Assembly (NCBI RefSeq): GCF_947179165.1
Contig: NC_077238.1
Span: forward strand, 41,283,793 to 41,347,792
DNA from: Solanum dulcamara
Lineage: Eukaryota; Streptophyta; Magnoliopsida; Solanales; Solanaceae
Direction of reading: 5' to 3'
DNA length: 64,000 bases
In this document: piece by piece, positions 1-64,000 of the stretch
How positions within the stretch are numbered: the stretch's first letter is position 1
Layout of the letters: every line of letters starts with the position of its first letter
The notes under the pieces: generated by a model
What the model saw: only the letters and a program-made list of their open reading frames with translations
The model's database searches: none
Told to the model about the DNA's origin: nothing
Position numbers and translations under genes: made by a program

Positions 1-2302
1 CACCTGCTTAGGGGAGATGGACCCCACTGCAACGTGGCAGCACCCCATTGGCCGCGTGTTGAGGTGGCCCAATAAGGTCCTGACACGTGCCACCCTTAGG
101 GGATGACATGTGTCACCTCATATATATGTGTGTATATGACTCTAAGTGTTCATTTATCCAAAAATCAGTCCAAAACATCAGCAGCTTTGGGAGAACAACG
201 TGAAGGAGAAAGGCAGCCATAGCTTGGAAGCTTAAAGGTGAGTTTTCTAATTTTCTCTCCGTGAATTAATTATATACGACGTTCCTAAAATACGTGAAGG
301 TGTATATATGTATGTTACGATGCTTAAGGAACCATATTTTCAGTTCTTCACTTGGAAAACTAAGAGAAACTTAAAGAGAAAATGCTAGGGCATAAACCCA
401 TTTTTGGAGGGGACAGTTGCTAGTAATATTGGTATAACTTCTTGTGTGTATCTTGGTTTCGGGTGATTCAATATGTTTTGGAAAGGTATTTCATAGTTAT
501 ATAACTTTTGTTTATACTTTCCAATCCATTTTTGCTTTTATCTTCGCGAAAAAGGGTGATGAAACGGAGAGGATGTACTACCCAGATTGGGTTTTGAAAA
601 TCCTACACGGACAGCTGTGAGTATTTTGGTCATATATTTTCATACAAAATTGCTGTAGGGGTAATTAAAAAAATTTTGCGACCTTGATACACATGTCTAT
701 AACTTTCATTGAGGACACAAACCCTGTTTCCCTCAATTACCCCTCCGAAACTAAGCGATAATATAAGACAGTGGGCTGCCCAGATTTTGCGTTTTGATAG
801 TTCTGGCGAGTTTGACAAGTTTAACGTAAGGTAAGGTTTCTTATTTAAATTTGAGATTTATGTGTTCTTATGGAGAATGTTACACGCCCTATAGGTGGCT
901 GGAAGTGTGTAAATATCATTGGAATACTTGGCTTTCGGAATAAACTAAATTATAGTCGTTATAGTCGAATTGTCGTCAAGGTAAGGCGTTGTTCTTGTGA
1001 GTTGCTGCTGCAGGGGTGTGGTGTGTTATTTCAGGACCTAAACATGTTATAATATGGTCTAGGGTGATTCTGGTTGAAGCCACATGACCCCCCGTTGCGT
1101 ATAATTAAAGGCGTTACAAAATAAAGGCTAGACGCCCGATGGTGATATCGTATTTTTGAATAAGTCATTTGGAGTTTATGTTGTATATTGTTGGTATGAA
1201 TTGCTGCAGGTTGTTGTTGTTGGTTGGCTGTAGGTCTTAGGGACCTAATTGGAAATTCGGATAGGGCACATTATAGGGGAGGTGCTGCCCAATTTTCGTT
1301 AACACCTTAACAAACTAAAGGACTAGTCGAGGAAACGACTAAGGAAATAGATTCCATTAACATTAAGGTGTAATCTAAGATACTGGAAAGTTAAAAGTAG
1401 TTGATATTCGTATTACTTTCATATTGAATAGGTTCGGAAGACGACGAGACGAGCAGGATAAAGGGTAACTCCCAAAAGGTATGTAAAGCTTTCTCTTGGC
1501 ATGTTTTGGTATAAGTTCGTACAGCTATCTCTCTTTCCTTTTGGCAATGTTTAGCCTTAAGTGGATTTTATATGAAGTGCGGGGATAATTCCATTTTCAG
1601 AATTTCGAGTATGCCTCATAACCCCTATCCACTGTTCAGTTTTAGAGTTCCTGTGAAGATTAAGTATTGCCTAGTAGGGCTTCCATGTGTCAAAATGTAA
1701 TGTGTGGGAAGCTATCTCTCATTTCCATTGAGATGTATTTGATACGAAAATGAGATTATGATGCCATAGTGGTTCACCGAGCCCCATGAAGGGCTGGGTA
1801 TGAAATATAAATATGAAGATCACCTGAAGGAAAGTACAGACCATATAGAGCTTATTCTCTTTCTTCTTTTGGGCATGTCCTTGATTTAGTTGTAAGTTGA
1901 ATCTGATCGGAACTCCAAGGTAACTCCATTCTGAAACATCTCTTAATTACTTCTAAATATTGAATCCCTATAATAGTCAAACTGCTTCTCTGGAGCTCTT
2001 AAGTGAATAGTCTTACTTTGGTATATGTCTAGGAACCTCGAGATATAATTAGGGTAGCCCTTAATGGCATTTAGCGGGCAGCTAGAGTGACTATATTGTT
2101 ACTCGAATTCTTAGACAATAACTTAGTCCTCTTATGTAGCTGAGTCTCAGGTGATGATTTAAATTGTGTTTTGTTTCCCACTACTCTACTTGTGTATACT
2201 GTAACACTTCTTCTCCGAGTCCCGGGCCGGTTAACAGATTCATGCGATTCACTACATTGTTCACCGAGTCTCTCGCTAGAGGGCCGGCATGTGTATGTAT
2301 AT

Positions 2303-2475
2303 ATGATGACCTGGGGCCTAATACTGATACTATGATGATGGCCTGGGGCCTGATAGTGATACTATGATAATGTGTTGTAATAAGGTGACGATGGCCTGGG
2401 GCCTGATACTGATACTATGATGATGTGTTGTAAAAAGGTGACGGTGGCACGGGGCCTGATACTGATACTATATAT
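2303..2475 (+). repeat. minisatellite inside the LTR
   Basis: Tandem units built on CCTGGGGCCTGATACTGATA start near 2309, 2341, 2394 and 2447. The spacings are 32, 53 and 53 bp; the short first unit lacks about 21 bp (the TGTTGTAATAAGG part). The units differ by a few substitutions. Confidence 0.75.
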
Positions 2476-2659
2476 ATGATTCACCGGACCCCTGACGGGG
2501 CCGGCTATATTGAAAATTTAAACATGCATGTTTTTGTGATTCATAGAGCACTGGTACATGTTTCTTATTTTGACATTTTATCCGTTGTTTCTCTACTTCA
2601 GATATGCTTCCAGTTGTATCATGCTATCTTTTACATACTCAGTACATATGTCGTACTGA

Positions 2660-2676
2660 CCCCCTTTCTCGGGGGG
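2660..2676 (+). other. G/C hairpin conserved in LTRs
   Basis: CCCCC (2660-2664), a six-base spacer and GGGGGG (2671-2676) can form a strong stem-loop. The same structure, with different loop bases, is present in both W LTRs at 24454-24471 and 43791-43808. Confidence 0.6.
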
Positions 2677-3154
2677 CTGCATTTATGCCCGCAGGTACAG
2701 ATATAGATTTTGGGAGTCCGTCAGCTTAGGATTCCATGCAGTTCAGCTGGAGGAGGCTCCATTGTATCGGGGCCTAGTTTTTGATACAGTCCACAGATGT
2801 ATGAAAATTATTTTGTCCATTCAGGGGTACGGCGGGGGCCTTTTCCCGCCATATGTTGTCATTTATATTTTTAGAGGTCTGCAGACATGTACATGTGGGT
2901 TGTGTATGTTAGTGTGATTAATATGGGTCTACATGGTACATGATATATGATATGGCAGCCTTATCGGCTTGCGTGCCCTGTTATGTTGTGATACAAATGA
3001 AAAGGGCTACAGATTTATGAAAATGTTATCGCCAGTGGGGCTTGGTTACATAATACTGTTTTAATTGAAGTTCAATTTTACCACAGTTGATAGCTAAGTG
3101 TATGGGGGGTCCAGGTCGGACCCCAGTCACAGCCTACGGGGTTGGGCCGTGACA

Positions 3155-3618
3155 AATATCCTCCAAAAGTATCATGAAGCGCCTAGAATAACCCTTGAGC
3201 TCATCAAATAATGGGCCTCCCAAAAATCATACCTTGAGCTCATCAACATCGAAATAATAACTCATAATATGTATCAACAGGCCACCCAAAATTCATATCT
3301 CGAGCTTATCAAATAAAATAAAGTATAGCCCAAGGTTAATAAAAGGATTGCCCAGAATTATACCTCAAGCTAATTAACCATGAAATACCATAAATAAAAT
3401 ATCACCGTATTTCCCTTAAATACTTCATATTTATTGATCAACCAAAAGTCATATTATCATCCTTTAATCTCTTTTTAAAAAAAGATTTTTAACATTAGCA
3501 AGTTAAATAAGGCAAATAGCATGCAAAAAATCATATATAGCTTACCTGAGACTCCGGTGTACCAAAAGCATGGCCTTCGGCCCAACATTTAAATATCATA
3601 AGAAACCAAGTCACAAGA
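3155..3618. repeat. AT-rich spacer with degenerate repeats
   Basis: No gene seen. A loose tandem motif (CTTGAGCTCATCAA and variants) recurs near 3194, 3233, 3299 and 3364, with spacings of 39, 66 and 65 bp. It forms the left flank of element Z-left. Confidence 0.4.
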
Positions 3619-3725
3619 TGATAAGATTCCAATTGGGAATGAATCTAATCGGAGTCAAATGCGGAATTAAACAATATAAAGTAAGATAGATGAGAAATAT
3701 GGGATGAGAAGAAAAGAAAGAAAGG
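3619..3725 (-). repeat. truncated 3' LTR of Z-left
   Basis: This stretch repeats the PBS-proximal end of the LTR at 7674 (TGATAAGATTCC versus TGATAAAATTCC, then closely similar sequence). It stops near 3725, where internal sequence resumes at GGTCATACAAAG. A deletion between the internal 3' end and the LTR left only about 107 bp of it. Confidence 0.7.
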
Positions 3726-3729
3726 TCAT

Positions 3730-6052
3730 ACAAAGAAGTGTAGACATCAATGAAATCTCGAAATAAATACAATGCACATCTAAGACAAGTATGAAACTCA
3801 TCATATACAAAGAGATAGTAGAGAAAGCTACCATGCATATTGGGTTCATCTACGATGTTCCTATAAGCAATATAACAAATAGGCTCAACGATCCTAGCAC
3901 TCATTACATCACAAGATGGAACCTTACTTTCTCTTAACAAACAACTCCTACCCCCATAAGATGTAAAATAAGAAAGATAATGAATAGAATCATATGCAAA
4001 GAGGTAGATTCTAAAATGTAGGCCTTCCCATACAAAATGTAGGCCCCTCAAGTAGATTCTAAACCCTCAAGAAGTACTTTTTATCATAGAAAAAGGTGCC
4101 AACAAATTCATCCAAATAGTGTTTGTCATCTTGACAAAGCATCACCACACAAGGGCCACCATTTAACTCATTATCGAGGTCAAATACAAATGAAATCCAT
4201 GCGCATAGGTCAAGTACACCCCTATTTTCCCGGTTGTCACTCTTATATTCCAACAACATACTTCACTCAAAAGCTTGAGCATCATCATATGCGAACAAGT
4301 AGTAAAGAAAGGTGTCACAAAATGAACTTCAATCAAAGTGTTGCCAAGTTTAGAGTCCACTTTATATACAAAAGCATTAAGACTAACATAAAGAATTGGA
4401 ACACACAAGAAAGAAGTAGAAATTGACATATAATCATCACCTTTCCTTTTAACACTAACCTCTCCAATAAACATAATATGATCTTCAAAGAAGAGATTTT
4501 TTTCTTTGGAAAGTGTGTCATCGATTTTCAAAAAATTGGTAGCATTCAAGAGGGGCTACACTTCCTACATGATAAGGTATTCCCCTATGTACACGCTCAA
4601 GAGTCATGTCATCATCAAACAAGATAGTATCCCTAAACAAACATCCCACCTCAAGATTCTTATGAGAAAAACAAGAAATGGTATTAAGGTCTAAGGATTC
4701 ATTCAAAGTATAAGTGCCAATATTTGGTGGACACAAATTGATCTTACAAGAAGAATCAACTTGGTCATCAAAAGGATCAACTTGTGTAGGGTCACTTTTA
4801 TCATATGACAATGTATCCTCATTCAAGCTACAAGTTCCAACACTTGGTGGACACAAATAGACCTTACTAGAAGAGTCAATCTGGTCATCTCTAGGATCAA
4901 CTAGTGTTTGCTCAAGGATATTATAATCATACAACAAAGTGCTATCAAGAACATCACAAGGTAAAGACTCACTATGCTCACATATAGACATGCTAAAATT
5001 TGCACTCAATTGTCTACTAGCCATACAATGATGTTTCAATTTTAAGTGTAAGAGTTAGCATTGTTACCTTTTAGCTTATTGGAAGAAGTATCTTTACCTT
5101 GGATATCAACAATGGAGCACATTTTCTCTTTTTGGAAGCTTTCAAGGACTTCATGATTCTTCACATTTTGAGGTTTTTCACTAGGCTTGCTTCGAAGGAT
5201 ATCTACAAAAATCATTAAAGCAACTAGAGAAATAAAAGTTACATGAGTTAGGACAAGGGCCAAGTATTCCTTGTCCTCTCCTTTTTCCACTCTAGATTTG
5301 TCACTTTTCACACCCTTACTCCTCTCAATCTTTTGTCTCTCAATTTTATGGGAGTTAGGAAAAGTGCCAAGTATTCCTTGTGATGGGTTAAAAGATCCCT
5401 TCAAGTGTAGCTTCCACTTTGATTCACAAGGAGTGGATGTTTTGACTTCCATTCACAACTCCTTTAATTCATCTTCATAAGGAGTAGCTTGCTTTATTTC
5501 AAAAAGCAACTCCTTAAGCTCAACTTCATGATGAGTAGCTTGTCTCTCTTGTACCATAGACTTGAACCTTTCAAACATCCAAAAGAAATCATCAAAATAT
5601 TCCTTTAATGTGGTAAAGGATTCTCTTAACTCTAGTACTTCATGGCTTAGTGTTCCTCCAACTCTACCTCCAACCTCATCACCATGCGGAGAACAAGAAA
5701 CATTGGAACTAGGATGAGAAGAATAAGTTATTATATTTCAAGAAATAGGGAATGTACCTATTCTATGGTCCACAAGACTACTTCAAAATGGTCTCTCCCA
5801 TACATCTATGCATTCTTTCTTAGGATAGGGAGTATTACAAGAAGAGGAAGGGAATTCAACCTCACAATTTCCATTTCCATTTATATTTCGCTCAAAGGAT
5901 TTATAAGATCTATGGGAGAAAGTATTGTACCTCACATAGTAGCCATCACAACCATGGTGTGAAGTTTGATAACCTTCATATTCATAATGATATACACAAT
6001 AAGGTCCTTTTACCCCTTCAACATCTTCACAAGAGCCATAAGATCTATTCAT
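3730..6052 (-). pseudogene. decayed large ORF of element Z (unknown protein)
   Basis: Family not recognised. Readable segments on the minus strand, in order, are 6052-5783 (acidic, Tyr/Cys/Gly-rich), 5452-5042, 5039-4518, 4549-4163, 4259-4059 and 4051-3611. They align segment by segment with the + strand copy at 61320-63970, including the phrases SKWKLHLKGSFNPSQGILG and CDVLDSTLL. Successive segments lie in different frames; one break, near 5042, is a 4-base loss relative to the other copy. A 40-residue repeat (DDQ-DSS, NLCPP, LNE) occurs twice. No zinc knuckle, protease, polymerase or integrase signature is visible. It could be a divergent gag-like or captured protein of a non-autonomous retroelement. 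Confidence 0.6.
4690..4920 (-). repeat. 120-bp (40-codon) internal repeat in the Z ORF
   Basis: The block containing TTGGTGGACACAAAT recurs with an exact 120-bp spacing (copies ending near 4740 and 4860). It encodes two versions of a DDQ-DSS...NLCPP...LNE module. The right copy of Z has the same repeat with the same 120-bp spacing near 62705 and 62825. Confidence 0.7.
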
Positions 6053-7656
6053 ATCATAATTGTCTCCACAATAGTAGTTCTCACCACCATGTTTTTAATT
6101 ATCCCATGGACCATTATAGCCATATGAGTACTCACCATTATATTCATGAGCCCCATTACCATTCTTATAAGGACCATCATATCCCTCACAAGATTCATTT
6201 TCACCATGATCATAGCTCGTATTGCTACAAGTGTATTCACTAATGTCATATCCACAATATTCAGAAGTTATGGAGGAAATTCTTCCTTGTTATCAATTTG
6301 TACCAACCTACAAAAGATAGCAAATAAGGTGTGGGAAAATTCCTTACGCCTCTCGTATTTGAAATCACAACTCACCTTCTTAGAGTATCTTTATAAAGTT
6401 GATAGAGTACTATCTTTGCCCAATCAATTCACAAGATCACTAATTCTTTGTGATGGAATAGATTTTTGTGACTCTTGATAGAAAATGAATCAAAGGAAGC
6501 TTAAGAACTTGAAGTAAGAGAAGAAAGGTAGAAGAAATTAGGCACAAAAAATCGGACTAAAAAATTAACAAAAGTAGAAGAAATTGCTTGTTGTTACTTA
6601 GTTTGAAGATTCAAAAAGATTATTTGATGTTTAAAAACTAGCTAACAAGTAATTAAATATGTTAACTAGTTGTTACATAGTGGAGAAATGGAAGAAAAAA
6701 GAGTGTAGAAGAAGAAAAAAGTGAATTCGGACACTTAGAAAAAAATTGAAGCCTAAAAGAAGTTCATCATTTGAAAGAGTTTGATTTGATGATTAAAACT
6801 ACTTAACAAGTAATTAAAGATGTTAATTAATTATTAAATAGTTTAGAAATCGAAGGAAAAAGAGTGTAGAAAAAAATCACAAAGTTTGGACACTTAGAAA
6901 AAAATTTAGGTCCAAAAAACTTCTCATACTTAGAATATTTTTGGCCTCTTAAGGACAAAATCTACACACCTAGTCTCTGAAGTTGGGCTCCATGCGTTGT
7001 TGTGGGGCGTCTAGACAAGTGGAAGCAACTGTTTATGTGGTGCTGACCCGTGGCTGATGCGTTGGCAATCAACAATTGACTTTGACTATTGACTGCTGAT
7101 GTGGCAAGTCCATGTGGAATTTAATTGTTTTTTTGAAATTTCAATTTTATGTTTGAATTTTGAATTTTCACTTTTGGAGCCACAAACACTTTGACCAACT
7201 TTGACTTGAGAGAATTGGATCAAATGTACCTTTTGGCCTTCTTCTTCTTCGAGAACACTTGAAGATCTTCAAGAACACCAAGAACACACACCAAAGATCA
7301 ACACCCTCAACTCAACTGAAAATTAGCTCAAAATTTAGGATTAGCTTCCCTTTGACATAGGGAACAAACTCCAATAATTATTAACCTCCAATTCCTCCTC
7401 AATCAAAAGACTCACTTTCAAAGTTTGAAAAATTTTAAAAGTTCAAAATTCTTCAATGGCAACACAACTTTTACAACTCCAAATTGGATGAAATTTGAAA
7501 CTTAGACTCGAAAAATACTAGGGAACAAAAATCTACTGTCAAAAACAACAAATCAAAACAAAATAATTTTTGAATTTTTTCCCACGAATTTGTTTTTTTT
7601 TCTTTTTGAGAAGATCAAAATTCCAAAACTTAGATTTATGAAAACAAACCTAAACC

Positions 7657-7673
7657 TAAGCTCTGATATCAAA
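7657..7673 (-). promoter_or_regulatory. primer binding site of Z-left (tRNA-Met type)
   Basis: The minus strand reads TTTGATATCAGAGCTTAG directly after the LTR end. It resembles the usual TGGTATCAGAGC complement of initiator tRNA-Met, with one change in the core. Confidence 0.7.
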
Positions 7674-8295
7674 TGATAAAATTCCGATTGGGAACGACTC
7701 TAATCAGAATCAAATGCGTAATTAAACTACACAAAGTAAGATACATGAGAAATAAAGGATGTGAAGAGGAGAAAGAAAGGCTATTTAAATCTACAATTAA
7801 CCAAGGCGAAAGAGAAACTTACTTGAAATCCACAAATAAGTGACTCAATATGAAATAAAGGGAAAGGAGTCTTCAATCAACAATGAAAATTCTCTCATCA
7901 CTAATTTAATTTTAGCTACACTAAACTAAGCTAATCTAAATGGAATCCACCCTTAAACTACACTTTTAAGAGGTTCTTCAATCAACATCCAAAAATTCCC
8001 TTCCAAATAAAAAAGACTACTATATATACTAAGAAATAAAAAAGCACTTTTTTTTACAATTTTACCCTTAGTGAGTTAAGGGCATTGTCTGGTTGTCTTC
8101 TTTTGTGAATTCTTGAAATTAAGAGATGGCCACTTGCACAGATAATCTCTTTTCTCCATAATCTTTCTTTCATTGGCCTTCCACACATTGTATGTCTTCC
8201 TTTGGCATAATTCAAGATCCTCCATAGCTTCCTTTCTCATGGATATCACGTGTAGGTCTTGGAGCTCTTTTTTATGACTATCCATGTCGTTATCA
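7674..8295 (-). repeat. 5' LTR of Z-left
   Basis: A 622-bp LTR bounded by TGATAA and TTATCA, next to the primer site. It matches 59318-59951 (634 bp) in the other copy. The 77-codon frame at 8309-8076 runs from just outside the LTR into it. Its homolog in the right copy is a decayed reading of the same LTR, so it is not called as a gene. Confidence 0.75.
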
Positions 8296-8666
8296 TAAGC
8301 ATGAGCCAAAAATCAAAATGAGTGACCAACTAAAACCAAACAAGTCAAAAAAGTGGCACCCTAAATTCACCTAGGAGCAATGTTTAAGGATTCTAAGCGA
8401 TGTAAACAAGCTAAGCTAGCACCTAGACTAAGGCTCCAATGGATAATATCCCAATCTAAATACTAACGATGATCATCGACTCCAAAATGCTAATTAAGAT
8501 ATCAACACCTAAATCACCAACCTAATAAATCATTACCACCCAAAATATATCAATTCCAACCAAGCATAGTCTAACAAAAGGAAGCCATAACCTACCTAAA
8601 AGGAGAAACCGCACATGAAACGCTAAACCTGATCCTTTTCTTTTCAGGCAACCTCTAAATGATGTC
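8296..8666. other. AT-rich spacer, nothing recognised
   Basis: I see no reading frame, repeat unit or RNA gene here. It lies between the Z-left LTR and the possible LTR start at 8667. Confidence 0.4.
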
Positions 8667-10020
8667 TGTTGACACCCAATTTTGACCCTACAAAACACAA
8701 ATTAGTTATCGAATTTCTTTAAATTTCGAACATTTTTTTAAATAATTAGCTTTAATAAAAGCAAAGATATTTTCATGTTATTCTTAACTATTTTTTATCT
8801 TTTTATAAATTTTAGTATAATATACATATTTCTATATAACTATATCTTTAATTACTATTTATGTGGTTATTCAAAAATTATCTCAGAATATTTTATTTTT
8901 ACTAAATACAATGTTAGTTAGGTAAGTTTAATTATAGTTTGTATTTTTGAAATTTTTAGTTTTTTCTAAAAAAACCATTCTCCACATCGAAAATTCATGA
9001 AGAATTTGGGATTTTTGGAGCCTATATAAAAGTTCATATTTACCTTAAGAAGAGGAAGAAGTTGGAGGTTTTTAGCCACCCCAAAGTTAGAAATTTTCTT
9101 AACTTGGCTAGTATTTCGGACTCTTGTCTTCAACCTAAAAGTTGTGAAAAAATTTCTAGCTTTCAATCTATATTTTTCTTCGAGAAAAATAGGAGATTGT
9201 AGTCGAAATTTAGGCTAAGAACGGAGTTCTTATAATATCGAACCCACGAAGGTTCGAGTCTAAATTTTTAATTTTTATTTTTGTGGATTGGAGTTCTGTC
9301 AAGATCTTGAGTGGTGGTCAAGTCATCTTTTGTTCGTACTCTTCAGTCTCGCTACCCGGAAAGAGGTAAAATCTTTTTTCAGCTTTATTTTATTTAATTA
9401 GTTCATGTTTTATATTTAGTTTATTTGTAGTTTTTTTAGTATGTATTAAGAATTGTTAGATTAATGATAGAAACTTCTTATAGTTAGCATGTGTTAGGAT
9501 TAATTAACTAGCATATGTTAGGATTATTTCATGAAATCACTTAGTTTTGTTCATTATTTTTCCAATTAATTTTCTTTTATAAAATACATTTTTATGTTTT
9601 CAATTTCTTCTTTTAGCATGATTTCGATAATAAAAATATTATTAAGTTATTATTTAGTTAGAAATTTTATGGCCTAATTGATTTAATTCTTTCTTTAAAA
9701 TATGAGTTAGGATAGCGTATATATTAATTCTGTTTGCTTTAGTTACTTGAATATATTTCTTCTTTCCTTTTCTTTGTCTCAATATAATATATGTTTTTAG
9801 CCATCTCTAGAATGCCCATCAATTTGATACCTTAACATATCATGATATATTCCTTGGTTTTGTTTAAAATGAATAGATGCTTATGTAATTTTATTTTGGT
9901 GCATGTGATATCAATTCGAGTCTATCTTTGGACTCCATCCTTGCATGTCGTTGACTTTTGAGTCTCCCATCATCTTGCTTAAATTGTTGCAAAGTTGATA
10001 CACGAAAAAAAAGTTAATGT
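8667..10020 (+). repeat. possible LTR of another retroelement family (Tat/Ogre-like start)
   Basis: It starts with TGTTGACACCCAATTTTGAC, a beginning I associate from memory with plant Tat/Ogre-type LTRs. A TATA box (CCTATATAAAAG) follows near 9021. A short hairpin (CGAACC/GGTTCG) lies near 9240-9258. The right end is not defined by a clear CA terminus or primer site, so the end coordinate is approximate. No supported ORF. Confidence 0.35.
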
Positions 10021-11325
10021 TCATGGTTTGAATATTGATATTGGGCTATATACATGGAATACAGGTGGAAAATAGTATCGTATACACTGATATGCAAGCC
10101 AACGATACCCATATTGCTTTAATTAAAATGAAACAAAAATTGAATTGAAATTTTACATTAGGACCCGTGCACGAAATTAAAAAACCAATTCTGTCACAAG
10201 GTCCCGAATGACTCAAGAAACTTGTGCCCCAAAAATAGGAACATTCCGAGCACTGGAAGAGCTCAAACAACTCCACCAATTTCAAGCCCTATAATAGTCA
10301 AAAGATGTGAGCAAACAACTAATTTACGTGAAACTCACAAGGTTTTTAGGAAGAGAAAGGGTCCTGAAAGTTTTCACAAGAATCTCCAACTCACCGAAAC
10401 AAAAATTATCGAAAATGGTCAAGAATTGCTGTCAAAAATGGAGTTTGATATGAGGGAAATAAGAGGAAAAGGGGATGGCCAAGGGTTTTAAAAGACCTCA
10501 TTGCCAGGCCCCGTTTGGCCTTCGTGATTGCGGAGACAAGCTCCGTAAACGCGGAGGTCAGTCAACTGACCTTCCACGAATGCAGATACCTGTCCGCGAA
10601 TGCGGAGAACAAACACTTAAACCTCCATGAACGTGGCCTTAGGCCCATGAACATAGAGAATAAGAAGTTTGACCTGTGGGAATGCGAAGAGTAAGTTTTA
10701 GGTGCACCAACAGCTATGCTGCTACAATTCACTATGGGGAACAAGTCCCTCAACAACGCTTAGAACTCATTTGGGATTCTGTTAACAAAAACAAACTATG
10801 TTACTCAAATAGAAATGACATTCCAGATTCAACAAAATCGATAGATTTCCCAACCGAGGTCATTTTGACAAAATGTTGACCAAAGTCAAAGGATTTCAAA
10901 TAAAATACTTAAAATACACAAACAGCTAAAAACTCATTTCAATCACTTGGGAACCAAACAAAAATTCATTCTAGACCAAACTTGGCATCTCGGAGCTAAC
11001 AGTACTAATGAAATTTTCATCCGAGCGCGTTTACTCAAAATGTTGATTGAAGTCAACCCTTTGTCAAAACTTAAATTTAAAATGGCAAAACCACATTAAA
11101 CCCAAAACGAAGACTCCAAAACCCAAACCAACTTTCCTTCTAGACTAAAATGAATTTTTAGGAGCTTATGGAATCGTCGAAATCTTCATACGACATGCAA
11201 ATCTCCGGATGTTAACTAAAGTCAATTATTTCAAACCTTAAGCCTCAAAAATGGTAAAACCACCTCAAAACTCAATCGAATACGTTGAGGAGCATGCCAC
11301 CCATCCCAAGCTCTTTATAAGTCAA
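10021..11325. repeat. LTR-like debris
   Basis: No gene is supported. The stretch 10500-10680 carries repeated GCGGA/CGCGAATGCGGAG-type words like those in LTRs of the Gypsy elements here (compare 15600-15670). It ends abruptly where the truncated pol of X2 begins near 11326, so it is probably the remains of another element that cut X2. Confidence 0.4.
10860..11280. repeat. degenerate ~167-bp tandem subrepeat
   Basis: The phrase AAATGTTGACCAAAGTCAA recurs in altered form at about 10871, 11038 and 11207 (spacings 167 and 169). Each copy is followed by an AT-rich stretch with phrases such as AAAACCA and TTCTAGAC. Confidence 0.55.
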
Positions 11326-13500
11326 ATTCTCTTAAACATTCACAGTTTCCAATGGCACAATAGAATTTGAATCACCCACAATATTTTTCAATATAGACAC
11401 ATGAAATACTGAATGAACCATAGCCAACTCAAATGGCAACTCTAACTCATATGCAACTTTACCAACACATTTCACTAATCTATAGGGTCGTACATATGTA
11501 GGACTAAATTTCTCTTTCTTGCAAAAATGCATTACATCCTTCATAGGTGAAACCTTTAAATACACCTAATCATTTACATCAAATACAAGCTCTCTTCTCC
11601 TAGTGTCCGAATAAGACTTTTGACAACTTTCGGCCATCTTGACTCTCTTTCTTATAAGCCCTACTTTCTCCATTTCATCAACTACAAAATCCGGACCAAT
11701 CAGTGTCATCTTACCCACTTCAAATCATCCCACCGAGGATCTACATCTTTTCCCATACAAGGTTGAAAAGGAGCCATTTGGATGCTAGAGTGATAACTAT
11801 TATTGTAGGAAAACTCAATCAATGGAAAATGCTCATCCCAAATTCCTTTCAAATCAATGACACACACCATCAACATATGCAACACTATCTATGGAAACCG
11901 ACTAAGAGTATCGGCTACAACATTTACCTTACTCTGATGGTAAAACACTCATATCATAATCCTTTAGGAGTTCAAGTCACCTTATTTGAATAAGGTTCAA
12001 GTCTCTTTGGCTAGACACATATTGCAAACTTTTGTGGCGGTGAACACATCAACATACACCCTATAAAGATAATGACGCCAAATTTTCAAAGCAAACATAA
12101 CCGCTGCAAGTTTAAGATCATGGTTTGGATAGTTCCTTTCAACCACTTTAAGTTGCCTAGAAGCATAGCATATAACCTTACTATGTTGCATCAAAACATA
12201 ACCCAAACCAATATGTGAGGCATCACAATAAACAACAAAACCATCCAAACCTTTGGGCAATGTCAAAATAGGAGCCGACGTAATATGATCCTTCAAAACC
12301 CTTAGACAAACCTCCTATAATATCCGTCTAATCCTAAAAAGCTTTTAACATCCGAAGGAGAGAATGGTTTAGGCCAATTCTTTATCGCCTCCTTTTTCTT
12401 TGGATCAACCTTAATTCCATCACCGGACACCACATGGCCAAGAAATGCAACTTCCCTTAGTAAAAATTAACACTTACTAAACTTGGCAAATAGTTTCTTA
12501 TACCTCAACTTTGCAACACAATTCCCAAATGACCTATATGATCCTCCTCATTTCAAGAATAAATCAAAATGTCATCAATAAATACCACCACAAATATATC
12601 CAAATATCGCTTGAAATTATGATTCATCAATTCCATAAAAATAGCGAGAACATTAGTCAACCCAAACATTACTACAAATTTAAATTGACCATACCTTATT
12701 AGAAATGCCGTCTTAGGAATATCACATTGCCTTACCCTTAATTGGTGATAAACGGAATAGAGATCAATCTTTTAGAAGTAGCTTGCTTCTTGTAATTGGT
12801 TGAACAAATCACCTATCCTCAAAATTGGATACTTGTTATTTATGGTGACCTTATTCAATTATCGGTGATCTATACACATTCGGAGTGACTCACTTTTCTT
12901 CCTAAGAAATAATACGGGAACACCCCATGGTGAAATATTTGGCCTTATAAAGCTCTTATCCAACAAATCATTCAATTTTTCTTTTAACTCCTTAAGCTAT
13001 GCCGAAGCCATACGGTAAGGAGGAATAAAATTAGGTTGGGTATCGGGGAGGAGATATATGCCAAAGTCAATTTCCCTTTCGGGAGGTATATTGGGTAAGT
13101 CATCAGAAAATTCATTAACTATAGGGACTGACTCAAGAGTAAGAATTTTGAAATAAACACCCCTAACTCGCAAAATATGATAAATGCACCCTTTGGAAAT
13201 CATTTTCTGGGCTTTAAACATTAGATGAATCGAATCTTATCCACCAAATCATTACCCTTCCATTCTAGAATAGGTTCATTTGGAAATTTAAAGTTGACCC
13301 TATAGGTTCTACAATCAATACATGTATAAGCGGCATGTAACCAATCCATAACAAGAATGATGTCAAACTAGGTCATGTCTAGTTCAACAAGATCACATGG
13401 AATAACGTTGTACATGACCAACACGAGAAATTTTATATAAACTCTCTTGGCTAACATCAAATCACCAATAGGAGTATAAATTATAACACTTCGGGGAATA
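11326..13500 (-). pseudogene. X2 pol remnant: protease, RT, RNase H, integrase C-terminus
   Basis: Minus-strand Ty3/Gypsy pol. In order: protease-to-RT linker (13221-12997), RT fragments, RNase H (12296-11997, with [19 protein letters not shown] and the start of the next block), then directly the integrase C-terminal region (11860-11332, with LPFELAMVHSVFHVSILK). Compared with X1, about 0.8 kb is missing near 11880-11890. This removes the end of RNase H, the integrase zinc finger and most of the catalytic core. Several frame changes and stops are present. The C-terminal chromodomain-like tail and any 3' LTR are lost at the 11326 junction. It cannot encode working enzymes. Confidence 0.8.
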
Positions 13501-13509
13501 CATCAAATC

Positions 13510-13866
13510 TCATAGCAAGGTAAGGAGTAACAAAAGATATGTTGACACCCCGATCAAGCAATGCATAAACATCAAAGTAAAAGACCCATAACATACCCGT
13601 GACCACATTGGGAGTCTTATCCACATCTTGCCTAGCATGAAGAGCATAGAATCAGTTATTGCATTGGCCATCCTTAGGTTGAGCTTTGGCGCCTTGTTGT
13701 TGCTGGTCTCCTTGTGGATGACCTTCTCCACCTTTGTGGGATACATGAGGGCACTAGTATTGCTTACGGCCCATCTAGCCACATCCATATCAAGCACCCA
13801 TTCCCATTAAACATTTCCCTCCATGATTCTTTCCATACTTTGCCCACTTACGAAAACAAGGGCTAT
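13510..13866 (-). pseudogene. X2 gag, 3' part (zinc-knuckle side of the X1 insertion)
   Basis: This matches the gag/protease boundary of X1 (19500-19770) and carries remnants of the CCHC region. It is cut at 13862-13866, where X1 starts. The rest of the same gag resumes at 22898. The 95-codon frame at 13797-13510 is mostly an off-frame reading. Confidence 0.7.
13862..13866. other. target-site duplication of X1, left copy
   Basis: GCTAT directly before the TGTCATGACC terminus. The right copy at 22898-22902 is GCTAC, one mismatch. Confidence 0.6.
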
Positions 13867-15890
13867 TGTCATGACCTGGCCTAGAGCCTAGTCATAATAC
13901 GGGAATTAAAATCCCGAAGGCTCCAACTAAGCCTCTTGTATATATCATAAGCATACATAAGGTGAAATATAAAAGTGGAAACATCATAAGAGAATCTAAA
14001 ACATGAATATAAATCTAAAAATGTCTTAGGACAACATAAACTCAAATATATCTCCAACTAGATGCCTCTAAACATGAGTGTGGGTGAGGTACAACATAAA
14101 TAAAATTCTTTTGAAAAGAAACTAGTAAGTAACTTGAAACTAGTCCCTGGTCAATGAGGACTCACCACAATATCGTCGAATGGCGAACACCTACTAGTTA
14201 CGTGGACAATTAGGATCTTCAACCTCAACCCCTACCTTATGAGACAATATAGTCAAAAAATATGCATTAGTACGTTGAAATATACTAAGTGTGAGGGCGT
14301 GATATAAAACATAAATCATGGAATGCAAAGGTTAAGAGAATCACATGATAAGATAGAATACGTAAAGTAATGAGAAAATCATATTGACCAAAGCTTTTAA
14401 AAGAATAAATTCAAAATCATAACATACTTAAGAGATCATACATATATAGGATAGGAACCATAACCAAAAATAAGACCATGCTAGCTATAACATGGAATCC
14501 CATCGTCTCCCTATACAATAAAGAAAAGGGTAATCTACTTGCCAAGGTAGACTCTACCCTGCTAGGCAGGTTATACATATGCTATATATGGATCAAATAG
14601 CTAATCCATGAAGGTAACCTACGGTGGGACGTAGTTTATGAGATATGAGGTTGCTACTAAGGCTTTTGGTAGGGCCCCCACCTCAATTCTATTCGGTGCT
14701 AAGTCAAATACTACGGAATACATACATAACAAAAGATCATAATTTCATATATATCATAGTCATGATCATAGGTTTGAAATCATAGAGTAGCTCATTTTCA
14801 TAACATATTTATAATGTGAGAATTGTTCTTTCATCATTACAATCATATTTGCATAATTCATATCGTTAGGCCTTAGGTCACCACATAGGGCCCTAAGTTA
14901 CCTTACTTCATAACTTGCATGAAATACATACCTTGAACTTAGAGTAAAAATCAATTGCATAATCAATTGACTTTGAAAATCATGTAATTCACTTGAAAAC
15001 ATGCATAATCATAAACTTTATATCAGCCCATACATAATTCTTATAGATAATATCCTTCGGAAATATAATTCAAAATACTAATAATTTAGATCATGAACCC
15101 TAGAAATCAAAATAGGAGAATTCATGTAAAAACACTTTAATTTAATTCAATAACTATCAATTTATATCAAAATAGACTCATGATCATTTTTTAAATCAAA
15201 ATTCCTGCAATTGGAATAGAGATCACAAAACCTATAAAATACCATACTTTAATTTGATAGAAAACCTTAAGAAATTGGTTGGGCTTCATGGATGAAAGGA
15301 TCCATGAATCAATACCCATATACCTTGAGTGAGAACACCAATTAATTTGGAGGAACTTAAGAGTTTTGATGGAGAGCTTGAGTGAATTTACTTGAAGTCT
15401 TTAATGGAGACCCTTGAGGGCCTTTTTGTAGAGAAAGAAATATTTGATAGATGAATTGTAGAAGAATGAATAGAATTAGAGGTTTAGGTTAATTTATAAA
15501 GTTGAATTATGTCTTAAAAACGTCTAGGTTCATTAACTAATAATTTGGAAAAGGTCTAAAATGCCCTTTAAAAAACCGCAACTCACTTAGAAAACTCTCC
15601 CAGGTCCGCGATGCGGAACTGTCGCGATCAACTCGGCCGGAAAATGGTCCCAGCTCTGCGATATGGACCTGTTGCGGACCCTACTATCTTATGGATTTTC
15701 TCAAAAATCCATCTTCCAATATATGGGTCCTAAAAATCCACCAAGACCATTTTCCCACAGGTTTTGACCCCCTGATCGATATTCTAAACTCGGATTGTTT
15801 GAAAAGATTAAGGATAATGCATTACATGAGAGGCCTATTCCCAAAGTATTCTTAGGGTATTTTGTGAGATTGTTTTTTAGGGATGTTATA
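13867..15890 (-). repeat. 3' LTR of X1
   Basis: 2024 bp, from TGTCATGACC to GATGTTATA on the + strand. The expected TG at the sense start has become TA. It aligns along its length with 20897-22897, with scattered substitutions and small indels (for example the stretch near 14030-14060 is absent from the other copy). The insertion is therefore not recent. Confidence 0.88.
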
Positions 15891-15905
15891 ATATCTCCCC
15901 CTTGG
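15891..15905 (-). promoter_or_regulatory. polypurine tract of X1
   Basis: On the minus strand CCAAGGGGGAGATAT lies directly before the 3' LTR, the expected place for the plus-strand primer. Confidence 0.75.
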
Positions 15906-16143
15906 GAACATTCGTCCTCGAATGAGATTTAACTAATATAGGAAACATATGGAAAAAGAATTTAGAAACCTAATATGGACATGAGGAAATTTTGAAAAAT
16001 GCATAAAATGTATAAACTTCATACTTAAATTAAAACATAGTCATTGAGAGAAACCATCTTCATGAATCATGCATGCATATGAATGACATATGAAACTGAA
16101 GTGTAGAAGTTCAATCGATTTGATCATGAGCAACTTAGTACCT

Positions 16144-16425
16144 TTAGCCTTGAGTGAAAGGAAAGAGATAAGGATATCGCTTCATCATGTCTGATTCTGC
16201 TTCCCACATAGCACTCTTTACTTGTTGATTCCTCCACAATACTTTGACAGATGCAATTTCTTTCTTTCTCTGCCTCTTCACTTGCCGGATTAAAATCTCA
16301 ATTGGGACCTCCTCATAAGTTAAATTCTCTTCAATACTCATGTTCTCCCTTGGTACAATAGAATTTGGGTCACCCACAAACTTCCTCAACATCGACACAT
16401 AAAATATCGGATAAACCAAAGCCAA
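16144..16425 (-). pseudogene. X1 pol C-terminus with chromodomain-like tail
   Basis: 93 codons in the same frame as the RT and integrase segments. It begins in the MALVYPIFYVSMLRKFVGDP linker that follows integrase in this group. It continues into a chromodomain-like region (EEVPIEILIRQVKRQRKKEI, then VLWRNQQVKSAMWEAE) and ends with MKRYPYLFP. In chromoviruses this tail steers integration toward particular chromatin. It is separated from the integrase segment by an interruption near 16430-16486. Confidence 0.8.
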
Positions 16426-16485
16426 CTCAAGTGGTAAGTCTAACTCTTATGCTACCTTGACAATGCGCTTCAATATCCTATACAG

Positions 16486-17187
16486 TCATATATATATAGG
16501 GCTCAAATTCCCTTTCTTACCAAACTGCATTACCTCTTTTATAGGTGAAATCTTTAAATACGCCATATCATCCATATAAAATTCAAGCTCTCTCCTCCTA
16601 GTGTTTGAATAGGACTTTTGACGACTTTGAGCCATTTTTAATATTTCTCTTATGAGCCTTACTTTTTCCATTGCATCAATTACCAAATCTGGATCAATCA
16701 ATGCCATCTCATCAACTTCAAACAACCCTATCAGACACCTACATCTTTTCACTTCTAAAGGAGCTATTTTGATGCTAGAGTAATAACTATTATTGTAAGT
16801 GAACTCAATCAATGGAAAATGTTCATCCCAATTTCCTTTAAGGTCAATCACACATGCCCTTAACATATCCTCCAAGGTTTGAATTATTCTCTCGGCTTGA
16901 CCATCAGTTTGAGGATGAAAAGCGGTACTTAGCGTGACTTTAGTACCAAGACCTTTTTGAAATGAATTCAAAAAATGTGAACTAAATTGAGTACCTCTAT
17001 CCGATATAATCGACAAAGGAACACCATAAAGTTTCACAAGTTCACGAATGTACAACTTAGCATAATCTTCAGCACCATAAGAAGTTTTGACCGATAGAAA
17101 ATGCGCCTTTTTAGTCATTCGGTCCATAATTACCCAAATAGAATCATGTTGTCTTCTAGTACAAGGCAAGCCCGTGACAAAGTCCAT
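16486..17187 (-). pseudogene. X1 integrase core and C-terminal part
   Basis: A 233-codon open segment. The DDE triad is readable: D in VIMDRMTKKAHF, D in IISDRGTQFSS and E in DGQAERIIQTLEDML. The YNNSYYSSIKIAPLE and MEKVRLIRE blocks typical of Gypsy integrases follow. It is part of the single pol reading of X1, interrupted by stops on both sides. Integrase inserts the cDNA into host DNA; as read, this segment cannot be made as part of an intact polyprotein. Confidence 0.85.
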
Positions 17188-17238
17188 ATTTACATCTTCC
17201 CACTTCTATGTAGGAATTTTGATTTCTTGAGCTAGACC

Positions 17239-17445
17239 TCATGGCCTTTGATGTTCAACTTTCACTTGTTGGCAATTTGGATACTTAGCCACAAACTCTG
17301 CTATGTCCTTTTTGATGACATTCAACCAATACACTTCCCTCAAGTCACGATATATCTTGGTGGATCCCGGATGAATTGAATACCGAGAACTATGGGCCTC
17401 ATTCAATAACAACTCTCTTATTCCATCAACTTTTAGAAAACACAA
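17239..17445 (-). pseudogene. X1 integrase zinc-finger segment
   Basis: 68 codons with the HHCC domain of Gypsy integrase: EAHSSRYSIHPGSTKIYRDL followed by YWLNVIKKDI and YPNCQQVK. The first Cys of the usual CPNCQ pair is Tyr here, so the zinc site is damaged. It lies just upstream of the integrase core in the same frame. Confidence 0.8.
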
Positions 17446-17682
17446 CCGACCTTGGTAATGTAGTACCCCATCTTATCCTAGGGAGAAAGCCTTAATGGAC
17501 ATTTCGGCAACTGACTTCTTTAATTCAACCAAAATTGGATCATTATCTTATTTGGCCTTAACGTCTGCCACAAGAGATGATTCTGAACCATTATGTATAA
17601 TGCCTGCATAATTGGAATCAACCAAACGCACACCTAAACATGCCAATCTATGGACCTCTTTGTCCAATTCCCTTTTTCCTTC

Positions 17683-18621
17683 CTAAACATGTGCAACACT
17701 ACCCATAGAAAACTGACTAAGATCATCGGCTACAATATTTGCTTTACCCGGATGGTAGAATACGCTCATGTCATAGTCTTTTAGGAGTTCAAGCCACCTT
17801 CTTTGCCTAAGGTTTATGTCCTTTTGACTAAACATATATTGCAAGCTTCTGTGGTCGGTAAACACATCAACATGCACCCCATAAAAATAATGACGCCAAA
17901 TTTTCAATGCAAACACAACCGCCACAAGTTCAAGATCATGGGTTGGATTATTTCTTTCATATACCTTAAGTTGCCTAGAGGAATAGGCTATAACCTTACC
18001 ATGTTGCATCAACGCATAACCCAAATGAACATGTGAGGCATCACAATAAACAATAAACCCATCTGAACCTTCGGGCAATGTCAAAATAGGGGTTGATGTA
18101 AGACGATCTTTCAATATTTGGAAACTTTTCTCACATTCTTCCGACCATTGGAATTTTGTCTTCTTTTGTGTCAACTTAGTTAAAGATGAAGCAATAGATG
18201 AGAACCCATTAACAAACCTTCTGTAGTATCCGGCTAAGCCCAAAAAGCTTCTAATATCCGAAGGAGATAATGGTCTAGGCCAATTTTTAACCGCCTCCAT
18301 TTTCTTTGGATCTACTTTAATCCCATCACCGTACACCACATGGCCAAGAAATGCAACCTCTCTAAGCCAAAATTTGCACTTACTAAATTTAGCGAATAGT
18401 TTCTTTTCCCTCAATATTTGTAGCACAATCCTCAAGTGAACCATATGATCTTCCTCATTTCGAGTGTAAATCAAGATGTCATCAATAAACACCACTACAA
18501 ACATATCCAAACAAGGCTTGAAAATGCGATTCATCAAATCTATGAATACAGCGGGAGCATTTGTCAGCCCAAATGATATTACTACAAATTCAAAATGACC
18601 ATACCTTGTCCGAAAAGCCAT
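17683..18621 (-). pseudogene. X1 reverse transcriptase palm/thumb and RNase H
   Basis: The longest open segment in the window (312 codons). RT part: [20 protein letters not shown], then FIDDILIY with the catalytic aspartates, FSKCKFWL and FLGHVV. RNase H part: [32 protein letters not shown] and [13 protein letters not shown], so the expected acidic residues are all visible. The N-terminal fingers of RT (about 18905-18622) are in another frame and carry stops, so there is a frameshift near 18620-18660. It copies element RNA into DNA and removes the RNA template in this family. Confidence 0.88.
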
Positions 18622-18925
18622 CTTGGGAATTTCACACTCCCTTACCCTTAATTAATGATAGCCGAAATAAAGGACAATCTTAGAAAAATAGCTTGCTCCT
18701 TGTAATTGATCAAACAATTCATCTATCCTTGGGATTGAACTTATTGAATTGCCAGTAATCTATACACATTTGGAGTGACCCATATTTCTTCCTAACAAAT
18801 AACACGGGAGCACCTCATGGTGTAATACTTAGTCTTATAAAACCCTTATCCATCAAATCCTTCAATTATTCTTTTAACTCCTTAAGTTCTACCGGAGCCA
18901 TATAGTAAGGAGGAATAGAGACAGG

Positions 18926-19477
18926 TTAGGTATCGGGAAGGAGATCTATGACAAAGTCAATCTCCCTTTTGGGAGAAATACCGAGCAAATCATCGGGAAA
19001 CACGTTGAAGAACTTATTAACTATAGGGGCCATCTCAATAGTAGAAGTTTTGGAATCAATGTCGCTAACTCGCACAATATGATAAATGCACCCTTTGGAA
19101 ATCATTTTTTGGTCCTTAATACATGAGATAAATCGACCCTTTACCACTGAATCATTACCCTTCCATTCAAGAATAGGCTCATTATGGGAGTGAAACTTAA
19201 CCATACGAGTTCTACAACATATAGATGTGTAAGAGGCATATAACCAATCAATACCAAGAATGATGTCGAAGTTAGTCATATCAAGTTCAACAAGGTCAAA
19301 TGAATAAACATTGTGCAAGACCCATATGGGATAATTTCTATAAGATCTCTTGGCTAATACCAAACCACCAACGAGAGTATAAACTGAGAAATGTTCTATT
19401 AACACTTTGGGGCACACATCAAATCTCATAGCAATATAAGGAGTAACAAAAGATAAGTTGGCACCCAGATCATGCAA
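18926..19477 (-). pseudogene. X1 aspartic protease region
   Basis: 183 codons, in frame with gag. The active-site area reads HDLGANLSFVTPYIA where DSG-type Asp-Ser-Gly is usual; the central residue is Leu. LVELDMTNFDIILGIDWL follows, then the linker to RT (ILEWKGNDSVVKGRF, PKREIDFVIDLLPDT). The DSG to DLG change and the downstream stop suggest it is inactive. Confidence 0.8.
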
Positions 19478-20671
19478 TGTATAGCCATTAAAGTTAAAGA
19501 CTCATAACATACCCATGACCACATCGGGAGACTCATCAACCACTTGCCTAGCATAAAAAGGATAGAATCTATTGTTGCGTTGGCCACTCTTAGGTTGATC
19601 TTGGGTGCCTTGTTACACTTGGACTCTTATAGGACAACCATCTCCACCCTTATTGGAAACAAGAGGGCACTCAGATCGCTTATGGTCCATCTTTACATAT
19701 CCATAGAAAGCACCCGTTCCCATGAAGTACTTTCCTTTATGATTCCTTCCACACCTTGTACATTTTGAAAAAGAAGGGTTACTAGCATTTACACCTCCTT
19801 CTCCTTGAGATTTAGGGTATGACACCCTATCCTTAGCAAAATTCTTTCCCGAGTTTTGGCATTGATGAGAGAGTCCACTGCTACCAACGGTCCTAACATT
19901 GGATAACCCACTTTCATACCGGGCACTTTTAGAATCCCTCATCCTTATTTCCTTGAGCTTTTCTCCTTTTATTTGTTCGGCAAAAGTCATGGCCCTAGAT
20001 ATGCCCATCTCCTTAACAAGCATAGCGGTGCGACATTCCTGAGCAACCAAGTCGAATACCCCCGATATGAATTTACTCATTCGGGCACGTGGATCGGCAA
20101 CCATTGAAGAAGCATACTTGGATATCTTAGTAAAATTGAGGACATAGTTCCTCATTCCCATATTGCCTTGTCGAAGATTTATGAACTCCAACACTTTAGC
20201 CTCCCTTAAGTCAAGAGGGAAAACGTGATCAAGGAAAGCAAGTTTGAAAACTTCCTATTTGACAGGACCTTCATCCACTCTCTCTAACTTCCATTAAGTG
20301 TACCATATTTGAGCAACACCCTTGAGTTGGTAAGATGCCAACTCCGCTTTTTCTTCCTAAGTCACCCCCATAATACTAACTATCTTGTAGACCTCATCAA
20401 TGAACTCTTGAGGATCCTTATCGATCTTTGAGCCATGAAACTCCAGAGGATTCATTCGTGCAAAGTCCTTAATTCTTGAGGATAGAGTAGGAACATTAGG
20501 AGGAGCCACAGCACCTTGGTTGGTCACCACTCTGGCTAGAATAATAATAGCGGTGCACAACTCTGCTTTAGTCACTTAGTCCATTAGAGGACCATTGTCA
20601 TGAGGATCCAGGGGAGCTTAGGCTTAATTAACATTATCTCACCTTGGAAATAGTGGTCTTCTTGGAGCCAT
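19478..20671 (-). pseudogene. X1 gag
   Basis: The likely start is the ATG at 20671 (MAPRRPLFPR), followed by stops. Open pieces are 20575-20357 (LSSRIKDFARMNPLEFHGS) and 20194-19613 (MLEFINLRQGNMGMRNYVLNF, FAEQIKGEKLKE). The zinc-knuckle area CTRCGRNHKGKYF...MDHKRSECP keeps some Cys/His but has lost others. Gag forms the virus-like particle that packages element RNA. The region between 20350 and 20200 is broken by stops. Confidence 0.8.
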
Positions 20672-20874
20672 CTTTCTGAAAATCACAAAGAAATACAGTC
20701 AGGGAACAGAAGTCCTAACGTAAACTCTATAGCACGACATGTATCATGAAAGAAGTGAAAATTCCTAAATGCCTCATAGCCCCCTACTCATAAATATGGC
20801 GCACTTCACACCCATGAATAAGACTCTACTTGACGTGGCATGTTGGACACCCTAGGACACTTGAAGAACCATGT

Positions 20875-20886
20875 GCTCTAATACCA
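20875..20886 (-). promoter_or_regulatory. primer binding site of X1 (tRNA-Met type)
   Basis: The minus strand reads TGGTATTAGAGC, one base from the usual TGGTATCAGAGC, about 10 bp from the 5' LTR. Confidence 0.7.
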
Positions 20887-20896
20887 AATTTTATCA

Positions 20897-22897
20897 TTAC
20901 ACGACCTAGGGCCTAGTCATAACACGGTGATCAAGACCCCAAAGGATCAAACTAAGCCTCTTGTACATATCATAAGCATACGTAAGGTAAAATATAAAAG
21001 CGGAAACATCATAAGAGAGTCTAATTAGATATCTCTAAACATGAGTGTGGGTAGGGGCTAAGATATATCCTTATCTCCCTCAACATTTAATATAAACAAA
21101 AGTCTTTTGAAAAGAAAATAGTAAGTAACTTGAAACTAGTCCCCAGTCAATGAGGACTCACCACAACATCGTCGGATGGAGAACACCTACTAGTTATGTG
21201 GACAGTTAGGATCTTCACCCTCAACCCCTACCTTATGAGACAATATAGTCAAAAAGTATGAATTAGTACGTTGGAATATACTAAGTGTGAGGGCGTGATA
21301 TAAAACATAAATCATGGAATGCAAAGGTTAAGAAAATCACATGATAAGATAGAATACGTAAAGTAATGAGAAAATCATATTGACCAAAGCTTTTAAAAGA
21401 ATAAATTCAAAATCATAACATACTTAACAGATCATACATATATAGGATAGGAACCATAACTAAAAATAAGACCATGCGAGCTATAACATGGAATCCCGTT
21501 GTCTTCCCATACAATAAAGAAAAGGGTAATCTACTTGCCAAGGTAGACTCTACCCTACTAGACAGGTTATACATATGCTATATATGGATCAAATAGCTAA
21601 GCCATGAAGGTAACCTACGGTGGGACATAGTTTATGATATATGAGGTTGCTACTAAGGCTTTTGGTAGGGCCCCCACCTCAATTCTATTCGGTTCTAAGT
21701 CAAATTCCACGGAATACATACATAACAAAAGATCATAATTTTATATATATCATAGTCATGATCATAGGTTTGAAATCATAGAGTAGCGCATTTTCATAAT
21801 ATATTTGTAATGTGAGAATTGTCCTTTAATCATTATAATCATATTTGCATAATTCAAATCATATTTGCATAATTCATATCATTAGGCCTTAGGTCACAAC
21901 ATAGGGCCCTAAGTTACCTTACTCCATAGCTTGCATGAAATACATACCTTTAAGTAAAACTCAATTGCATAATCAATTGACTTTGAAAATTATGTAATTC
22001 ACTTGAAAACATGCATGATCATAAACTTTATATCAGCCCATACATAATTCTTATAGATAATATCCTTCGGAAATATAATTCAAAATACTAATAATTTACA
22101 TCATGAATCCTAGAAATCAAAATAGGAGAATTCATAAACTCTTTAATTTAATTCAATAACCATCAATTTATATTAAAATAGACTCATGATCATATTTTAA
22201 ATCAAAATTCATGCAATTGGAATAGAGATCACAAAACCCATAAAATATCATACTTTAATTTGATAGAAAACCTTAAGAAATTGATTGGATTTCATGGATG
22301 AAAGGATCCATGAATCAATACCTACATACGTTGAGTGTGAACACCAATTAATTTTGAAGAACTTGAGAGTTTTGATGGAGAGCTTGAGAGAATTTACTTG
22401 AAGTCTTCAATGGAGACCGTTGAGAGCCATTTTTATAGTGAGAGAAATATTTGATAGATGAATTGTAGATGAATGAATAGAATTAGAGGTTTTAGGTTAA
22501 TTTAGGTCCAAAATATGTCTAGTTTTATTAACTAATAGTTTGGAAAAGGTCTAAAACTCTCTTTAAAAAAATTCAACTCGGCCAGAAAACACTCCCAGGT
22601 ATGTGACGCGGATCAGTCATGATGAACTCGGCCAGAAAACTGTCCCAGGTCCTCGATGCAGACCTATCGCAGATTCTACTATTTTATGGAATTTCAAAAA
22701 GTCCATCTTTTGATATATGCATCCTAAAAATCCACCGAGACTATTTTCTCGCAGGTTTTGATCCCCTGATCGATATTCTGAATTCAGATTTTTCAAAAAG
22801 ATTAAGGATAATACATTACATGAGAGACCTATTCCCAAGGCATTCTTAAGGTATTTTGTGAGCTTTTTTTATTTTTATTTTTTTGAGGGATGTTACA
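20897..22897 (-). repeat. 5' LTR of X1
   Basis: About 2.0 kb, partner of 13867-15890. The outer end GATGTTACA gives a proper TGTAACATC sense start at 22897. The inner end is degraded (TTACACGACC instead of TGTCATGACC), so the 20897 limit is by alignment. Confidence 0.85.
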
Positions 22898-22902
22898 GCT
22901 AC
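22898..22902. other. target-site duplication of X1, right copy
   Basis: GCTAC directly after the LTR end, matching GCTAT at 13862-13866 in four of five bases. The broken gag of X2 resumes here. Confidence 0.6.
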
Positions 22903-23792
22903 TAACATTCACACCTCCTCCTCCTTGAACTATAGGGTATGACACCCTATCTTTAGAAAACTTCTTCTCTAAACCTTGGCCTTTTTAAAAATAGCCACCA
23001 CTACTACCAAGGCCCTAGCATTGGAGAACCAACCTTCATATTGGGCCCTCTTAGAGTCTCTTATTCTCATCTCCTTGATCTTTTTTCCTTCAATTTGATC
23101 AGTGAAAGTCATGAGCCGAGAAATGTCCATTTCTTTCACAAGCATAGTGGTACTGTATTCCTTAGTGACCAAGTCAGACACCCCTGATATGAATTGACTC
23201 ATTCGGGCATGTGGACCGGTAACCAATGAAGGAGCATACATGGATAACTTAGTTAACTTGAGGACATAGTCCCTTATTCCCATGTTCCCTTATCAAAGAT
23301 TAATGAACTCCAACACTTTTTCTTCCCTTAGCTTAAAAGGTAATAAGCAATCAAGGAAGGCAAGCTTGAAGGCTTGCAATTCAATCGGACCTTACTCTAC
23401 CTTCTCCAACTTAAATTGAGTGTACCAAACCTGAGAAACACACGTGAGTTGGTAGGCTGCCCAATCCTCTTTCTTGTTCGAAGTCACCCTAATGATACTC
23501 ACTATTTTATAGACATCATCAATGAACTCTTGGAAGTCCTCATCGACTTTCAAACCATGAAAGTTGGGAGGTTCATTCATGCAAAATCCCTCACTTTTGA
23601 GGCCGGAGTAAAAACATTAGGAGGGGCCACAACCCATTGGTTGGCCACTACTTGGGCTAGTATGGCAAAAACAGTCCGAAATTCTGCATGTGTCACTTGC
23701 TCAGGCAAAGGGCCATTGCCTTGAGGAGCCGGAGGATTTTGGGCTTCGTTAGTGTTGTTCTTCCTTTGAAATGGTGGTCTTATGGGAGGCAT
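22903..23792 (-). pseudogene. X2 gag, 5' part
   Basis: The start is the ATG at 23792 ([13 protein letters not shown]). Pieces: 23792-23577 ([20 protein letters not shown]), 23580-23392 ([20 protein letters not shown]) and 23283-22969 (MGIRDYVLKLTKLSMYAPSL, MTFTDQIEGKKIKEM). It aligns with the X1 gag over its length and with the Y gag at 49453. It breaks at the X1 insertion and continues at 13866. Frame changes occur near 23577 and 23390. Confidence 0.8.
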
Positions 23793-23890
23793 TTTTTTTA
23801 AAAATCACAACGGACAAATATTAGGGAAAGGAAGTCTTAGAACACACTCTATAGAACGACATAGATCATGAAAGAAGTAGGGATTTCTAA
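23793..23890 (-). other. shortened 5' leader of X2, primer site missing
   Basis: It aligns with the X1 leader (GAACGACATAGATCATGAAAGAAGT versus 20733 onward) up to about 23887, then joins the LTR terminus TGTCACGA at 23891. The ~125 bp that hold the primer site in X1 are absent. Confidence 0.6.
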
Positions 23891-23922
23891 TGTCACGATG
23901 CGACTTAGTGGCTAGATGTAAC
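23891..23922 (-). repeat. LTR shared by X2 and X3, first piece
   Basis: TGTCACGATGCGACTTAGTG aligns base for base with the LTR end at 13867 of X1. The alignment continues without a gap at 46145 (AAAGTGATCGAAACCCC), showing where W split this LTR 32 bp from its end. Confidence 0.75.
23918..23922. other. target-site duplication of W, left copy
   Basis: GTAAC, identical to 46145-46149. It directly abuts the W terminus TGTCATGACC at 23923. Confidence 0.85.
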
Positions 23923-24453
23923 TGTCATGACCTAGCCATGTAGGCTGTGACTGGCGTCCTATCTGAACACCCAGACAAACTAACATACTGATTCATCATA
24001 TTATAGAAGAATTTCGATTGAGTCTTCCTTATTTAATCAGAATAGTAAACAAGTATTATCTTAAGCGGTCATGCGTGTAGAAAATATCATATCCAATAAA
24101 AAGGCGATGGAATATGCATCGCCGAATTGGTGCATATATACATACAAGCATGTGGGCCAATTTGTCCATTATAACATAAAGTACCACATTAAGACACCAA
24201 TAATAAATAGACGAACACACATGACCCATGACCCACACGTATGTCTATAGGTCTCTATAGAGCATAGTGGAAACATATGATGGGAAAGGGCCCCACCATA
24301 CTCGAATTGTCAAATATATACAGATGCATATACATAGGAAAGCCATATACCAAAATGTAGGCTCTGAGTCAAGGAGCACTCTGTAATAGCAGAAGGTGTG
24401 TAACCTACACGGATGGATCACGAACGTCGGTACATGCGGGCATAAAATGCAGT

Positions 24454-24471
24454 CCCCCGGAGAAAGGGGGG
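24454..24471 (-). other. conserved G/C hairpin in W 3' LTR
   Basis: CCCCC, a seven-base spacer, GGGGGG; same place in the LTR as 43791-43808 and 2660-2676. The loop differs, the stem is kept. Confidence 0.6.
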
Positions 24472-25639
24472 TAAGTATGAAATGTGTACTGAATATGTTA
24501 AGTACAAAATATAGAGAATCTCAACCATAACTGAAAGAAAAGGTACAAGAAGAAAATATAAACCAGGGCATCAAAATCTATACGGAAACATATGTACATA
24601 AGGCAAATAAAAATCATGCCTACGACTCAGGAACGTGGTCACCACCCCGACGCTGGTACCACAATACATCATACTCTGAAAGGTTTCAAATCTTTGTACA
24701 AACCCCGAACATATCATATCTTTATAACACGTCGTATCATCAGAACATATTATATGCAATATCATATCATAACGCCATAAACGGTGCCCGGCCTCATGGT
24801 GAGGTTTCGGGATCCATAACACATTATATTGCCAAATACATTATAGGGCGCACGATTACAAAGCCAGCCTGGGTTCCGGCGAATGATGTCACAGTAGTAT
24901 GCAAGAACGGAGTAGTGATAAACTAATGCAACACATATACATATATCAAGCATTTCCGAAGTTATATTTATAATTCCAAAGTGGGTAGTAGAACATAAGG
25001 GGACGATTAAGACATTATTTTTTATAGGAAAAGTCATAGGCAAAAGTTTTCCCTCTATGTTGTACAATAATAAATATGTAGAACAACTTAGGCGATTTTC
25101 AGAGTTAGTAGGCCCACCTCCGGTCGAGCCGAGGTGGCATACATGAATTTCAAACATTTGGCTCTACGGAGTCATCTATCAAGGTTGTAGGATAATCCGA
25201 TCTCACAAGTAAAAGTTACAGATGTTTGCACGTTTCTTTTCAATATACATAGGTTTAAGTTTAATTTCACTAAAAGGATTTGTAGGAAATTTAAACTCGG
25301 ATTTCCATGGACAGGATTTCCCTTGAGGCTCAAATTAAGACTCATTACACCTAAGGCATGCCAGAAGAAGGAAAGGAAGAGCTTTACATACCTTATCCGC
25401 TTCTTACGCTCACTCAAACACAACTCCCATTTTCTCTGAACTCTATAAATGGTCACAATTGCCAATTGTAAGTTATAAGCCTTTAAGTGTTCAATTTCTA
25501 GTCCTTACTAGTCTATAAAAATTTGGGCAGCACCTCCTCTATAAATTCAACATCCCCGAGAATCTAACTCGGCCAAAATATCAACAACAACAATACCGAC
25601 AACATCAACAATCACTATAAAATACATTATAACACTAAT

Positions 25640-25686
25640 AGTCTTTCTTCTTCTTCTTCTTTCTTCTTTCTCTTCTTTCTTTTTAT
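25640..25686 (-). repeat. polypurine (AAG)n-type tract in each unit
   Basis: The + strand is a nearly pure pyrimidine run (CTT repeats, then CTTT and TCTT mixtures); the minus strand is all purine. It is repeated every 1414 bp through the array and once in the other LTR (about 44979-45020). Read as protein it gives the KKKEEKEERRRRRK stretch, which is low complexity rather than a sign of coding. Confidence 0.75.
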
Positions 25687-26292
25687 TACATAAAGCAATA
25701 ATTTCTACTCCAACTTCACACCTTGCCACTAATATCAACATTTCATATTCACTCACTAACTAATTTGAAACCATTTAGACATAACTCAAAAGAAATTAAC
25801 ATTATTCCATACAATATTCCAAAAATTCCACTAAAATCATAATCCATCCAAAACTTCTACGAACACAAGGAAACTACCAAATCGCATTACCTTTTTCCAA
25901 ATTCGTTAAGGATGACAATAATTTCCATAATAAAATTCTACTTCCATAATTCCATATAAACTATACTAAAATTACATAATTCCCTATAACAACTTATAAC
26001 CAATTTTGAGGTTGTCTCGAATCATGAAACTATTAATTATATCGTAACCGCCATAACGACACCACTAACAAGCTAAATAAAGTTCAATTCCTCTTCTCCC
26101 AACCATCACTCGGCACAGCTACACACACCCACTTGCACACCCATATGGTCACACACACATACATCACAATTACATAATTTTCACTTAATTCTACTAACTA
26201 CAACATACCCACTTCTTCCATAACATGAGAAGATAGAATTCTTACCTTATTCTTCAAATTTCGACTTGCCACAATGTAGTTTTCTCGCTTAA

Positions 26293-26493
26293 TTAATTAT
26301 GCCATATTGAAGAGGGCCTCCAACTTGACAAGAATTTAAGAAGATAAGATTTTTGGATCAAAGTTGAAGAACTTGGAATTGTTTCTCTTTTTTTTCTAGT
26401 TGCGGTCTCTTCTTCTCTTGGAAGATGACTTAGCTCTGTTTTTGGAGTCTTGAACTTTGTAGAGACATATATACTAAATAGATGATGGGTCAC
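26293..26493 (-). other. 66-codon LTR ORF with TATA-like start, repeated nine times
   Basis: This small frame lies in the LTR near its sense start and recurs at 27707, 29121, 30535, 31949, 33363, 34777, 36191 and 37605. The minus strand carries AGTATATATGTCTCTAC at its 5' end, a plausible U3 TATA box, so the region is more likely promoter than gene. It has no known domain. In the 5' LTR the corresponding frame is altered. Confidence 0.35.
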
Positions 26494-26811
26494 TTAATTA
26501 ATGAACTAAATTTCCAAGACTTGGGTCATTTCTTGTGTTGGGCCTCAATTCTTCTATTACTATTGTTATTATGAGAGCCCAAACTACTTTATTGTAATTA
26601 TTATTATTTAAGACCAAAAGCTACAAGTCTTCTCTCTTTTTGTAATTCACAAACTAATCTCCAAAATTCCCAATTTTACCCTCGGCCTTCTTTCGTATTT
26701 CCACATCAATTTTTTTTCCATGAACATCACACCAATCTTAAATAAAATAAATCACAACCTCATTCCTTGCAAATCAATTTTTTTGAATGCGCCAAAGTGC
26801 GGGATGTAACA

Positions 26812-26830
26812 TCTTTCCCCCCTATAAAAC
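26812..26830 (-). promoter_or_regulatory. polypurine tract of W (one per unit)
   Basis: The minus strand reads TATAGGGGGGAAAGA directly before the LTR start TGTTACATCC. It recurs once per unit; the copy next to the real internal region is at 38124-38140. Confidence 0.8.
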
Positions 26831-26918
26831 ATTCGTCTCCGAATATTAAATCGGCCTCATAAGTCTCAAGAGTATCCTAGGGAGGATATTCCATACGGAT
26901 GGTATACATAATTAATTA

Positions 26919-27170
26919 CTAATTAATGTAATCAATTACGGAATTTAAGTTACCTGATGGCATAGGAAATAGGTGAGGATATTTCTTCTTCATCTCGCCT
27001 TCAACAATACCGACAACATCAACAATCACTATAAAATACATTATAACACTAATAGTCTTTCTTCTTCTTCTTCTTTCTTCTTTCTCTTCTTTCTTTTTAT
27101 TACATAAAGCAATAATTTCTACTCCAACTTCACACCTTGCCACTAATATCAACATTTCATATTCACTCAC
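26919..27170 (-). other. chimeric 83-codon ORF created by the unit junction (8 copies)
   Basis: The frame starts in the LTR part (MSEYEMLILVARCEVGVEII...), crosses the unit junction and ends with the last codons of W pol (EGEMKKKYPHLFPMPSG...). It exists only because units are joined head to tail, at 26919, 28333, 29747, 31161, 32575, 33989, 35403 and 36817. The outermost copies (25547-25756 and 44883-45092) stay in LTR sequence and end differently. Translation is not implied; it is a sequence marker of the junction. Confidence 0.6.
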
Positions 27171-30100
27171 TAACTAATTTGAAACCATTTAGACATAACT
27201 CAAAAGAAATTAACATTATTCCATACAATATTCCAAAAATTCCACTAAAATCATAATCCATCCAAAACTTCTACGAACACAAGGAAACTACCAAATCGCA
27301 TTACCTTTTTCCAAATTCGTTAAGGATGACAATAATTTCCATAATAAAATTCTACTTCCATAATTCCATATAAACTATACTAAAATTACATAATTCCCTA
27401 TAACAACTTATAACCAATTTTGAGGTTGTCTCGAATCATGAAACTATTAATTATATCGTAACCGCCATAACGACACCACTAACAAGCTAAATAAAGTTCA
27501 ATTCCTCTTCTCCCAACCATCACTCGGCACGGCTACACACACCCACTTGCACACCCATATGGTCACACACACATACATCACAATTACATAATTTTCACTT
27601 AATTCTACTAACTACAACATACCCACTTCTTCCATAACATGAGAAGATAGAATTCTTACCTTATTCTTCAAATTTCGACTTGCCACAATGTAGTTTTCTC
27701 GCTTAATTAATTATGCCATATTGAAGAGGGCCTCGAACTTGACAAGAATTTAAGAAGATAAGATTTTTGGATCAAAGTTGAAGAACTTGGAATTGTTTCT
27801 CTTTTTTTTCTAGTTGCGGTCTCTTCTTCTCTTGGAAGATGACTTAGCTCTGTTTTTGGAGTCTTGAACTTTGTAGAGACATATATACTAAATAGATGAT
27901 GGGTCACTTAATTAATGAACTAAATTTCCAAGACTTGGGTCATTTCTTGTGTTGGGCCTCAATTCTTCTATTACTATTGTTATTATGAGAGCCCAAACTA
28001 CTTTATTGTAATTATTATTATTTAAGACCAAAAGCTACAAGTCTTCTCTCTTTTTGTAATTCACAAACTAATCTCCAAAATTCCCAATTTTACCCTCGGC
28101 CTTCTTTCGTATTTCCACATCAATTTTTTTTCCATGAACATCACACCAATCTTAAATAAAATAAATCACAACCTCATTCCTTGCAAATCAATTTTTTTGA
28201 ATGCGCCAAAGTGCGGGATGTAACATCTTTCCCCCCTATAAAACATTCGTCTCCGAATATTAAATCGGCCTCATAAGTCTCAAGAGTATCCTAGGGAGGA
28301 TATTCCATACGGATGGTATACATAATTAATTACTAATTAATGTAATCAATTACGGAATTTAAGTTACCTGATGGCATAGGAAATAGGTGAGGATATTTCT
28401 TCTTCATCTCGCCTTCAACAATACCGACAACATCAACAATCACTATAAAATACATTATAACACTAATAGTCTTTCTTCTTCTTCTTCTTTCTTCTTTCTC
28501 TTCTTTCTTTTTATTACATAAAGCAATAATTTCTACTCCAACTTCACACCTTGCCACTAATATCAACATTTCATATTCACTCACTAACTAATTTGAAACC
28601 ATTTAGACATAACTCAAAAGAAATTAACATTATTCCATACAATATTCCAAAAATTCCACTAAAATCATAATCCATCCAAAACTTCTACGAACACAAGGAA
28701 ACTACCAAATCGCATTACCTTTTTCCAAATTCGTTAAGGATGACAATAATTTCCATAATAAAATTCTACTTCCATAATTCCATATAAACTATACTAAAAT
28801 TACATAATTCCCTATAACAACTTATAACCAATTTTGAGGTTGTCTCGAATCATGAAACTATTAATTATATCGTAACCGCCATAACGACACCACTAACAAG
28901 CTAAATAAAGTTCAATTCCTCTTCTCCCAACCATCACTCGGCACGGCTACACACACCCACTTGCACACCCATATGGTCACACACACATACATCACAATTA
29001 CATAATTTTCACTTAATTCTACTAACTACAACATACCCACTTCTTCCATAACATGAGAAGATAGAATTCTTACCTTATTCTTCAAATTTCGACTTGCCAC
29101 AATGTAGTTTTCTCGCTTAATTAATTATGCCATATTGAAGAGGGCCTCGAACTTGACAAGAATTTAAGAAGATAAGATTTTTGGATCAAAGTTGAAGAAC
29201 TTGGAATTGTTTCTCTTTTTTTTCTAGTTGCGGTCTCTTCTTCTCTTGGAAGATGACATAGCTCTGTTTTTGGAGTCTTGAACTTTGTAGAGACATATAT
29301 ACTAAATAGATGATGGGTCACTTAATTAATGAACTAAATTTCCAAGACTTGGGTCATTTCTTGTGTTGGGCCTCAATTCTTCTATTACTATTGTTATTAT
29401 GAGAGCCCAAACTACTTTATTGTAATTATTATTATTTAAGACCAAAAGCTACAAGTCTTCTCTCTTTTTGTAATTCACAAACTAATCTCCAAAATTCCCA
29501 ATTTTACCCTCGGCCTTCTTTCGTATTTCCACATCAATTTTTTTTCCATGAACATCACACCAATCTTAAATAAAATAAATCACAACCTCATTCCTTGCAA
29601 ATCAATTTTTTTGAATGCGCCAAAGTGCGGGATGTAACATCTTTCCCCCCTATAAAACATTCGTCTCCGAATATTAAATCGGCCTCATAAGTCTCAAGAG
29701 TATCCTAGGGAGGATATTCCATACGGATGGTATACATAATTAATTACTAATTAATGTAATCAATTACGGAATTTAAGTTACCTGATGGCATAGGAAATAG
29801 GTGAGGATATTTCTTCTTCATCTCGCCTTCAACAATACCGACAACATCAACAATCACTATAAAATACATTATAACACTAATAGTCTTTCTTCTTCTTCTT
29901 CTTTCTTCTTTCTCTTCTTTCTTTTTATTACATAAAGCAATAATTTCTACTCCAACTTCACACCTTGCCACTAATATCAACATTTCATATTCACTCACTA
30001 ACTAATTTGAAACCATTTAGACATAACTCAAAAGAAATTAACATTATTCCATACAATATTCCAAAAATTCCACTAAAATCATAATCCATCCAAAACTTCT

Positions 30101-33100
30101 ACGAACACAAGGAAACTACCAAATCGCATTACCTTTTTCCAAATTCGTTAAGGATGACAATAATTTCCATAATAAAATTCTACTTCCATAATTCCATATA
30201 AACTATACTAAAATTACATAATTCCCTATAACAACTTATAACCAATTTTGAGGTTGTCTCGAATCATGAAACTATTAATTATATCGTAACCGCCATAACG
30301 ACACCACTAACAAGCTAAATAAAGTTCAATTCCTCTTCTCCCAACCATCACTCGGCACGGCTACACACACCCACTTGCACACCCATATGTTCACACACAC
30401 ATACATCACAATTACATAATTTTCACTTAATTCTACTAACTACAACATACCCACTTCTTCCTTAACATGAGAAGATAGAATTCTTACCTTATTCTTCAAA
30501 TTTCGACTTGCCACAATGTAGTTTTCTCGCTTAATTAATTATGCCATATTGAAGAGGGCCTCGAACTTGACAAGAATTTAAGAAGATAAGATTTTTGGAT
30601 CAAAGTTGAAGAACTTGGAATTGTTTCTCTTTTTTTTCTAGTTGCGGTCTCTTCTTCTCTTGGAAGATGACTTAGCTCTGTTTTTGGAGTCTTGAACTTT
30701 GTAGAGACATATATACTAAATAGATGATGGGTCACTTAATTAATGAACTAAATTTCCAAGACTTGGGTCATTTCTTGTGTTGGGCATCAATTCTTCTATT
30801 ACTATTGTTATTATGAGAGCCCAAACTACTTTATTGTAATTATTATTATTTAAGACCAAAAGCTACAAGTCTTCTCTCTTTTTGTAATTCACAAACTAAT
30901 CTCCAAAATTCCCAATTTTACCCTCGGCCTTCTTTCGTATTTCCACATCAATTTTTTTTCCATGAACATCACACCAATCTTAAATAAAATAAATCACAAC
31001 CTCATTCCTTGCAAATCAATTTTTTTGAATGCGCCAAAGTGCGGGATGTAACATCTTTCCCCCCTATAAAACATTCGTCTCCGAATATTAAATCGGCCTC
31101 ATAAGTCTCAAGAGTATCCTAGGGAGGATATTCCATACGGATGGTATACATAATTAATTACTAATTAATGTAATCAATTACGGAATTTAAGTTACCTGAT
31201 GGCATAGGAAATAGGTGAGGATATTTCTTCTTCATCTCGCCTTCAACAATACCGACAACATCAACAATCACTATAAAATACATTATAACACTAATAGTCT
31301 TTCTTCTTCTTCTTCTTTCTTCTTTCTCTTCTTTCTTTTTATTACATAAAGCAATAATTTCTACTCCAACTTCACACCTTGCCACTAATATCAACATTTC
31401 ATATTCACTCACTAACTAATTTGAAACCATTTAGACATAACTCAAAAGAAATTAACATTATTCCATACAATATTCCAAAAATTCCACTAAAATCATAATC
31501 CATCCAAAACTTCTACGAACACAAGGAAACTACCAAATCGCATTACCTTTTTCCAAATTCGTTAAGGATGACAATAATTTCCATAATAAAATTCTACTTC
31601 CATAATTCCATATAAACTATACTAAAATTACATAATTCCCTATAACAACTTATAACCAATTTTGAGGTTGTCTCGAATCATGAAACTATTAATTATATCG
31701 TAACCGCCATAACGACACCACTAACAAGCTAAATAAAGTTCAATTCCTCTTCTCCCAACCATCACTCGGCACGGCTACACACACCCACTTGCACACCCAT
31801 ATGGTCACACACACATACATCACAATTACATAATTTTCACTTAATTCTACTAACTACAACATACCCACTTCTTCCATAACATGAGAAGATAGAATTCTTA
31901 CCTTATTCTTCAAATTTTGACTTGCCACAATGTAGTTTTCTCGCTTAATTAATTATGCCATATTGAAGAGGGCCTCGAACTTGACAAGAATTTAAGAAGA
32001 TAAGATTTTTGGATCAAAGTTGAAGAACTTGGAATTGTTTCTCTTTTTTTTCTAGTTGCGGTCTCTTCTTCTCTTGGAAGATGACTTAGCTCTGTTTTTG
32101 GAGTCTTGAACTTTGTAGAGACATATATACTAAATAGATGATGGGTCACTTAATTAATGAACTAAATTTCCAAGACTTGGGTCATTTCTTGTGTTGGGCC
32201 TCAATTCTTCTATTACTATTGTTATTATGAGAGCCCAAACTACTTTATTGTAATTATTATTATTTAAGACCAAAAGCTACAAGTCTTCTCTCTTTTTGTA
32301 ATTCACAAACTAATCTCCAAAATTCCCAATTTTACCCTCGGCCTTCTTTCGTATTTCCACATCAATTTTTTTTCCATGAACATCACACCAATCTTAAATA
32401 AAATAAATCACAACCTCATTCCTTGCAAATCAATTTTTTTGAATGCGCCAAAGTGCGGGATGTAACATCTTTCCCCCCTATAAAACATTCGTCTCCGAAT
32501 ATTAAATCGGCCTCATAAGTCTCAAGAGTATCCTAGGGAGGATATTCCATACGGATGGTATACATAATTAATTACTAATTAATGTAATCAATTACGGAAT
32601 TTAAGTTACCTGATGGCATAGGAAATAGGTGAGGATATTTCTTCTTCATCTCGCCTTCAACAATACCGACAACATCAACAATCACTATAAAATACATTAT
32701 AACACTAATAGTCTTTCTTCTTCTTCTTCTTTCTTCTTTCTCTTCTTTCTTTTTATTACATAAAGCAATAATTTCTACTCCAACTTCACACCTTGCCACT
32801 AATATCAACATTTCATATTCACTCACTAACTAATTTGAAACCATTTAGACATAACTCAAAAGAAATTAACATTATTCCATACAATATTCCAAAAATTCCA
32901 CTAAAATCATAATCCATCCAAAACTTCTACGAACACAAGGAAACTACCAAATCGCATTACCTTTTTCCAAATTCGTTAAGGATGACAATAATTTCCATAA
33001 TAAAATTCTACTTCCATAATTCCATATAAACTATACTAAAATTACATAATTCCCTATAACAACTTATAACCAATTTTGAGGTTGTCTCGAATCATGAAAC

Positions 33101-36100
33101 TATTAATTATATCGTAACCGCCATAACGACACCACTAACAAGCTAAATAAAGTTCAATTCCTCTTCTCCCAACCATCACTCGGCACGGCTACACACACCC
33201 ACTTGCACACCCATATGTTCACACACACATACATCACAATTACATAATTTTCACTTAATTCTACTAACTACAACATACCCACTTCTTCCATAACATGAGA
33301 AGATAGAATTCTTACCTTATTCTTCAAATTTCGACTTGCCACAATGTAGTTTTCTCGCTTAATTAATTATGCCATATTGAAGAGGGCCTCGAACTTGACA
33401 AGAATTTAAGAAGATAAGATTTTTGGATCAAAGTTGAAGAACTTGGAATTGTTTCTCTTTTTTTTCTAGTTGCGGTCTCTTCTTCTCTTGGAAGATGACT
33501 TAGCTCTGTTTTTGGAGTCTTGAACTTTGTAGAGACATATATACTAAATAGATGATGGGTCACTTAATTAATGAACTAAATTTCCAAGACTTGGGTCATT
33601 TCTTGTGTTGGGCCTCAATTCTTCTATTACTATTGTTATTATGAGAGCCCAAACTACTTTATTGTAATTATTATTATTTAAGACCAAAAGCTACAAGTCT
33701 TCTCTCTTTTTGTAATTCACAAACTAATCTCCAAAATTCCCAATTTTACCCTCGGCCTTCTTTCGTATTTCCACATCAATTTTTTTTTCATGAACATCAC
33801 ACCAATCTTAAATAAAATAAATCACAACCTCATTCCTTGCAAATCAATTTTTTTGAATGCGCCAAAGTGCGGGATGTAACATCTTTCCCCCCTATAAAAC
33901 ATTCGTCTCCGAATATTAAATCGGCCTCATAAGTCTCAAGAGTATCCTAGGGAGGATATTCCATACGGATGGTATACATAATTAATTACTAATTAATGTA
34001 ATCAATTACGGAATTTAAGTTACCTGATGGCATAGGAAATAGGTGAGGATATTTCTTCTTCATCTCGCCTTCAACAATACCGACAACATCAACAATCACT
34101 ATAAAATACATTATAACACTAATAGTCTTTCTTCTTCTTCTTCTTTCTTCTTTCTCTTCTTTCTTTTTATTACATAAAGCAATAATTTCTACTCCAACTT
34201 CACACCTTGCCACTAATATCAACATTTCATATTCACTCACTAACTAATTTGAAACCATTTAGACATAACTCAAAAGAAATTAACATTATTCCATACAATA
34301 TTCCAAAAATTCCACTAAAATCATAATCCATCCAAAACTTCTACGAACACAAGGAAACTACCAAATCGCATTACCTTTTTCCAAATTCGTTAAGGATGAC
34401 AATAATTTCCATAATAAAATTCTACTTCCATAATTCCATATAAACTATACTAAAATTACATAATTCCCTATAACAACTTATAACCAATTTTGAGGTTGTC
34501 TCGAATCATGAAACTATTAATTATATCGTAACCGCCATAACGACACCACTAACAAGCTAAATAAAGTTCAATTCCTCTTCTCCCAACCATCACTCGGCAC
34601 GGCTACACACACCCACTTGCACACCCATATGTTCACACACACATACATCACAATTACATAATTTTCACTTAATTCTACTAACTACAACATACCCACTTCT
34701 TCCATAACATGAGAAGATAGAATTCTTACCTTATTCTTCAAATTTCGACTTGCCACAATGTAGTTTTCTCGCTTAATTAATTATGCCATATTGAAGAGGG
34801 CCTCGAACTTGACAAGAATTTAAGAAGATAAGATTTTTGGATCAAAGTTGAAGAACTTGGAATTGTTTCTCTTTTTTTTCTAGTTGCGGTCTCTTCTTCT
34901 CTTGGAAGATGACTTAGCTCTGTTTTTGGAGTCTTGAACTTTGTAGAGACATATATACTAAATAGATGATGGGTCACTTAATTAATGAACTAAATTTCCA
35001 AGACTTGGGTCATTTCTTGTGTTGGGCCTCAATTCTTCTATTACTATTGTTATTATGAGAGCCCAAACTACTTTATTGTAATTATTATTATTTAAGACCA
35101 AAAGCTACAAGTCTTCTCTCTTTTTGTAATTCACAAACTAATCTCCAAAATTCCCAATTTTACCCTCGGCCTTCTTTCGTATTTCCACATCAATTTTTTT
35201 TTCATGAACATCACACCAATCTTAAATAAAATAAATCACAACCTCATTCCTTGCAAATCAATTTTTTTGAATGCGCCAAAGTGCGGGATGTAACATCTTT
35301 CCCCCCTATAAAACATTCGTCTCCGAATATTAAATCGGCCTCATAAGTCTCAAGAGTATCCTAGGGAGGATATTCCATACGGATGGTATACATAATTAAT
35401 TACTAATTAATGTAATCAATTACGGAATTTAAGTTACCTGATGGCATAGGAAATAGGTGAGGATATTTCTTCTTCATCTCGCCTTCAACAATACCGACAA
35501 CATCAACAATCACTATAAAATACATTATAACACTAATAGTCTTTCTTCTTCTTCTTCTTTCTTCTTTCTCTTCTTTCTTTTTATTACATAAAGCAATAAT
35601 TTCTACTCCAACTTCACACCTTGCCACTAATATCAACATTTCATATTCACTCACTAACTAATTTGAAACCATTTAGACATAACTCAAAAGAAATTAACAT
35701 TATTCCATACAATATTCCAAAAATTCCACTAAAATCATAATCCATCCAAAACTTCTACGAACACAAGGAAACTACCAAATCGCATTACCTTTTTCCAAAT
35801 TCGTTAAGGATGACAATAATTTCCATAATAAAATTCTACTTCCATAATTCCATATAAACTATACTAAAATTACATAATTCCCTATAACAACTTATAACCA
35901 ATTTTGAGGTTGTCTCGAATCATGAAACTATTAATTATATCGTAACCGCCATAACGACACCACTAACAAGCTAAATAAAGTTCAATTCCTCTTCTCCCAA
36001 CCATCACTCGGCACGGCTACACACACCCACTTGCACACCCATATGGTCACACACACATACATCACAATTACATAATTTTCACTTAATTCTACTAACTACA

Positions 36101-38259
36101 ACATACCCACTTCTTCCATAACATGAGAAGATAGAATTCTTACCTTATTCTTCAAATTTCGACTTGCCACAATGTAGTTTTCTCGCTTAATTAATTATGC
36201 CATATTGAAGAGGGCCTCGAACTTGACAAGAATTTAAGAAGATAAGATTTTTGGATCAAAGTTGAAGAACTTGGAATTGTTTCTCTTTTTTTTCTAGTTG
36301 CGGTCTCTTCTTCTCTTGGAAGATGACTTAGCTCTGTTTTTGGAGTCTTGAACTTTGTAGAGACATATATACTAAATAGATGATGGGTCACTTAATTAAT
36401 GAACTAAATTTCCAAGACTTGGGTCATTTCTTGTGTTGGGCCTCAATTCTTCTATTACTATTGTTATTATGAGAGCCCAAACTACTTTATTGTAATTATT
36501 ATTATTTAAGACCAAAAGCTACAAGTCTTCTCTCTTTTTGTAATTCACAAACTAATCTCCAAAATTCCCAATTTTACCCTCGGCCTTCTTTCGTATTTCC
36601 ACATCAATTATTTTTCCATGAACATCACACCAATCTTAAATAAAATAAATCACAACCTCATTCCTTGCAAATCAATTTTTTTGAATACGCCAAAGTGCGG
36701 GATGTAACATCTTTCCCCCCTATAAAACATTCGTCTCCGAATATTAAATCGGCCTAATAAGTCTCAAGAGTATCCTAGGGAGGATATTCCATACGGATGG
36801 TATACATAATTAATTACTAATTAATGTAATCAATTACGGAATTTAAGTTACCTGATGGCATAGGAAATAGGTGAGGATATTTCTTCTTCATCTCGCCTTC
36901 AACAATACCGACAACATCAACAATCACTATAAAATACATTATAACACTAATAGTCTTTCTTCTTCTTCTTCTTTCTTCTTTCTCTTCTTTCTTTTTATTA
37001 CATAAAGCAATAATTTCTACTCCAACTTCACACCTTGCCACTAATATCAACATTTCATATTCACTCACTAACTAATTTGAAACCATTTAGACATAACTCA
37101 AAAGAAATTAACATTATTCCATACAGTATTCCAAAAATTCCACTAAAATCATAATCCATCCAAAACTTCTACGAACACAAGGAAACTACCAAATCGCATT
37201 ACCTTTTTCCAAATTCGTTAAGGATGACAATAATTTCCATAATAAAATTCTACTTCCATAATTCCATATAAACTATACTAAAATTACATAATTCCCTATA
37301 ACAACTTATAACCAATTTTGAGGTTGTCTCGAATCATGAAACTATTAATTATATCGTAACCGCCATAACGACACCACTAACAAGCTAAATAAAGTTCAAT
37401 TCCTCTTCTCCCAACCATCACTCGGCACGGCTACACACACCCACTTGCACACCCATATGGTCACACACACATACATCACAATTACATAATTTTCACTTAA
37501 TTCTACTAACTACAACATACCCACTTCTTCCATAACATGAGAAGATAGAATTCTTACCTTATTCTTCAAATTTCGACTTGCCACAATGTAGTTTTCTCGC
37601 TTAATTAATTATGCCATATTGAAGAGGGCCTCGAACTTGACAAGAATTTAAGAAGATAAGATTTTTGGATCAAAGTTGAAGAACTTGGAATTGTTTCTCT
37701 TTTTTTTCTAGTTGCGGTCTCTTCTTCTCTTGGAAGATGACTTAGCTCTGTTTTTGGAGTCTTGAACTTTGTAGAGACATATATACTAAATAGATGATGG
37801 GTCACTTAATTAATGAACTAAATTTCCAAGACTTGGGTCATTTCTTGTGTTGGGCATCAATTCTTCTATTACTATTGTTATTATGAGAGCCCAAACTACT
37901 TTATTGTAATTATTATTATTTAAGACCAAAAGCTACAAGTCTTCTCTCTTTTTGTAATTCACAAACTAATCTCCAAAATTCCCAATTTTACCCTCGGCCT
38001 TCTTTCGTATTTCCACATCAATTTTTTTTCCATGAACATCACACCAATCTTAAATAAAATAAATCACAACCTCATTCCTTGCAAATCAATTTTTTTGAAT
38101 GCGCCAAAGTGCGGGATGTAACATCTTTCCCCCCTATAAAACATTCGTCTCCGAATATTAAATCGGCCTCATAAGTCTCAAGAGTATCCTAGGGAGGATA
38201 TTCCATACGGATGGTATACATAATTAATTACTAATTAATGTAATCAATTACGGAATTTA

Positions 38260-38999
38260 AGTTACCTGATGGCATAGGAAATAGGTGAGGATATTTCTTC
38301 TTCATCTCGCCTTCTGCCTCCCAGGTTATTTCTTCTTGGTTATTGTTCTGCCACGAAACCTTGACAAAAGGTACATCTTTGGTGCATAATCTTCTCACCA
38401 GCTGATCTAAAATGGCTACGATCTATTCTTCGTAAGATAGCTCATCCGTTATCTGCACTTCTTCTATAGGGAATATTCTGGAGGGATCCCCAATACATTT
38501 ACGAAGCATAGACACATGAAATACCAGGTGCACTGCCTCCAGATCGAAGGGTAAGTCTAGATCATAGGCGACTTCGCCTATCCTCCAGGCAATGTGATAA
38601 GGTCCGATATACCGCGGGCTAAGATTACCCTTTTTGCCAAACCTCATCACCCTTTTTATAGGCGACACCTTCAGAAATACCCAGTCGCCAATCTAAAACT
38701 CTAGTGGTCGACATCGCTTATCTGCATATGATTTCTGTCGACTTTGAGTAGCCAATAACCGCTAGAATAAGCTTTACTTCGACTGTTTTTTGTACCATAT
38801 CTGGCCCAATTAATTTAGTCTCACCCACATCGAACCAACCAATTGAGGATCTGCACTTCCTACCATACAAGGCTTCATATGGTGCCATTTGAATGCTGGA
38901 ATGGTAGCTATTATTGTAAGCAAATTCAATAAGTGGAAAATGGTTGTCCCAGCTACCTTTGAAATCAATTACATAGACCTGCAATATATCTTTCAGCAT
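38260..38999 (-). pseudogene. W pol C-terminus: integrase tail and chromodomain-like region
   Basis: Readable pieces: 38999-38718 (integrase end: YVIDFKGSWDNHFPLIEFAY, NNSYHSSIQMAPYEALYGRK), 38668-38423 (MSPIKRVMRFGKKGNLSPRY, LEAVHLVFHVSMLRKCIGDP), then the tail through 38314 into the repeated part (AILDQLVRRL, FVKVSWQNN, ITWEAEGEMKKKYPHLF). The final residues continue into array unit 9, which proves which unit is the original internal end. Frame changes occur near 38720, and there are stops between the pieces. Confidence 0.82.
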
Positions 39000-39530
39000 T
39001 TGAATAGTGCGCTCGGCCTATCCATCGGATTGAGGATGAAACACAGTGCTAAGACTCACCTGAGTCCCTAATCCTTCTTGGAATGACCTCTAGAAGTTAG
39101 CCATAAACTGGGCACCTCTTGTTGTTATAATGGATACAGGAACTCCATGAGCCTTACTATCTTTTTAATATACAATCTAACATAATCCTCAACCGAATAC
39201 GTAGTTTTGACAGGAAGAAAATAGGCTGATTTTATTAGTCTATCAATAATAACCAAATAGAATCATACTTGCGTGGAGTGCGCGGTAATCCTGTAATGAA
39301 ATCCATATTAATTCTTTCCTATTTCCAAGTAGGAACTTCTATTTTTTGTAATAATCCAGCGGGTTTTTGATGCTCGATCTTAACTTGCTGATAATTTGGA
39401 CACTGACCAATAAACTCTGCAATGTCTCTTTTCATCCTGTCCCACAATATAAATATTTGATGTCATAATATATTTTAGTGGATCAGAATGAATAGAATAC
39501 TGACCAATATGTGGTTCGCCCATAATTTGC
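39000..39530 (-). pseudogene. W integrase core and zinc finger, badly broken
   Basis: No long open frame, but the landmarks can be read. The first catalytic Asp (IIDRL) is preceded by a one-base loss. The ISDRG motif reads ITTRG, so the second Asp is gone. The codon before the AERTIQ glutamate block is a stop (CAG to TAG type). Integrase from this copy would be inactive. Confidence 0.7.
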
Positions 39531-39532
39531 TG

Positions 39533-40039
39533 TCACAGCCCTGTAACGTCGGGCACACATATCCTGTCTTCACATAAAAATACCCCATCTGATAAAATTT
39601 TGAACTGAGTCCTTTCCTTGTTAAGAGCCATATCCCTGTACTGCAGCAAATTGGGATCCTCGAACTGACGCCGTTTTACCTCTTCCATAAGTGATGATTC
39701 AGCAATATTTCGGACAGAAATCCCGGTATCTCCAGAGTCGGCCAAATGAACTCTAAGACTGGCTAACTGATGAATCTCACGAACCAATTCTTTCTTATCT
39801 GGTGGCACCTGAGTCAAATTACCCATTTACTTGCAGCTAAGTGCATCAGCTACCACATTGGCTTTCCCCGGATGATACAAAATATCGACATCATAATCTT
39901 TCAATAATTCCAACAATCTTCGCTGCCATAAATTTAGCTCTTTTTGCTTAAAAATATACTGGAGGCTCTTGTGGCACATATAAATATCAATGTGGACCCC
40001 ATACAAGTAATGCCACCATATCTTTAAGGCATGAATCAT
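39533..40039 (-). pseudogene. W RNase H end and linker to integrase
   Basis: 40039-39827 carries [21 protein letters not shown] and [15 protein letters not shown]; the usual TDHKSL has become MCHKSL, so one catalytic Asp is lost. 39826-39533 is the linker typical of Gypsy pol (MGNLTQVPPDKKELVREIHQ, LLQYRDMAL, FKILSDGVFLCEDRICVPD), in the same frame. Confidence 0.8.
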
Positions 40040-40090
40040 CGTGGCTAATTCTAGATCATGAGTGGGATAATTTCTTTTATACGGTCTGAG

Positions 40091-40477
40091 CTATCGGGAA
40101 GCATAAACTATGAGTCGACAATGCTGCATTAACACACAACCTATCCTAATACCAGAAGTATCACAATAAATGACATACCCATCTGACCTCTTTGGAAGGG
40201 CTAAAACTAGAGCTGTAATTAATTTTTCCTTCAGCAACCAAAAGTTGCTTTCACAAGCGTCAGTCCAATGAAATTTGGCTGCCTTCTGAGTTAGCTTTGT
40301 TAAGGATACCACAATAGAAGCAAAATTCTCTACAAATCTTCTGTAATACCTGGCTAACCCCAGAAATCTACGCACCTCTGTCGGTGTGGTAGGCCTGGGC
40401 AAATTCTGTACAACCTCTATCCTCTGTGTATCGACCTGAATGTCACCTGCTCCGACAATATGCCCCAGAAATGCCAC
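40091..40477 (-). pseudogene. W RT connection and RNase H start
   Basis: 128 codons: MAFLGHIVGAGDIQVDTQRI, FLGLARYYRRFVENFASI, LTKLTQKAAKFHWTDACE, then the RNase H start with YCDTS. Same frame as 40825-40577, separated by a stop region. It matches X1 at 18360-17980. Confidence 0.82.
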
Positions 40478-40576
40478 AGAGGTTAACTAGAATTCACATT
40501 TAGAGAATTTAGCATATAATTTTTGTTGCTGAAGTATGCCGAGTACTGTCCTCACATGATCGGAATGCTCTTCTGC

Positions 40577-41100
40577 TTATTGTGAGTAAATCAAAAGGTC
40601 ATCAATAAATACAATCACGAACATGTCAAGGTATGGCCGAAATACCTGATTCATCAAATCCATAAACATAGCTAGGGCATTAGTCAGCACAAAAGACATC
40701 ACCTTGAATTCATAATGTCTGTACCGGGTCCTAAAAGCAGTTTTTGGAATATCTGCCTCCCGTACCCGTACCTGATAGTAGCCCAAGCGTAAATCGATCT
40801 TTAAAAAATATTTGGAACCCTGCAACTAATCAAATAAATGGTCAATCCGAGGGAGGGGATATTTATTCTTTATAGTCACCTTATTTAATTGTTTGTAGTC
40901 AATACATATCCGCAATGACCCATCTTTCTTCCTTACAAATAATACCGGTGCTCCCTAGGGCGATGTGTTAGGCCTAATAAAGCCTTTGTCTAATAAGTCT
41001 TTCAGTTGCTCCTTCAATTCTTTTAATTTCGCTGGCGCCATTCTATACGGAGGGATAGATAAAGGTTGAGTATCCATCAGCAAATCTATCAGGAACTCTA
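40577..41100 (-). pseudogene. W reverse transcriptase core
   Basis: 40825-40577 holds [34 protein letters not shown] and [10 protein letters not shown], so the catalytic Asp pair is intact. Conserved first-domain sequence ([14 protein letters not shown] and KKDGS-type blocks) can be followed to about 41040 through stops. The Gly of the SFGLTNAP motif is Val here. Confidence 0.82.
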
Positions 41101-41690
41101 CCTCCCGTTCAGGGGAAAACCTGGAAGCTCATCTGGAAATACATCTGGAATTTATTAACTACCGAAACTGACGGGAGAACGGGTGTCTCGGCTTTAGTAT
41201 CATGTACATGAATTAAATGATAAATATAGCCTTTTTGAATCATCTTTTTAGCCTTGAGGTATGAAATAAACTTACCCCTCAGCGATGCTGTACTCCCTAT
41301 CCACTTCATTACTGGTTCCCCTGGAAACTGAAATCGAACTACCTTTTCCGGTAGTTAACATTAGCATAATAGGAAGCTAACCAGTCCATACCCTAATAAT
41401 ATCAAATTCTATCATATCTAATTCCACCAAGTCAGCTTTAGTGCAACGATCACATATAATCACCAAACAATCCTTATATACCTGCCTCGCTATAATAAAA
41501 TCCCCAACTGGTGTAGCTACTTCAAATGGCTCTATAGGTTCAGGAGGTATCCCGATTTTTCCAGCAACGAGCAGAGAGATATATGATAAAGTAGATCCTG
41601 GATCAATCAATGCATATATAGATCGAGAGAAAACTAATAGTGTACCTGTGATAACATTTGGTGATGCCTCCTGGTCCTAGTGGCTAGCCA
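41101..41690 (-). pseudogene. W aspartic protease region
   Basis: 41610-41377 reads MIDPGSTLSYISLLVAGKIG, where DSG-type is usual (Ser to Pro), followed by DLVELDMIEFDII. 41309-41109 (MKWIGSTASLRGKFISYLKA) is the linker toward RT, in another frame. The protease is probably inactive. Confidence 0.78.
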
Positions 41691-43053
41691 ATGCATATAT
41701 GTGGTTCGAAGGACTACTAGAATCAGAAACTCTACCACGGCCTCGACCGCGGCCAGCCGATGCTGGCACACCTCATCCCATAAGACGTGCAGTTGGTGGG
41801 GTAGACAATAAACTAACAGCTAATCCTATCGGCTGAACTATGCCACTGGATCCACTCGCCAAAGGACAATCTCGCATGATATGGCCTTGACGGCCGTAAG
41901 AAAAACAAGCTCATGTAGCTTGGTAACACTCTCTAGGATGTGATCTCCCACAATAAGAACACCAGGGTATAGGGGGCCTGGACTGGCCTGCACCTCTGCT
42001 CGTCTGCGGACCTAATGCTCTAGAACTCTGGCCGGCCCCAGACGGCCCTACGCCACCAAATCGTCTGCGTACTCCGTCCTAATGGAGAAAGATACCTACT
42101 GGACTGTTGCTGAAGATGCCTGCCTCAGAAATCTCAAGAATATCCTGCTAATCTAGACCTCTTAGGCAGCCTCCTATCACGATCTTTGCCTGAAGGATCT
42201 CCCCTGTGTCGTTCCTCCATACCCTGCACGTAGGCCTGTAGTTAGCCAATATCCATACCAACCTAAGATGCCATCGCCATAGAGTTGTCAACCAAATAAT
42301 AATCCAACCCTATCATGTATCGATGCATGTTGTCATATATATCAACTACAATAGTAGGTGCATATCGAACCAAAGAATCAAACTCCAAGCTATACTCTCG
42401 AACACTCATGCCTCGCTGCCTCAACTGTAAAAATCTATCAAATCTCGCGCGCTGCAACTCTGGAGACAAAAAGTGGCTGAGGAAGGCAGCTACGAACTCA
42501 TCCCACACATCTAGGGAAGCACCCTCACCTCTAGACAGCTCCCAATACTCGTACCAATTAACCGCAACATGCCGCAACCTGTGTGAAGCTAACTCAACAA
42601 ACTCGGTCTTAGAAGCCCTGACTAGTCTCAATGAGCGCTGTATCTGTCAAATAAAATCTTGGGGGTCTTTCTCGGGCTTAGACCCAAAAAATTCTAAAGG
42701 ATTACATGTCAGGAAATCACGGACCCTCAAGCTATCATACCCATCATCATAATCACCTCTTTGCCCATGTCTGCGGGTCTAACCCGCTACTATCATCATT
42801 AGCAGCTGCATAACCTCCCTAAGCACCTTACCCTCTGCCCCAGGCTGAGGAGCTGGAGGGTCGAGTGCTGGATCCTCTGGAGCTAATGGGGGAGCTGCTC
42901 CAGGATCCTCCGATGGTAGTGTAGCAGAACCCTCCGACTGGGGCATAACATCGGGATACTCTGAGCACAAGCTCGGGTAACTCTCATCATCTGACTAGTC
43001 TCTCCAACTACCGCTTTGCCCTTCTGTGCCGTCATCTCCTTCTTCGAAGGCAT
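41691..43053 (-). pseudogene. W gag
   Basis: The likely start is the ATG at 43053 (MPSKKEMTAQKGKAVV). A Pro/Ala-rich segment follows (42970-42779), then the capsid-like part (42631-42263: VWDEFVAAFLSHFLSPELQR, LQLRQRGMSVREYSLEFDSL). A degraded double zinc knuckle lies near 41960-41880: CSYCGRSHPREC, a stop, then a second knuckle in which a Cys is Tyr. Its sequence is clearly different from gag of X1, X2 and Y, so W belongs to a different family. Confidence 0.8.
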
Positions 43054-43241
43054 CACTGAAAAAAACACAATAGCCGATCAGGAAAAAATCAGCCTAATAG
43101 CACAACTTTATCGCCACGATCTAAGATTCAAAGGAAGGTAACACCATAAATGTCCTATAGCCTCCTATTTATAGATGTGGTGCACAACACACCGATAAAA
43201 AAGACTCTACGAGACACGACCGATAGACATTCCGAGGATAA

Positions 43242-43258
43242 ACTGCTTTGATACTACT
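43242..43258 (-). promoter_or_regulatory. primer binding site of W (tRNA-Met type)
   Basis: The minus strand reads AGTAGTATCAAAGCAG just inside the 5' LTR end at 43261. It resembles TGGTATCAAAGC with one change. Confidence 0.7.
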
Positions 43259-43260
43259 TT

Positions 43261-46144
43261 TGTCATGACCCAGCCCCGTAGGTCGCGACTAGCGTCCTAT
43301 CTGAACACCACATAAACTTACATACTGATTTTTCATATTATAAAAGAATTTCGATTGAGTCTGCTTTATTTAATCAGAATTGTAAACAAGTATTATCTTA
43401 AGTGGTCGCGCGTGTAGAAAATATCATATTCAACAAAAGGGCGACGGAATGCACATCGTCGGATAGGTGCATATATACATACAAGTATGTGGACTGATTT
43501 TTCCATTATAACGTAAGGGACCGCATTAAGACACCAGTCATAAACAGATGAACACACACGACTCATGACCCATACGTATGTTTATAGGTCTCTATAGACC
43601 ATAGCAGAAACATATGATAGGACAGGGCCCCACCATACCCGAATGGTCAAATATATACAGATGCATATACATAGGGAAGCCATATACCAAAATGCGGGCT
43701 CCGAGTCAAGGAGCACTCTATAATAGCAGAAGGTGTGTAACCTACATGGATGGATCACGAACGTCGGTACCTGTGGGCATGAAATGCAGTCCCCCCGCAG
43801 AAGGGGGGTTAGTACAAAATATGTACTAAATATATAAAGTATAAAATATAGAGAATCTCAACCTTAACCGAAAGGAAAGGTAAAGATGCAAATACAAACC
43901 AGGGCATCAAAATCTGTACGGAAACGTATGTACATAATGCAAATAAAAATCATGCCTACGGCTCAGGAACGTGGTCACCACCCCAACGCTGGTACCACAA
44001 CACATCATACTTTGGAAGGTTTCAAATCTCCATACAAACCCCGAACATATCATATCTTCACAACACGTCGTATCATCAGAACATATCATATGCAATATCA
44101 TATCATAACACCATAAATGGTGCCCGGCCTCATGGTGGGGTCTTGGGATCCATAACACATCATACTGCTGAATATATTATAAGGCATACGATTACAAAGT
44201 CGGCCCGAGCTCCGGTGAACGATGTCACAGTAGTATGCACGAACAGAGTAGTGAGAAACTAATGCAGCATATATACATATATCAAGCATTTCCAAAGTTA
44301 TATTTACAATTTCAAAGTGGGTAGTAGAACATAAGGGATGGTTAAGACATTATTTTTTTATAGGAAAAATCATAGGCAAAAGTTTTCCCTCTATGTTGTA
44401 AAATAATAACTAAGTAGAACAATTTAGGTGAATTTTAGAGTTAGTGGGCCCACCTTCGGCCGAGCCGAGGTGGCATACATGAATTTCAAATATTTGGCTC
44501 TACGGAGTCATCTATCAAGGTTGTAGGATGATCCGATCTCACAAGTAAAAGTTATGGATGTTTGCACGTTTCTTTTCAATATACATAGGTTTAAGTTTAA
44601 TTTTACTAAAAGGATTTGTAGGAAATTTAAACTCGGATTTCCATGGATAGGATTTCCCTTGAAGCTCAAATTAAGACTTATTACACCTAAGGCATGCCAA
44701 AAGAAGGAAAGGAAGAGCTTTACATACCTTATCCGCTTCTTAGGCTCACTCAAACTCAACTACCGTTTTCTCCGAACTCTACAAATGGTCACAATTGCCA
44801 ATTGAAAGTTATAAGCCTTTAAGAGTTCAATTTCTAGTCCTTACTAGTCTATAAAAATTTGGGCAGCACCTCCTCTATAAATTCAACATCCCCGAGAATC
44901 TAACTCGGCCAAAATATCAACAACAACAATACCGACAACATCAACAATCACTATAAAATACATTATAACACTAATAGTCTTTCTTCTTCTTCTTCTTTCT
45001 TCTTTCTCTTCTTTCTTTTTATTACATAAAGCAATAATTTCTACTCCAACTTCACACCTTGCCACTAATATCAATATTTCATATTCACTCACTAACTAAT
45101 TTGAAACCATTTAGACATAACTCAAAAGAAATTAACATTATTCCATACAATATACCAAAAATTCCACTAAAACCATAATTCATCCAAAACTTCTACGAAC
45201 ACAAGGAAACTACCAAATGGCATTACCTTCTTCCAAATTCATTAAGGATGACAATAATTTCCATAATAGAATTCTACTTCCATAATTACGTATAAACTAT
45301 ACTAAATTCACATAATTCCCTATAACAACTTATAACCAATTTTGAGGTTCTCTAGAATCATGAAACTATTAATTACACCGTAACCGCCATAACAACACCA
45401 CTAACAAGCTAAATAAAGTTTAATTCCTCTTCTCCCAACCATCACCCCACACGGCAACACACACCCACTTGCACCCCATATGGTCACACACGCATACATC
45501 ACAATTATATGGTTTTTACTTAATTCTACTAACTACAACACACCCACTTCTTCCATAATATGAGAAGATGGAATTCTTACCTTATTCTTCAAATTTTAAC
45601 TTGCCACAAACGTAGTTTTCTCACTTAATTAATTATGCCACATTGAAGAGGGCCTCAAACTTGACAAGAATTCAAGAAGGCAAGATTTTTGGATCAAATT
45701 TGAAGAACTTAGAATTTTTCCTCTCTTTTTTTAGTTTCTGTCTCTTCTTCTCTTGAAGATGACTTAGCTCTCTTTTTGGACTCTTGAACTTTGTAGATAC
45801 ATATATACTAAATAGATGATGGGCCACTTAATTAATGAACTAAATTTCCAAGACTTGGGCCATTTCTTCTGTTGGGCCTCAATTCTTCTATTACTATTGT
45901 TATTATGAGAGCCCAAACTACTTTATTGTAATTATTATTATTTAAGCCCAAAAGCTACAAGTTTTCTCTCTTTTTATAATTCACAAACTAATCTCCAAAA
46001 TTCTCAATTTTACCCTCGGCCTTCTTTCGTATTTCCACATTAATATTTTTCCATAAACATCACACCAATCTTAAATAAAATAAATGACAAACTCATTCCT
46101 TGCAAACTAATTTTTTTGAATGCGCCAAAGTGTGGGATGTAATA
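43261..46144 (-). repeat. 5' LTR of W
   Basis: 2884 bp, single copy with no tandem units, so it shows the state before amplification. The inner end is TGTCATGACC. The outer end reads GGATGTAATA on the + strand, so the sense start is TATTACATCC; the usual TG has mutated to TA. The region equivalent to the array unit is 44924-46144. Confidence 0.88.
43791..43808 (-). other. conserved G/C hairpin in W 5' LTR
   Basis: CCCCCC, a six-base loop, GGGGGG. Partner of 24454-24471 and 2660-2676. Confidence 0.6.
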
Positions 46145-46149
46145 GTAAC
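46145..46149. other. target-site duplication of W, right copy
   Basis: GTAAC, identical to 23918-23922. Confidence 0.85.
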
Positions 46150-46847
46150 AAAGTGATCGAAACCCCAAAGGGGCTCCAACTAAGACTCTTCACATATCAT
46201 AAGCTTACGTAAGGTAAAGTAAATGCGGAATTATTATAAGAGAATCTAAACCATGATTCATAATGAAGAATGTAACTCGACAATATAGACTCAAATATTT
46301 GTCCAACTAATGCCTCTAATCATGAACATGGACAGGGCTAAGACATGTCCAAAGCTCACCCTTAAAATAAAAGAAATAGATGTCTTTGAAAGTAAAAAAA
46401 CATGTCATGAATAGTCCTCGATAGATGAGGACTCACCACAACTTCGCTGATAAGAAAGCTCTACTAGCCATGTAGATGGATATGATTCTCAACCTCAACT
46501 TCTATATTATGAGACAATGTAGGAAAAAATATGTGTTAGTACGTTTGAATGTACTAAGTATGTGGGCATGACATGCAATATAAATTATAAGATACAATGA
46601 TCAAGAATATACATGATATAAAGGATAAGTAAAACCATGAAGAAAGTCATTATGATCAAGCATTTAAAAGATATAGTTGAAGATAGTAAAATAACATAAT
46701 AATCATATACATAGGTGGGATAGGAACCATAATCGGCAATAAGTCCATGCGAGCTATAACATGGAATCTTGTTGTCTCCCAATACAACGAAGAAAATGGA
46801 AATCTACTTGCCAAGGTAGGTTCTATCCCGCTAGGTAGATCATGTAC
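46150..46847 (-). repeat. LTR shared by X2 and X3, second piece
   Basis: Aligns with about 13900-14580 of the X1 LTR (for example GGGATAGGAACCATAA and CTACTTGCCAAGGTAG). It is interrupted on the left by W and on the right by Y at 46848. Two short open frames here are chance readings. Confidence 0.8.
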
Positions 46848-49238
46848 TGTAACACCCCCTAAAAAATATTGTATATGGTGTTTCAATTTTTGATAAAAAT
46901 AATATTTCTTTTATATTTTAGATATAACTTTTCATAGGATGATCCAAATTAGGTGATTCAAATTTCTAAATAACCCCAACATTATTACCTACAACATTGG
47001 TGCAGACCGTAGCTTAAGATTCAGAGGCTAATTAAGTCAAATAAATTATTTTTTTGCAAAACTTGGTCTTGTAATGAAATTTATTATTTGTAGAAGAAAA
47101 ATCATATCTCACAGTAGGATGCTCCAAATCAATTGATTCTTAAACTCTATGAAAGAATACTTCTATAGCTACAATTCATATGAGACATTAAATCCTAATT
47201 AGGAAGTCATCATGTTCAAACATAGCTCTAAAAAGGGTATTCTATAAAAAGAAAATTCATCTCACCAACCATAGAAGAGCTAGATTCATTTGACATCACT
47301 CATGACATTAGTAGTCCTCCATTTAACATCACCCATAACATCAAAATTCTCCATTAAATTTTCAAATTTTTCTTTATAATTATTTTAATTATTGTTAGGT
47401 CCCTCCTTCATATCTATAAATACCCACCTTATTTCAATATTTTATTCATCAATCTTTTTCAAGCAACTCTTCTCTCTATAAACTTATTTACTCATTCTCA
47501 AAATATATGTTAGTTCTTAATAGTGTAGAAATACTATTTCAGTGATTCATCTACTCAGAATAGTACATAAAATGCTCCGGCGAGGAAAAAAGGCTAAAAT
47601 TCAAGAGTATTCATTAAGTTCTTCGATTCTGAGTAAAGCTTCAGATTTCAGGTTTGTAAGGCTTCAATGAGAGTATTCCTTCCAATCTCATGTAAAAATT
47701 ATTTTGATTATATGATAAATTATATTTATTTACCCAATTATTTTCAAGCTTAACTCTAAGGTATGTGGGTGTTTATCCATGGATTCTTCCATCAATGTAG
47801 TCATAAAATCTTTCAACTAAATCTCTTGATTTCAAGTAATATTTTCTTACGGGTAATTCTTATTTCTACTTAATAACATGACTCATGGTTAAACTAATGA
47901 TTATTGATCTATTTTGATGTAAAATAATTTCATATATATGAATTGATGTTTTTTCAAGTGTTTTCTCTATTTAGCTCTTTACAGGTTCTTGAAATTCATG
48001 GTGAGTTATTTAAAGCATGATTTTTAATTAATGGATTTAAAAGTATTTATGCATATTCATTTACATACATGTTTGAAAGTTGAAGTGGTTTGAATCTACC
48101 TAGTTCTTCTATATTTTCAATGAGGTTTGACTTGAAAGCTTTGATTCCAAATGAATGTTTATGAAAGCAATGTGTATGATCAAAAGGGAGTCTTATGAAA
48201 TGAAAGAATGATGAAATTATATGAATGATGGATTCTTTATGCAATAAGGATAATTCTTGAATATTTGAATCACTAAAGATTTTAATGAGCTATTCCACCA
48301 AATGTGATGTTTTGAATTCTCAAGTTATATGTTATGACTATTTTGAAGTATTAAACTATATTGTGGGATTGACTTGGAATCGAATGTGTCATTGAGGTGG
48401 GATTCTGTAAGGGAATCTTAGTAGCAACCCCTTGTCTCATTAACTATGTAACAACATAGGATCCCTTGTAGGATTAGGCTAATGTATGCATGAAAGACCT
48501 TAAAGTTAAAGTTAAAGAATAAATATAAAGTTGACAGAGTTCTACCCTAGGCAAGTAGACTCCCCGGCCAACGTATGAGGTTATGTTGAATTCCATGTAA
48601 TAGCTCACATGGTCTTAATATCGGTTATAGTCAACTTCCCACAAATGAACATTTTAAAGGCTATTTACATGATTACTTATACATGAATATAGCCACATAT
48701 TAAATGATATCTACTTGATTACTCATTCATGCACTAATTTATATGTTTTACCTTATAAATGTCCTAAATATTTTACTTTGTAATGCTTGCCTACATACTT
48801 AGTACATTCAAAGTACTAACGCATATTGTTTTGCCTACATGATATAACCATGTAGGGATCGGCACTCCTTCTTGTTCTCCTTCATATGGCTAGTTGAGAT
48901 TTCATTTGAAGGCTACTTTGGTGAGTTCCCATGTTTCAGGAACAATATTCTCTTATCTTTCTAAATTATGATATGTTGAGATCTTTAGACACTTACTATG
49001 ACATTTCTTTATATTATAATTGAGGGTGAGCTAGGAACTTGTCTTGGACCCATTAAATCTAAAAGTTAGAGGTATTATTGAACATATGCAAGTTGAAGAT
49101 TTACTATTATAATTTTCGTTTGTTTATTTATTTTCATTACCTATAAAAGGCTAAAAGAATTCGAAGAGGTTTATTTGATGTACTTTCAGGTTCCTCATTC
49201 GTCATTTCATGTCTAGGCCCTAGGCTTGGGTCATGAGA
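46848..49238 (+). repeat. first LTR of Y
   Basis: 2391 bp from TGTAACACCC to TCATGAGA (final CA changed to GA). It aligns with 54193-56591 over its length with many substitutions, so Y is old. Confidence 0.88.
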
Positions 49239-49240
49239 AA

Positions 49241-49256
49241 TTTAGTATCAGAGCCT
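49241..49256 (+). promoter_or_regulatory. primer binding site of Y (tRNA-Met type)
   Basis: TTTAGTATCAGAGCC, matching TGGTATCAGAGCC apart from the start. Confidence 0.75.
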
Positions 49257-49452
49257 GAGGTTTTGAATATTCTTTGGAGTCCAATATACCGCGTCAAATA
49301 GGATCTTGTTTATGGTTGTGAAGTTCGCCATAACTATGAATGGGAGACTATGGGATGTTTAGGAAAGTTTTTACTTCTTTTAAATTCATGTCGTGCCTTA
49401 GAGTGTCCTAAGCTTTTCTCTATACAATGACCCATTTCATGTTCTCTAGATA

Positions 49453-50520
49453 ATGAATCATGGAAGAGCACCTCCAAGAGCAATAATTGATGATAAGGAC
49501 AAATCTCCTCCGGTTTCCAATGCCCTACATAATGAGGAAGGGGTAATGCATGTCGAGTTTCAAAATATCATTACTTTATTAGCTCAAGTCATAGCCAACC
49601 AAGGACATCAAGGTGTTCCTACTCCCCAAATGCAAAATTTGGCCTCTAGGATTCGTGATTTCCAAGGGATAAATCCACCTGAGTTTGATGGTTCTAAACT
49701 AGATGAGGACCCTATGGAGTACGTTGATGAGGTGTACCAGATTGTGGCTATCATGGTTATGCCACCGAATAAGAAGGACGATTTAGTGGCCTATCAACTC
49801 AAAGGTGTGTCTCGAGTGTGTTACAAAAAATAGGTTGTTGAGAGAGATGAAGAAATGGGACCGATAGGATAGGAAGAGTTTATAGATCCCTTTCTAGACT
49901 GCTTCTTCCCATTGGAGCTAAGGGAGGCCAAAATACAAGAGTTCATCAACCTCCATCAAGGGAGTGTGAGCGTGAGAGATTATGCTCTTAAATTCACTAA
50001 ATTTTCCAAGTATGCTCCCTTCATGGTCTCCGACCCAAGAGCTTGGATGAGTAGGTTTATTTTTTGTGTATCAAGCATAGTGTCCAAGGAGTGAAAATGG
50101 TCATGTTGATCAAGGATATGGACATCTCTCAGCTAATGACTTATATAGAACAAATTAAAGAAGAGAAGCTCAGAGAGAGATCAAGGGGGTTGAAAAAGGC
50201 TAGAGTAGATGGCGGAGGGTTTAACCCTCAAAGGTCCGGTTATGGTAACAATGGAAAAGGACAAAGTGGGCAACGGTTTGTGGGATAAGGTTCCATTAAT
50301 ACTCCTCCTCCAAGGTTCAACAAGGACAAGGGTGCTAACCTAATGGTTCCAAGAGAGAATGTTGGTTCTCAAACTTTCCCCATTTGCAAGAATTGTGGAA
50401 GGACTCACAAAGGGGAATGCTTAGCTGACTCCAATACATGATTCAAGTGTGGCAAGTTAGGCCACCATACTAGGGATTGTATAGGTGGTGGTGGTAGGAC
50501 TTAAGGCCAAATTTCTCATG
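49453..50520 (+). pseudogene. Y gag
   Basis: Start ATG at 49453 (MNHGRAPPRAIIDDKD). Pieces: 49453-49833 (NLASRIRDFQGINPPEFDGS), 49912-50094 (MELREAKIQEFINLHQGSVS, KFSKYAPFMVSDPRA) and 50064-50288 in another frame. The zinc knuckle near 50388-50480 reads KNCGRTHKGEC, then a TGA where the first Cys of the next knuckle (FKCGKLGHHTRDC) is expected. Stops, several at positions where related elements have Trp, interrupt it. Confidence 0.82.
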
Positions 50521-50599
50521 GTCAACAATCCCAAGGAGGTGGCCAATACACCAACTGCTTTTATGCCTTGCATTAGAGATAAGAGGTTGAGGATGCACC

Positions 50600-51220
50600 C
50601 AATGTCGTTACCGATATATTAAAGGGTTTTGCTTTTGTTGTGTATGCATTATTTGATTAGGGTAAAAATTTATTATTTGTTACTTCTTTCCTTGCTAATA
50701 GGTTTGATATTTCACCAAAATTGTTATTAGAGCCTTATTTGGTGTCTACCTCCATTAGTAAGTCAGTTGTTGTTAAAAAGTTGTATAGGGATTGTCCCGT
50801 GTCTATATTGCTTAAAGTTATTCCTTGTGATCTCATTGATCTTGACATGGTAGATTTTGATGTCATTCTTGGGATAGATTAGTTACATGCATCTTATGCT
50901 TCCATAGATTGTAGGACTCGTCGAGTCAAGTTCCAATTTCCAAATGAGTCCATTATTGAATGGGAGGGTTGGGATTCGGTAATGAATGGTAAATTCATTT
51001 CTTATCTTAAGGACCAAAAATTGATTGTTAAGGGTTTTATTTACCACATTATGAGGTTTAAGGATGTTGACTCTGAAATTCCTCCTCTTGAATCGGTTCC
51101 CATAGTCAATGAGTTCCCCGATGTCTTTCCCGATGAAATTCCTGATGTCCCTCCCTAAAGGAAAGTTGATTTTGGTATCAATCTCTTCTCCCATACTCAA
51201 CCTATCTCTATTCCACCTTA
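50600..51220 (+). pseudogene. Y aspartic protease region
   Basis: Alignment with X1 can be followed through stops: LIDLDMVDFDVILGID followed by TAG where X1 has Trp, then LHASYASIDCRTR, EWEGWDSVMNGKFISYLKDQ and the linker FPDVFPDEIPDVPP. The Asp-Ser-Gly site is degraded (the region near 50650 reads LFD followed by a stop). Inactive. Confidence 0.75.
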
Positions 51221-52410
51221 TCGGATGGCCCCAGTGGAATTAAAAGAGTTTAAAGCACAATTAAAGGACTTGTTAGAAAAGTAGTTCATAAGGCCAAGTA
51301 TTTCGCCATAAGGTGCTCTCATATTATTTGTGAGAAAAAAGGATGGGTCATTTTAAATATTCATAAACTACCGGTAATTAAATAAGATGACCATTAAGAA
51401 AAAGTACCTAGTCCCTACATTAGATGACTTGTTTGATCAATTGCAAGGGCCAAGTCACTTCTCCAAGATCAACCTTTGGTCTAGATATCACCAACTAAGG
51501 GTGAGGGAGTGTGACATTCCAAAAACAACTTTCTGAATAAGGTATGGTCACTTCGAGTTTGTGGTGATAAGTTTTGGGTTAATTCACCATCGGTGTTCAT
51601 AAACTTGATGAATAAGGTGTTAAAACCTTACCTTGGTGGTGTTCATTGATAATATTTTGATTTACTCTCGCAGTGAGGTAGAACATAAGAATTACTTGAG
51701 AGTTGCGCTTCAAACGTTGAGGGATAGAAAATTATTTACAAAATTTAGTAAGTGTGAATTTTGGTTGAAGGATGTGACATTTATTTGTCATGTAGTGTAT
51801 GGTGATGGGATCAAAGTTGATCTTAAGAAAATGAAGGCAATCAAGATTTGACCTAGACTACTGTCTCCTTCAGACATTAGGACCTTTTTGGGTCTAGGCA
51901 GGTACTATAGAAGGTTCATTGAAAGATTTTCTTCCATCTTATTTCCTATGACAAAATTGACCCAAAAGAATTCTAAATTCATATGGAAAGATGAGTGTGA
52001 GAAAAGTTTCCCACCTTGAAAGATCGAATTACCTCCGCTCTTATTTTGACTCTACCGTAAGGATTAGGAGGGTTCGTGGTTTATTATGATGCTTCAAAGA
52101 TTGGTTTAGGTTTTGTCTTAATGCAAAATAGCAAGGTCATAGCCTATGATTCTAGGAAATTAAAGGTTCATGAGCGTAACTACCCTACCCATGACCTTGA
52201 ATTGGTGGCCGTTGTTTTTCTTTGAAGATTTGGTGGTATTACCTCTATGGGGTGCATGTTGATGTTTATACCGATCATAAAAGTCTTCAATATGTGTTCA
52301 CCCAAAAAGACCTTAATATAAGGCAAGGGAGGTGGCTAGAACTCCTCAAGGACTATGATATGAGTATGCATTATCATCTGGGTAAAGCCTGTGGTTGTCG
52401 ATGTACTTAG
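51221..52410 (+). pseudogene. Y reverse transcriptase and RNase H
   Basis: Fingers and palm can be read through stops from about 51221. 51633-51851 carries [10 protein letters not shown], in which the second catalytic Asp of FIDD is Asn, then [20 protein letters not shown]. RNase H follows; 52222-52410 has [18 protein letters not shown]. Several frameshifts, for example near 51600 and 52010. The FIDD to FIDN change alone should abolish polymerisation. Confidence 0.82.
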
Positions 52411-53560
52411 TAGAGTGTCTATGCGGAGTGTGGCCCATGTTAATAAAGGGAAGATGGAGTTGGTGAAAGATGTTCACCAATTGACTAGATTAGGGGTGAA
52501 GTTGTATGATACCGATGATGGTGGTATGGTTGTTCAAAATATGTCTGAATCCTCTTTGGTGGTGGATGGTAAGTTAAAGCAAGATCTTGACCTGAAGTTT
52601 ATTGAGTTAAAGAAGTTTGTGAAGGAAAAGAAGGTAGAGGTCTTTTCCTAAGGGGGAGATGGGGTGCTAGACTACTAAGGTCGGCTATGTATTTCGGATG
52701 TGGATGGTCTAAGGAGTTTGATCTTGATAGAGGCTTATAATTCTACATACTTCATTCATCTCGGTTCGACAAAAATGTACAGATACTTAAAATAGTTTTA
52801 TTGGTGGAGTGGCATGAAAAAAGACATAGCAAGGTTCATGTCCGAATATTTGAATTGCCAACAAGTGAAGGCTTAATATCAAAGGTCGGGTGGCCTAGCC
52901 CAAGATATTGAAATGCCTACTTGGAAGTGGAAAGATGTGAATATGGATTTTATAGTGGATTGCCTCATACCCTAAAGCGCCATGATTCGATTTAGGTAAT
53001 TGTTGATAGAATGACTAAATCGGCTCACTTTCTACCGGTTAAGACTTCCTATAGTGCCAAAAACTATGCCAAGTTGTATTTTAGGAGTTGGTGAGGTTGC
53101 ATGGTGTGCCTTTATCTATTATTTTATATCGTGGTACCCAATTCACTTCTCACTTTTGGAGATCATTTCTAAAAGGCCTCCGTACTAAGGTAACATTAAG
53201 CACAACATTCCATTCTCAAACCGATGGGCAAGCTGAAAGGACGATTCAAACACTAAAGGATATATTAAGGGCTTTTGTGTTGGAGTTTAAAGGAAATTAG
53301 GATGATTTTCTACCGCTCATCGATTTGCCTATAATAATTGTTACCACTCAATTATTGTGATGGTGTTATTTGAGACTTTGTATGGATGACGATGTAGATC
53401 CCTAGTTGGTTTGTTCGAAGTAGTTGAGATGACCTGGTTGGGCCCCATTTGGTACTTGATGCTTTAGAGAAGGTAAAGATCATTAGAGAAAGGTTGAAGA
53501 CTGCTCAAAATCGTCAAAAGTACTATTCTGACACTAGAAGAAGGGATATTGAGTTTAATG
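52411..53560 (+). pseudogene. Y integrase
   Basis: 52391-52651 is the linker (LVKDVHQLTRLGVKLYDTDD). The zinc-finger area (near 52730-52870) is broken. In the core the first Asp remains (IVDRMTKSAHF). The second is Tyr: 53088-53300 reads SIILYRGTQF where related copies have ISDRG. DGQAERTIQTL keeps the Glu. Trp codons of related elements are TAG at HDSI-W (near 53000) and GN-W (near 53298). Inactive. Confidence 0.82.
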
Positions 53561-53689
53561 TGGATGATTAGGTGTATCTGAAGGTTTCACCCATAAAGGG
53601 TATGGTTTTTTTGGTAAGAAAGGGATTTGAGCCCTAGGTATGTAGGGGCTTATAGAATCGTGAGATGAGTTGGCAAGGTTGCATATGAG

Positions 53690-53989
53690 TTGGAGTTGCG
53701 ATTGGAAATGGCCATGGTTCATCCGTTGTTCCATGTGTCTACGTTGACAAAATGTGTGGATGATCCTTGTTCCACTGTTCCTTTGGGAGTAGTGAATGTA
53801 GAGGAAAACTTGACCTATGAAGAAGTCTCGGTTGAAATTTTGGATCGGAAAGTTGATAAATTGAGGAACAAAGAAGTTGCATCTGTTAAAGTCCTTTGGA
53901 GGAATCAACAAGTAGAAAGTGCTACATGGGAAGCAGAAATGGATATGATTAAGCGATACCCTCATGTTTTTCCCTCTACCCAAACCTAA
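53690..53989 (+). pseudogene. Y pol C-terminus with chromodomain-like tail
   Basis: 99 codons: MELRLEMAMVHPLFHVSTLT, then EEVSVEILDRKVDKLRNKEV, VLWRNQQVESATWEAEMDM and IKRYPHVFP, ending at a stop. This is the best preserved chromodomain-like tail in the window and matches X1 at 16425-16144. The antisense frame 54055-53555 is a shadow. Confidence 0.82.
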
Positions 53990-54177
53990 GTTGTTAAGTT
54001 GTCCTTGCTCAATTATTTGAAATCCTTGCATTTCAACTTTTCTTGTCATATGCATGCAAAATTATGAAATATATTTCAAACGATGTTTTAAATTATACTA
54101 TTGCATTAATGATGAGTTATTGGTTTATATTCTACTCTACTCAAGCTAAGTCTTGTCTTATTTGGGGATTAATGTTC

Positions 54178-54192
54178 CCAGGAGGGAGGTAA
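54178..54192 (+). promoter_or_regulatory. polypurine tract of Y
   Basis: CAGGAGGGAGGTAA just before the LTR start TGTAACACC at 54193. Confidence 0.7.
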
Positions 54193-56591
54193 TGTAACAC
54201 CCCCTAAAAACATTATATATGGTGTTTCAATTCTCGATGAAAATGATATTACTTCTATATTTTGGGAATAGCTTTTTATAGATTGGTCTAAATTAGGTGA
54301 TTCAAATTTCTACATAACCCCAACATCATTATCTACAACTTTTGAGAAGACCATAGCTTAATATTAAAAGGCTAAGTAGGAAAAATAAATTAATCTTTGT
54401 AAGCCCTGATGCTGTGATGAAATGAAGTATTTGTAGATAAAAAATTATATCTCCCCATAGGATACACCAAATCTATTGATTTTTAAACTACATGAAAGAA
54501 TACTTCTAGAGTTACGATTCATATGCAGACATCAAATCCTAATTAGAAAGTTATCATGTTCAAACATAGCTCCGAAAAACAGTATCCTATAAAAAGAAGA
54601 TTCATCTCACCAATCATAGAAGATCTAGAACCATTTGACATCACACATTATATCAATAGTCCTCCATTTGACATCACCCCTGAAATCACAATCCTCCATT
54701 AAATTTTTAGATTTTTCTTTATAATTATTTTAATTATTGTTAGGTTCCTCCTTTACACATATAAATACCCACCTTATTTCATTATTTTGTTCATCAAGCT
54801 TTCTCAAGTAACTCTTCTCTCTATACACTTCTTTACTCACACTCAAAATATAGTTTTAGTTCTTAGTAGTGTAGAAATACTATTCCGGTGATTTATATAT
54901 TTCGAGTAGTACACAAAATACTTCGGCGAGGAAAAAAGACTAGGATTTAAAAGTGTTAATTAAGTCCTTCGATTCTGAGTAAAGCTTCAAATTCCATGTA
55001 TATAACTCTTTAATAAGAGTATTCCTTCCAATTTTATACCCAAATTATTTTGATTTATGATAAATTGTGTTTATTTACTCAATTCTTTTCAAGCTTAACT
55101 CTAAGGTATGTGGGTATTTATCCATTGATTTTTCCACCCATGTAGTCCAAAACTGTTTTAACTAAATCTATTGATTTCAAGTAATATTTTCTTATGGGTA
55201 ATTCTTATTTCTACTTAATAGCATGACTCATGGTTAAACTAATGATTATTGGTATATATTGCTGGAAAATAATTTCATATGTATGAATTGATGGTTTTTC
55301 AAGTATTTTCTCTATTTGGCTCTTTAAAGGTTCTTGAAATTCATGGTGGGTTGTTTAAAGCATGATTTTTAATTAATGAATTTCAAAGTATTTATGCATA
55401 TTCATTTAAATACATGTTTGAAAGTTGAAGTTATTTGGACCCACCTAGTTTTACTATATTTTCAATGAAGTTTAACTTGAAAGCTTTGATTCCAAATAAA
55501 TGTTTTTGAATGTAATGTCTATTACCAAAAGGGAGTCTTATAAAATAAAAGAATGATGAAATTCTATGAATGATGAATTCTTTATGCTATAAGGATAATT
55601 CTTGTGTATTTAAATCAATGAAGGATTTGATGAGCTATTCCACCGAATGTGATATTTTGAACTCTCAAGGTATATGCCATGACTATTTTGAAATATTAAA
55701 CTATTTCATGGGATTGACTTAGAGCCGAATGGGTCATTGAGGTGAGATTCAATAAGAGAATCCTAGTAGCAACTCATTGTCTCATTAAATATGTGCCAAC
55801 ATAGGAGTCCTTGTAGGCTTAGACTAATGGATCCATTAAAGACCTTAAAGTTAAAGTTGAAGAATGAATGTAAAGTTGATGGAGTTCTACCCTAGGCAAG
55901 TAAATTCCCTGACCAATGTAAGAGGTTATGTTGGATTCCATGTAATAGCTCACATGGTGTTAATGTCTATTATAATCAACTTCCCACAAATTAACATTTC
56001 AAATGCTATTTATATGATTACTCAGGCATGTATATATCCACATATGTATGATTTAAATGATATCTACTTGATTACTCATGCATGCACTCATTTATATACT
56101 TTACCTTATAAATGTCCTAAATAATTTACTTTGTAATGCATGCCTACATACTTAGTACATTCAAATTACTAACGTATACTATTTTACCTACATGATATCA
56201 CCACGTAGGGAACGATGCTCCTCCTCGTTCTCTTCCACGTGGCTAGTTGAGATTTCGTTTGAAGGTTACTTTTGGTGAGTTCCCATGTTCCGAGAATAAT
56301 AATCCTTTATCTTTCTAGCTTATGATATGTTGAGATCTTTAGACACTTACTATGAAATATCTTTCTATTATGATTGAGGGTGAGCTAGGATCTTATCTTA
56401 GCCCCGTTAAATCTAAAAGTTAGAGGTATTATTGGACATAAGTAAGTTGAAGATTTACTATTATAATTTCCTCTTGTTTATTTATTATCATTACCTATGA
56501 AAGGCTAAAATAATGCTAAGAGACTTGTTTGAGGTACTTTTGGTTTCCTCGTCGCCATGTCACATCTAGGCCCTAGGCTTGGGTCATGACA
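54193..56591 (+). repeat. second LTR of Y
   Basis: 2399 bp, TGTAACACCC to TCATGACA, partner of 46848-49238. An 86-codon frame at 55864 is a chance reading of the LTR. Confidence 0.88.
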
Positions 56592-56690
56592 AACATGGTC
56601 TCAGAGCCTGAGCTTTTGAATGGTCCTTGTATTCCAACATACCACATCAAATAGGATCTTGTTCATGATTGTGATAGGAGATTATGGTAG
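56592..56690 (+). other. second primer site and leader fragment after the Y LTR
   Basis: AACATGGTCTCAGAGCCTGA followed by a leader-like stretch (CATCAAATAGGATCTTGTTC) matches 49239-49340. It shortens by about 20 bp near 56670 and then passes into X-family LTR sequence. A complete Y should end at 56591, so this is a rearranged edge. Confidence 0.75.
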
Positions 56691-58074
56691 CATGTAGTTT
56701 AAGAGACATGAGGCTGCCAATAAGGCTTTTTGTAGGACCCGCACCTTAAGTCCACTCGATGCTAATTCAAATCCCTTAGAATATGTATCGTAACATAGTA
56801 ATCATAGTTAAAACATATCATAGACATGATCATAGCTTTAAAATTCATAGAGTAGCTAATTTCATAAAATAAATACAATGTGAGTATTGGCCTTCCACAT
56901 TATAAATCATACTTATATAATTCATATCATTAGGCCCTACGTTACTACACAAGGCCCTAAGTCACCTATCTTTATGACTTGCCTGAAAATTATAACTTGA
57001 ACATACTTACGATTTATGATCATAGTTCATACTTGAATTTAGATTAAAACTCATATACATAATCAATTTAATTGAAAATCATAAGAATACCTTAAAAACA
57101 TTGAACTCCATAAAATTCACCATAGGAAATAACCTCATGCATATATTTTCATAATTCAACTTGAAATCATGTAATTTACATTGAAATATATATATAGTGA
57201 TATTAAACAATGATTTAAAATGAAATTGAAACAACCCAACACAATTCATCAATGTTGAAGTTTAAAGGTAATGAGATTTTATGAGATTTTTTAAATAAAC
57301 CTTGGACTCCATGATTGGAAGGGACTCATGAATCAATCCACAAATACCTTGATTGAAATTGGACTCAAATTTGAGAAAGAAGGATTGATATTTAAGAAAC
57401 CCTAACCAAAGCTTGATGAACTCTTAGGAGCATCGGGAGGAAAGTCTAATGTTTATTTGGGGGGAAATAATGAGGGAATAAAAGAGTTTTAGGAGTATTT
57501 AGGATAGAATTCGTATTGAATCTAGTCATTAAAAATGACTTCATATATTATTAGATTGTAGGAAAAATACCAAACTACCCCTCATTAAAATTCCAATCGG
57601 GAACTTCTACGGCTTGCCTCTACGATCCACAGAAGTAGTGACGAATCATCATTACAACTCGTACTGAAGGTCATGAGAAAGACCTAAAAATCAAGTCTCT
57701 AAACTTTTGTTACGATTCGTCAAAATGACTCATCTTGCAAACCTGAAAAAACCTGCAAGTCGAGGGTCTCTGAAGTTTCACCACGACTCGTTTCTATGGG
57801 TCGTAAGCTTTTCTATGGCTCATCTTGTTGAGTGGTAGATGAATTCTTGAGAGTGACATCTGCAGGTCAACATTCCTTTCCACGAAGACTCATGGACTCG
57901 TCAACCCCACTTTTGCCTTAGCCAAATTTTCAGTTCTCTATTTTACCTCTATGGGTCTAGTTTATGACCCGTGATAACTTTAATGAGTCGTATACTGACT
58001 CATGGACTTGGGTCAATTTCCAATTCCTTCAAAAAATATTCTTTTTTTTGACTTTTCATTTTACGGGGTCTTAC
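56691..58074 (-). repeat. LTR shared by X2 and X3, third piece
   Basis: Aligns with about 14640-15890 of the X1 LTR (for example ATGAGGCTGCCAATAAGGC versus ATGAGGTTGCTACTAAGGC). It ends with the LTR terminus GGTCTTACA at 58074. The three pieces add up to about 2.1 kb, one full LTR. The left limit is approximate. Confidence 0.78.
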
Positions 58075-58095
58075 AAAATCTCCCTCTTGGGAACA
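58075..58095 (-). promoter_or_regulatory. polypurine tract of X3
   Basis: The minus strand reads CCAAGAGGGAGATTT directly before the LTR start at 58074, as in X1 at 15891. This shows that the shared LTR is the 3' LTR of X3. Confidence 0.7.
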
Positions 58096-58334
58096 TTCAT
58101 CCTCTACTGAGATTAAACTAGCATAGAAAAGACATGGAAAGAGGACTAGCAACCCAACATGAATATAGGGATACTTTAAAATGCATAGAGCATTGCAAAC
58201 TGCACACTTAGCATAAAATATATGATTTTTTGAAAATTACTTTCATGAATCATGCATACATGTGAATGACATATGGAACTAAAATGTGGGAGTCTAATTA
58301 ACTTGATCATGAACAACTTAATACCTTAGGCTTG

Positions 58335-59317
58335 AATGGAAAGAAAGAGACATGGATAATGCTTCATCATGTCCGCTTCCGCTTCCCATGTAGCACTCTC
58401 TACTTATTTATTTCTCCATAACACCTTGACGGATGCAACATATTTATTTCTTAGTCTTTTCACTTGCCGGTCTAAGATTTCTACCGGAACCTTCTCATAA
58501 GTCAAATTCTCCTCAATGTTCATGATTTACTATGGCACAATAGAGTTTGGATGTCCTACAAATTTCCTCAACTTAGACACATTAAATACTGGATGAACCA
58601 TAGCCATCTCAAATGGCAAATCCAACTCATATGCCACTTTACCAATATGTTTCATTATTCTATAGGATACTACATGTCGAGGACTCAACTTTCCTTTATT
58701 GACAAAATTCATTACACTTTTCATAGGTGAAACCTTCCAGTACACTCGATCATCCTCATCAAATTTGAGCTCTCTCCTTCTAGTATCTGAATAGGACTTT
58801 TGACGACTTTGGACCGCCTTTAATCTTTCTCTTATGAGCCTTAATTTTTCCATTACATCAACTACCAAATTTGGATCAATCAATTCCATCTCACCCACTT
58901 CAAACCATCCCATTGGGGATCTACATCTTCTTTCATATAAGGCTTCAAAAGGAGCCGTGTGAATGCTAGAGTGATAGTGATTATTGTACGAAAACTCAAT
59001 CAATGGTAAATGCTCATTCAAACTTCCTTTAAGATCAATCACACATTCCCATAACATATCCGCCAAATTTTGGAGAAACTCATTTGCCTATCCATCACTT
59101 TGATAATGGAAGGTGGTACTTAGCTTAACTCTAGTACCATGACCCTTTGGAATGACTTACACAAATGTGAAGTTAATTGAGTATCTCTATCCGATATAAT
59201 AGATAAAGTAACACTATGAAGTTTTACAATTTCACGTACTTAGCATAATATTCAACACTATAAGAAGTTATAGCTGGTAGAAAATATGCCAATTTAGTCA
59301 TTTGGTCCACAACAACC
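58335..59317 (-). pseudogene. X3 pol fragment: integrase end and chromodomain-like tail
   Basis: 59066-58530 is a 178-codon open segment: VIDLKGSLNEHLPLIEFSYN, MGWFEVGEMELIDPNLVVDV, DTRRRELKFDEDDRVYWKVS and MVHPVFNVSKLRKFVGHP. The chromodomain-like tail continues to about 58335, and the damaged integrase core lies at 59067-59317. Sequence stops matching at 59318, exactly where the LTR of Z-right begins. Everything upstream (RT, protease, gag, 5' LTR) is absent from the window. Confidence 0.82.
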
Positions 59318-59951
59318 CGGTAACGGTACATATAGTCAAGACAAAAATCTACAAGACCTACAAGTGATATTGATGAGAAAGGAGGCTATGGAGGACTTGA
59401 AGTATGCCAAAGAAAGACATATAATTCATTTAAGGCCAATCAAAGAGAGAAGATGCAGAAAAGAGGCTATGTGTGCAAGTGGCCATCTCTCAATTTCATG
59501 GATTCACAAAACAAGGCAACCAAACAAGGCTCTTATCTCATTAAGGGTAAAATTGTAAAAGAATGTGTCTTATTTATTTCCTTAAGATAAATAGTAGTCC
59601 TTTCATTTTGGGAGGAGATTTTTAATGTTGAATTAAGAAATTGTTTAAGGAGTATAGTTTAAGGGTGGATTCCCTTTAGGTTAGTTTAGATTAGTATAGC
59701 TTAGTTTGATGGGTTAATTGCCATTGTTGATTGAAGACTCTTGCCCTTGATTTCATATTGAGTCACTCATTTGTGGATTTTAAGTTAGTTTCTCTTATTA
59801 ATTGAATTCAAATCTCTTCTTCAAGGCTAATTGTTTAATTAGCCTTTCTTTCTTCTCTTCTCATCCCCTCTTTCTCATCTATCTTACTTTTGTGTTGTTT
59901 AAATTTTGCATTCGATTTCAATTGTCTTTATTTCTAATCAAAATCTTATCA
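59318..59951 (+). repeat. 5' LTR of Z-right
   Basis: 634 bp, ending in CTTATCA just before the primer site. It aligns with 7674-8295. The 64-codon frame at 59364 is a reading of LTR sequence shared with the frame at 8309-8076. Confidence 0.75.
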
Positions 59952-59970
59952 TTTGGTATCAAAGCCTAGG
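59952..59970 (+). promoter_or_regulatory. primer binding site of Z-right (tRNA-Met)
   Basis: TTTGGTATCAAAGCCTAGG follows the LTR end directly. It is the cleanest primer site in the window. Confidence 0.8.
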
Positions 59971-61319
59971 TTTAGATTTATTTTCACAAATCTAAGTCTT
60001 GGAATTTTTATCTTTTAAAAAATCTGGAAAAAAATCTGAAAAATATTTTGTTTTTATTTGTTGTTTTAGACACTAAATTCTTGTTCTCTAGTATTTTTTG
60101 AGTTTAGGTTTAAAATTTTGTTTAATTTGAAGTTGTAGAAGCGAAGTTGTCATTGAAGGATTTTGAGCTTTTAAAATTTTCAAATTTTGAAGGTGGGTCT
60201 TTTAATTTTGAAGGAATTGGAGTTTAATATTCATTTGGATTTGTTCTCTACTTCAAGGAGAAGCTAATCCTAAATTTTGAGCCAATTCCGAGTTGATTTT
60301 AGGGTGTTGGGATTTAGTGTGTGTTCTTGATGTTCTAGGTGTTGTTGAAGATCTTCAAGTGTTCTTGAAGAGGAAGAATACCAAAGGAACATTTGATCCA
60401 TTTTTATCAAGTTAAAGTTGGTCAAAAGTGTCTGTTGGCCCACTAGTTGAATTTGAAAAAAAAAATTGAAATTGAAATTCTACATGGACATGCCATGTTA
60501 GTAGTCAATGGTCAAAGTCAATCGTTGACTGCCAACACAGCAGCCACGCATGCACCACATCAGCAGAGACAAAGTAATGATCCCCTACTCGCACATGCAT
60601 ACGCGTACGGTGCAACTTCAGAGAGTATGCATTTCATACTTAGCCAAATTTTGGGGTTCTAAAATCTTTGGGACCCAAAATATTTTCTCTGTGTCTAAAT
60701 TCATTTCTTCTTCTTCAAACTCATTTTTATTTCATTTTTGAGCTATTGAACAATTCATTAATATATTTAATTAATTTTTAACTAGTTTTAATCATCAAAT
60801 CATTAAATCAAACTCTTTGAAGTGATGAACTTCTTTGAGGCTTCAAAAATTTTCTAAGTGTCCAAATATACTTTTTTTCTTCTTGTACACTTATTTTTCT
60901 TCAATTTCTCTATTTTTAACAACTAATTAACATTTTTAATTAATTTTTAACTATTTTTTAAACATCAAATCATCTCTTTGATTTTTTTAAATAAATAACA
61001 ATAAGGAATTTCTTCTACTTTTGTTACTTAGTTTTTTAAGTCAGGTTTTTTTGTGCCTCCTTTCTTCTATATTTTTTCTCTTAAATCATGTTCTTAAGAT
61101 TCCTTTAAGTCATTTTGTTTCATGAGTCACAAAAATCCACTTCACCATAAAGAATTAGTGGTCTTGTAAATTGATTGGGTAAAGGTAGTTCTCTATTAAC
61201 TTTGGAAAGACACTCTAGAAAGGTGAGTTGTGAGTTCAAATACGAGAGGCGTGAGGACTTTTTCCACTAACCTTGTTTGCTAAGATTTCTAGGTTGGTAC
61301 AAGTTGAGAAAAAATAAGA
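59971..61319 (+). other. long AT-rich leader of Z-right
   Basis: It matches the leader of Z-left (7656 down to about 6050) in reverse complement, including the GTTGACTTTGAC-type block near 60510 (7075 in the left copy). Two short overlapping frames at 60447 and 60550 are not conserved in the left copy and are not called. Confidence 0.55.
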
Positions 61320-63970
61320 ATGTCATCCATATCTTTCGAATATTGTGGAGATGACATTAGTGAAAATGCTTGTAGGAATATGAGCTACGAGCATGGTGAA
61401 AATGAGTATTTTGAGGGCTATGATGGTCCTTATGAGCATACTGATGGTTCATTAGATAATGAACAATATGGTGGTAAAAAATACTACTCCGTATATGATT
61501 ATGAGATGAATGGAGTGTATGACTCTTGTGATGAAGTTGAAGGTGTTGAAGGACCTTATGATGTATACCATTGTGAAGATGAAGGTTCTCTTATTTGTCA
61601 CAATGGTTGTGACTGCTATCTGAGGTAAAATACTTTCTCCCATAGATCGTGTAAAACCTTTGAGCGGAATCTAAATAAAAATAGAAGTTGTGAGGTTGAA
61701 TTCTCTTTCTCATGTTGTGCTACTCCCTATCCTAAAAATGAAGGCATAGATATATGGGCGGGACTATTTTAAAGTCACCATGTAGACCATAGAAGAGGTA
61801 CATTCACTTATTCTCAGAATATGATAACTTATTCTTCTCATCCTAATTCCATTGTTTCTTATTCTCCGTATGGCGATGAGATTGGAGGTAGAGTGAGAGG
61901 AACACTAAGCCATGAAGTAGTAGAGTTAAGAGAATCCTTTACCATATTACTTGTGAATGTTTGAAAGGATAAAGTCTATGGTATAAGAGAGACAAGCTAC
62001 TCATCATGAAGTTGAGACTAAGGAGTTTCTTTTAGAAATAAAGCAAGTTAGTCCTTGTGAAAATGAACCAAAGGAGTTGTGTATAGAAGTCGAAACATCC
62101 ACTCCTTGTGAGTCAAAGTGGAAGCTACACTTGAAGGGATCTTTTAACCCATCACAAGGAATCCTTGGCCCTTGTCCTAACTCCCATAAAATTGAGAGAA
62201 GAAAGATTGAGAGGAGTAAGGGTGTGAGAAGTGACAACTCTATAGTGGAAAAAGAAGAGGTTGCATGGAGTGATGTGAGAGGGTTATCACAATCTTATCC
62301 TAACTCGTGTCTCTTTTCTTTCTCTAGGTCCTTTAATGTTTTTGTAGGTGTCCTTAGAAGCAAGCCTAGTAAAGAACCTCAAAATGTGAAAAATCATGAT
62401 GTCTTTGAAAGCTTCCAAAAGGAAACAATATGCTCTAATGTTGATAACCAAGGTGAAGACACTTCTTCCTATGAGCTAAAAGGTAATAATGCTAACTCTT
62501 ACACTTCCTTAAACTTGAAACATCATTGTGTGGCTAATATCCAATTGAGTTTAAATGATAGCTTATCTATATGTGAGCATAGTGAGTATTTACCTTGCGA
62601 TGTTCTTGATAGCACCTTGTTGTGTGATGATAATATCCTTATTGTGAGTGACGCAAACACTAGTTGATCCTATAGATGACTGGATTGACTCTTCTAGTAA
62701 GGTCAATTTGTGTCCACCTAGTGTTTGTACTTATAGCCTGAATTAAGATACCTTGTCATGTGATGAAAGTGATCCTACACTAGTTAATCCTTTTGATGAC
62801 CAAGTTGATTCTCCCCGTAATATCAATTTGTGTCCACCTAGTATTGACACTTATGCTTTCAATGAATCCTTAGACCTTAATATCATTTCTTATTTTTCTC
62901 ATGAGAATCTTTAGGTAGAATGTGTGTTTAAGGATAATGTCTTATTTGATAATGACATGACTCTTGACAGTGTGAATAGTGGAATGCCTTATAACGTTGA
63001 AAGTGTAGAAACTCTTGAAGGCTATCAATTGTTTGAGAATCTACTATGGTGTGATGATACACTTTCTAAAGATGGAAATCTCTTCTTTGAAGATGATGTT
63101 ACGTTTATTGGAGAGGGTGGTGTTAAAAAGAGAAGTGATGATTATGTGATAATTGCCATTTCTTTCTTATATGTTCCAACCCTTCATGTGATTCGTAATG
63201 CTTTTGTATATAAAGTAGAGTCTAAAGATGGGAACATTTTGATTGAAGTTCATTTATGTGACACCTTTCTTTATAACTTGTTTGCATATAATGATGCTCA
63301 ACCTTTTAAGTGGAGTATGTTGTTGCAAGATAAGAGTGTCAACGGGGAAAATAGGGGTGTACTTGACCTATGTTCATGGATTTGATTTCTATTTGACCCC
63401 GGTAATAAGTTGAATGGTGGAACTTGTGTCGTGATGCTTGGTCAAGATGACAAGCACTATTTGGGTGACTTTGTTGGCACCTTTCCCTATGATGAAAAGT
63501 TCTTCTTGAGGATTGAGAATCCAATTGAGGGGCCTACATTATGTATGGGGAAGGGTAGTTTTCTAACCCCCTCTATTTACTACCATTTTGCATATGATCT
63601 TGTTGATTGTGCATCTTATGTGGATAGGAGTTATTTGTTAAGAGAAAGTGAGGCTTATCCTAAATTCATCATGTTGTCTTTGCGTATTCCATCTTGTGAT
63701 GTAATGAGGGCTAGGATCCTTGAAACTAGTTGTAATCTTGCATATAGGAATACCTTAGATGACCCAAATGTGCATGGCACCTTTCTTGAATATCTCTTTG
63801 CATGTGATGAGTCTCATACTTGTATTAGATGTAGATTGTATGTGGATTGGGGTTTCATTGATGTCTACACTTGTTTGTATGACCTAATTATGTGGACCTT
63901 CTATCATTTTAACCCCGGTGAACTTGTAGGTGTATGTGAGCTTAAAGTAGTTCCATCATTTGAGGAATAG
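61320..63970 (+). pseudogene. decayed large ORF of element Z, right copy (unknown protein)
   Basis: Segments: 61320-61628 (MSSISFEYCGDDISENACRN, very acidic, Tyr/Gly-rich), 62077-62667 (ESKWKLHLKGSFNPSQGILG, SICEHSEYLPCDVLDSTLL), 62924-63385 (DDTLSKDGNLFFEDDVTFIG, VYKVESKDGNILIEVH) and 63410-63970 (GGTCVVMLGQDDKHYLGDFV to VCELKVVPSFEE). Together they suggest one protein of roughly 850-900 residues interrupted by stops and frameshifts. The left copy stays open where this one shifts (near 62645) and the reverse elsewhere, so the ancestral frame was probably continuous. No known domain recognised; Cys, Asp and Tyr are unusually frequent. It could be a gag-like or captured host-derived protein. 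Confidence 0.6.
62670..62890 (+). repeat. 120-bp internal repeat in Z-right ORF
   Basis: AATTTGTGTCCACCTAGT occurs at 62705 and 62825, exactly 120 bp apart, within two modules of DD-D-DS...NLCPPS...Y. The left copy of Z has the same arrangement at 4690-4920. Confidence 0.7.
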
Positions 63971-64000
63971 CCAATTTTCTTATGCCCTACCTATGAACTT

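What the first reader, a model, noticed from the sequence alone, without database searches (positions are those of the whole stretch)
25588..38313. A young satellite array growing inside its parent retrotransposon
Nine head-to-tail 1414-bp units, exactly 12,726 bp, each joining 1224 bp of LTR start to 190 bp of the pol end and polypurine tract of the same element W. The parent, both junctions and the unamplified LTR (43261-46144) are all present. Established background: plant satellites derived from LTR or UTR parts of Gypsy elements are known, for example the Solanum Sobo repeat and PisTR-A from Ogre. Seeing the array still in place inside a target-duplication-flanked element is the unusual part.
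Basis: partly seen in the sequence, partly recalled or inferred. Interest (0 to 1): 0.88.

Follow-up and report, generated by a model that had tools for sequence, protein, structure and literature searches.

The report
Young tandem array inside dead retrotransposon
A 1.4-kb piece at the end of one old, inactive plant retrotransposon was recently copied head-to-tail into nine units without leaving its place, a clear snapshot of how a satellite-like repeat can begin, though the general process was already known.

Summary
Bases 25588-38313 hold nine 1414-bp units, no indels, 12 variable columns. Each joins 1224 bp of LTR start to 190 bp of pol end, 3' UTR and polypurine tract of one minus-strand Ty3/gypsy element, W (23923-46144), flanked by a 5-bp duplication, GTAAC. 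In an LTR tree the units form one clade, sister to W's 5' LTR. W's two LTRs share a 9-bp deletion that 18 of 19 other LTRs lack; the 19th has a longer one. The unit-unit junction, with up to 3 mismatches, occurs 8 times in the 942-Mb genome, all here. No second copy was seen in the stretches fetched from 43 related element ends.

Most likely one tandem duplication with 1-bp microhomology arose late in W's life and grew by unequal exchange. Units differ by about 4% of the divergence between W's LTRs. Copy number rests on the assembly alone. Retrotransposon-derived tandem repeats (CRM1TR/CRM4TR) and arrays expanding inside elements (Lathyrus Ogre) are published, so this is a clean new member of a known kind. 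"Satellite" and "growing" overstate nine units at one locus.

The parts
23918..23922 (.). target-site duplication, GTAAC, left copy
   Evidence: sequence read directly
23923..26811 (-). 3' LTR of element W, 2889 bp; its 1224-bp start (25588-26811) is the LTR part of unit 1
   Evidence: begins TGTTACATCCCG and ends TAGGTCATGACA on the minus strand; pairs with 43261-46144
25588..38313 (-). tandem array, nine 1414-bp units, no indels, 12 variable columns
25588..27001 (-). unit 1 (leftmost): 25588-26811 LTR start, 26812-27001 pol end + 3' UTR + polypurine tract
26812..26826 (-). polypurine tract TATAGGGGGGAAAGA directly before the LTR's TG; present in all nine units
   Evidence: sequence read directly
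25588..25588 (.). left breakpoint, at a CAA tract of variable length inside the LTR; W's two LTRs share a 9-bp deletion here
36900..38313 (-). unit 9 (rightmost), running on into the rest of pol
38314..38314 (.). right breakpoint (38313|38314); continuous in the 10 of 10 relatives given to the call
38231..38422 (-). end of pol with a weak chromodomain match; the right breakpoint cuts this frame
   Evidence: Pfam Chromo E 0.0012, 19.1 bits, under its cut-off of 25.1
38314..43260 (-). internal region of W: gag, protease, RT, RNase H and SH3_Tf2-1 stretches in Ty3/gypsy order, broken by stops
   Evidence: 110 stops in the one frame reported; 7 of 10 open pieces, searched apart, match Pfam; 3 do not
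43261..46144 (-). 5' LTR of W, 2884 bp, not amplified; K2P to the 3' LTR 0.081
46145..46149 (.). target-site duplication, GTAAC, right copy

Best explanation
W is a broken Ty3/gypsy element (chromodomain-type by a weak match) that inserted once. Long after insertion, a 1414-bp stretch across the boundary between its internal region and its 3' LTR was duplicated in tandem. The join connects a point 83 bp before the end of the pol frame to a CAA tract in the LTR, with 1 bp of microhomology, as in end joining or replication template switching. The duplication then supplied 1.4 kb of homology, and unequal exchange between sister chromatids or homologues raised it to nine units and mixed unit variants. 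Shown here: unit structure, breakpoints, origin from W's own 3' end, single locus, youth relative to W. Inferred: the repair pathway, unequal exchange as the growth route, and that growth came late rather than by recent homogenisation of an older array.
For: Units and junctions exact. Both breakpoints are continuous in relatives: the pol side in L001-L006 and in 10 of 10 loci given, the LTR side (apart from the 9 bp W lacks). No second copy was seen in the stretches fetched from 43 related element ends; 38 of 43 show the full single-copy order. Unit clade 100/100, sister to W's 5' LTR 89/96; W's two full LTRs pair 98/98. W's LTRs share a 9-bp deletion; 18 of 19 other LTRs have these bases and one has a different, longer deletion. 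Ten changes are fixed in all nine units but not in W's 5' LTR and are rare (at most 10%) in 17 relative rows, so they predate the units' common ancestor. Mean unit difference 0.0025 in the LTR part against K2P 0.057 between W's LTRs in the same stretch. Junction found 8 times genome-wide, all here; backward control 0. Columns 561 and 957 show all four combinations among units; units 6 and 7 are identical.
Against: Copy number depends on an assembly I could not check against reads. Recent homogenisation of an older array could mimic youth. Unit variants are 5 transitions to 7 transversions against 227:111 in the same stretch of eight LTR pairs (p = 0.12), so some variants may be sequence error. 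The four-gamete conflict rests on one pair of columns. Changes since insertion are uneven: 10 fixed in the array lineage, 27 in the 5' LTR, 27 sites ambiguous; I have no tested reason for this. In the distal LTR part alone the two W LTRs are not grouped as sisters, and in the array part the 3' LTR is slightly nearer to some other copies (C10s2 0.0509) than to W's 5' LTR (0.0549) by raw distance.
Confidence: 0.82

Rival explanations
1. Assembly expansion: the true locus has one to a few units and the assembler added copies.
For: Units 6 and 7 are identical and units differ by 0-6 bases; no reads could be examined. The low transition share of variants (5 of 12) is what random errors would give.
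Against: There are eight distinct haplotypes among nine units, and two variants (columns 561, 957) are shared between non-adjacent units. Unless the junction itself is an assembly error, at least two units exist. The window has no N.
Confidence: 0.1
2. The duplication was made during reverse transcription, before insertion, and came in with W; the array was homogenised later. The 5' LTR would still be single because plus-strand DNA starts at the last polypurine tract.
For: Each unit keeps a polypurine tract directly before the LTR start, so such an RNA could in principle be copied with normal ends (inference).
Against: All units share changes that W's 5' LTR lacks (10 strictly polarised; clade support 100/100), so the present units descend from one copy well after insertion. 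No second copy was seen at 43 related element ends. Edge units 1 and 9 are less diverged than inner units 4 and 8.
Confidence: 0.06
3. Rolling-circle route: a 1414-bp extrachromosomal circle from W was amplified and put back by recombination at the same place. (It shares the first join with the best explanation and differs in the growth step.)
For: Gives near-identical head-to-tail units in one step; named as a possible route for CRM-derived repeats (PMC3648361, discussion read).
Against: Nothing here requires it; reinsertion exactly in phase at the source and nowhere else (8 of 8 junctions here) is less simple than local exchange.
Confidence: 0.08
4. Imported satellite: the unit was a satellite elsewhere that was captured by W.
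For: Retroelements can capture satellite pieces (examples discussed in PMC3648361).
Against: The junction is nowhere else in this genome within 3 mismatches over 29 bp; both halves of the unit are ordinary parts of the family's 3' end at other loci; the units are sister to W's own 5' LTR.
Confidence: 0.01

Closest known systems
CRM1TR and CRM4TR of maize (PMC3648361; abstract, one results section and the discussion read)
   Same: Tandem repeats made wholly of a Ty3/gypsy element's LTR plus adjoining sequence; homogenised locally; few loci.
   Different: CRM1TR: 187 full-length monomers at two pericentromeric loci, average 696 and 819 nt; the authors propose internal deletions giving LTR-UTR~LTR first. 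Here the internal region is still present, the unit crosses the polypurine-tract side of the 3' LTR, and a plain duplication explains it.
Ogre-derived satellites of Lathyrus sativus (PMC7004042; abstract, one results section and the discussion read)
   Same: Tandem arrays sitting inside LTR retrotransposons, downstream of gag-pol, that sometimes expand.
   Different: There short tandem arrays in the 3' UTR are common in the elements; here no relative inspected has one (0 of 43) and the unit takes in 1224 bp of LTR.
Sobo of Solanum bulbocastanum and LTR-derived potato satellites (seen only in a review table and another paper's discussion; the Sobo paper and the potato centromere paper are not held)
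   Same: Solanum satellites related to LTRs of retrotransposons.
   Different: Sobo: 4.7-kb monomer, about 360 kb (as cited); the passages seen do not describe a parent element enclosing the array.
Rodent RPCS satellite (named in the PMC3648361 discussion)
   Same: Unit with a polypurine tract and U3 sequence of an LTR.
   Different: 348-bp monomer of retroviral type; an established satellite.
Cassandra LTR-internal tandem arrays (PMC7215508, passages read)
   Same: Head-to-tail arrays built from an LTR element.
   Different: Units are LTR plus internal domain; here the unit holds 42% of the LTR (1224 of 2889 bp) and 190 bp of the internal region.

Membership tests
Ty3/gypsy LTR retrotransposon (element W) | two LTRs with TG...CA ends and a 5-bp target duplication | tested here: met
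   the 5' LTR now begins TA instead of TG
Ty3/gypsy LTR retrotransposon (element W) | gag, protease, RT, RNase H, integrase in that order | tested here: met
   gag, RVP_2, RVT_1, RNase H and SH3_Tf2-1 matches in that order on open pieces; 3 of 10 pieces, two of them where the integrase core is expected, gave no Pfam match
chromovirus / Tekay-type Ty3/gypsy | chromodomain at the end of integrase | tested here: inconclusive
   Chromo E 0.0012, under Pfam's cut-off; the lineage name Tekay is recalled, not tested
retrotransposon-derived tandem repeat (CRM1TR kind) | unit made only of LTR plus adjoining sequence of one element | tested here: met
retrotransposon-derived tandem repeat (CRM1TR kind) | initiation through deletion giving LTR-UTR~LTR (the authors' proposal) | tested here: not met
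   internal region still present and continuous with unit 9. This is a proposed route, not a defining trait of the kind.
retrotransposon-derived tandem repeat (CRM1TR kind) | centromeric or pericentromeric place | not tested
   locus lies at 41.3 of 84.3 Mb of its contig; gene-density search unanswered
Ogre 3'-UTR tandem repeat expansion | short tandem array present as a regular part of the family | tested here: not met
   0 of 43 related element ends
satellite DNA | long arrays or many loci | tested here: not met
   nine units, 12.7 kb; junction at one locus only
LTR-internal-LTR tandem arrays (Cassandra type) | unit is a whole LTR plus a whole internal domain | tested here: not met
   unit has 1224 of 2889 LTR bases and 190 internal bases

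The most novel reading that the evidence does not exclude
Because every unit ends in a polypurine tract directly followed by the LTR start, an element with such an array could be transcribed and reverse-transcribed with normal ends, carrying the array along. PPT-LTR duplications would then be a class of retrotransposon-derived repeats that can both expand locally and travel, seeding the same satellite at new loci. W itself is broken, and no travelled copy was found in this genome, so this concerns other elements.
Probability: 0.04. Interest if true: 0.7.

Novelty: new member of a known kind. Interest (0 to 1): 0.42.

Why it matters
Retrotransposon-derived satellites are often recognised only after they have grown large and away from a readable parent, so the first step must be guessed. 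Here parent, target site, both breakpoints, the unamplified sister LTR and single-copy relatives are all readable, so the first join (1-bp microhomology, no prior deletion needed) and the relative age of the expansion can be measured. It is a counter-example to the need for an internal deletion or a ready-made short tandem repeat before an LTR-derived array can start. It also gives a test locus for copy-number change between accessions.

Tried and rejected
Chance repeat: rejected, 99.6-100% identity between neighbours over 12.7 kb. Imported or dispersed satellite: rejected for this genome, within 3 mismatches over a 29-bp junction. Family-wide tandem in the 3' end: not seen, 0 of 43. Five of these 43 (L058, L060, L063, L065, L076) lacked part or all of the expected order within the fetched stretch; I count them as 'no second copy seen', not as intact single copies. 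L076 has two weak direct repeats of its own (79 bp at 78%, 255 bp at 66%) that match none of the three probes. 32 of the 43 stretches are only about 1.8 kb long, 11 are longer (3.5-6.2 kb), so a tandem with a longer period could be missed. One search had 11,541 first-look candidates and listed 40 (one is W itself), so only the closest 39 were inspected, plus 4. Low divergence in the array's LTR part as a sign of conversion with the 5' LTR: rejected, since all 8 LTR pairs compared, W included, have a slower LTR start than distal part. Dating in years: with the often-used 1.3e-8 per site per year (recalled, not from a call) W would be about 3 My and the units about 0.1 My; I rely on the ratio instead. 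One search, the DNA search with the unit, did not list the window's own array, so it cannot show absence of arrays; one search is the valid test. In one search the more distant C10x LTR pair was left out of the 17 relative rows. Paper searches answered. I saw their listings, the sections named under Closest known systems, and passages of PMC9659126, PMC7215508 and PMC4620154. PisTR-A beyond the table passage, Tekay and the primer-site idea are recalled.

Full report
What is there. The window lies in a 942-Mb, 32-contig genome at C2:41283793-41347792. The host is probably one of the Solanaceae: the genome has 41 proteinase-inhibitor-II domain matches; the best solved relatives of two of these genes are the wound-induced inhibitor II 1oyv and the inhibitor 1fyb. 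That assignment is inference and rests on recall of where this family occurs. Bases 25588-38313 hold nine units of 1414 bp; neighbours are 99.6-100% identical and the same offset drops to 27-29% outside. There are no indels and 12 variable columns.

The parent. Element W is on the minus strand: 5' LTR 43261-46144, internal region (array included) to 26812, 3' LTR 26811-23923. GTAAC flanks both sides. The polypurine tract directly precedes the 3' LTR. Of ten open pieces of the internal region, seven match gag, protease, RT, RNase H, SH3_Tf2-1 and, weakly, chromodomain profiles in Ty3/gypsy order, and three match nothing. The one frame reported has 110 stops, so W is dead. When 250 bp of each flank are joined, 22 bp of the left flank and 100 bp of the right align as one stretch (79%) to a neighbouring element at 20902-21024, consistent with a simple insertion.

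The unit and the breakpoints. In element orientation each unit is the last 190 bp before the 3' LTR (83 bp of pol end with its stop, a short UTR, the polypurine tract) and then the first 1224 bp of the LTR. The left breakpoint is ATCAACAA|CAACAATACC, the right one CTCGCCTT|CTGCC, and the unit join CTCGCCTT|CAACAATACC: only one base, C, is shared. The left breakpoint lies at a CAA tract whose length varies in the family; W's two LTRs lack 9 bp that 18 of 19 other LTRs have, and the remaining one (C10s) has a different, longer deletion. The pol side is continuous in the 10 of 10 relatives given; the LTR side is continuous in relatives too, apart from those 9 bp.

Origin and uniqueness. In the tree of LTR starts the nine units form a clade (100/100) next to W's 5' LTR (89/96); with full LTRs the two W LTRs pair at 98/98, while the distal part alone does not resolve them. 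By raw distance in the array part some other copies are as near to the 3' LTR as the 5' LTR is, so the tree and the shared deletion carry this point. The junction pattern (29 bp, up to 3 mismatches) occurs 8 times in the genome, all in this array; its backward control occurs 0 times. I inspected all 39 other places listed, plus 4, in stretches of 1.8 to 6.2 kb. In 38 of 43 the order distal LTR, LTR start, pol end is present once; in 5 of 43 part or all of it is missing from the stretch; in 0 of 43 is there a second copy.

Relative age. In the shared LTR stretch W's two LTRs differ by K2P 0.057 (whole LTR 0.081). Units differ on average by 0.0025 in the same stretch and at most by 6 of 1414 bases. 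The ratio is about 4%. Ten changes are fixed in all units yet not in the 5' LTR and at most rare in 17 relative rows; 27 are found only in the 5' LTR; 27 sites are ambiguous. The unevenness is unexplained. Edge units 1 and 9 are less diverged than inner units 4 and 8, though above the mean, which speaks against an old, slowly homogenised array, as an inference.

Turnover. Units 6 and 7 are identical; variant 561T is in units 4, 6, 7 and 957A in units 4 and 9. The two columns show all four combinations, which suggests exchange between units after the mutations arose. It is a single pair of columns. Variants are 5 transitions to 7 transversions against 227:111 in the same stretch of eight LTR pairs, p = 0.12, so a share of sequence errors cannot be excluded.

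Mechanism. Tandem duplication by end joining or template switching at a CAA tract, followed by unequal exchange, explains these features with the fewest steps. The first step is read from the junctions; the pathway names are inference. The maize model of prior internal deletions (PMC3648361) is not needed here, because the internal region is still in place.

Against what is known. LTR-plus-adjoining-sequence tandem repeats (CRM1TR, CRM4TR) and arrays expanding inside LTR retrotransposons are published; a review table lists LTR-derived Solanum satellites including Sobo. In the paper searches I did not see a report of a unit crossing the polypurine-tract/LTR boundary caught in its parent with target duplication, but these cover open papers only and I saw mostly listings. 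I rate it a new member of a known kind: unusually clean, not surprising.

Noticed in passing
window 13866-22870 and 46844-56674: Two further LTR-element-like structures: direct repeats 13866-15876/20891-22870 (87%) and 46844-49321/54189-56674 (86%).
   Followed up: no
window 22900-23878 and 46160-46838: W's flanks resemble parts of the neighbouring element's internal end (75%) and LTR (71-74%), so W seems nested inside a related element.
   Followed up: partly
window 3723-8281 and 59332-63885: Inverted pair of related 4.6-kb stretches, 78.6% identical.
   Followed up: no
G000:C7:46454173-46455381 and C7:46462240-46463447, both minus strand: Two W-related pol ends 8.07 kb apart in the same orientation, about one LTR plus one internal region; possibly head-to-tail elements sharing an LTR. 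Similar pairs 17-18 kb apart on C11 (864275, 881972) and C23 (14479890, 14497089).
   Followed up: no
eight W-family LTR pairs (window; L011, L013, L017, L018, L027-L033, L036-L038): In all 8 pairs compared the distal LTR part is 1.4 to 7.5 times more diverged (K2P) than the LTR start, mostly by transitions; perhaps methylation-linked deamination.
   Followed up: partly
LTR position about 1224 (window 25588): CAA tract with different deletions in the family: 9 bp in W, 15 bp in C10s (L009).
   Followed up: partly
window 2333-2471: 53-bp tandem repeat, 2.6 copies, 91% matches.
   Followed up: no
window 25588-38313 (search tool): The whole-genome DNA search with the unit did not return the array itself, so that mode can miss arrays.
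   Followed up: yes
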